DNA from: Bugula neritina
Taxonomy: Eukaryota > Bryozoa > Gymnolaemata > Cheilostomatida > Bugulidae
Direction: 5' to 3'
Length of the DNA: 64,000 bases
NCBI GenBank assembly: GCA_964035545.1
Contig: OZ037765.1
Coordinates: forward strand, 3,591,001-3,655,000
This document shows, in pieces, positions 1 to 64,000 of the stretch. Position numbers and translations under genes: made by a program. The notes under the pieces are model-generated. The model was not told the origin of the DNA. It saw only the letters and a program-made list of their open reading frames with translations, and made no database searches. The stretch's first letter is position 1; every line of letters begins with the position of its first letter.

Positions 1-1091
1 GATGTGTAACTTGTATTTTGGTGTTGGTGATGTTGTATTAAAAGGCAACGAGTTATTGTGCCAGTAATTGGTAATGGTTGATACATCATAAGCGTATTTT
101 TCTGTCTGCATGCTATGTGTGCTAAAAACATTAAAACCAAAATGTTGGGCGGGTTTGGGCTTTCCACTTTTAAACGCTTGTGGATCAGTGAGGGAAAATA
201 TGCTGGTTGCTATAATGTCAAATATTTTCCAAGATCCAAGGCACTTGGCTTCTCTGTAGTTATTTGCCAACAGCTCCACTTCAATTAATTTGTAAAAAAA
301 GTATTAGCAACTTCTGTTAAATTTTGAACAAAATTTTCCGTTTAGTTGCACTGAGGGAGGGTGCTGATGACTTATTTTTTAATTGCATGGGAGGATGATT
401 ACTGGTTATACCTAAAAGCCTGGCATGGTTTAACTAATTCAAACATTTTGATTAACCCAGGCAACAAAGACTTTGGACACAAAGGTTTCCATAACAGCAT
501 AAAATTGCTAGCGGTCACTCTTCCGTAAACCATATATAGTTCAATTTAACACAGAGCTGTACAATGGTTATAATTAGCTGCTCTCCTCATAGAAATGCAT
601 GAGCAGCTGTGTGGGGGGCTAGCACAGTACACCCCTTCATAGTAACATAGGTACTCGACTTGAAATATTAAGTAAAATTGATTTTACTGGAGAGGGTGGA
701 TATGTGGGGCTTCAATGGTACCTTGGAGAATAGTTGCAAAAAAATTCAATTTGCTTCTTTAAACATTACTGATAAAACAATGTGATAAAAACATCACTAT
801 CCAGTGTATGACATATATTTTATCCATTGAATGAAGCCACTGTTGAGATTAAATTACAAATACAAGACTGTTGAAGAAAAGGCAACTGTGATATAAACAA
901 GTTTTCTATATAAGCCTGCATATTATGACAATGTTATATAATATAAGGCAACAATAACATACAAGTTTACAACTTTACAATTACTCAACTAAAATAAGTA
1001 AAAATAGACTGGCATCAGTAAGAAATATCTTCAGTACACTTGATACAAGGGTAAATCTTTCAAGTAGATGGAACTCAGGCTAGAGTTAATG
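1..1091. other. 3' flank of the LEMD3-like gene, no gene seen
   Basis: AT-rich non-coding sequence downstream of the LEMD3-like stop codon. It probably holds that gene's 3' UTR. I found no clear polyadenylation signal on the minus strand and no protein-like reading frame. Confidence 0.5.
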
Positions 1092-4000
1092 TCAAGATAG
1101 CGAGGGGTATATGCGAGGAGAGTGTAGTGTCTGCTCAGTGGACTTCTTCACCTGGACTTTAGTAAACTCTGCGTGAGGGAACTTCTGGTGGTACTTGCTT
1201 GACTCCATAAACTTGCACTGCACACAGTCGCCAGTAGCTGCAAACACATGGAAACAATCGCCTTAGTTGAATATCAATTCATCAAACTAAACCTACACAG
1301 CTGTTTATACCAGTTTACTAGAGTGCATTTAGAACCGGCAGGTGAACAACCAAGCAGTGTGAGAGGTGAGCTGTTGGAACGCAGACAAGGAGAAAAAGAT
1401 AGTGCACAAGAATAGTGCCAGAGTAACTGGAAGGTGAAAAGTCTCTTTACCTTCATAGTAAGAACCATTGAGCAGCTGGAAAGCCCTGCCTGCGTGCTTT
1501 CTGGAGGCCAGTTTGATGTAAACACAATTCTGCAAATAGAAGTAAATTAATGTAGCCACTCGGTTAGTCAGTGAAAATAAACTAGAGAGCACAACTCTAA
1601 ACGGGAGAATATATTTTCACTGTCCTGCTTGTTCAGTTTATTTTACTGTAGTTTAAAAAGCAACGTGAGTGGAGACCAGCAGCTGATGAAAAACACGTTT
1701 TCAACAAGACAGGAGTAATTGAATGTAGAAAAAGAAGCTCCTGTAGACACAGGCGATTTTGGAAGAGCAACTCCCATCTTAGCAAGCTTGAAATATTTGT
1801 CCTCTAACAGCTGTCACACTTCCTATGATTTAAGACCCAATAATTCTATCCAACACAGCGTAAAATATACTCTACTATGTAGAAGTACGATATGTTCTAC
1901 TATAAAAACGTATAATAATTTAACCTCCAATAGCCCATCCATAAAGCCCTTTCACCTTCTTATATAGCATGGAAAATAGTTCCCTGATACATGCATCTTT
2001 ACATTAGACAGATCTGTTAATCCTGAAATTGTCTGATAATATGGAAAGAGGTAGCAGAATATATTTTACTAATTAAAACTTGGAGCAAATTAGTAGACCC
2101 TTGAATGGTATGACAAGAGTCGTCTACCCTACAAACACCTGCCATCACCTGCTATTACTTGTTGTCACATACCTCATTGAGTTCATCTCCAATAGCAATG
2201 TGCACAACACCGTGGTCAGGCTCCAGTCTCTCCAGAATGTCATCCTGAATCCGCAGCACCCACTCAGTCCCGACTACCCTGCAATACAACCACACTACAA
2301 CCCTGCAATACAACCACACTACAACCCTGCAATACAACCACACTACAACCCTGCAATACAACCATACTACAACCCTGTAATACAACCACACTACTACCCT
2401 GTAATACAACCACACTACAACCCTGCAATACAACCACACTGCAACCCTGCAATACAACCACATTACAACCCTGCAATACAACCACACTACTACCCTGTAA
2501 TACAACCACACTACTACCCTGCAATACAACCACATTACAACCCTGCAATACAACCACACTACAACCCTGCAATACAACCACACTACAACCCTGCAATACA
2601 ACCACACTACAACCCTGCAATACAACCACACTACAACCCTGCAATACAACCACACTACAACCCTGCAATACAACCACACTACTACCCTGCAATACAACCA
2701 CACTACAACCCTGCAATACAACCACACTACAACCCTGTAATATAACCACACGTGTCCGATACAAATCCCCATCTCAAGTCATTCGTTGCAATAACCTTCC
2801 CCGAGACGATTCACGAGCCATCCTCGTTGTTTTGACATACGATAGACGATCACGAGTCGCAATCTCGTGTATTTAAAATTTGATGCCAAAACAAAACTCT
2901 ATCCAAAATAACCCTGGCAGACATATACACAGTGAGACACAAACCATTTGGAACTTGATCACACAATTACAAAAATGTACTGTATTTGAGAATATATGAG
3001 CTGTGGTATAAGGGCCACAGGCACTTGTCTAGCATGACACTAGGTGTGTTGGGCAGGTAGTCCCAAAACCAGAAAAGTTATTGGTGAAGACAGAGAATAT
3101 CTGGTTTTAATCGCCCAGCCCTAACACCAGATTCTAAGAGATTCTGTTTACACACAAATGCAACAATTGAACATATTAATTTAACTGCAAGGAGCCGCAT
3201 TCGTAAAATTTATGAGTTGATTTTCAATAAAAAACTATAAGCTTACAAGACAGCGTTCCACCATAAGAGGACAATACTAAAATCCACCAGCAAAGACACA
3301 CTGACAAGGATAGACAACTGTTACCAACACCTACTTTCTCCTGTCAAACATTCCTCTTATCTTGAGGCAATGTTTTGGGGTAAAGTTGAGTTTCTGTGTC
3401 ATGGCGTCTCTCAGAGCCGTGCCTAACCAGCGGCTGCGACCACTTCCTGGGGAGGTCTTCGGGTCTGTCGACTACAAGAATGCATTACTATTGTGAGTAA
3501 TGCACCACTAGTCTGAATATTGAACAGTGAGCCTGAATACATCACTGTCCCAACATTCAGTGACAATTACAGTTAAATAATTACACAGTGTCATTCAGTG
3601 AGTAGCTGGAACATGTGACTAAAGGTGGAATTGACTACATGACCTTCTATAATCTAGATAATCTTGTAGTTGATCAACATTGGTATTTAATTATTGCACA
3701 AGATTCCTGCATACTATTTTCTTAGTTATGCTTTCCCTCAGTCCTGTACAATAATAACATTTCACATATTTACTCTGACAAAGACAAATGATCAGCAAAA
3801 TAAAATTAAAATGCATGTTGTTATTCATATCCGAAATGAATTCATTTTTTACACTGCAGCACCTGCATATTGGTCTACACATACTTGACTATACACAGCA
3901 ACTACAAGACATACTGTATAGTGAATCATCTCCTGTAGCACCTGGCCGACAGGTGAAGTCAATACCTCACATATGGCAGAGTTGCCAGAGCAATGCCACT

Positions 4001-7000
4001 ATCACGAGATACTGACTGGTTCATACACAGTTATTAGCCAGCCCCATGTTATGATTTTCTCATATAAACAGAATCTCTTTCTTTTACTATCTGTTAGAAT
4101 GTGAAAATAATTGAGTGTTTTGATAACAATTGAAAATGTACCTTTGCGATATCATAATACTGAGGGAATATTTGAAGGGAGCACAAAGCACGTACTGCTG
4201 GCCCTGTGCACCACTGAGCCACCAGTAACTTGGGATTTGCCTCGGTTAATCTATTTTTCATACGAATTTTATGTACAAAAAAAATTTGAAGGTCATTTGA
4301 CAGCCATCATCTTTATGCATTATTAAAAAGCTTGAGATTTCCTTATTTTAACCAGGCATGTGTTCTACCATACAGCAAGATAAAGATAACAAGGAACCAT
4401 TCCATTCGCACTCAAGTACCTCCCTACATCTTGCTGATGGCTAGTCAACTCAGTAAATCTTAAAATTTCTGATATAAAACGGCAGGAGGGCTTTAAAGGT
4501 CAAGTAATGTGACCTTTAGTCGATCAGAAATAATATTTGGTAAAAAAGAGATCACATTTATTACACATTCATCAATAAAATTATGCATCAACTTACGAGT
4601 CGTTGGGTATGCATCTACCATAACTTTCAAGTTACAAACTAATGTCTTTATTTAACTTAAAATAAAATACTTTTATTATTTGCGGACTTGTTACATTATA
4701 GAATGCATTTAGATCCATTAAAATCCTGCAAGGACTTGCCGACACTAGCATATAACACACACCTGCAAGGACTTGCCGACACTAGCATATAATACAGACC
4801 TGCAAGCACCTGCTGACACTAGTACATAATACACACCTGCTGACACTAGTATATAATACACACCTTCAAGCACCTGCTGAAATTAGTATATAATACACAC
4901 CTGCTGACACTAGTATATAATACACACCTGCTGACACTAGTATATGATACACACCTGCTGACACTAGTACATAATACACACCTGCTGACACTAGTACATA
5001 ATACACACCTGCTGATACTAGTATATAAAACACACCTGCTGATACTAGTATATAATACACACCTTCAAGCACCTGCCGACACTAGTATATAATACACACC
5101 TGCTGACATTAGTATATAATACACACCTGCTGACACTAGTATATAATACACACCTGCAGGCACCTGCTGACACTAGTATATAATACACACCTGCAAGCAC
5201 CTGCTGACACTAGTATATAATACACACCTGCAAGCACCTGCTGACACTAGTATATAATACACACCTGCAAGCACCTGCTGACACTAGTATATAATACACA
5301 CCTGCAAGCACCTGCTGACACTAGTATATAATACACACCTGCAGCCATCTCCACACAAGGTACTCTTCACCTTGCACCTGCTGTAGCTCCTCTCTCACCC
5401 TCGACTCATTCTCCTTCATATGCCTCACCACTCTGGCCCACACACCCCTCATTGCATTCCTACAAATATAGCAGAGTACACATAACAAGTTGAACCTCAA
5501 GACAATATAAAAACAAAGTTGCTATTTTGCAGTTTGTGCTACATGAAAGACACGATGGAATAAACTTTCTAAGAAACATGCAAGACAGTGAGCTGATTTT
5601 CCACATATCAGCACAACTCTACAGTTAGGTAACTTTGTTAGAATCGACAGATGTTATGCCATGAGAGTTCTACCACTGTTACTAATATAAACTGTGGCAA
5701 CAGAGCAGAAAGAAAGTAGAAACAAATAGGAGAAACTTGCAAGTTTACAAATTGCTAGTGCAAATATTTCACCTGTCGGGAGGATTGATCAGAGTGTCGT
5801 GTACGTGGCTGATGGCAAGGTAGGGCTTCTCGTCAGGGTTGTCTTTACTGAGGGCCAGCTGACTCTCCAGCATATCTACAGTGTAAGTATATAATAGTAA
5901 GTAATTGAGTATATAATATAATAGTAAGTAATTGAGTATATAATATAATAGTAAGTAATTGAGTATATAATATAATAGTAAGTAGTTGAGTATATAATAT
6001 AATAGTAAGTAATTGAGTATATAATATAATAGTAAGTAATTGAGTATATAATATAATAGTAAGTAATTTAGTATATAATATAATAGTAAGTAATTGAGTA
6101 TATAATATAATAGTAAGTAATTGAGTATATAATATAATAGTAAGTAATTGAGTATATAATATAATGGTAAGTGATTGAGTATATAATATAATAGTAAGTA
6201 ATTTAGTATATAATATAATAGTAAGTGATTGAGTATATAATATAATAGTAAGTAATTGAGTATATAATATAATAGTAAGTAATTGAGTATATAATATAAT
6301 AGTAAGTGATTGAGTATATAATATAATAGTAAGTAGTTGAGTATATAATATAATAGTAAGTAATTGAGTATATAATATAATAGTAAGTAATTGAGTATAT
6401 AATATAATAGTAAGTAATTGAGTATATAATATAATAGTAAGTAAGTGAGTATATAATATAATAGTAAGTAATTGAGTATATAATATAATAGTAAGTAATT
6501 GAGTATATAATATAATAGTAAGTAATTGAGTATATAATATAACAGTAAGTAATTTAGTATATAATATAATAGTAAGTAATTGAGTATATAATATAATAGT
6601 AAGTAATTGAGTATATAATATAATAGTAAGTAATTTAGTATATAATATAATAGTAAGTGATTGAGTATATAATATAATAGTAAGTAATTGAGTATATAAT
6701 ATAATAGTAAGTAATTGAGTATATAATATAATAGTAAGTAATGGAGTATATAATATAATAGTAAGTAAGTGAGTATATAATATAATAGTAAGTAATTGAG
6801 TATATAATATAATAGTAAGTAATTGAGTATATAATATAATAGTAAGTAATTGAGTATATAATATAATAGTAAGTAAGTGAGTATATAATATAATAGTAAG
6901 TAATTGAGTATATAATATAATAGTAAGTAATTTAGTATATAATATAATAGTAAGTAATTGAGTATATAATATAATAGTAAGTAATTGAGTATATAATATA

Positions 7001-10000
7001 ATAGTAAGTAATTTAGTATATAATATAATAGTAAGTGATTGAGTATATAATATAATAGTAAGTAGTTGAGTATATAATATAATAGTAAGTAATTGAGTAT
7101 ATAATATAATAGTAAGTAATTGAGTATATAATATAATAGTAAGTAATTGAGTATATAATATAATAGTAAGTAATTGAGTGTATAATATAATAGTAAGTAA
7201 TTGAGTATATAATATAATAGTAAGTAATTGAGTATATAATATAACAGTAAGTGATTGAGTATATAATATAATAGTAAGTAATTGAGTATATAATATAATA
7301 GTAAGTAAGTGAGTATATAATATAATAGTAAGTAATTGAGTATATAATATAATAGTAAGTAATTGAGTGTATAATATAATAGTAAGTAATTTAGTATATA
7401 ATATAATAGTAAGTAATTGAGTGTATAATATAATAGTAAGTGATTGAGTATATAATATAACAGTAAGTAATTGAGTATAAAATATAATAGTAAGTAAGTG
7501 AGTATATAATATAATAGTAAGTGATTGAGTATATAATATAATAGTAAGTAATTGAGTATAAAATATAATAGTAAGTAAGTGAGTATATAATATAATAGTA
7601 AGTAATTGAGTATATAATATAATAGTAAGTAATTGAGTATAAAATATAATAGTAAGTAAGTGAGTATATAATATAATAGTACGAAACCAAACGTGCAGCA
7701 CACAGTACTATAGGCTATAAAATCATAGTTTTTATACTCAAAATTACATTTTCTATTCAACTAAATACAAACATATGTCAGCAACTGACCCGCCTTAAAA
7801 GACGTTACAAACAGCACAGAGCAGAAGTAAAGAGAACACAACTCACCAATGGTATTCTCCAACAGATCATAAAACAAGTCATCCACTTCTTTCATTTTCT
7901 GCTTCCTGTATCTACCGTACGTGTACGCCAGATATCCGAGAATCGCCACTACAAACAGGAAACGCATCATACGAATACAAGTAACACCCTGGAGAAGGAC
8001 GGTGTGTGATGTGAACTGAGTGAGAAAGAGCAGCGGACAAAGTAGACATCATATACTGATGCGGACTAAGAGACGGTGACATGCTGACAGGAAGTTACTC
8101 ACATGCAAATGCTGCCACGACCGCCGTGAGGATGCTAGTCATAGCATTCAGTATAACACAACTCAACGGCCTCGCTGTCTCCTCAGACTCCAGGAAGGCA
8201 ACTTCGGCAGCGGATTTCACAGACGTCTGATTGATGGATGCCAGCCTAATGAGAGACACAAGACATGTAAGCAACACGCAGTATTTATATGCTGAATTGT
8301 TACAAAAACTGCCGCAATATATCTTTCAGTTTACCAAAATATAAAAAAGGTGAATATAAGCAAGTTGAAGATGTAACAGATATAGAAGCCCCAACTTAAG
8401 CAGCGTGCTGACTTTAATATACACAGACTATCCCTTATTTCCAGGTGCACACAAAGAGAGTAAGAGAGAGAGAGTAGGAGATAGTGAGAAGGTGTAACCT
8501 ACTCACCTGACCTTCCACAGGGGGTTCCAGAAGAGTAGCTCTAACACAGGTTTCCACAGATGCTGCACCTTCTACCAACAGATATCAAACTGAGCATTTA
8601 GAGAGAGAGAATACTCTCTTATATAGACTGCTTACCTCCTAGCTTGTTATTATTGTCAAACATTCAACAATAACAACCTGCCAATCAGCATCCAGCTTTG
8701 ATTTAGGAGATCCAATAATCAAAACACAATGACTAGCCACTATTTCTAGTTACCAATAGATAACACTCTGTCCAATAGCTCCATGGCTAACAGTTAAATG
8801 GTGGTTGAAAAATAATTTTGCGGTAAAACTTTATATTTCTAGGAACTTCAACAGATACATTTGTTTTGACACTGAGCAGCTGTGGCCTTGTGGCTAGAGC
8901 ACTGGCATAGGATAACCAAAATGCGCCAAGTTACAGGTTTCGATCCCAGCAAGTCAGAAAGGGCCCCTGTGGTACTTTAAGGCATGCAAAACCATGCTGT
9001 GTGTTTGAAAACCCTAACCGGCAGGAGTTTCTCTGCTAACAGAAACATTGAACAAAAAGAAACCAAATGCATGTATATTGCTAATTTCTATGGCAACAGT
9101 TTAAATACGATTTAGTTTAAATATATTTTACAGCTGCGTACCTTGCCGTGAGCAATGTTCATATCATGCCTGGCAACAGAGACCGCGACTTTTCCCTGTG
9201 TGTACTCCGGCCATTTACACTCGTGTCTACCTAAATTCACAAAATGGCAACACGATATTAACAAAGCCACCGAATTCTGCTTACATAGTTATAAAATTGC
9301 TCCCAATCCATGATTACAAATTTAGGCATAGAAAATGCAGGAAAACACTTAAAAAATCAGTAAAAATTTAATATGACAGTAATTATGTCTGGTGAAATGC
9401 ACATTGATCATATCACTATAAATACCCAGCTACTGAACATACCAAAAGTATTAATACGTATACTAATTTTGCTAATATTCTTAAATGTTGTATAAAGCAG
9501 GCAGGAGGAGTTTAGATCAAGTGTTGGAGTGAGATGTATTGTGACTACATGCTTACACAAAAATTTAAATAACATTGGAGGTTTGCGACAGAGTCTAAGC
9601 TAGCCCAGAGTACAAGTTATGAATTTCTGAATTTATGCTAACTTTAAAAATTACTAAAAACCAAAATATCACATTGACATGAGTTGCTCAACGTGTGATA
9701 TACAAGTGTTGAAAGCGACTTTAAATATAAACGAGATTACTCAAGAGTGAACACGAATTGCCTTCTTTGAAGCCACAAAAAATCCACATACGGATGATTG
9801 TTTTTCGAAACGTTGAAAATCAATTTTAGGATAAAAACTTACCAAAATAAACTAGAAATTGTAATGAGCAGACTTTCTGAAAATCAAAAAGCATTCAATA
9901 CGTTACTGAGAGTACTAGTCATGGAACCTGTCAATCAACAAGTTTACCTACCAGCATGTTCTGCAAGATACACACGGAGGTGGTCAGCAATGACTTTGGC

Positions 10001-11754
10001 TGCCCGGATTTCCTCAGCTGAGTAACAGGTTTGACCGTGGGCGGGGTGACAGTCCCCGAGTGGGGCTCCGTCCCCCTTCTCTATCAGCGGCCAGTAGACA
10101 TCCTGGGACTGGAAGACTTGCTCTAAATTAGATCACCAGGCAACAGTCACAGTCCAGCACTTGATGATACTGACATAAACATTAGCGATTTTAATTTTTA
10201 CACAAGTAAAGAAAACTAACCTAACGGAAGAGGTGCTGTCATTCGAAGAAAAGCATAGTAAGACAGAACTGTTAATAAAAACATGGCCAGGCCAATGACA
10301 AGGGCCCGGGAATATACATATGAAGGAGATTTTCCTCGATCTCGTATCATCATATCTACATCTTTAGCGACTTTAGCTGTCTTGGACCTCGGCTCGCTAA
10401 GCACTCGGCCACCATCGGTGTTGAAGCGAGTCGCGTAGTCAGGTCTGGTAGGAGCATCCCCAGCAGAGGCAGTTGAACGAAACCTGTTTATTGGTCGAGG
10501 TGAACCCTCTGTATTGAAAGGAATGAATTTGTTGTCTCGGAGTGGACGTCTAGCATAAACAGATCTTGGAGGTGAGGGAGGCAGCGGTTTTCTGAAGAAA
10601 GTTCCAGATGTTGTAACAGGAGCGGGAGGGACGAAAGACCGCCTGGTTGATGATAAGTTGGGTGATGACAAGCGTGATGGTATCTCAGCAAAGTTAGGAC
10701 TGTTACTAGATATCTGAATATCATCATCAGTGCTATCAGACTGTATACTGCAGGACGGCAGCACAAAGCAATCAGGGTCAGCGTCAGCAACTCCTGGAGT
10801 TGTCACATCTAAAAAAGATGAAGTGTTGACCGCTTGGCTAACCAGTTGTGGTCTGTTTGTGATACTAACAGGAGTGAAGGAATCGCCAGTAGTGACAACA
10901 TGACTAGGTTCAAAATCCATCTGCTCTTCATCCGAATCTGAAAACTGCGTTTCTGTAGGCATAGACACTTCCATTGCAGTAGCATTGTGAACAGAATCAG
11001 CTACCCTACTGCTTTTTAAGAGTTTACATAATTTACGAGCGTGCAACATTTTGTTACTATCAGTAATGGGGTACCTGTCACCAGTGAGTTCATACAATTT
11101 TTCACGAATTTCATCAATGCTCAATAACATTATTTCATCTTCAGTAAATTTAGAAGTATTTACATTGTCGCCAGGTTCATGACCATTCAACCGGTCAGTG
11201 GGAGCGCCACTCGGTTTGTCTTTAAGTTTAGCAGACTGTTTCGTAGTTGCTTTCACTGTGCTTTTTACTGAATTCGTAGAAATGACTTTCCTTTTTGCTT
11301 TGCTCCGCGAGACATTTGAAGCTGCGCTACCAGAAGTAGAAGTAACCACATCCATTTCGCCGTTATTTTCATCTTGATCTTCATCTGAGCTGAAGCCAAA
11401 AGCTTTGGATTTACTTTTAGGACCAGCAGAACTAACTTTACTTTTAAAACTAGATGTGACTAAAGACTTTGCACGTGAAGCCTTTTCTTTGGACTTAACT
11501 TGAACATCTGCTTCATACTGAGTACCGGTGCCAACGTGAACATCACGCTCATCTTGAAGTTGATCTTGGTGTGAAGAACCACGCTTTGACTGAGAAGTAA
11601 TATTACTATCAGATGATTGCAACTTGTTTTCCTCACGCAACTTTAACAGCTTCTTAATCATTAATGAACGAGTTGCATGTGTAACAGGGCCCACATTTTT
11701 CCCAGTTAACAGCTCAAGTTCTGACCGTATCTGCTCATCTGAAATGTCCGCCAT
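1092..11754 (-). CDS. LEMD3: MAN1/LEMD3-like inner nuclear membrane protein, 12 exons
   Basis: Integral inner nuclear membrane protein; LEM domains bind BAF, and in vertebrates the MAN1 C-terminus binds R-Smads. Exons in transcript order: 11754-10221, 10122-9952, 9230-9142, 8571-8507, 8245-8103, 7948-7847, 5875-5773, 5459-5339, 3471-3335, 2278-2173, 1529-1451, 1237-1092. Phases close to 931 aa; human MAN1 is close to this length. Domains: LEM at about 1-45 (ELLTGKNVGPVTHATRSLMI), a second LEM at about 205-250 (LYELTGDRYPITDSNKMLHA), Ser/Lys-rich linkers, TM1 at about 482-504, a Cys-containing lumenal region, TM2 at about 655-678, an MSC region (ESRVREELQQ...YLVWRWLQ, CLKIRGMF), and a C-terminal RRM/UHM (GVVHIAIGDE, AGRAFQLLNGSYYEG). 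The start is the ATG with a good context (GTAATGGCG); an upstream in-frame ATG would add 18 residues. Three introns carry large tandem arrays. LEMD2 is the alternative, but the C-terminal RRM favours LEMD3. Confidence 0.9.
2276..2745 (-). repeat. 24-bp minisatellite carrying the exon 10 acceptor
   Basis: About 19.5 copies of a 24-bp unit. In the gene's sense each unit ends in TTGTATTGCAGGG, the same sequence as the real 3' splice site (AG at 2280-2279) of LEMD3 exon 10. The array is open in the exon 10 frame. Confidence 0.9.
4726..5340 (-). repeat. Minisatellite starting at the exon 8 donor
   Basis: Tandem units of about 28 and 37 bp. In sense orientation several contain CAGGTGTGTATTATATAC, which is the real donor of LEMD3 exon 8 (CAG|GTGTGT at 5339/5338). 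Many more copies lack the donor half but keep the GACACTAGTATATAATAC core (plus strand). Confidence 0.85.
5881..7680. repeat. 1.8-kb, 27-bp minisatellite next to the exon 7 acceptor
   Basis: About 66 copies of an AT-rich 27-bp unit (plus strand: GAGTATATAATATAATAGTA + AGTAATT) with few variants. It ends 6 bp from the 3' splice site of LEMD3 exon 7 (5876). The 27-bp period keeps long frames open by composition; these are not genes. Confidence 0.95.
8876..9065 (+). mobile_element. tRNA-derived SINE fragment
   Basis: A-box-like GTGGCCTTGTGGCTAGAGCA is followed about 40 bp later by a B-box-like GGTTTCGATCCC, then a non-tRNA body. This is the head layout of a tRNA-derived SINE. It lies in a LEMD3 intron, antisense to the gene. 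Confidence 0.6.
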
Positions 11755-12052
11755 TACTTTTGTTTTCTCGCTCTTTGTTATAGTCCAATTATCTTCTGTA
11801 GCACACAATTCATGTTAATGTATAGCTGATATTCGGAAACTGAAAACAATGAAGGCATAAAAGCCTCTTTTCGAACTGAAATTTTGCGAACAGATAACTC
11901 TGGTTAATAAAAGATTTCTTTCTTGACATTTTTGATGCCGCTTATCTTACTAATAGTTGTCTTCTCTGTTTTAACTTCGTTGCTGTAGTGAAGTTTCGTT
12001 TTGAATCCTAGGGATTGATAATTGCTACGAGGTCAAGGTTATACAAATTAAA
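11755..12052. promoter_or_regulatory. Shared head-to-head promoter region
   Basis: 298 bp separate the LEMD3 and KDM7 start codons, which point away from each other. The region must hold both 5' UTRs and both promoters. No TATA box stands out for either gene. Confidence 0.6.
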
Positions 12053-24492
<12,440 letters not shown>

Positions 24493-25467
24493 TTACCTGC
24501 ACCAAGTTTCTGGTGGCTAGTTATGAAGGATTTCCAGTTGATGTACCAGTATGGCTCAGCAACAGAAATATTTTGCTCAAAAGTAATATTCTATGTATGC
24601 TTATAGCACAGTTACCTCATTCATACTGGCACGGCACGCATGTCCTCATTTTTGTGGGTTTTAATTAGATAATTTAAAATATACAACACGTAATATATTG
24701 TAATAATCAAAACTAATTGATTTTAATCTTATACTGATCACTGTACTATTTTAATTACTGTATATCCTGTAAAGAGATGTAAATATATGAATTGCATTTT
24801 TATAATACAGCTGTTGCCTCTTGGATATAAAAATACAATATATTTGCATCAAAATAATAAAAAGTCGAAGTATATATTCTATTAATTATAGAATGATTAT
24901 ACCCGCTAAATTTGACCATAGTTTTCACAAGATTATTTTGCTACTTTGATTGTGATATTTTACCATGATAGCAGCTGCCACTAAAATATTTCATTACATG
25001 GAATTAATTAGATATCCATGTATCATGTTTTTCAAGAATTAATTGCAAGCAGTTGAAAACTTTAGATATACAAATGTTGCCTGGTTACAGGAAAGAGAAA
25101 TAATAGCAACAAAAAATTGTACTTTTGATTTTATGAAAGATAAGACAATACTCATCTGAGGAAATGTTATAGAAAAGTTAAAGTATGAGGGAAGGTTAGA
25201 AACCCTAAAGGGGAGGGGAGGTGTAATGCCTTCAAGTTAATGGAATTGAGTGCAGCAATTTGATCTAGGCATTTCTCTCAAATTTGATAGTGCAACATAT
25301 TAGTGGTTAAAAATTCAGAGACTTAAAATAATCGACGTAACAAACAAATATTTTTGTTGAATAAAAAATGCAGCATTTCGAACTGGCTTCTCAAAATTCA
25401 CAATAAAATATTTTCCAAAATATCTGAACCTGCACTTATAACCTGGGGGTCAGCTACACCTGAGTAG
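24493..25467. other. Convergent intergenic region with KDM7 3' UTR
   Basis: KDM7 (plus) and the first caspase (minus) end facing each other. The stretch is AT-rich and should contain both 3' UTRs. No further gene is seen. Confidence 0.6.
24855..24860 (+). terminator. Probable KDM7 polyadenylation signal
   Basis: AATAAA about 360 bp after the KDM7 stop codon, in AT-rich sequence. It is the first exact hexamer I noticed in the right place. Confidence 0.4.
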
Positions 25468-28400
25468 TTAGGTAAATGTGAGTGACTTGGTTAGGGTGGA
25501 TGTGAAACACGGAGATTGCTTCGAAAGGCTGTGGCCATTACCGTTAGAGTTGGCGCTGTATGTATAAGAGACAATTTGGTTGACTCTGGTCAGTAACTGG
25601 TGTATCTCGTGACTCTTGCCATGTCGTCTCATCACCTTGCAGAACGTCTGTATAAACCAGGATCCCTGTGAATTACTCCTCCAAGCCAAATAACCTGTAT
25701 GTACAAATAAGGCGAAATATTAATTTTACAACTGCACCTTGAGCTTATTGCTGAGAAAAAGTTAGCAGAATTCTACTAGCTTGCTTGCAAAGAGTTCTAC
25801 AATAAATATGCTTCGATTTAAATAAACTTTTACGAAAACAAATCTGGTCAAAATAATTTACACTCCTTCATACTATAGAAAAAACGCATTTAGTTAAAAC
25901 AAATCTAAGTTATAAACCAGTGGTTGAGCTAGTAATCCTTTGCTTACTGTGCAATATACTATATCTATGTTTCTATTGATTAAATTACAAGAATTGACTA
26001 CATAATTTAATCAATAGAAGCAGCTTTATTTAAAAATAATTCTTGTTGGATAATTGTGTTGGATAAATTGAAGCAAGTGGTACATACAGTCTCTGAAACT
26101 AACAGAACTAATGGACGTTGGCAAAAAACAGCAGTTGTGGCCGCTAACAATGGCACACAATAATTATAACCAGAGTCCATAGTTTATAACATGTTAGTGA
26201 AATCGATACAATACAATTGATACTTTAAAAGATGTCTTAGTTCACTATTGGTACAGATGATTACCAACAATTTAAAAGCCAATTTCTCTGTAATTTGAGA
26301 TATTACATGGTAAACAATTAATTAACATTTAGTTTTACTTTGCAATTTCATAAGCCCACACCTATATTTAAACTGAAATAAATATTGCTTTAATGTTACA
26401 AAACTATGCAGATCTAGTTTTTTGTATTGAAAAAGTTGAATTAAACAAATATGTTAGCCACATTGTGCATATTTATGTTGCGGCAACATTGTCGAGCAGC
26501 ATTAAAGAACTGGTTCACTTGCATTTGGTTTGTAGGAAGCAAACCTCCTACAAATAGATACAAATCTACCTTCAACAGTAGAGTAGGCAGTTAAAATGTC
26601 AGATTCTTTAGCAATGTAGTATTGTTTCTTCATGTTGTAGCTGGTGGGCACGGGTGCATCACACGACACTTTATGACCCACATCTGTGTCTTTTCCTCGG
26701 CAAGCCTAAACCATAAATTTGCAGGTTTTACAGCTACATTTCATTCGTTAAAAATATATTTTTTTAAATGCTGGTTTAAAAACTTTCCCCAGATAAAACT
26801 CATATATGTGCATCCGAACAAAAGTACAACTTTCTTTAATGAAATTGGCGAGATAGAAGCGAAAAACATGAGGTTTTATACCTGAATAACAAAAATTTTT
26901 GGTTTTCCAGCCAAACCGCTTGACTCTCTAAAAGGAGCAAATAATTTACTGGAAGGCATGACCCGGTCTGTTCCATAGATTCCATCAGAATCGCCATGTG
27001 ATAAAATTGCTACCATTACGCCGTCCATACTTTTCAGATCAGTTCGACTGGCAACTGAAATCAATAGCAACTGGGAGAATAAAAATAAGCAAGATAATGA
27101 GAGCCTATGTTTAGTGATAAACCGCGTATTATAACTTATACAACTATACCCAGGATATACATAAGATACATGGAGATGTACACAAAGGGGCAGATGATGA
27201 GTCACTGCAACTAATGTAGTCCAATTTCCAATGTAATCAATAAGTGAAGGCATGTTTCACTACAATTATTCCAATATTTTATTATCCCGATTCTAATAAA
27301 TGTTACGGGTTTCCCGATTAGATTATCAACACTTGGTGAGACATCAAACCTGTAGATAGAAAACCGCACATATGTTCAGCAGTTAAATCTCTTTCTATAA
27401 TAACTTCTTCAAATCCCAAATAAGTGAATGTCTGCTTAAGAGCTTCTTCGTCTTTTCTAGACCCAGTTCTGTCAGGTAGCCGTAAGCCAGAATCAAATTT
27501 TTCATTGTTTATTATTATGGCCACACCTCTTCGACTGTAATATAAAGCAGATCACCAATAATTATTCCATGAAGTGCAAAATAACTTTACAAAACATACT
27601 TATACACCCTCTATCACAGATAATTTACAGATCTACCCAGTTTACAGCTCTAGGTAACAGCGAGGTATTGTAGAATACGCAAGAGATTCTAAAAAGATTG
27701 GCAGACTACCTATGAATATGTCCGGTACTCTAAACTATAAGCATTATACAAAAAATTGTCTCTTTGAATTTCTAGACCTGAAAAAAATCGAAAGACCATG
27801 AGTTTCCTTTTTGAATAGGAAAGATTATTGCAGGGTATGAGGGGGTGGGGGAGAGATTGTGGAATAATAACAGTGCCCCCCCCCCACCCGCAATCTACTT
27901 TTTACGGTCTGGAAACATAGACAGTTCATAGAATACAAGTAAAGAAGATTCAATGCGTATATGATGAGGCACTTGAAAAAAATCATAAAAATAATACATA
28001 ATGATAAGCTTCTAGATGAAAAAATATTTAGAAGAACTGGCCCAGAGCGAATAAAGATAGTGAATATAACCTGAAATGTACTGGATATATAGATTAAATA
28101 GATGCAGGTAGAATATTTAGGCAGCTTCTGATTTCGGGAATAATGAATAGGAGACACCAATATCTTAGATTGAAAGATGAAGTAGAGAGATGTTAGACCA
28201 GATGGCTGCAGCTTGAGACCCACCATGTTTTGAAAATTGCAACACACAAGAACTGCACTATTAAAGCACAGTGGTGAAATCATTCAGTGTAATCTTGTTC
28301 AAATGAACCATTACTTCAAAGTATTCAACAGAAAAATACACTTTCATTTGTTTTTAGATTTTTTTTAGTAAACACCAACATTATTATAAAACAAGGAATT

Positions 28401-28782
28401 GTAGTAAAAAATACAGGTCAATTTTCATAACACTAAAATTCCTCTAAAACATCAAACGTACTTCAACATATTATACGTATAGTCATAGTGATAATATTTA
28501 GGTTATTGTATCAATATTACGAACTTTACAATTAAATCCATAATAATTATAGTCATAGCCAATTTAAAGCAACGAGCACAACTGCACAAACACAAGTTAC
28601 CTGTTAGCCATATCATAAGCAAAATCTTTCTCTAAAAGGTCTTCATAATTATCTAGAAATGGTTGAACATGAGTGATGGGCGTAGGGGAGCTGGAGGGGT
28701 AATATATCTCGGCATCAGATTCAATGCGATCTTCTAATCCACCACTTGTATCCATTTCAGAGGCTGGCGTCATGGTTGCCAT
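25468..28782 (-). CDS. Caspase A: active effector-type caspase, 5 exons
   Basis: Cysteine protease of apoptosis, caspase-3/7-like in size and layout. Exons: 28782-28601, 27534-27350, 27054-26882, 26705-26570, 25694-25468; phases 2,1,0,1; 300 aa. The short N-terminus (about 60 aa) has no CARD or DED. p20 shows GVAIIINNEKFD, the S1 Arg in DRTGSRKDEEAL, catalytic His142 (ILSHGD) and catalytic Cys182 (VIQ|ACRG across the exon 3/4 junction). p10 shows YSTVEGYLAWRS, with the second S1 Arg, then GSWFIQTFCKV and C-terminal STLTKSLTF. The intersubunit linker is short; SCDA is a possible cleavage point. All catalytic residues are present. It is the downstream member of a three-gene tandem array, and the LTR retrotransposon begins 427 bp upstream of its start codon. 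Confidence 0.92.
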
Positions 28783-29208
28783 TTCGAATATGTGTTGAAT
28801 GTTCCTTGACTAGGTACTTTCACTTTGACAGACTTTTACAGATACACGAAAGTGGGGGTTGGGACTCTCTAAAACCTGAATGTCTTAGGCTTATAGTGAT
28901 ACTAATAGCTATTGTATATTAATTTTGAAATAATTACCATAAATAAATACAATTCTAAATGGTTATAAAGTGATAAACAGATAATCATAGAACTATGCTT
29001 ATGCAGTTGACTTTGAGTTACACTATAAATTATAGCTTATAATTAATACATGATAGTGATTGTAATTGTTGCAATTTTGCAGCTGTAGATTCAATATTCA
29101 ATGTTTATAGTTAATTTATATTTCAACTTTTTTATAATAATATTCATAAACGAAAACTTGAAGTGATTATAATAATCATTTTACGACATTGATGCATAAT
29201 ATAAATAT
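28783..29208. promoter_or_regulatory. Caspase A upstream region up to the LTR insertion
   Basis: 426 bp, AT-rich, between the caspase A start and the 5' LTR; it probably holds the caspase A promoter and 5' UTR. No distinct motif is seen. Confidence 0.4.
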
Positions 29209-29474
29209 TGTAATGGATTTTAACGCTCTAGTAATTATATCGCGTCACTATTATAATGGACTTAGCGTAACTTTGTAAATACTGTAAATGCTGTAATTAT
29301 AGCTAAGCTCCTTGCGTAGCTTTCTAATGCCTCAAATATTGTAATTATAACTAAGCTTAGTGTAGTAAATAGCGTAATGATTGTGAATTGCCCTTCCTAT
29401 TATTTTTGTTGTTTACTGTAATAGTTTTTGTGAGTTGTATTCCCTCGCACTCGTTTTCTTTTTATTATATGTAA

Positions 29475-29593
29475 GCCGAGACTCGTGCGAAGTCGGAGAC
29501 CGAAGACACGATGTCGGAGGGACCTGCCCGAGATCGGGCAGTACTCCCTCCGATGTCGGTCGGCGGAACCCCGACGTTCGCACGAGTTTCGGC
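29475..29593. other. Long GC-rich hairpin in the LTR U3
   Basis: Nested inverted repeats: outer arms GCCGAGACTCGTGCGAAG and CTTCGCACGAG-like, inner arms TCGGAGGGA..CTGCCCG and CGGGCAG..TCCCTCCGA. The whole stretch folds on itself about 28 bp upstream of the TATA box. It recurs at 35829-35947 in the 3' LTR. Confidence 0.85.
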
Positions 29594-29620
29594 CCCTCAT
29601 TAGTGGCGGGAATTCCCCCC

Positions 29621-29627
29621 TATATAA
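29621..29627 (+). promoter_or_regulatory. LTR TATA box
   Basis: TATATAAG follows a C-rich run, with a polyadenylation signal 65 bp further on (AATAAA, 29686-29691). The order TATA, then AATAAA, is typical of an LTR U3-R. Confidence 0.75.
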
Positions 29628-29789
29628 GTGCGAAGCTTTTCAAAGTTAATTCATTCTTGTACTGGAGCTCGAAGCAGTCAGAAGAAATAAATACTCATAG
29701 ATTCATTTTAATCAAGACTCTTTATTTCTCTCACAATAACTGGCATGCAGACTACTAGTCTATTCTTATAATCCACAAAATCACAACAT

Positions 29790-29808
29790 TGGTGGCAGCA
29801 GTGGGATT
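29790..29808 (+). other. Primer binding site, tRNA-Leu type
   Basis: TGGTGGCAGCAGTGGGATT begins 1 nt after the 5' LTR. Its reverse complement matches the 3' end of animal tRNA-Leu (AATCCCAC-GCTGCCA + CCA) with one difference from the human sequence as I recall it. Confidence 0.75.
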
Positions 29809-29860
29809 AGAATAGACTAGTACGACAAGCAGCCATTAGAGAGAAAGAAAGAACAGCACA

Positions 29861-30784
29861 ATGGGGGACGAAGAAGAAGAAGTCATGGTAGAAGGAGAAG
29901 AAGAAGGAGAAGGGGACCGTCTCACCATGGAGACTCTCATCGCAGCCCTCCGGGAGGTCAGCAAGGCCGGGCAGGCAGCACCTGGAGACAGGTATCGCCT
30001 GAGGCCCCCGATTTTCGGAGGCGATGGGGACATAGAGCAATTCATCAGGGAGTTTGAAGAGGTAGCCACCCTCGCCGAATGGCCGGCACCGGTGCGCCTT
30101 CTTCACCTCCGTACCTGTCTGACAGGTCAGGCAAAGAGTTATGCTCTGGGACCCAATACAGCGCACATCTTTCAGGCCCTCAGGTCGCGTTTCGGGCTAA
30201 CCGCCCGCGCCGCCAGGGACAGATTGCGCACCATACGCCGAGACCGGAAGACCTCACTCCAAGACCATGCGAACGCTATTGAGGCACTAGTACCAGTAGC
30301 CCATAGCGACGACACACCGGCAGCACAAAGAGGTGCTGTGTATGAAGCTTTCTTCCACACAATCAATAACCCTGGACTACAGCGTTATTACTTGGCAGCC
30401 AAGGTCACCACTATAGAGGAAGCCTTAGCCCTGGGCAAGGCTTACTACCAAGTGGAGGGACCTCAATGTGCGGATTTCACCGCTTGTCAGATTGAGGAAC
30501 GACCCGAAGTCGCTAAGCCGGATCAGCCAAACCCACAGGCCGTGGCGGCTGCTACTACTTCGTCACCTGACCAGATGACCATGCTGATGGACATGGTAAA
30601 GGGATTGCAGGCAGAGATGAAACAGATGCAGAGAGAACAGGCTGATAAACGAAACCCCCGACCCCGGGGTGAACCAGCCGGTACTACCCACCTCACCTGC
30701 TGGGGGTGTGGTGCCAGGGGACATGTACGAAGGCAATGCCCTCACGGAAGAAGGATGCCTTTAAACACCCGGGGCTCGCGGTAA
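29861..30784 (+). CDS. gag: Retrotransposon Gag
   Basis: 307-aa capsid/nucleocapsid protein. Acidic N-terminus (runs of Glu), then a Ty3-type capsid region (FGGDGDIEQFIREFEEVA, YALG...LRSRFGLT). A CCHC zinc knuckle (C280-X2-C283-X4-H288-X4-C293, CWGCGARGHVRRQC) follows near the C-terminus. The ATG at 29861 is the first in frame after the PBS. The last codons overlap pol, and the slippery heptamer lies seven codons before the gag stop. Confidence 0.93.
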   Translation: MGDEEEEVMVEGEEEGEGDRLTMETLIAALREVSKAGQAAPGDRYRLRPPIFGGDGDIEQFIREFEEVATLAEWPAPVRLLHLRTCLTGQAKSYALGPNTAHIFQALRSRFGLTARAARDRLRTIRRDRKTSLQDHANAIEALVPVAHSDDTPAAQRGAVYEAFFHTINNPGLQRYYLAAKVTTIEEALALGKAYYQVEGPQCADFTACQIEERPEVAKPDQPNPQAVAAATTSSPDQMTMLMDMVKGLQAEMKQMQREQADKRNPRPRGEPAGTTHLTCWGCGARGHVRRQCPHGRRMPLNTRGSR

Positions 30785-33700
30785 CCTCCGCCAACCGTGA
30801 GCCACCAGCCAACCCCATCCGGGAAGAAATGACCCAAGGAGCCTCTTCCAGGCCAGCCGAGGCTGCGTGGGGACGTCGGAGACCCCAAGGTCTGCCCGAC
30901 TCTCCAACCCAGCCACCTACGACCCGGATGGGACTCCTAGATGCAGGATGGCAGGCACCTCGGAGATCTCGGAGACCGCAAGGTTTACCCGATCCTCCGG
31001 CCTGGCCACTCCAAAACCGGTTCGCGGGGTTGCCCGAAGAGGCTATGGAGGAAGAATCAGCTTACTCGCAAGAGTATCCCAAGCTACCCTCCCAGCCTCA
31101 GAAAACCCCCGTTGTCTGTAAGACGAAGAGGAGGCCCGCTGTAAGGACCCAAGAGGTGTCCCCCCCAGAGACTGACCGACCCAGGAGCACCCAGCCGTAT
31201 GGAAGCAGCTACTTCCTGCCCGGAAAAATTTCGGGTAAAGCTGCCACCTTCCTGCTGGACACAGGGTGCACTACAAACCTGCTAAGTCGGCGTCTCTTCG
31301 ACACCCTTGGCGCCCGAGAGCGGGCGAGCCTCGAGCCATACGAAGGAGCACACGGTACGTTGGCGGACGGATCGTGTATCCCCTTCTACGGCATTATCAC
31401 ACTACCTGGACGAGTCCGTGATCAAGTAATTCACGAGACGTTCATTGTCAGCCACCTGAAGGAAGACGCCATTCTGGGAATGCCCTTTCTGGAGAAACAC
31501 CAGTGTCACATAGATTTCCAGAAGTCGGCGGTGGTGATGGCTGGGAAGGAACTTGCCTGTGTGGACAAGTTTGGTAGGCCCTTGGTGGGCGGAGTCCAGG
31601 TAGTGCAGGACTGCACGATTCCAGGGAGATCCCAGGTTACTCTCCGATGCAGGGTCAACTGCAAGGAGATCGCCGCACTGGGGGTGGTGGAGGGAACGCA
31701 CGGAGCAATTCGACTGGCAAACAGCCTAAATCGGCTGGACTGTCGAAGAGAGCTCCTCGTGCAATGCATCAACCCCTTTGCGGAATCGGTCCGATTATCG
31801 GCTGGTGCACTGGTGGGGAAGTACCACTCCATCCATGAGGCGGATGTGGGTCCGGCACTGGAAACAGTGACCGACACCCAGGGAAACCCCCCTCACAACC
31901 ACCGAGAAGCGGTCCCGGAGCATGTGGCTGGCTTGTACAGTGGAGCGTGTGGAAACTGTACGAGTAGTACTGAACGCCAAACACTGGCTCAACTACTCGC
32001 GGAGTACAGTGATGTCTTCAGCCGTGGTGATGAAGATATGGGGCTGACTAAGGTTATCTCCCACGAGATACCCCTGGCAGCTGGCACCACTCCCATCAGG
32101 CAGCCAACCCGACGTCTGGGCCCGGAGAAGGAGAAGGAGGTGAGCCGGCAGGTGCAAGATCTTCTCGACCGGGATCTGATTGAGCCTGCCCACGGTGCGT
32201 GGAGCTCTCCAGTAGTCCTGGTCAAGAAGAAGGATGGTAGCTGGAGGTTCTGTGTGGACTACCGCAGACTCAACAGCGTTACCATCCAGGACGCTTACCC
32301 CCTCCCGCGGATAGATGAGTCTCTGGATGCCCTCGCGGGTAGCAAGTACTTCAGTACTCTGGATCTGCTTAGCGGGTACTGGCAAGTACCCCTCAGTCCT
32401 GATGCTCAGGACAAAGCAGCATTCATTACCCGCGATGGGCTCTGGAAGTGGAAAGTACTGCCGTTTGGACTTACGTCCGCCCCGGCAACTTTCCAAAGAC
32501 TCATGGAGCAGGTCCTCAGTGGGTTACACTGGAAGACCCTCCTAATCTATCTGGATGACGTCATTGTCATCTCCCCAGACTTTACGACTCATGTCAGTCG
32601 TCTGCGGGAGGTCTTTGACCGACTCCGGGCTGCTGGACTGAAGTTGAAGCCCTCCAAGTGTGCACTCCTACAGCAAGAAGTCACGTACCTGGGCCATGTG
32701 GTTGGCCGTGACGGGGTCGCTACCGATCCGGAGAAGGTACAGGCTGTGAAGGAGTGGGCCGTCCCCCGGGACCTCTCTGAATTGCGGGCATTCCTGGGCC
32801 TGGTAGGGTACTACAGGCAGTACGTACCCGGGTTTGCAGGGGTGGCTCAGCCTTTGAATCGGCTAACCGCCAAGGGAGTCCGGTGGCAGTGGACACAGGA
32901 GGAGCAGCAGGCATTCGACCACCTCAAACAACGGCTAATGGAGGCGCCGATTCTGGCGTATCCTGATCCAGCCAAAGAGTACATCCTGGACACCGACGCC
33001 AGCGACCACAGTGTGGGAGCTGTTCTGTCTCAAGTCCAGGGTGGAAGTGAGGTGGTCGTGGCTTACTACAGCAAGACTCTCGCGGCCGCCGAGAAAAACT
33101 ACTGCACCACTAGGAAGGAACTCCTAGCAGTAGTCAAGGCGGTCAAGCACTTTCGGCCATATCTGTATGGAAGAACGTTCCGGTTGCGAACAGACCATGC
33201 ATCACTGATATGGTTGTGTAAACGTGCAGAGCCCTCGAGTCAGGTGGCTCGTTGGTTAGAGATTCTTGCTGAGTTTTCCTACCGGATAGAGCACCGTGCC
33301 GGCAGGAAGCACGGGAACGCTGATGGCATGAGTCGCCGACTGGTAGAGAACTGCAAGCAATGCCTGCACATCGAAAGACGTGATGGGGGACCTGCCCGCC
33401 TTGACGTCGAGGCACAGTTGGGGGACGGCAACGTCTATCGTTGGGAGCACGGCCATCTTCGGCCTGAAACCCACTCAGACGACGTCCAGGCACTCCGTGC
33501 TAACCCCACACTGTACCAGAACGTCAAGGAGCTGTGTCGACTGCAAGAAACACTCCCTGGATCAGTAGCTGACATCTTCCGAGCCAAGAAAGAAGGCAGA
33601 CGGCCCTCGGAGGAACAGCAACGGCAGGGGGACGCTGAGTTTCAGTTCTTCTGCCGCCGCTGGAATTCTCTCCAGATTCGTTCAGACGGTCTCCTGACGA

Positions 33701-35460
33701 TGACACTCGCAGCAGACAACCGGCAACAGGAGAGGGATCGCGTCGTATGCCCACGCGCTCTCCGTCGGGAAATCATCTGGGACACCCACAAACAGGCCCA
33801 TGCGGGAGCCAGTCGGGTCATCAGATGCCTGCAGATGCGATGGTATTGGCCCGGAATGACCAGGGATGTGCGACTGAGAATTCGGCATTGTGAAGTCTGT
33901 CAGGCCAGCAAACACGGGCGCCCCACCGAGACCACGGGTCGGCGCCGGCTGTACGCCGGCCGACCCTGGCAGGTCGTAGCCATAGACCTCGTGGGACCAA
34001 TGCCCACCACAGAAAAGGGGAATTCCTGGATTTTGGTCTTGACGGACCATTTTACAAGGTGGGCGGACGCCCTGGCTATTCCCAATGCATCGGCACCCAC
34101 GGTGGCTCGGACCTTGGATCAAAACGTGTTCTGCTACTTCGGCCTACCCGAACAGATACACTCTGACCAAGGTGCCCAATTTCAGTCACAACTGTTAAAG
34201 GACCTTTGCCAAGTATGGGGGGTGAATCAGAGCCGAACTACCCCGTACCACCCTCAAGGAAATGGAGTGGTAGAGAGGAATAACCGGATGCTGGGTGATG
34301 CACTCCGGAGTCTTTTGTTGGGGAGGAGCCAAGAAGAGTGGGACACCATGCTACCACAGATCATGCGGGCCTATCGAAGCACCCCTCACTCCAGTACACA
34401 AGAGACACCTAATTTGTTGATGTTGGGCCGTGAAACTAGGGTGCCGGAGCACCTTGCTTACCATATCCCGACCCCCGAATTTCCAGTACACGAGTACGTG
34501 GGGAAGTTGGTAGAGACCATGAGAAGAGCCCACGACGCTCTGAGAGAGAAGCAGTGGACGGTACGGACAGACGACTCCGAGGAGCCTCCGCTATACCGGG
34601 AAGGGGACTGGGTGTGGATGATCAGTTACAGGAGGCGGCGCGGACAATCGGCTAAATTACAGCCTAAGTTCGTAGGCCCCTACTGCGTGGTAGAGGTTTT
34701 ACCCAACCATACATACCGTGTGGAGCGCTCTGGACAGATATCTGTCCAAAACGAGCAACGGCTAAAACCCTACCATGGAAGCCCAGAAGCTGCGGGACAG
34801 GCACCACCACTATTAGAGCCGGCCCGCCAACCCATATCCCGTGGGAGAAGGAACCAACCCAGAGACTGGGAAATTTTTATTCGTAATCCCGAGGAGCCCG
34901 ACAATAGCCCAAGACCTCCGCCACAAAACCCACCCTCGGTTCCTCCTACTCCGGATCCACTCCTTAGGCCCACACAGATAGAGGACCTCTCACCGCCGCC
35001 AGATAACCCAGGACCAGTCACATCACCCGAAAACCGGGAGGAAGTACCTCCCATACACGACACTCCAGACCGGCCAGATACCTCAGTCTCCAACACCTTG
35101 GAGAGAGCCAGAAGAGACAGGAAACCCCCCAAGTACTTGGCTGATTATCACGTAGGGCGTTTGACTGGCCCCCAGTCATCGAGTTGTTCACCCAGTACGG
35201 GTAAAGACTCCAAGCCTCGAATGCAGAGTAGCCCTGAAAGTGCAGGACAACTTCAGGTACAGCAACTCGCAAACCAGCCCAGACACATAGTAGACGGCCA
35301 CCCACCTAGTGTTAGCCCAAGTGGACGACGGCGCCCTAGACCTACCGATGGCCTTGACCTCACCCAGAGAAGTGACTTAGACGAAAGAATTCAGGCCTTA
35401 TCCTGCCACCTCGATCAATGCACAAGGGAGATAGAGAGCCTGATACGCCGAATCCGATGA
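30706..35460 (+). CDS. pol: Retrotransposon Pol (PR-RT-RNaseH-IN)
   Basis: An uninterrupted 1584-codon frame, -1 relative to gag; it is probably entered at the heptamer 30760-30766, so the first ~18 codons are not used. Domains by codon from 30706: aspartic protease LLDTG (D about 185); reverse transcriptase about 455-680 with YLDD at about 615; RNase H with DTDAS (about 762) and TDHASL; integrase with an HHCC zinc region, then D1094 (VAIDLVGP), D1154 (HSDQGAQF) and E1190 (VVERNNR), a D,D-35-E spacing; GPY/F module near 1322 (FVGPYCVVE). A long Pro-rich tail ends at 35460 with no chromodomain. All catalytic residues are present, so the element may be competent. Confidence 0.95.
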   Translation: MWCQGTCTKAMPSRKKDAFKHPGLAVTSANREPPANPIREEMTQGASSRPAEAAWGRRRPQGLPDSPTQPPTTRMGLLDAGWQAPRRSRRPQGLPDPPAWPLQNRFAGLPEEAMEEESAYSQEYPKLPSQPQKTPVVCKTKRRPAVRTQEVSPPETDRPRSTQPYGSSYFLPGKISGKAATFLLDTGCTTNLLSRRLFDTLGARERASLEPYEGAHGTLADGSCIPFYGIITLPGRVRDQVIHETFIVSHLKEDAILGMPFLEKHQCHIDFQKSAVVMAGKELACVDKFGRPLVGGVQVVQDCTIPGRSQVTLRCRVNCKEIAALGVVEGTHGAIRLANSLNRLDCRRELLVQCINPFAESVRLSAGALVGKYHSIHEADVGPALETVTDTQGNPPHNHREAVPEHVAGLYSGACGNCTSSTERQTLAQLLAEYSDVFSRGDEDMGLTKVISHEIPLAAGTTPIRQPTRRLGPEKEKEVSRQVQDLLDRDLIEPAHGAWSSPVVLVKKKDGSWRFCVDYRRLNSVTIQDAYPLPRIDESLDALAGSKYFSTLDLLSGYWQVPLSPDAQDKAAFITRDGLWKWKVLPFGLTSAPATFQRLMEQVLSGLHWKTLLIYLDDVIVISPDFTTHVSRLREVFDRLRAAGLKLKPSKCALLQQEVTYLGHVVGRDGVATDPEKVQAVKEWAVPRDLSELRAFLGLVGYYRQYVPGFAGVAQPLNRLTAKGVRWQWTQEEQQAFDHLKQRLMEAPILAYPDPAKEYILDTDASDHSVGAVLSQVQGGSEVVVAYYSKTLAAAEKNYCTTRKELLAVVKAVKHFRPYLYGRTFRLRTDHASLIWLCKRAEPSSQVARWLEILAEFSYRIEHRAGRKHGNADGMSRRLVENCKQCLHIERRDGGPARLDVEAQLGDGNVYRWEHGHLRPETHSDDVQALRANPTLYQNVKELCRLQETLPGSVADIFRAKKEGRRPSEEQQRQGDAEFQFFCRRWNSLQIRSDGLLTMTLAADNRQQERDRVVCPRALRREIIWDTHKQAHAGASRVIRCLQMRWYWPGMTRDVRLRIRHCEVCQASKHGRPTETTGRRRLYAGRPWQVVAIDLVGPMPTTEKGNSWILVLTDHFTRWADALAIPNASAPTVARTLDQNVFCYFGLPEQIHSDQGAQFQSQLLKDLCQVWGVNQSRTTPYHPQGNGVVERNNRMLGDALRSLLLGRSQEEWDTMLPQIMRAYRSTPHSSTQETPNLLMLGRETRVPEHLAYHIPTPEFPVHEYVGKLVETMRRAHDALREKQWTVRTDDSEEPPLYREGDWVWMISYRRRRGQSAKLQPKFVGPYCVVEVLPNHTYRVERSGQISVQNEQRLKPYHGSPEAAGQAPPLLEPARQPISRGRRNQPRDWEIFIRNPEEPDNSPRPPPQNPPSVPPTPDPLLRPTQIEDLSPPPDNPGPVTSPENREEVPPIHDTPDRPDTSVSNTLERARRDRKPPKYLADYHVGRLTGPQSSSCSPSTGKDSKPRMQSSPESAGQLQVQQLANQPRHIVDGHPPSVSPSGRRRPRPTDGLDLTQRSDLDERIQALSCHLDQCTREIESLIRRIR
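30760..30803 (+). promoter_or_regulatory. -1 ribosomal frameshift signal (TTTAAAC + stem-loop)
   Basis: TTTAAAC at 30760-30766 lies in the correct gag phase (T TTA AAC). Six nt later a 10-bp stem forms between GGCTCGCGGT (30773-30782) and ACCGTGAGCC (30794-30803), with one G-U pair and an 11-nt loop. The pol frame is open through this point. Confidence 0.85.
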
Positions 35461-35527
35461 CTGAGACAAACAACTGCGAACCACCAGCATTCAACGCCCC
35501 GGACGGAGGCTAAATTGTTTTTCTGTT

Positions 35528-35562
35528 ATCGAAAAGGGAGATGCTTTTCGATGGGGGGAGAA
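35528..35562 (+). other. Hairpin and polypurine tract before the 3' LTR
   Basis: A perfect 9-bp inverted repeat, ATCGAAAAG (35528-35536) and CTTTTCGAT (35544-35552), sits directly before the purine run GGGGGGAGAA that abuts the 3' LTR. The purine run is the likely plus-strand primer. Confidence 0.75.
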
Positions 35563-36142
35563 TGTAATGGATTTTAACGCTCTAGTAATTATATCGCGTC
35601 ACTATTATAATGGACTTAGCGTAACTTTGTAAATACTGTAAATGCTGTAATTATAGCTAAGCTCCTTGCGTAGCTTTCTAATGCCTCAAATATTGTAATT
35701 ATAACTAAGCTTAGTGTAGTAAATAGCGTAATGATTGTGAATTGCCCTTCCTATTATTTTTGTTGTTTACTGTAATAGTTTTTGTGAGTTGTATTCCCTC
35801 GCACTCGTTTTCTTTTTATTATATGTAAGCCGAGACTCGTGCGAAGTCGGAGACCGAAGACACGATGTCGGAGGGACCTGCCCGAGATCGGGCAGTACTC
35901 CCTCCGATGTCGGTCGGCGGAACCCCGACGTTCGCACGAGTTTCGGCCCCTCATTAGTGGCGGGAATTCCCCCCTATATAAGTGCGAAGCTTTTCAAAGT
36001 TAATTCATTCTTGTACTGGAGCTCGAAGCAGTCAGAAGAAATAAATACTCATAGATTCATTTTAATCAAGACTCTTTATTTCTCTCACAATAACTGGCAT
36101 GCAGACTACTAGTCTATTCTTATAATCCACAAAATCACAACA
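35563..36142 (+). repeat. 3' LTR
   Basis: 580 bp, no difference from the 5' LTR found by eye. TATA at 35975 and AATAAA at 36040 correspond to the 5' copy. It is followed by ATAT, matching the 5' flank. Confidence 0.95.
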
Positions 36143-38400
36143 ATATCAACCATAATGATTATTTTGAACGTGGTGATAGATTTAATTTTATAATAATAAT
36201 TTATATTAAACTAAAACTTGAGTAAATTAAAATCTCAATATGATTATCATTATATTATTATTTATTTATTGTTGAAAATGAATTAACGTGAAAGTGTAGT
36301 TTTACATTCACATTGTGATTGACATTAGCCTAAGCCTTTAGCCTTAGGCTTAGGCTTAGCATTTACACTTACACTTACAGTGAATTAGAAACCAAGAAAG
36401 TAAAATCAGAATGTGGTTAAACTTGAAATTCAAATTGACATTCAATTTAAATTCTCAGTCACTGTCATGGTCTCAGTCTGGCGCTATCATTATCAGTATC
36501 ACACTATCACTATCAGTATCAGTACCAGTGAAATGAATCACTATGAGTATGAGTAACTGATAACTCACCTCGTAAAAATTAGAACACTCTGACTATCACT
36601 ATGAGTATGTGTATGATGCTCACTCGGTGACCCAGTCTCACTCTGGCCTTCAAATTTCACTCTCATGAATAGTGCTACTGCGAGTGAGTTGATGTTATGA
36701 TTAAACTTCGCTTAATTTTGATGGTAGTCTAGAAAGTCGTGGTTGGCAAAAGAATTTTAGTTTAATCTAATGGAATGGAACTTTGCAGGCGGAAATCGCT
36801 AGAAGCAGCGTCGAGTTTGGGTTGGATGAGTTCATCAAGTTCAGAGTCATCGATTAACCCAACTCTAATGACCACTAACTCGGTGCTGTTTCCAGTGATT
36901 TTGTTTCGACCCTATGACATTGAAAAAATCACTAGATCTTCATGACGTTTATATTCTGTTTAGCTTGGGTTTCCCATTTCTAGTTGAGAAAGTGATTGCT
37001 CCGTTTAGCGGCCAAACGTTCTATGCTACAATTATCTGCTCAAACTGAAAACCTTCTTTAGTTTAATATGAAACTGCCTTCCGGATAAGAGAGTTGTCTT
37101 ACCTAATGCAAAATTATTGTTGATACTTTCAGATGTCTGTTGTCTCACTCAATTAATTCTGATTGGGCTCAAACTCTTCATAAGATTCCCTTTATAATTA
37201 TTATAGAGAAAGGTGCTAAGCACCAGCATGCTAAATCACTAAGACTTTAGCTTACGAATTGGTGTTGTAAGTTGAAGGTGAATGGTGATGATAATTTACT
37301 GCACAATGTTGTGGAGTGTGGATAGAGAAGCAGCTGTTGTTTTTATATTGAAATGGCTAAGCTTCATGCTGATTAATCACCAACGCAGATTTAACGTTTA
37401 AAAACATTTATAAAGTCTAGCAATATAGCTTTATAATATCTCCACATTACTTCTAACCATCAACAAGGAAATAAATTCATTTTGCAAATAGTGGCTTTCA
37501 ATCACATTTCCGTTAGGGCACAAATTAAGATGGCTCTCTCTTGGTTATGGAGAGAGAACACAACTGCAAGCAACATAATTAGTCTGCAATAATATAAACT
37601 ATGAATGTTGAAGTGTGTTCTATATAATATACAAGTAAACATGTGCTGTGAGAAGCAAATATAAATTATGACAAACAATTTATATATATAGCATCATCAC
37701 TCAAGAACTGACTTAGTCACATGACCCTTAGCACTTCCAACAGTCTTCGCTTCAAATATCAACGATTTTAGTCACCTGAATGAATGTAAAAAAATTGACA
37801 TGAAAGTAGTACGGAACTAAATACAGCTCGACATATAATTTGTTGTGTAAGGGTGTTTTTGCATTTCACTAAATTAAGTTTGGCAATATAGGATATGCTT
37901 TGTGTCCGTCATTTAATTACAGTTATAACTCAAATGATAATTAGTCTAGTCACTCTAGTGCATGCTATGTGATACATCTATAAGTGGGTGAATACAATTG
38001 ACTTCTGGATCCAAAACCAAAGTTTGCTGATACTCAAACAGGTTGGGTTTAAACAAAACTAAGTGCAAAGATGTAACATGAAAAAGTTTAGTAAAATGTA
38101 AGGATTAGAAAACACCAATTTCGAATTGAGCTTTATTTTTTGTTATAAAATATAGTTGGAATAACATGCATGATTCATATCAATTGTTATAAGCTACAAA
38201 ATTGACACTATAGAATAATTATAAAAGATAGATTGGCATATTTTCAATGCCTTAAAAATGTGCATAAAATTGTAAATATAAAAACTAATACGAAATCCAA
38301 CAGTTGAAAAATCGATTTTTGAGCTATATATCATATAAAATATTGTTTACATCATCATCCATTTCAAGCTGCTCCTGATTAGTAAAACACCTTTTACAAC
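36143..38400. other. Intergenic region between the LTR element and caspase B
   Basis: AT-rich, with short simple repeats of TATCAGTATCAC type at 36480-36620 and a TTAGGC-like palindrome at 36326-36360 (AGCCTAAGCC with GGCTTAGGCT). One small exon-like ORF is noted separately at 36789-36857. No other coding signal. Confidence 0.5.
36789..36857 (+). other. Possible orphan terminal exon
   Basis: A 3' splice-like TTTGCAG precedes 22 open codons (AEIARSSVEFGLDEF...) and a TAA, in a stretch of higher GC than its surroundings. The opposite strand is open too. No family is recognised and no partner exons were found; it could be chance. Confidence 0.2.
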
Positions 38401-41400
38401 TCACTTTTGAGAAAAGACAAGTGATTTGGTGAGAGTAGATGCGAAATACGGACATTGTTTAGCCTTATTATACTGTGGCTGCAGAGCTCTGAGAGTGTAG
38501 GTGTAGGCAACCATCTGGTTCACTCTAGCCATTAGCTCGTGGATCTCCAGTCTCTGACCGTCTTTGTTCATCACTTGACAGAAAGACTGTATGAACCAGG
38601 AGCCTAGTTGGTTGTCCCTCCACACCAAATATCCTAGTGAAGTGCAGCCAACAGTAAATGTAGAGAATTTATAGGGAAGATAAATCTTTCTATTTTGCTG
38701 TATCAAGCAAGATTTCTAGTGCAATTTGGAAAAAGTAAACGCTTGATGTCTAATAAGCAAACATTCTGGTTAAATGGTGAGGTGTGTGAAAAGGTCAAAA
38801 GTTTTACCCAACTCATACTCTACACAGTAGTACAGGGGAACATAACCCTCAATGAACTCTAAAGTTGTGTTCATGTTGAGATGTTGGAGTGGAAAACATG
38901 GCTATTGAAACTGGCGCTACAAAATATTTTCCTGCTGGCACAAGTGAGTGCATTTGATAGGAAGAGAAAAACTGTATATGTACATAGATGCTACCCCTTG
39001 CACGATTTTGTACACAGATGCTACCCCTTGTGTGATGTATAATAAATGAGCTGAATTTGTGAGCCACACACAGGACAGTATAACGATGTCGCTGCTTATT
39101 GAGCATAGAGTAATCTCAGGCTAAACATTCACAAGTACGCAATATGCATGCCACCCACAGAGCAAAAATATAGCAAGAACTTAAAGAATCCCTGACACAC
39201 TTAACTTATATAGCATGAAAATATTCATCTATATCTTAGCTATCAATTAAGCATCCCTTTAAGGGTGGATGGCTATACTATTTCATTTTATAACAACTTT
39301 AGTGCATGCATGTCCAAAAAACTTTCGGATTTCTAAGCTCTCAGTGCACACGTATTACGCCGGTTTCCGGTCTGCTTCGAGTCCTAGTTACTATATAACT
39401 AATAGTAATAATTGCATACTTTCGCAGCGTGTTATTTTTAGCCACTGCAACACACAGATAAATCACTACACTGACATAAATTTTAAAACACAGAGTACAA
39501 CTAATGCTCAATGAAAAAAACAAATGATACCATTTTATTATTGATATTAGAAGCTAAAGTTACTTCCGTTAGAAATTTTGAGCATCGGAAAAATGAAATA
39601 GCCTCACCCTCACGATGTAATTAGAACGGGTGGCTAAGTACGGTGATAACACGATATTGTTAAAAGAAATTAGCTAAATCCAACGAGTGGCAAACTTTTC
39701 TATAAAACATTACAAATAATTGCATATTCAATTATGTAACTTATTACGCTTCCAAATAGATTATCATTACCGTAACCGGATATTACCAATATAACCTGTG
39801 CCTAGTAGTACTACTACTAGTAGTAGTAGTCGCTCGCTATCTATATAAATTCGATTTCATATTCATATTGCCATTGGACTCTAATGAACAAACTTATTAC
39901 CTATATTACTAGTTACACTTGCACTTACTGTCGACATGACTACACGGTAAGTTAAAGTTGGTAGCTATGTCTTTATTGCCGCGAAATTTGTTTATGAAAT
40001 AAAACCTAAATTCTACAAAAAAACACTAATTGGGGGGCTAGACAGACGTCCGATAAATTAAAAATGCTAAAACTAAGGTTACATGAAACGGAAAATATAG
40101 CCTATATTTATTTTCCGAATGTCTTACAGGCGGCATTTCCATCTATTTCTCGCAACTGCGGTGTAATACGTCACAGAAAGGCGAAAAAGATTCTGGAAGT
40201 TTTTTGGACATGCATGCACTAAAATTGTTATAAAACAAAATTGTTTAGACCTGAAACCCTAAAAGAGTGTTAAAATAATAGCCAAGACATAGATGAATAT
40301 TTTCATGCTATATAAGTAAAGTGTGTCAGGAATTCTTTAAACTAAATTGTGAGTGAAATTAATGATATTCTTAGTTAGGATGCCTGTGTGTACTACATTT
40401 CGGACTAATGGACCTTTGGAACAATGGGCCTTCGGAATATTGCTTCGTCCCCGTATAGCACAGCTGGTCACGTGGTGATGAGTCACTCACATATGAAGAG
40501 GATCTTCAACCACAACTAGATAATGCTAATCAATTGAACAACACTAAAGGTTTAAGTATAGAGTTTACCATCAGCAGTGGAGTGAGCTACAAACACATCT
40601 GATTCCTTAGAGACTACAAGTGCTTTTGGCTGATTATGTGCCGTGGGGACTGCATCAAATTGAATCTGCATCATGGGGTCTGTATCATCTCCCCTTTCTG
40701 CCTGAAGAGCAAAACCATAGTTGACGAAAAGCATGACATAATTCAGTGACTGATGAAAATGTAGCAGCTTTGAAGAGTTAACAAGTGTTTGGCAATATTT
40801 TATACAAAATAATTATCTAGTCAAAAATGAGTTTGACGCCACAAACGTTGCAAGATAGTACATCTGCTACTCCTACATCGAAATTTTTTTTTTGAGATAT
40901 GTGTGATTAGTGTGAGTGAAAATAGTCCTTCTGCACTTATCAATGAAACTGAGTTAACAAACTAACGGAGATCATTAATTTATTTAAAAAAAAGAGGTAA
41001 ATTCAACGAACATGCATGCAGTAAAACTTACACTCCTAACTTACACTCCGCACTTACACTCCTAACTTACACTCCGCACTTACACTCCTAACTTACACTT
41101 TTAACTTACACTCCTAACTTACACTCCTAGCTTACACCAACTCACTTGCATGATGAATATCTTAGGTTTGCCTTTCAAGGTAAGCGAGTCCCTGAAAGGA
41201 GCAAACACTCTGTTGTAGTTCATTGTTTTATCACAAGCATATAATGCCCCTGCTGTACCATGAGACAGAACAGCCACCATAACACAATCACTGTTAGTGA
41301 AGTCCCTCCTGGCTACTACAAATCAAGAGTAGCAGTTTCGTTTTTAATGACATGTCCTACACAAATATATGATACGAATATTCTTTTTCTGCTGAACAAT

Positions 41401-42402
41401 TAGCTGCCAACGATTTTCTACTAAATTATTGTGAATATTTCAGCATAACAGTAATTGTGTTCTTTCAGAGATCTGCCAGTCAATTTCAGTCAACCTTAGC
41501 CAACTCAAACTATGACAGATGTTGACTTGCGGTGACTTTCCATCAGCTATGATAAGCTCTGCAGTCAGTCATGTTATTAAATTGACACTAGACAGCAAAT
41601 CTTACCAGTGCCTAATACTAGTAGTGCTTAATTTATATTTACACAAGTTTAATCAGTAAATAATCAAAGAACTACCTTCTTTAAGGAAAGAAACCATTGG
41701 TTCAGCTTTAAGATTTCTCCGTACCAACACTTCTTCAAAACCAAGAGAGTAAAAGGTTTCTATAAGACTCTGCTCATCTTTCCTAGATCCTGGACGATCA
41801 GTAATTTCGAGGTCAGGGTCAAATTCCTCATTGTTTATAATAACAGCCACACCTCTTTGACTACAGAAATACAGCCTATGTGCATTTCATGGAATTATAA
41901 CCTGAAAAGCAGTTAATCTAAAAAGTAATTAGGATGTGAAAATAAAAAGATGCACAAACTTTTAAAACTATTCGATAAAAATACATATAAATAAAGCTAG
42001 TTGAAGTTTTATAATATAGGAAAAGAAGCATTTCGCATAAAATTTTATTTACAATTTACAATATTTAAGCAGTTTCTCTTTTGGAAAGTTTAAAAAAGCC
42101 TTTCTTATTCACCATTGATTTAATTAGAAATAATTTTACATGCTGCACAGCCAATAGTTGCTGCATATCAAAATAAAAATGCCGAGTTTTAAACCAAACA
42201 TTGCCAGCTTACTATGAACTAGAAATAAAACAAAATATCTGATATAGATTTACTTGTGACTCATTTTGTATTTAAAATCCACGTCGGTCATAAAGTTATA
42301 ATTTTCTATGTTCGGCGGCAGCTGTGATGTAGTCTGTAAGGAACTTGCTGCAGATGAAGCTTGAGGAACTGGAACTGTGCCTTGCCCCATAAAGTTAGCC
42401 AT
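38401..42402 (-). CDS. Caspase B: pseudocaspase lacking the catalytic cysteine, 5 exons
   Basis: Caspase fold, probably no protease activity. Exons: 42402-42254, 41860-41676, 41315-41146, 40701-40569, 38633-38401; phases 2,1,0,1, as in its neighbours; 289 aa. p20: [13 protein letters not shown]1 Arg in DRPGSRKDEQ, His130 (AVLSHG, followed by T rather than the usual D/E). Exon 3 ends IFIMQ and exon 4 begins AERGDD, so the catalytic Cys of QACRG is Glu170. p10 is intact: HSTADGYLVWRDN with the second S1 Arg, [20 protein letters not shown]. All splice sites are canonical and the frame is open, so this is not a decayed pseudogene. By analogy with c-FLIP (Cys replaced by Tyr) it could regulate a paralogue by dimerising with it; that role is inference. 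The last intron holds an inverted-repeat element. Confidence 0.9.
38979..39031 (+). repeat. Two-copy direct repeat
   Basis: TACATAGATGCTACCCCTTG is followed after 9 bp by TACACAGATGCTACCCCTTG. It lies in the last caspase B intron, left of the inverted-repeat element. Confidence 0.7.
39181..40340. mobile_element. Foldback-type element with ~180-bp terminal inverted repeats
   Basis: The arm 39181-39362 matches the reverse complement of 40159-40340 imperfectly. Shared blocks include CCTGACACACTT, TATATAGCATGAAAATATTC, TTTTAGTGCATGCATGTCCA and ACGTATTAC. The outer ends read TTAAAGAAT and ATTCTTTAA, so the target may be TTAA. The roughly 800-bp centre has no transposase. It is probably a non-autonomous DNA transposon; family unknown. 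Confidence 0.75.
41035..41135 (-). repeat. 13-bp repeat next to the caspase B exon 3 donor
   Basis: About eight copies of ACTTACACTCCTA (sense strand TAGGAGTGTAAGT) start about 10 nt downstream of the donor CAA|GTGAGT at 41146/41145. Each unit contains a donor-like GTAAGT in sense orientation. Confidence 0.8.
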
Positions 42403-43779
42403 GGCAATGGTATGGGCTTATTTTCCTTTAACTTCGAGTGAATCACTATCAGTAAAGAAACTTATCATCGTTAGATTTAGTCATACTAATTTTATAATTG
42501 ATTAATTCTTATAAATTATAGTTATAAATTGGATTGCCATCTCAATTTTCTATAATTTACTATTAATTTTAAATTACCCATTTCTTATCAATTATCATTT
42601 TCCTTTTCATTTTGTATCATAATGATAATCTGATTTTATTAGTATTACATTTACTATTAGTAGAGGTATTAATATACTAATACTAATGCTAAGTATTATA
42701 TACTAATGGTAATAGTAATAGTAATACTAATAGTAATAGTAATACTAATACTAATAGTAATAGTAAATATTAATAGTAATACTAATACTTATACTTATAG
42801 TATTAGTTATACTTAGATAATAGTTAATACTATTAGTATTAGTATTAGTATTAGTATTACTATTGCTATTAGTATTCTTGATCGTATAGAATGTAGGGAA
42901 TATGCATAACAAGCACTATTACCTAAAGCTGCAAGTGTGATAGAATCTACTCAAAAGAAAAGACCAATACTTATACTTAAAGTAAAGTTTACCTTACAAG
43001 TTACCACTACGTTAACTTGTCATTGGGGCTATAGGGAAATTCCAGTGGGTAAAATTGAGCTGGTTTAAAAACTTAACTATGCACGCATATTTAAACTTAT
43101 AAGTGCTATAGTCAAGTATATAAAATGCTGTATAGACTTCTAAACGTTTATTTATAGCAGTTTAACCAATCATCGTTTTCAATCCCAGAGCTGATCTATC
43201 GTAGCGCAAACATAGAGTTATCCCACCAACTTGTTATTATTTTGTCGTTGCTACTCGAATCTTTTGTAAATTTGTTTTTTTCCCATTATTTATGTTAAAA
43301 TGTCTTATTATTCCGAGTATACTTGCTATTAGTGTATGGTTATATCTTCAATAAGGCTTCCATCTACTTTCCAAATAGTTTAGGTATTTCAAATTTTAAT
43401 GCAAAAGTATACTAATAAAATTGTACCATTAACTGATCCATCAATAAAGCTTGAAGGAGATAGTTGATTGTATTATAGTTAGCAAAATAAAACAGTATGA
43501 CATAATTGATTGTCTGATTTGATCAATATGCAAAGAGTAAAAATCCTGAAAGCTGTAAGCAAAACCTACTGTAATAGGTTTATATCTCTGAGATTGTCAG
43601 AAAATAATAAAGTAGAAGCCTGTAACAATTCTGCCAAAAACATTAAAACACAAATAAAAGAAATAAGGAAAAAATACAGATATAAATCAACTAAAAAAAT
43701 AAAGAAAAAGAAGACAAAGTATAAAAATTTACTAAAAAAACAAACAGAGCATTGTGCATAGGGTTTGAGCATCACTAAT
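42403..43779. other. Caspase B 5' flank and caspase C 3' flank
   Basis: AT-rich. 42640-42870 is a degenerate run of TAATAC/TAATAG units. I see no gene; the Lys-rich ORF near 43510 looks like A-rich composition. Confidence 0.5.
42640..42870. repeat. Degenerate TAATAC/TAATAG simple repeat
   Basis: Interleaved trinucleotide-like units (AGT, ACT, AAT) with changes of phase and strand sense, upstream of caspase B. Confidence 0.7.
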
Positions 43780-46700
43780 TTAGTTGAAATAAAGTGACTT
43801 AGTAAGAGTGGATGTAATGCAAGGGCTTTGCTTCATTTGATTCATTTGTGGGTCTTGAGTGCTGGACATGAAGTTGTAGGAGACTACCCTATTGACCCTG
43901 GTCAACAGCTGGCCAAGCTCCAGCTTTCTCCCATCCTTGTTCACCACTGTGCAGAAGGATTGTATGAACCAGGACCCATCCATACCGTTTCTCCAAGCAA
44001 AATACCCTGCAACATAATTAAGAAGAAGTTTCAGTAGCTTTATAACATATAAAAAAAGCAAAGCAAAAGCATATTACGTGGAGAATTTACTTTACACTAC
44101 AAAATATATATTGCCAATAAATCAGTTAAATGCGACAGTAAAAAAAAGTTGTTATATTGCTTGGGTCAAAGTCTCAAGAGAGAGCATAACTTCTTTTCCT
44201 ACATATCTAATTTAAAACACAGACTTTTTCCTACATTTCTTCATTATTAAGTCTACCTCATTTTTATAATACACTGTATATTTATGCCGGGCTGATGCAA
44301 TTAATGTTCTATGTAATCCAAAAGGCTGAAAGATGTACCACCATGGTGGGCACAACCCCTCATTATATATCGATTATCAGCATCCATCTATCAATGTCTG
44401 ATGTAATTTAGCAACATCCTGACTGATGTATTCAAGACTTGGTATCTATAAAGCTAAAGCACTACAAGAAAATAAATTGAATACAACATTACACAATGGT
44501 AATTGTTAGTATTCAAGAGAAAACTCAGCGATAACTGAGATGATCTGACACGTTTCATGTAAATTAACAATTTTCATATAGATGTAGAAAACTCTCAAAC
44601 GAGGCGGTATTATCAAATAAAATACAAAAAATCTCGTTAATTGCATGTTACTTGTACTAAAACAGAATAACTTGAATTATCCTTCCTGGCTCACCTTGAA
44701 CTGTTGAATACGCCACAAGAACGTCGGACTCCTTTGAGATGACGTATCTCTTTGGTTTATTGCTCTTTGATGGTAAAGCATCGTGTTGAAACTCAACTCC
44801 TTTATCCAGAGTTTGTCCACGGCAGGCCTATTAATTGTAATATTAATAGATTTCCTTTGTATTACCGTAATAAAATAGAGTCAACACTATTACAATACAA
44901 GCATGAGACAAAATGTGATGAATATTAAAAAAGAAAACTGTACAACTTGCACCAGCAGTAACAAAAAACATTAAAAATTATAATTTGTAATTTTGTTGAA
45001 AGCTAAAAAAACAATTGGCATATGTGTGTAGCCTAAAAATATGGCCAACTAAACGATAATCAACTCAGATGTTTGTTATCTCTCCACAAATGAGGTCTAG
45101 ACAGATAATAGCAAATCCAAGTAAATTGTAAAGTTATTTAGGCACTTTGAATAGATGAAAGTCGTGGATTAGAGAGCAACAGTCAACTAAAATTTTAAAT
45201 GCAAAAAGAAAAAGCACGATGACCAATATGCTATGCTAAACATGAGCTATTTGTCATTCATACTGAAAACAATTAAGAAATTTATCTCGCCTTCAATTAA
45301 AGGTAATATCAGAGAACAGTTTGAACCGGTAATGAATTCACTGCGAACCTGAATGAGAAATATTTTAGGTTTCCCAACCAAAGACATGGCTTCAGGTGGT
45401 TTGAAGAGAGAGAAGATTTGTTCGTACTGGATAGGTCCGTCTGTGCCATATATGACACCTTCGTCACCGTGGGACAGCAGAGCAACGAACACACAGTCGC
45501 TGTCAGTAAAGTCTCTACTAGCAACTGCAAGCAGCAAATATCACTATAAGTATTTGAAATGAGCTATTTTCACTCCTTTTAGAAGCTTGGTCTAAGTCTT
45601 ATTACTTCTGTAACTGAAATTCTTTGAGTCTAGTTGATTTGTTAAGCTAATGAACATTTAGATTTTAGAGTATAAAATAATATACTTTTATAATGACAAC
45701 TGAATTAAGGTTTGCATATAAATACTAAAAGTTCATGAATATCACTAAACATAAAGTTCTACAAAGAAACTCTTTGAGTAAGCTGTAATCTACATTTTGC
45801 ATATTGTATAATATGGCATTGAATTTCCAGGGAAAGCACTGAATGTGTAGATCTAAATTCTAAACAAAGTTTCATCCAGTTAAGTAAGAATACAAATGCA
45901 CTTAAATCAATTGTTTAAAATATGTTGAGCATAACATAACTCAAGCGACTGAAGGAGCAAATCTTTAAACTGTTTGGATACAATGAACAGGTGGCTTAGG
46001 CAGTGTCTATATTGGAGGAGCTAATGGTTCAAATATTCTTATGAGTAAGAACCAAATGTCTGTTAGCATCAATTTTCCCTCAACGTGTTTCTTGTATCAG
46101 GTTATTAGAACAACAATGGCTGAATTCAGATGAACAGAGAACTGTACGAAAGACACAGTGGTTCACAGTTACCTTTCTGTAGAACGTCGACCATTTTTCT
46201 GCCAGTTAAGTTATTATGTACGATGATATCTTTAAAGCCGATAAACTGTAGAGTTCTGGCCAGCTTGTCCCTGTCAACACTGGAGCCTGGTCTGTCATTC
46301 ATTCGGATTAGCTGGTCAAACTTATCATTGTTTATGATGACAGCGACCCCACGACTCCTGCATCAATAAACAGCCGTCAGCTAAGTAAGCTAGCCAAGGT
46401 GTCGCATGGTAGGCAGGAAAGAAACACATGTCGCAGCGGGACCATTTTAGAGGTTTTGAAAATAAAATATTTAAATTTCTTGATATCCATTCATAGAGAA
46501 AATATTTTTTCATCATTTTAAAAAAAAAATATAATTCTTTACTCAGAAAGGGGCGTAGAACTTGAAAGAGATTTAGGTGCAAATGTAGAAACACTGTACA
46601 AAGCGTTTTAGTGTTCATTACAAAAATTGCTAGCAGCTCCCTTTATAGCTTTACACTGACATTGAGACGAGGTCAGTGTAATTATCAACGGGACGATATT

Positions 46701-47494
46701 AGTATATATCCATATTATATGAATAAATTCCTATTAATGTAAGAAACAATTATGTGATAGCTTATCAAGAAAAATTTACAGAAAGTGTCCATTATCAATC
46801 AGCTTCAATTCAAAAACTCTAAAAGTAACATAATAAATTCGGAGTTATGATGAATATCCAATAGGCATAGACAACTCCCTCTCCCCTTACTAAAGTGAGT
46901 CATAATTATCAATACTCTATTATTGGTACAGGAAGTCTAAAAAATGCTATCACTGTTCCCTAGCAACCAAGATCTGAATAATATTAATCAACATCTCATT
47001 ATAGTGATTGTTTATAGAGGTTATGTAATGCTAGTCTAAGTCCATAAGTAAATCAATACTGCAGAAATATTGCCTAGTGGTGTGTTATATAATGAGGCAG
47101 CAGTCACTGTTCTTATAAAAGATAAGTTAAGTTACTATGAATGGGTAACAAAAGAAGGACATTTTAAGCTATGGTTAGTTGTGATGGTCTACTGTAGCCC
47201 ATAGCGAAGTTCCTCCAAAAATCTGAAGTCACCAAGACTCTTACTAAAAACCTATGTAGTATTAATTTATTGAACCTAACTAGTTACAAGTTGTGTACTA
47301 AAGTTCTGCTTGAGCTCAATTGTAAACACATCATACTTATGCTTCATGTTGTACTCAAATTCCTCATCTCCCAGGTCCGCATAGCGCTCTAACACTGTGA
47401 GTGGAACCGCAGGCTTAGCTGCACCCTTTCCTGTGACAGGCCTTGCATCAGGGGCATCACCTTGACCTTCAGCACTTCCACTCATCTTGAGCAA
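43780..47494 (-). CDS. Caspase C: active effector-type caspase, 5 exons
   Basis: Exons: 47494-47337, 46357-46173, 45534-equivalent boundary 45524-45349, 44827-44695, 44006-43780; phases 2,1,0,1; 292 aa, or 289 from the second Met (47485). The 289-aa start gives exon 1 the same 149-nt length as in caspase B. p20: [25 protein letters not shown] with the S1 Arg, His133 (ALLSHGDEG) and Cys175 (LIQ|ACRG). p10: [34 protein letters not shown]. All catalytic residues are present. The exon 2 acceptor is CAGGAG; the first AG keeps the 185-nt exon length found in all three genes. Exon 4 is 133 nt, as in caspase B. It has no long prodomain, so it is an effector rather than an initiator by architecture. 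Confidence 0.92.
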
Positions 47495-48553
47495 CTACAC
47501 GTGAGAAAGAGTACCATATGAGGTTCAATAGGAAATCAGACAAGATCTGCAGTAATGTTGATTATTGGTCAAACAAAAAACAAATGATTGCATTCATCAA
47601 ATAATTACTCAACAAATTTAAAATTTCGAAGTTAGATTTCAGCATAGAAGAAAATTCGTTGCAGATAGTTAGGTCAGTAAAAACAATGCAATTAAATTGG
47701 AACCACAAAAATTTGCTTGTGTAAATTTGATGACCACATTGTGTAAAAAGTGCTTCAGTCATTAAAATTTTGATGATTTTAATTAATTCAAGTTTGAAAA
47801 CACATTGACTAACTATGGGACAATATAAATTACACTGCTTCTACTGTCAACGAACTGTATGCAAAATAATTTACCTTCTATCTATGAGGGGCCACAAAAA
47901 GGCAAACAGCTCAGACTCCTTGAGAAAATAGGACAACAACCAGCAACCTTACATCTAAAAACCTCTCAATTTGCTAGAACTTTTCATATTATGTTGCTAC
48001 TGTGGGCGAAATTCATTTTTTGTAGTTGCCAGTGATGGACAGGTATTGTTCATATAACCAATTTCTCAGTATTACATACTTTCACTGTATATTTTAGGGT
48101 TATCCGTATTTGATTACTTAAACTTTGAGCAGTGCTTTGTTAAATATTAGCAAGACCTAAATAACACAGCAAAATAGCCTCAATTTGCATTGTGTAACTG
48201 AGACAAAAAGTAATGCAAGCATTTAAATTGACTGAAAACTAATAACAAAATTGCTTTGACAGCTTAGCTTGATGGTGTAATAATTGTAGGCATAGTAAAA
48301 TTAAAACTAGCTCAACACTAACAACAATTTATTTGACTCATATTACTATAAGTTTACAAGAACATTGTGAAGTTTTAAAAACAATCTAAACTGTGACACT
48401 TGCATGCTATTATTACATACTAAAATCCATGACTGAGAAACTACCAAACAACAAATAATTTAAAATAGGTTAAAACAGTACTGTTAAGTGAGTGACGAGA
48501 TTCAAAAATCGTCAAATAAAATCAGTTCAAACATCTAAAGAATTTTCAATGAG
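47495..48553. other. Intergenic region between caspase C and IDH3A
   Basis: AT-rich; it should hold the caspase C promoter and the IDH3A 3' UTR. A TTTATT (AATAAA on the minus strand) lies near 48328, about 220 bp past the IDH3A stop. No other gene is seen. Confidence 0.5.
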
Positions 48554-49693
48554 TTAGAGTTGAGTGACTGCATCACAAATAGCATTAGTAAACTCCGAGC
48601 AGTTGGCCGATCCACCTAAATCACCAGTGACATATTTTGCTTCTTTGATGGTCGCGAAACAAGCGGCTTCAATTCTGTCAGCATAACTGTTCAACTCCAT
48701 GTGACGAAGCATCATGACTGCACTCAGCAACAGCGCTGTTGGATTAGCTTTATCCAACCCAGCAATATCAGGCGCTGTTCCATGCACTGACTCAAAAATT
48801 GCAGCACCATCTTCACCAATGTTACCACTGGGAGTAAGTCCCAAGCCTCCGATCAAGCCTGCGCCTAAATCACTAAGTATATCACCATAAAGATTGGGCA
48901 TGACTAGCATATCGTATTGCGAAGGATCCTGAACTAGATTCAAGCAGACGGTGTCCAGATAGCTTTCCGAAAATTTTATCTGCCGATGTTTTTCTGCTTC
49001 TTCACGACAACATTTCAAAAACAGTCCATCTCCCATTCTCATAATGTTAGCTTTGTGAACAGCAGTAATGTGAGAACGATTATTAGCTATAGCGTACTCA
49101 AATGCAAACTTGGCGACGCGTCTGGAAGCTGCTTCAGTAATTAACTTGATACTTTGAACAACTCCGGGCACAATTGTATGTTCAATGCCGCTATATTCAC
49201 CTTCTGTGTTTTCACGTATGGTCACAATGTTAACATCATCATAAGCTGTTTTAAAGCCATCAATAGATTTACAGGGTCTAACATTGGCATAGAGATTAAA
49301 TTCTTTTCGAAGAGCAAGGTTAAGTGATCGGTGACCTTTTCCAACAGGTGTAGCCAATGGGCCTTTAAGACCGATTTTGTTTTTTATAACAGAGTCAATT
49401 GCTGTCTGAGGAATACCAAATTTGCCATCGGATTGCATAACTGGTGTAACATCAACACTTTCCCATTCTATTGGAGCCCCAGCAACTTGAAAAATCTGTT
49501 GCACAGCAGCTGAAATTTCTGGGCCAATCCCATCTCCAGGAATTAATGTGACTTGTCGAGTCGCAGCATCGGAGTAGGCACGGACATAGTTAGGTAAATT
49601 TGACTTGTGGGAAGTAAGCGTTGCTCTAGCAAGAGATAGTATTTGCTTTGTTGCTTGCATATTGTATAGAATTGGTAAAAAATTAAAGCTCAT
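48554..49693 (-). CDS. IDH3A: Isocitrate dehydrogenase [NAD] subunit alpha, mitochondrial, intronless
   Basis: Catalytic subunit of mitochondrial NAD-dependent isocitrate dehydrogenase: isocitrate + NAD to 2-oxoglutarate + CO2 + NADH in the TCA cycle. One uninterrupted frame of 379 codons; the human protein is 366 aa. The mature part starts at [17 protein letters not shown]. Substrate and metal motifs are intact: [64 protein letters not shown]. The N-terminus is rich in Arg, Ser and Thr, as in a mitochondrial presequence. The second Met (49660, MQATKQIL) gives the more typical presequence and may be the real start. Vertebrate IDH3A has many introns and all other genes here are split, so a retrocopy origin is possible; the frame shows no damage. 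Confidence 0.95.
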
Positions 49694-52600
49694 TCAATGT
49701 CAATGTGGTAAATGGTTGCAACAGATGCTTCTACAATAAAAATTGTGCCAAGTTGAAAGTCACAAAGCTTATGTTAGTGCGTGCATAGTAATAATTCCAG
49801 TTATGAATAAATTTATAAAAACAACTTAGTTTTCCCAAAAGAAAATCCAAACAAAGCATTGAGCACGAACCAATCTTTCAAACTCATTTAAACCTTTTCT
49901 TGGAGTCTGAGCTGCTGCAATATATTAGCCTTCAAATTTCAGCATATAGGCAGTGAGTAAGTACGAAACTACCCTTTGTTAGGTGGGAAACAACTGTTAA
50001 ATTTTCTTGTCAGTTAACGAGGCATATACTACATGCATGACTAACTATAGTTAAATTTATTGTGAACAATACATTTTCGAAAATTTGAAAAAAATTGAGT
50101 TTAAAATTTAAAAATTAAATATAAAATCACTTTAAGATGAAAACCTAAAGTTATATTAAAAGCTCAGAATAGGACAAACTATACTTTATTTAGTGCAATA
50201 AAATTAATAAAAAAGTGAATTGAAAGTCAAAAATACAGCAGCACTAGTACCACTTTGTGGTGCAATATACAAATGTGGTGAGATTTAAAATAAATGTCGA
50301 TTTTTCCTTTTCATTTTAATTAAAAAGTACGGTTGTCTAGAGGAAGAGCTCAAAAATGTGTTGTGGCTAAATTCTTTTTTTAAAAAACATATAGCAGATT
50401 ATAGACATGAAATATATTTTTCATTTCCAATCAGATTTAGAATTTTCGCAGCAATCGATATGTCTGCACACGAAGTGAATACAGTCACAGCGCTGTTGTA
50501 TTCAACTTTTGATCAACCATACAATCGTTAGTAAAGCTTAAAGACATATGTACCAGTTTCAATTTCCACAGCTTTGATGGTTTACCAGTACAAAGTTAAC
50601 GCACATAAAATTATAACCAACAACTAAACCACATCAGATCCTAAAACATCTTTAAAATATATGTTAGGCAGCATTGCAGCAGTTCAGTTGAGAAAAACTG
50701 ATTTACTTACATCAGGAACAAAAATTTCTTTCAAAATTAGATATATAATACTAGAATTGACATATGAAGTACTCTTGCCTCTTTAACATGAATGCAATAA
50801 ATATAGTATACGTATTAGACCAAGTATACATAAGACTAAAGCAGTATATGACTCTGAGTAAATTATTAAATATATTGATTATTATTTTCATTATGACAAT
50901 GGTTAAGTGTAAGTCTAATTGCAATTCTTATTATATTACCAATAACATAAATATATCATAGAGTAACATTAATAATTGAAATTAAAATAGATCGTTATGG
51001 TTATGGTAAATTGATCATTAATATTAAATAGTAAATGTAATACTCAAATTGAAACCTGTAGGTAGCTATGGTATCAACAATTACATTTAGTATTACAATA
51101 ACTATAAGTATAAGATATAACATTAACTACTACTATAAAAGATAATAAGCCATAATGATAATAATTATCATAATTGACTCCATACAGTCACTCCATACAG
51201 TCACTCCATACAGTCACTCCATACAGTCACTCCGAGTTTAAAGCTCTCTATATTATTATAATAATCATAATCGGTAAAACTTAATAAATTTCAATAGTCA
51301 TAGACATACTACATCTATTAAAATTCATTTAGTTTTACTATCAGTATTACTATAAATATGCCGCATATTGATAGTCAATGATTTTCATAGCGGTATACCG
51401 CCTATACAAATAGTAATTCTTCAACTCTTACAGTTGATGCTACTGTTAGTGTTCACTTACTAATATTTTAGTTGGCATAATAATTATCGATACTATGAGT
51501 ATGACTATCAGAATCACTATGATTATCATCATCATTATGATTATCACTTATAGTTATCAGTATCAGTCTCACTATTCATTTGAATAAGATTAGGTGTTAC
51601 TGCTAGATTTTGTGTACTCTAAATCTAACACTATCACATTCACCTATCAGCATCACAAACTAAAACTGAAAAAACTGAGTAGCGATGCTGATAGTGATAC
51701 TGATAGGAAAAGATAATAATAATTATTATTTATTTACTAGACATAGTGAGACTAAGTCTAATACTTATACTAAGTCTAATGCCAATGGTAATACTATTAC
51801 TAAAACTTACACTAACAGTAATACTGATTACCTCTGATTACCTCTGATGAGGTAGAACGCTCTTGACCATCATATGACGTTAGTAGAGCGCCTCATGTGT
51901 GTGACAGTATTACTAATACTAATACTAATAGAGTGTCACTATCACTATGAGTATAACTATAGCCATAGCCCATAGGATAGGTAATGACTATGACCATGAG
52001 TATGAGTATAACTAATCTAGGTCTAGGTAACTCAAGAACCTTTAAATTTGTAATCTAATCACTAATGAACGGAATACATATTAAATGATATTACTGACAT
52101 TATGATTATGATTATCACTTCCAGTAACTGCAACACTAACTCAGTAAGTGTAACTGTAAGTTAGGCCATGGTGATGGTGACAGTGATCATTTCAATTTGA
52201 TCAGTTGAACTTGATGAGTTGATTGTCATTGTGATGGTCATGATCAATATCATGATGGCAATACCATGTTCATTGCCCTTGGACTTAAACTTTAAACCTT
52301 TTAAAGTTAACAATAACATTATGATTATGATAATCATAATCATAATGATAATGATGTTGATTATCAAAATAAACATTGTTGCATCGGCATTGTAAATTAT
52401 AAATCATTAAATACCACCATCACCAAGTTCTAATTTAAGAATAAGTTCACTTATAACTCAATTGCAAACTGCAAAGTTGATAAAATTTTGATAAATGTAA
52501 TAAATATATAAATTTATCCAATAAATAACAATTAACATTTATTTTAACTTTACGGTTGCATCTAAAAGCACGGTACGGATTTCTGGGAAAAGCGGAACCA

Positions 52601-54058
52601 CTTATCTCTCCCAATGGGCCGTATAATTTTATTATAATATTACTATTACCTTTTCTTCTAAGTCTAATAGTCTGTCTAGCTGCCGGTAATGAGACGTAAA
52701 TTGGTCATGTGTACTATATGATCCGCGAGTTTAGCGCCATTGGCTGTAATATCGGGGAGATAACTCTTAAGCTCAATGTTGTTGCACTCGCTGAAATGAA
52801 ACTATACCCGGGGTTATAGTTCAATGGTTGCTCAATGGAGTCAAAGCGTCACGATTCTTGTTGACAAGATAACTCCAATACTAATTATATGTACTTCCTC
52901 GCGGAAGTAATACATAAATTACGCATAAAATTTTGTGTGGCCTACAATTATTAACTAGGAGGGAAAATTTTAGCAAGTTCTAAAAAGCAGATATATTCCA
53001 ATTTGTTTAGTGAGCTATTTGCAAAATTATAGTTTTTGGTTTGAAAGATGTGTTGCTCTAAAATCTAAATCATTTCTGCTAGTGCAATGTTGCCAAAATA
53101 TTTTTCATCAGTTTGGATATACCATGTTGCTTTAAAACATTAATTAGTCATAGGCTTATAGCTACAATTGATATGTATAATGAAAATATTGATATTTTCA
53201 ACACCATAATAATTAGTTGAAAGATCGCGCTTTAGCTCTTTATAAAAATATTGGCATAATTGAATAAAATATTTAATATAGCAATTATTTTATCATATGC
53301 TTAAGCAGTTGCATCTATTAAGTTGATACAGCGAAAACAAATGCCAATATCAACTATCTTCTAAAATAAATTTAATAAAAGCAAGTATTTAACCTGCAGT
53401 GAGTTTAATCAACCAAATAATTGGTTCATAGAAGTAGGATTTATTGACTGTAGTTATATATTTACAAATAGCAATATCTATAATGAAAATATATTCAACA
53501 TATAGACTTATAAAATCAAAACATACCATACGTTTTAAGGGAATATGCAAAAATAAAATGCATGTACTATCATAATACATTAATTCTATTAAGTAAGTTA
53601 CAAACAAGTCATGGACTCTAGAAATATCAGTAAACAGTAAACGCTATATGACAAACCACAAATGTTCTCAAAGCATAAAATAAATTTAACACCAAAACTT
53701 TCACTAAATACATTCTAATTATAGAAACTTATAAAAGTTAAAGCTAACAAACAAGAATACAATCTGGTAATAAATGCTCTTCACGATACAAAAATAACAA
53801 AAAATAATCACTCCAGCAATAAAACTATGAAGATTCAATCTCGAGCATTGTTTATTACAGGCAGATGTAGCTAAATGCCTTTATGCAAAAATATAAACAT
53901 TTCACGACGGAGATTAAAAAAGCATATCATAAGGAGTTGTGTTACAGTTAGACCCTTGTGTGTAGGTAAGATGGAGTATGCCAACAGCATACAACAATTA
54001 TGCTGAGTAGTGATATCTCAGACTAAGTTTCCATAGCAACCATAAACATATCAACATG
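49694..54058. other. 4.4-kb intergenic region
   Basis: Very AT-rich. 51176-51235 holds a 13-bp tandem repeat; 51480-52370 is rich in ATGATTATC/TAATCATAAT simple sequence. A less AT-rich patch at 52560-52900 is not recognised. No convincing exon; the IDH3A promoter should lie at the left end. Confidence 0.5.
51176..51235. repeat. 13-bp tandem repeat
   Basis: Four copies of TCCATACAGTCAC plus a partial unit. It is intergenic, not beside a splice site. Confidence 0.85.
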
Positions 54059-55691
54059 TCATACGTTCATTGAGATCTTCTCGTTTTGGCCCAACGCTGC
54101 CAAAGTCTTCTTTATTCTCAGAGCTGTCAAACGGGCCGCTGGTTTCTCGTTCCAACACTCGCGCACCAACTTGGTCATACATTTGAGATACTGAAACAAA
54201 CAGTTCAACAGATGGACTGTAGTATACAACAGACGATACAATATAACAATATAGCCAAATGCTAGAATATGTATGACAATAGACCTAAATCTAAACATTA
54301 AATGACGAAGTTTTCAAACATAAATATTAATTTCTTCACCAAATACTAGAGAACACTACAGAACAAGTTGGTCCCAGCTCAGTAAACATTTGATCTGCTC
54401 TATTTCTTTTTTATAAAGAGAGACGACAATTTAGACAATCAGTATATAGTTTGAACCAAAAGTCTAAAAAGGCTCTCAATATTGTATTTATATCATAGCT
54501 GTTACTCAATAAAGACAAGAACCACTGAATATCTTCTGCCAACTTAACTTATGATGAATTGAAGAAGTGACAAAACCTGTACAGACGCAACTTACCGAAA
54601 CATCTGCGAATCTGCTGCTTATAGAAGGTCGCAACTTCTTCTCGCACACGACGTGTCTCATATTCTCTATGGTCGGGTCAGACTGCACAAGGTCAAAGTA
54701 AGGTAGCTGATAGTCTTCATATTTACCTGCAAAACACAAGTATGATTACCTGCTAGGTATGACTCAACACTGTATTATTAGAAATATTCACAGCAGACGG
54801 AAGGTTCGCACATGGAGCCAGTACTCAAGTTGATACGGCGACTGCGAATATAGTGAGTAGACAATTTCTGACAACTTGTACTTAAAATCTGCTTAAACCA
54901 AGGAAAGAGCAGATAGACTAAATAGAGGTGATTAATCACCCAAAGACAAACCAATTTCAAGATTTCTACAAATTCTTGACTTTTTGCAATAGTTTCAGCT
55001 ATGGAATCAAAACTGATGAGTATTCGATAGGATAACTGACACACACTCCATCTAGAGCTAATACTGGTACCCAGCTAGCACATGCCAGCTTGGCAGAACA
55101 TTAAGCTACAACATTACAGTGATTTGCAAAAAGAGTTAAAAAACCACTTTTTTGCCTGATATACACTGTATAGTATATTCCAGTGTTGTTTGTTGCCTGG
55201 CAAAAACAATATTTTTAGCAGAATTCCAACACCAGGACTATAGACTCAGCCACCAGTAAACAATGAACTTTGCCCTTAGGCAATGCTCAACTACAAGAAT
55301 TACTTTGCGGACTTGTCACAAGACACGAAGCCTTAGAGAAACTCACCAGCTATGGAGACGCGGCGTAGCACCTCCCAATAGACGAGGGACAGCGAGTAAA
55401 TATCTCCCTGCTTAAAAGAGTCAAAGTTATGCATGTTGATGTCATCTGAGAGGACCTCTGGTGGCATGTATCTGTTGGTGCCGACTCGGTCGTTCATGGT
55501 CGGGTGATTTATAGTGTCGGAGACGGACTCGTGCTTCACCGCCAGACCTGAACAGAACAGCGAGACATCAGTGCGAGTACCACTACCTCTACTGCTACTA
55601 CTGCTACTACTACTGCTACTACCACTACTACTAGTATTACTACTACTACTACTACTACTACTACCACTACCACCACTACTACTACTACTAT

Positions 55692-55730
<39 letters not shown>

Positions 55731-55760
55731 CACTACTACTACAACTACTACTACTAGAAG

Positions 55761-55792
<32 letters not shown>

Positions 55793-58700
55793 TTACTACT
55801 AGAGGTACTGCTACTATTACTACTACTACTACTACTACTACCACTACTACTACTACCACTACTACTACTGCTACTACTACTACTACTACTACTACCACTA
55901 CTAGAGGTACTGCTATCTTGAATACCAACACCACATACCCATATCAGCAATACAGCATGTAACTCCATCTTTTTTCACCAGAATGTTTTTACTTTTGAGG
56001 TCCCTATGAGCGATGCCAGGTTTGCCTGCAAAGTACACATGGAGAGGATACAAACAACATCGGCTACATAAACTCTGTATAATATAATGCATGCTGGAAA
56101 CAGGACAGACAACTGGATGATAAACAGACCAAGCTAATCTCCTCATAACATAATTAAATAACCACATGCACTTACACAGTCTGTAGCAGCTTAGGAATGA
56201 AGGCACTGGTAATTATTGATTTTTTGTTATAAGAATACTAATGAATAGCAGTTACTGTATCCAGTCAGTAAATTGATACGTTGACAGTTCAACATCTTCT
56301 TAGCAGAGACAATAATCATAGTTAAGATGTTAAATAATTGACCCATCATTATCTTCATAACAAAGACCGAAGACAGTAAGTATACTGGTGTCACGTGACT
56401 AATATTCATGCGATGAACTCTATTGTCGAAAGTCAACAAGAAATATAAAGGTATTCACACTAAAAGTATAGATTGCGCATTCACTGCTATTTTCAACACC
56501 ATCAAGTCAATTACCACGAGATTAAAATCTCCGCTAACAACTTTTGACACATTTACCGCCCAGCTGCAGGGAAAGGGAGGAGTTGAATATCTCTTTATAT
56601 TGAATTAGGGTACAGTACCTTGACTGCCCAGCAGTTCCATGTGTATGTGAGCTAGACCAGAGGCTATGGAGGAGCATATGTTCACCATGTCCTGCTCGCT
56701 GAGCACCGTGGCGTTGAGATGGTCGAACAGAGAGCCTCTTTCATGGTACTCGGTGACCAATAGGAGCTGAGTGTGAGTCACGTTATCTGTAAGATGAGGT
56801 ATTAGTTGGGTCATGTGACATAAACGTGCTGACAGAATATGGATTAATATAGTAAGTGTGTTGATATGCTGACAGCATTGTGCTAATAGAATTCTCACAA
56901 CACCATTGTGTGGAGGTGCTAATGACAAAATAGTCCACAGGTTAGATGTTGAATTTTGTTAAACAATTGAAATGTAAAAATTCAGGGAAGTTCAACATTG
57001 TATTTAGTTGCAGCAACAAAGAAATTTCAACAGCAAAGTAGTGTAATTCTTTTGTTACATCTCCTATCTAGAACATTGGCTTTTCTCTCTGTCACTGCAA
57101 CTACTTTCATAACATCCCCTCATTTATCAAAAACAACATTTTTCAATTTTTTTATATTTCAGAGTGAATAGACAAAAGAGACACAAATCATTGTAAATTA
57201 GTTATTGCCAGTCTGACTGCTACGCGGGCTAAGCAATGGTAACTTTAGACAACAATGGGTTGGAAGCCAAAGCATGGATATAAAAAGCTGGTTCATTAGA
57301 CCGTAAAGGCCAGGTGACTGGTTGGCATGGAGCCAGAGCTGGCTGGTAGATTATACACCTGAGCATTGACCTGTGGGAAGAAATCTCTACACAATATGGT
57401 GGGTTGAGTTGTGAAGATGGAAGAATAGGATGCCAGTACAATTACCTTACAGGTGATATTAGTTCATTCAACAGGCATGGGAGAAAGGCGAACGGAACAA
57501 ACAACAAGCAATGTGGGAAGTGAAAACCACCATGTATTGAGTGATGAGAGAACGTGAACTCTGTCTCACAAAGATAGCTTTGATTCTCTCTAAGGCAATG
57601 CCCCATAATGTAATAGTAGTGTCATAGAAACCATTACTCTCAGTTCAGGCAAACACTAGTTTGGTGTTCACTACTCTCATGTAAACAGAGAAACTGTTAC
57701 TTTTCCAACAGGATAGGCTTGCCAAGAGATGAAATAAGAGAGATTATATGTAAACGCATGAACTTTAGGTGACCCCAACATTTCATATGATCAGGGCAGA
57801 TGAAAGCCTTGGACTAGGAGCAGGGCAATGCTAAGTTCTGAGTGACATTTCTTATATAATAAAAAACTTGACCCTACAAAGTTGGCCAACATGATTCTAA
57901 CTAAACCACAGCTGAAAATGCTGACAAGAAGAAAATCTAAACAGATACATCAGCTATGAGTGGTACATATTTGTGGAGTTGAAGAGGGAAGCAGCAGATG
58001 AAAGAGAGATACTAACAAAACAGAGCAGAGCTGCAATATTGACAAAGTATACACAGTATGCTGCAACAGTTCAAATACTAGCTTATTTCTTAGTCTAAAC
58101 ACTGAAACATTGGGGGGGGGGGGGTAGAGGCTCCCAAACATAGCGCAGGTGTCACAGCACTTAGCCTATCTCTGCTGGCAGCAACACCTACCAATCTTAT
58201 CGGCAGCAATGAAGCCAAGGATGTTTTCGTGTCGCAACATGGCCGTCTGGTATATCTCGGCCTCTCTAAACCAGGAGTTATACTCTCTCGAGTGGAATAT
58301 CTTCACCGCCACGTCATCACCTCGCCATTTGCCTCGTTTCACGTCTCCGAACCTCCCCATGCCTACCACCTCCTCCATCTTTATCTGCCTAGCAATGGTT
58401 ATCTGGGTCATCAGTGGGATTCCTAGAGGTGGAAGTTTATAAATGAAAAAGGGAGAAAACTTCACAGTAAATCACAATAATCTATTCTACATACCTGAGA
58501 GGAAAAGTATTTGAATGAAATTAAAATGAAAAACAGCACCATGCATCACAGAACAGTTGAAACAAGTTGAACAGTAAAAATAGCTGCTAGAGGCCCACTA
58601 GCCGCACTGTTCACCATATCATCTACCTAAGCAGTGGATGTGTTACAACTAGCAGTACATCTTACCACAGCCGGCACCAGATCCAGAGAAAGAATATTCC

Positions 58701-61700
58701 AGAAGCTGCTGTAAAGAACTGCTGCCCAGGGGGGTATTCCTCGGCAGCATAGGATCAACCTCATCAAAGCTACTGGCAGGGCGCATGTGACGCTTCCACA
58801 CGCAGCAGCAAGCTACGACAACCACACAAATAACCAGCAGGACTGGCCCCACTATCAGGGCTATAACGTGACTCAGAGGCATAGCCTTTGATCCAGATGA
58901 GCCTCTCCCAGCAGTACCCTGGGGCACGAGGCTATCACCCGCTACAACATCATAGAAATGAGTCACATGGTGGTCACACAGTCACAAGTTATTTGTTCTA
59001 AATCAGTGCCTGCCTTCATTATTTCCTGTCTTGACAAGAATGAAAGCCAATGTGTGTTTTTCTATGATGAAAACCAATCAGGCATTGGCTTTCAGCAAAG
59101 AAAGACACTGGATAGGCTATGCAGTTCAATGGAATGACAGTGAATATACAGCACAGGGGTCAGAGGGCATTGGCAGCATGATATTGACTGGGCATTGGCA
59201 GCCACAATATCCGAAGAAGTGACCAACTCTATTATTACCAATTACTAATTCCACTAATCAGTACCAAATAATCGTTTATATTTAAAAGTAACTGTTGCCA
59301 TTACAAACCATCAACTGGCTTACAAGTGACTAAACGATGTCCACTTAATGCTGTCTATATTCACAGTGACCACACAATATACCTATTGTTATAGCAGGGG
59401 TTAGAAGTTAACTTTACACCTAGTAGAATTAGACAAGGAGTGGTTGTTAGATGAATAGAAAAACAAGAGTTATAACACGTAGGAACAAACATCACACATA
59501 CACCCTATGCCCTTATACATTTACTTTGATACAAGCTGCCAAAATCAGGTGCTGTTTGAGGGACGGATTGCAACATGTAGCTAATAGAGGCACTGTTGAC
59601 TATTGTAAACATTCCATAAATATTACTCTAAACACCAGAAAAACATTAAACAGTAGCATACCAGTGGTAATGGTTTATGAAACTCAATACAATATTATCA
59701 GGTGAGAAGATATAGTTGAATTTAGAAACATCTAAGCTAAGCAGCCTTTTTCTATGCATGAAAACTAGCAGTAGAATTCTAGCACTTGGAGAACCAACTT
59801 TGGAAAAGCTATGCTAACTAAACCAGCCTAAACTATTTCAGCTGCCTTATGATCCCAGCTCTAGCGTTGACATGCCTTCAGATGCCATCAGCCTTAGTGG
59901 ATGTTGTCATTGGCAACCATTTATCTTAGAAATAGCCAAATCTCTAAATGATGGAAATATGAAAAACAATCTACTTATAAAAACATTACATCACTTTTTA
60001 TGCAGTTGATTGATGCATTTCTTCAGCTCAACTAAACTTATTCAGAAACTCTTCATGTTCAGTCATAACATCACCTCAATTTATGCATAAATCTGGTTAA
60101 ACTCTTAACGCACCAAAAGCCAAACAGTGACAGCGAGAAGAGAAGTCCCTCTACGTTAGCATACATGCACAACCGTATCAAACAGCACCCGACACTAACA
60201 TACCCCAACATATGTCACAGCATTTACAAGTTGGGACGTGTAACATAGAGCCCGGGGTTAGCCCCAGGGAGTAGCTGCTTTGTAGCCTTATGACCAGCTG
60301 GTATAGTCCGTAGCAAGCGTGGCTGCTTAGTGGCAGAGCTGACCCGCGCCCGTATCGCTGCCAAGTAGTTGGCAGCAGGCAGGGAGCAAACTGATACCTG
60401 TCGCGTCCTTCGAGACACCCCCATCCCCCGCATTGCACATGTGCGTGCTGCAGCAAGTGTAACCGCTGGCGCTACAAAATGCCTGCAAGTGGAATGGGGG
60501 GTCATCCTGGTCGGCCCTCAAAGAATAGCAGCCGTACTGGGGACTATCAACTGCTCTGAAATGTCAAGGACAAAATATTCACAACTAAACGGGTGCAAAG
60601 AGTAAGAGCCGTGGTGCCCTTCTACACACTACGTCAGCGACCATCACACTGGCTTGGTTCTCTGTGTCCACACACTACAAGTGGGAGAGGCTGAACCCCT
60701 CCCTTCAAGAGAGAGTGAACGCAGAGAACTTGGCTACTGAATATATTGGCTATCCACCGAGGAAGGCATGCTCGCTGTAAACATTGCAACGGGAAATGTG
60801 AAGTAAACAAATTGGACTCGGGTTTCAACTAGCGTCATGCCAGCGCAGGTGCACAGCAAATATATTCAGAGCTTCTCACTGTGACCAGACCTATTGTTGT
60901 GGTAAACGGCTCCAACTCTGGGTAGAGCTCTTCGTTACATAAATTAGCTGAGTTGCAACAAGCTAGATCCAAATGGTGCTTAAGGTGGTCAGGGTTTCTA
61001 CACATCACTGACATACTAGTTCCTGGTATGAAATTCTTTCTAAGACAACTGAAAATTAACACATCAACAAGTTTCAAACAATTGAATAATATTCCAGTCT
61101 ATTCAGAACTTGACGCTGAGTTTAATGTTAGGCAGGGAAATACTTTTACTAATTCCAAACGTGATGAGTTACATAATATTGTGGAAAAATTGTGTTTAAT
61201 TGACTCAGACGGCTTCAATCCACAACCTTATGGCACAAAAAAAGTTGATGACCAACATTGTCTGAAATTCTTACCATTCATTTAGCAGATAAAATAGCAG
61301 CCTGTAAAAAGACTGGCAAGTCTTGAACACAAAATACAATCTAATAATAGATATTGTGAAGAATTACAAAAATCGTCCATGTGGTATGGCATGTTGCTCG
61401 AGTCGAAAAAGCCTAGAACTTAGTAACAGAGAATTGTGAAAGCAAAGTTCAATACTTGAAAAATAGGTCCAGTAATGAGAGGAATTTGGGAAAGCCTGTG
61501 TTCTAGATGAGAAATATAAAAAAAAAGTTGAGCTTCAAGAAAGTTTTCAAATCACACCCAAACCTAAATTCATAAAGACAATTAGAAAACTTAGGCTAGT
61601 GAAACTTCCCATTACTGTACCTAACAGAAAATATTTCTAATATTCTCAGCAGGCAATTATACACCTGTGTTAAATATGTTTTGGTTCTTACAAAAAAACT

Positions 61701-62914
61701 CAGTAATTCCTAAAAGAGTTCAACTTACTTAAAACTTCCCAATTGCTTAATGTTACCACAGGTTTTTTCAAAATAATATAAATTAGTACACACCCTTTGT
61801 TATATAATACTTGGGTGTTGTCATTAGCATTCAGTACCGCCAAGGAATAGCAAACCACCACCTCCCCATTTCTAGCTCTGCATGTGTTGTCAGCATCACA
61901 ATATTCATCCTTTGCCTGATTTCCTTCGCATCTGCATACTAGGCCTGAAAAAGCAACAGCTTGTGAAATCATATTAAATAAGGGAGTGAAATAGTAACTT
62001 TACTGAACATTACATAGTAATCTTAGAAAAACAATTAATAAAACTGATAGATTTACCAGGTTTATAACTAGCACTTGCAACTTAACTGAAAAGAAAGTAA
62101 TACTGTGGCAAGGCAACAGTGAAAAAAAACAGACTAAAATTGTTTTGTGTTCAAAAACACAAATCTTTGTTGGTCAAACTTTTCAATCACTAAAATAATC
62201 ACCAAGTAAAAATGAATTAGATACTTGAGCTACATCAAAAAGCCTTGGCTGCAACTCTGTGGAATGACAAGGCAGCAATAGATTTTACTTGTGCCGAGAA
62301 AAAGCAATAAATAAGAAAATTAAAGTGAAGGTTTAACTAGCAAAAAACTAATCCTAACAGTTACTACCACCATGATTTCATGCCAATCCTAGCAATACCG
62401 TTTGGCTAAAGGCAACGTTATACTTATACTTATAAAGTTTTGCAATTTCTACCACAATTGAAGTTTGTTGTTAATTGAAGATGTAGCTTAATAAATAATT
62501 ATAAACCTATTTCAATTTTATGTTCATTTGCAACAATTTATATTTTGATGGAAACTTTTACAATAGCCATTTATAGGCCTAATTACATTTTGATTTACTG
62601 GGTAAAAGTGAAACTCAACTTGAAGTTGAACTTCAAAATTAAAAAAGCAAAGTATTGGCATGTGCAGCGCCAAGTCCAAATGAACTTGAATGTTGTAATG
62701 ATAATCTGGTAATCATAATCATAAAGTGATAATGTCGCTCACCTGTAGAAGATTGGGTTAAATTCGGCTGCACGGTTGATAGTTCATTGTTATTATTAGT
62801 AACACTTTGAGCTGCACTAAAACAACTCCCCGAAAAAATATGTAATACTAGGATTGTGCTTAAAACTGTCGAAAGTAGAGCGGCGCTGTCAAAGTATTTA
62901 CTTTTACAGAACAT
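54059..62914 (-). CDS. TGF-beta/activin type I receptor Ser/Thr kinase, 10 exons
   Basis: Single-pass receptor kinase that phosphorylates R-Smads. Exons: 62914-62743, 61944-61794, 61039-60891, 58941-58666, 58422-58192, 56786-56619, 56025-55939, 55547-55347, 54726-54596, 54190-54059; phases agree, 565 aa. Signal peptide ([20 protein letters not shown]), then a Cys-rich ectodomain ending in [11 protein letters not shown] at about 181-205 ([20 protein letters not shown]). GS region [16 protein letters not shown], which no type II receptor has. Kinase: GMGRFGDV loop, VAVK Lys about 290, HRD Asp about 391 (AHRDLKSKN), metal-binding Asp about 410 as DMG instead of the usual [28 protein letters not shown]. 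The L45 loop reads AADKIDNVTHTQ, close to the ALK4/5/7 type (Smad2/3 branch); [13 protein letters not shown] also fits that branch. The GS box has two extra residues relative to human ALK5. The exon 3 donor (GTCTGG) is weak but required by phase. Confidence 0.92.
55570..55915. repeat. (ACT)n microsatellite filling a receptor intron
   Basis: About 345 bp of ACT units, interrupted by GCT, ACC and ATT variants. It makes up most of the 391-bp intron between receptor exons 7 and 8. Long poly-Ser, poly-Leu and poly-Val frames here are artefacts. Confidence 0.95.
60225..60545. other. GC-richer segment in receptor intron 3, origin unknown
   Basis: About 320 bp with clearly higher GC than the flanks (for example AGCCCGGGGTTAGCCCCAGG). 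It may be a transposon fragment. GCGCTACAAAAT also occurs near 38912, but the similarity I can see is too short to define a family. Confidence 0.3.
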
Positions 62915-64000
62915 TTCACAGATTCAGATTGAACATCAACATCAACATGTAGTTGTACAATTACAATATCAGTGACAGTTGAAACCACGTCAACTTAGAA
63001 GTGAGAAGAACATGACCTTGAGTAAAAAATCTAAAGCTAATAGTGATACTAATAGCAATTTAGTGATGTACTAATAAGTGAAACGATGTGACTGTGATCG
63101 CTTGCAAGTACGATCACTATCAGTGAATCACTATCAGGGTAGTTATCTTTAGTAATTTACTAATTACTAGGTCTATTCTAATATTGACAGCTGTAAATAA
63201 CGGAAACTACTACTCATAAAGATTACTGCTCATTACTAGAACATTTACACAAATACATTAACATTTAACGTTTGTAAACATAATTTAAATATTTCATTTA
63301 ATAGATTAATTAAAAAAATAAAAAAATTGTAAACATTTTGAAATAATACTGAAACACTGCTATTATAATTAGCGTAACAATATGTCAATATGCTATTAAA
63401 AATTGCGAGGTATACAACTCCCATACCAGTTTTTAAGCATAATATTATGGATAAACAACTCCTTAATTGCAAAAGCATTTTGAGCGCACTAAGACAAGTA
63501 CAAATAACTTTTTATTGCATCTAACTCTCAAAAAACATTTTACTCAGCTAAAACATAATTTTTAAAGCAAATACATTTATCATATTGCAGCTATCATCTG
63601 GCATACTAACTACTAAGTCCTGTAATATAATAATTATTATCATTAGTTAAGATATTGGAGTTGTTGATAAATAGTGGTAAATATTTCCGAACAATATGTT
63701 CATATATCCAGTTTTATATTTTATTAAGCTCATACAAAAACAAAAAGTAATGGGTAAAAGTCATGTAACAACTATATAGAGTAATTTGATAAAGTATCAT
63801 TAGATTAAATAACTTTCAAATGTCTAATAGTTATGTATTTGTATATATAATAAAAAGAAGTTTCAGGCAGTAAGTTATTCACCGACAATTTAAAACATTT
63901 ATCATTCGCTCAAAACATATATATTATAATGCAGTAACTATATAAAGAACACAGAAAAGTCATAATAATAATAATGTAGCACTAAAAGTTTAAAATGCAA
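62915..64000. other. 5' flank of the type I receptor gene
   Basis: AT-rich; it should include the receptor promoter and 5' UTR. Simple repeats (TAATAA, ACTATCAG) are present and no gene is seen to the window end. Confidence 0.45.

Follow-up and report, generated by a model that had tools for sequence, protein, structure and literature searches.

What becomes of a caspase that has lost its nucleophile, and what would keep the remainder of the protein whole? The question is raised by gene B of Bugula neritina, located in the 64,000-nucleotide stretch of DNA analysed here (the window), where the nucleophile motif that reads QACRG in the neighbouring paralogues A and C reads QAERG, residue 170 being a glutamate.

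Structure of gene B

Gene B codes for an effector-type caspase of 289 amino acids and is arranged in five exons (window 42402-38401, minus strand). Its 870 nt contain no internal stop, the introns are bounded by GT...AG in 4/4 cases and their phases, 2-1-0-1, are the same in A and C. The rebuilt five-exon model reproduced exactly the exon coordinates, splice sites and open frame given in the initial annotation:

42254..42402, minus strand: exon 1, short prodomain; start codon 42402-42400 in the context gccATGG; donor gtaaat, phase 2
41676..41860, minus strand: exon 2, with its splice sites; Arg72 of the S1 pocket (41796-41794), aligned with caspase-7 R87
41146..41315, minus strand: exon 3, catalytic His130 (41262-41260) and Gln168 (41148-41146)
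40569..40701, minus strand: exon 4, Glu170 at the nucleophile position (codon GAA, 40698-40696)
38401..38633, minus strand: exon 5 (p10), Trp217 (38622-38620), Arg218 of the S1 pocket (38619-38617) and Tyr275 (38448-38446)

Exon 4 has 133 nt as in gene A, hence its length is unchanged. An inverted-repeat (MITE-like) insertion occupies part of intron 4 (39181..40340, minus strand), with arms of 149 nt that are 84% complementary and 862 nt between them.

A full p20-p10 domain is predicted from the match to Pfam Peptidase_C14 (PF00656), which covers positions 1-232 of 233 (E 9e-49) and begins at residue 52, leaving a short prodomain of 51 residues. It is the sole domain found by Pfam in B, with neither CARD nor DED, tandem DEDs included. 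B thus presents the short prodomain devoid of CARD and DED of an effector caspase and, by sequence, the inter-subunit aspartate (D184). The best-scoring solved relative is human caspase-7 (7wzs and others; phmmer, residues 42-288, E 3.3e-42), which shares the p20/p10 layout and 35% identity over 245 columns; caspase-7 is, however, an active enzyme, and B departs from it at C186, Y223 and C290.

The caspase paralogues of Bugula

Two active-type paralogues accompany B in the window:

43780..47485, minus strand: gene A, active-type paralogue (QACRG), five exons
25468..28782, minus strand: gene C, active-type paralogue (QACRG), five exons; sister of B

A second caspase cluster, 2 Mb away (C1 1.60-1.63 Mb), contains genes D, E, F and G, where D is active-type and E, F and G are pseudocaspases with Tyr at the His position. 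Counting the models built from the two clusters, A to C in the window and D to G in the second, the dyad is intact in three genes and not intact in 4/7; exon 1 of E and of F was not found while modelling. Hence, B is not an isolated case, and another of the dyad-broken copies, G, also carries a glutamate (QSEYP). Convergence of G with B was considered and is too weak to claim.

Loss of the nucleophile

The catalytic His-Cys dyad of B is broken, since His130 is present and the cysteine is replaced by Glu170, while the S1 Arg-Gln-Arg set (R72, Q168 and R218) is intact. Both the substitution and the retention of His, Gln and the two S1 arginines had been proposed in the initial annotation and are confirmed, Trp217 being kept as well. 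The same annotation had estimated that the step from TGY to GAA takes at least two base changes, which is wrong: the codons differ at all three positions, so that the step takes three substitutions or a single complex event. Its view that a single sequencing error cannot account for the Glu codon is borne out, because the source genome (tzBugNeri2.1) was assembled from HiFi reads at 132x with a QV of 53.7 (PMC11480708), which together with a three-base change makes such an error very unlikely.

The possibility of another exon 4 encoding ACRG, also envisaged at the outset, was addressed by a scan for GCN-TGY preceded by an acceptor AG. The scan gave no ACxx exon between exons 3 and 5 of B; in A, C and D, which served as controls, it recovered the true exon, while in F it returned only the modelled exon and in E and G it gave no candidate between exons 3 and 5. 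Within the window, ACRG is found in two places, A and C (0.03 occurrences expected by chance), and near-identical B exons are found at a single place in the assembly. Taken with the read depth, the QV and the three-base difference, these results make it extremely improbable that the assembly or the gene model is mistaken and the true residue is Cys.

Rates and selection

B and C are sisters with support of 99/99 and branch lengths of 0.47 and 0.46, in a tree that left out the other Bugula Peptidase_C14 genes. Relative-rate counts of sites unique to B and unique to C are not different with A or D as outgroup (26:26 and 27:21, respectively), and lean against equal rates with caspase-7 as outgroup (25:13, p 0.052). 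The dN/dS comparison suggested in the initial annotation, run here on the Bugula paralogues, gave an omega of 0.055 on the B branch. This value does not differ from that of the remaining branches (p 0.71), differs from 1 (p 0.007) and has an upper 95% limit between 0.3 and 0.5 among the values tried; it is only rough, dS being saturated (the fit with B's omega free has branch lengths of about 4 to 10). In the fit with all omegas free the A branch takes 0.36, and a codon run with seven genes also rejects an omega of 1 on the B branch (p 0.012). In a neutral simulation, 1/300 copies was still stop-free at 0.2 substitutions per site, and 0/300 at 0.3 and at 0.5. The other dead copies behave alike: the frames of E, F and G are open at 24-37% identity to other Bugula genes, and their branches likewise reject an omega of 1 (p 0.046, 1.8e-5 and 1.8e-4), so that the Bugula lineage appears to retain dead caspases.

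The frame and splice sites of B show none of the disabling changes of a pseudogene, and one evolving at a neutral rate (omega about 1) is not supported by the two codon runs (p 0.007 and p 0.012), both being whole-branch averages with saturated dS. Both kinds of test, rate and codon, give an average for the entire B branch since the B/C split and leave the loss of Cys undated. B appears to be kept by selection at about the same constraint as its active-type neighbours, and is therefore probably their regulator and not a dead relic.

Positions altered in B

At columns invariant in A, C, D and caspase-7, B is changed in 12 of 73; the same count gives 4/65 for C, 4/65 for D and 0/61 for A (B versus the three pooled, Fisher p 0.0028). 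The fair comparison is with C alone, 12/73 versus 4/65, and is not significant (p 0.068). The 12 changed columns, which include C186, Y223 and C290 (caspase-7 numbering), point to constraint that has shifted at catalytic and relay positions, with no general decay. Besides the nucleophile, two of them concern the following residues:

40582..40584, minus strand: His208 of B; Tyr in A, C, D and caspase-7 (Y223; change Y223H)
38446..38448, minus strand: Tyr275 of B; Cys in A, C, D and caspase-7 (C290; change C290Y)

C290Y and Y223H are, as read from the alignment, changes at interface-region positions and no demonstration that B pairs; they could weaken dimers as well as favour mixed ones.

The inter-subunit aspartate

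The consensus of IAP-binding motifs is a free N-terminal Ala-Val/Thr/Ile-Pro after processing, known examples being AVPI in Smac and ATPF in caspase-9. A sequence of this type is found in the linker of B:

40642..40656, minus strand: Asp184 followed by Ala-Val-Pro-Thr, a predicted cleavage site with an IAP-binding-type neo-N-terminus

A, B, C and D all carry Asp-Ala at linker offset 16; the sequence in B is D-AVPT, and the corresponding ends are ALPS in A and AFPG in D. The pattern DA[VTI]P occurs 2 times in the 24,052 residues of the window reading frames, one of them being B itself, where AVPT is a four-residue match, and the genome contains 55 BIR matches, with a cluster of BIR domains at C5 6.76-6.84 Mb. 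Activation of caspase-9 is described as creating a neo-N-terminus that XIAP binds (PMC11121540). The conserved inter-subunit Asp with the putative AVPT neo-N-terminus suggests a second route of action for B, via IAPs.

A regulatory role for B and its alternatives

On balance, we favour the explanation that B is an intact, selectively maintained and catalytically dead effector-type caspase that regulates its active paralogues, with which it would be linked by pairing, cleavage and IAP binding. In the model, B would fold and form caspase dimers together with A or C, in which it may support or limit the active site of its partner in the way that c-FLIP(L) acts on caspase-8. An active paralogue would cut B after Asp184, and the AVPT end so exposed would bind the BIR domains of IAPs, drawing them off the active caspases. 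The two arms are compatible, that of the dimer being judged somewhat more likely. The proposal that a preserved fold without a nucleophile denotes a regulator stands in its first part, by sequence, the loss being accompanied by an otherwise conserved fold; the examples of c-FLIP(L) and of Aedes CASPS18 make a pairing of B with its active neighbours plausible. Recruitment of the c-FLIP type is closed to B because it has no DED or CARD.

The titration of IAPs might also be all that B does. As a caspase-triggered antagonist cut after Asp184, it would need no dimer with a paralogue, and the D-AVPT sequence in the linker region of the caspase-7 inter-subunit cut, its resemblance to the ends of Smac and caspase-9 and the 55 BIR matches agree with such a function, as does the XIAP-caspase-9 precedent (PMC11121540). 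However, the similar ends in A and D make the AVPT-type end a family trait and not one special to B, and antagonism by itself gives no reason for the retention of the whole domain and of the S1 arginines; we regard this explanation as rather unlikely. Those arginines would be accounted for if B were a substrate trap that, lacking a nucleophile, captures peptides ending in Asp and thereby protects caspase targets; Arg72, Gln168, Arg218 and Trp217 are indeed all retained. But Glu170, placed where the P1 carbonyl is attacked, would be expected to repel an acidic P1 side chain, and a trap is accordingly quite improbable.

It could be argued instead that B was disabled recently and is becoming a pseudogene, the loss of Cys being neutral and the remainder still undecayed. 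Tests averaged over the branch since the B/C split cannot date that loss; B has more changes than A, C and D pooled at sites that active caspases conserve, an outcome expected of relaxed catalytic constraint, and it seems faster than C with the caspase-7 outgroup. Against this, a codon three substitutions away from Cys at unchanged length needs time or a complex event, the branch of B equals in length that of active-type C, no stop, frameshift or splice defect accompanies the retained His, Gln and S1 arginines, and E, F and G have open frames, with neutral evolution rejected on their branches, at 24-37% identity to other Bugula genes. Recent disabling is therefore improbable.

Within the favoured regulatory role, Glu170 may itself be functional. 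A speculative possibility, to which we give little weight, is that it is a tethered mimic of the substrate P1 acid that enters B's own S1 pocket, forms salt bridges with the two arginines kept there and holds the loops fixed in a substrate-bound-like state, making B a built-in activated half-dimer for an active paralogue; B (QAERG) and G (QSEYP) may be two separate origins of such a mimic. R87, W232 and R233 (caspase-7 numbering) are kept in the Glu-bearing B and G, and E and F are without W232 and R233 (n = 2 versus 2); Glu being a common residue, a second one by chance is not very unlikely. In accounts of allosterically inhibited caspase-7, residue 186 shifts into the P1 pocket, but the loops turn disordered, contrary to the P1-mimic reading (PMC5698726).

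Relation to other dead caspases

Pseudocaspases are already known as a kind; in B the Cys is replaced by Glu. A close parallel is FLIP(L) (CFLAR), described as a dead caspase fold that pairs with caspase-8 and is cut by it at Asp376, and B has kept its inter-subunit Asp; the two differ in that FLIP(L) has tandem DEDs and both dyad residues replaced, Arg315 and Tyr360 standing for His and Cys, whereas B has a short prodomain, the His and a Glu (PMC7586951). In Aedes aegypti, the decoy CASPS18 is described as an enhancer for CASPS19 and, like B, as an effector-type caspase, said to be without its own catalytic domain (PMC4840389). CASPS18 is a homologue of insect Decay and is likened to B by description; for B, the paralogy to A and C is seen. 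Lophotrochozoan expansions with a non-conserved His or Cys are reported in bivalves, with His changed to Tyr in Cg3A of Crassostrea gigas and the pentapeptide absent from Mytilus caspase-2 (PMC7836458, PMC3037946); Tyr at the His position is also that of Bugula E, F and G. The accessible portions of these bivalve accounts contain neither a change from Cys to Glu nor a selection test on a dead copy (PMC7836458, PMC3037946).

The invertebrate dead caspases, as far as these partial accounts go, are mostly recorded by motif with their function left open. Here, a single animal offers two clusters in which three copies have an intact dyad and four a broken one, at varied divergence, and in which the dead copies seem constrained. 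B is the least altered of them, with one nucleophile change and a few relay changes in an otherwise whole enzyme, and so offers a clean system in which to learn what role a caspase fold has once it no longer cleaves, be it dimer control or IAP titration. Judged by title and start of abstract, the literature matches for 'QAERG' include no caspase paper, and those listed for Bugula neritina caspase genes include none about them. The zooids of this animal lose their polypides by regular degeneration and then grow them anew. Among the matches listed for bryozoan apoptosis, caspases and polypides, the B. neritina biology represented, as far as the entries tell, is Wnt in metamorphosis.

Results

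Gene B, the caspase paralogue under study, is modelled in five exons on the minus strand of the window.

Exons of gene B (window positions, minus strand)
42402-42254, exon 1
41860-41676, exon 2
41315-41146, exon 3
40701-40569, exon 4
38633-38401, exon 5

The four introns are all GT...AG, the start codon lies in the context gccATGG and the product of 289 residues contains no internal stop, so that the open frame, sound splice sites and QAERG nucleophile motif described in the initial annotation are confirmed. A (47485-43780) and C (28782-25468), the active-type neighbours, have the same intron phases (2, 1, 0, 1). Position 170 is occupied by Glu, encoded by GAA at 40698-40696, and since exon 4 of B, at 133 nt, is as long as that of A, the nucleophile was not changed by insertion or deletion. 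The change from TGY had been put at a minimum of two bases; it is real, but all three bases differ, and on code-table reasoning a stepwise single-base route passes through loss of Cys before Glu is reached.

Two trivial explanations were considered. An alternative exon 4 encoding ACRG would restore the Cys; a scan for an acceptor AG followed by GCN-TGY, which recovered the correct exon when run on A, C and D, found none between exons 3 and 5 of B. A three-base error within the single Glu170 codon is very unlikely, because the tzBugNeri2.1 assembly is described as built from PacBio HiFi reads at about 132-fold with a QV of 53.7 (PMC11480708), and the earlier dismissal of sequencing error therefore holds. 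The published assembly (320 scaffolds, 216.01 Mb; PMC11480708) is slightly larger than the copy searched here (215.85 Mb in 295 contigs, the window being bases 3,591,001-3,655,000 of C1).

The mitochondrial contig, C295, has 15,248 bases; by eye, its cox1 matches the code expected for a lophotrochozoan, invertebrate code 5, AGR falling at Ser-like positions and ATA at Met-like ones. Extra cox1 genes, one of them without TGA codons, lie on C17, C65 and C196 beside the animal's own copy, which suggests that sequences of other organisms are present in the assembly.

Residues were audited against caspase-7 (a C186A construct, position 186 being counted as Cys). Gene B keeps the catalytic His (H130), the Gln (Q168) and both S1-pocket Arg residues (R72 and R218), as had been claimed, together with R171 after the nucleophile, Trp217 and Trp225. 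An Asp-Ala pair stands in the inter-subunit linker at offset 16 from the nucleophile in all four of A, B, C and D. The linker of B reads D184-A-V-P-T, and the others D-ALPS (A), D-APVP (C), D-AFPG (D), D-HIPP (E) and D-AAVF (F), G having Asn at this place; the Asp aligns a column or two off caspase-7 D198 because linker lengths differ, its homology being judged by position and context.

A, C, D and caspase-7 agree at 73 columns, and B departs from them at 12 of these (caspase-7 numbering): I109L, C186E, G194M, Y211L, I213V, L220F, Y223H, V226A, Q260E, L262M, T263A and C290Y. Equivalent counts are 4/65 for C, 4/65 for D and 0/61 for A. The excess in B is significant against A, C and D pooled (Fisher, p 0.0028); against C alone, a fairer test because A and D lie close together, p is 0.068. 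Y223 and R187 of caspase-7 belong to the same relay as C290. The latter residue is the tethering point for fragments at the dimer-interface allosteric site (PMC5698726). Where the remaining three Bugula genes agree with one another but not with caspase-7, B (6/30) and C (7/31) do not differ. The altered constraint in B thus touches the nucleophile and the interface region, general decay being absent.

Genome searches with B, A and G gave 23, 60 and 10 matches and led to a second cluster.

Second caspase cluster (G000:C1:1600000-1628000; loci L032, L033 and L034)
L033 2518-7285, D, active-type, QACRG
L032 7804-4533, minus strand, G, pseudocaspase; Tyr for His, S-E-Y-P replaces A-C-R-G
L034 323-2195, E, pseudocaspase; Tyr for His, A-H-Q-V at the nucleophile motif, S1 Trp-Arg absent
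L034 5149-7347, F, pseudocaspase; Tyr for His, Cys kept in S-A-C-P, S1 Trp-Arg absent

The models of D to G have open frames, shared phases and GT...AG introns throughout; exon 1 of E and of F was sought in the modelling and not found. B is thus one of four dead copies among seven modelled genes, and the His to Tyr change is common to E, F and G. The assignment of the seven to one subfamily rests on their exon arrangement, their genomic neighbourhood and the p10 exon; some other caspase-like genes match A or B with E-values at least as good as those of E and F, and additional members may lie elsewhere in the genome.

Exon-level Peptidase_C14 matches number at least 176 genome-wide. In a sample, not a census, of 17 further loci (L035-L051), 15 carry a Cys-bearing motif, such as QACSG, EVCSG or QACRV. 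L039 has no matching stretch at the nucleophile site, and L048 has a second stretch, QADYI, possibly running into an intron. The best family match in the genome profile search has Ser at the nucleophile, with D-A-S for Q-A-C:
L038:3979-5013 (G000:C4, about 5.00 Mb), Peptidase_C14 gene of 345 aa in a single open frame

B and C are sisters in the caspase-domain protein tree, with 99/99 support; their end branches measure 0.47 and 0.46, or 0.43 and 0.41 under LG+G4. The remaining forks are weaker (E+F 89/88, others open), and the branches of F and G are long. Unique changes in B and C number 26:26 with A as outgroup, 27:21 with D and 25:13 with caspase-7 (p 0.052), the last leaning towards a faster B. 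Because B is placed by the tree as sister to C, which is active-type, B and G most simply acquired their Glu independently; two cases do not suffice for a claim of convergence.

Codon models were fitted to the four genes A to D (243 codons) and to all seven genes (203 codons). In the former, omega on the B branch is 0.055, an average over the time before and after Cys loss; this fits no better than a shared omega (p 0.71), and fixing omega at 1 worsens the fit (p 0.007). The 95% range is unbounded below; among the trial values it still includes 0.3 but excludes 0.5. The p values against omega 1 in the seven-gene set are 0.012 for B, 0.0014 for C, 0.046 for E, 1.8e-5 for F and 1.8e-4 for G, so that it is rejected on each of these branches. 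Because of saturation at synonymous sites (branch lengths in the fit reach 32 in the seven-gene one-omega run), all omega values are rough. When the 235-codon domain was evolved neutrally, 61/300 copies were stop-free at 0.05 substitutions per site, 1/300 at 0.2 and none of 300 at either 0.3 or 0.5.

Discussion

Dead caspases such as FLIP(L) and caspase-12 have been described (PMC11121540), as has the mosquito protein CASPS18 (PMC4840389), and in several bivalve caspases, their function being left open, the His or Cys is unconserved (PMC7836458), Mytilus caspase-2 among them (PMC3037946). The combination of a Cys to Glu replacement, an otherwise near-complete active site and tested constraint was not met in the literature searched, which included few subscription journals. 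B lacks the DEDs present in c-FLIP and retains the His, and is therefore not a member of that family.

In gene B the nucleophile is absent, the domain and the cleavage Asp are maintained, residues of the interface region are changed, and the dyads of its neighbours are intact. We infer with most confidence that B has no protease activity, with less that its product is useful to the animal, and with least that it acts on the active paralogues, the regulatory role initially proposed. Two routes are envisaged. B might enter mixed dimers with active paralogues, by analogy with FLIP(L), which pairs with caspase-8 (PMC7586951). Alternatively, an active paralogue would cut B after D184, and the exposed AVPT end could bind IAPs as the caspase-9 neo-N-terminus is bound by XIAP (PMC11121540); capture of IAPs by B would free active caspases. 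CASPS18, a decoy of Aedes that is said to act as enhancer of CASPS19 (PMC4840389), is the nearest functional precedent and would fit either route. Of the 55 BIR matches in the genome, 19 fall within a single dense cluster:
G000:C5:6764913-6843442, BIR (IAP-type) exons

That Glu170 is employed as an internal P1 acid is an improbable guess. The S1 Arg pair and Trp are kept in both Glu-bearing copies (B and G), and the Trp and second S1 Arg are missing in the other two dead copies (E and F). When caspase-7 is inhibited allosterically, its residue 186 is reported to shift into the P1 pocket, though the loops then lose their order (PMC5698726).

Repeats and neighbouring genes

An LTR retroelement that looks Ty3-like by eye lies on the plus strand between B and C, covering window 29209-35862 and extending slightly further. 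It carries long gag- and pol-like frames and a 300-base direct repeat at both ends; as the repeats are 100% identical, the insertion is probably recent. By eye, intron 3 of B (window 41146-41030) and of D (L033:5285-5610) opens with repeated gtaagt-type donor-like units directly after the true donor, and in D the exon 3 acceptor and first codons recur many times in tandem units, each roughly 45-60 bases long (L033:4420-5109), immediately before the genuine exon 3.

Other features of the window
39181-40340, inverted repeat with 149-nt arms, inserted in intron 4 of B
10219-11814, LEM-domain protein, ordinary neighbour
48557-49693, isocitrate/isopropylmalate dehydrogenase family, ordinary neighbour
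56608-56958, kinase-like exon, ordinary neighbour, match near the cut-off
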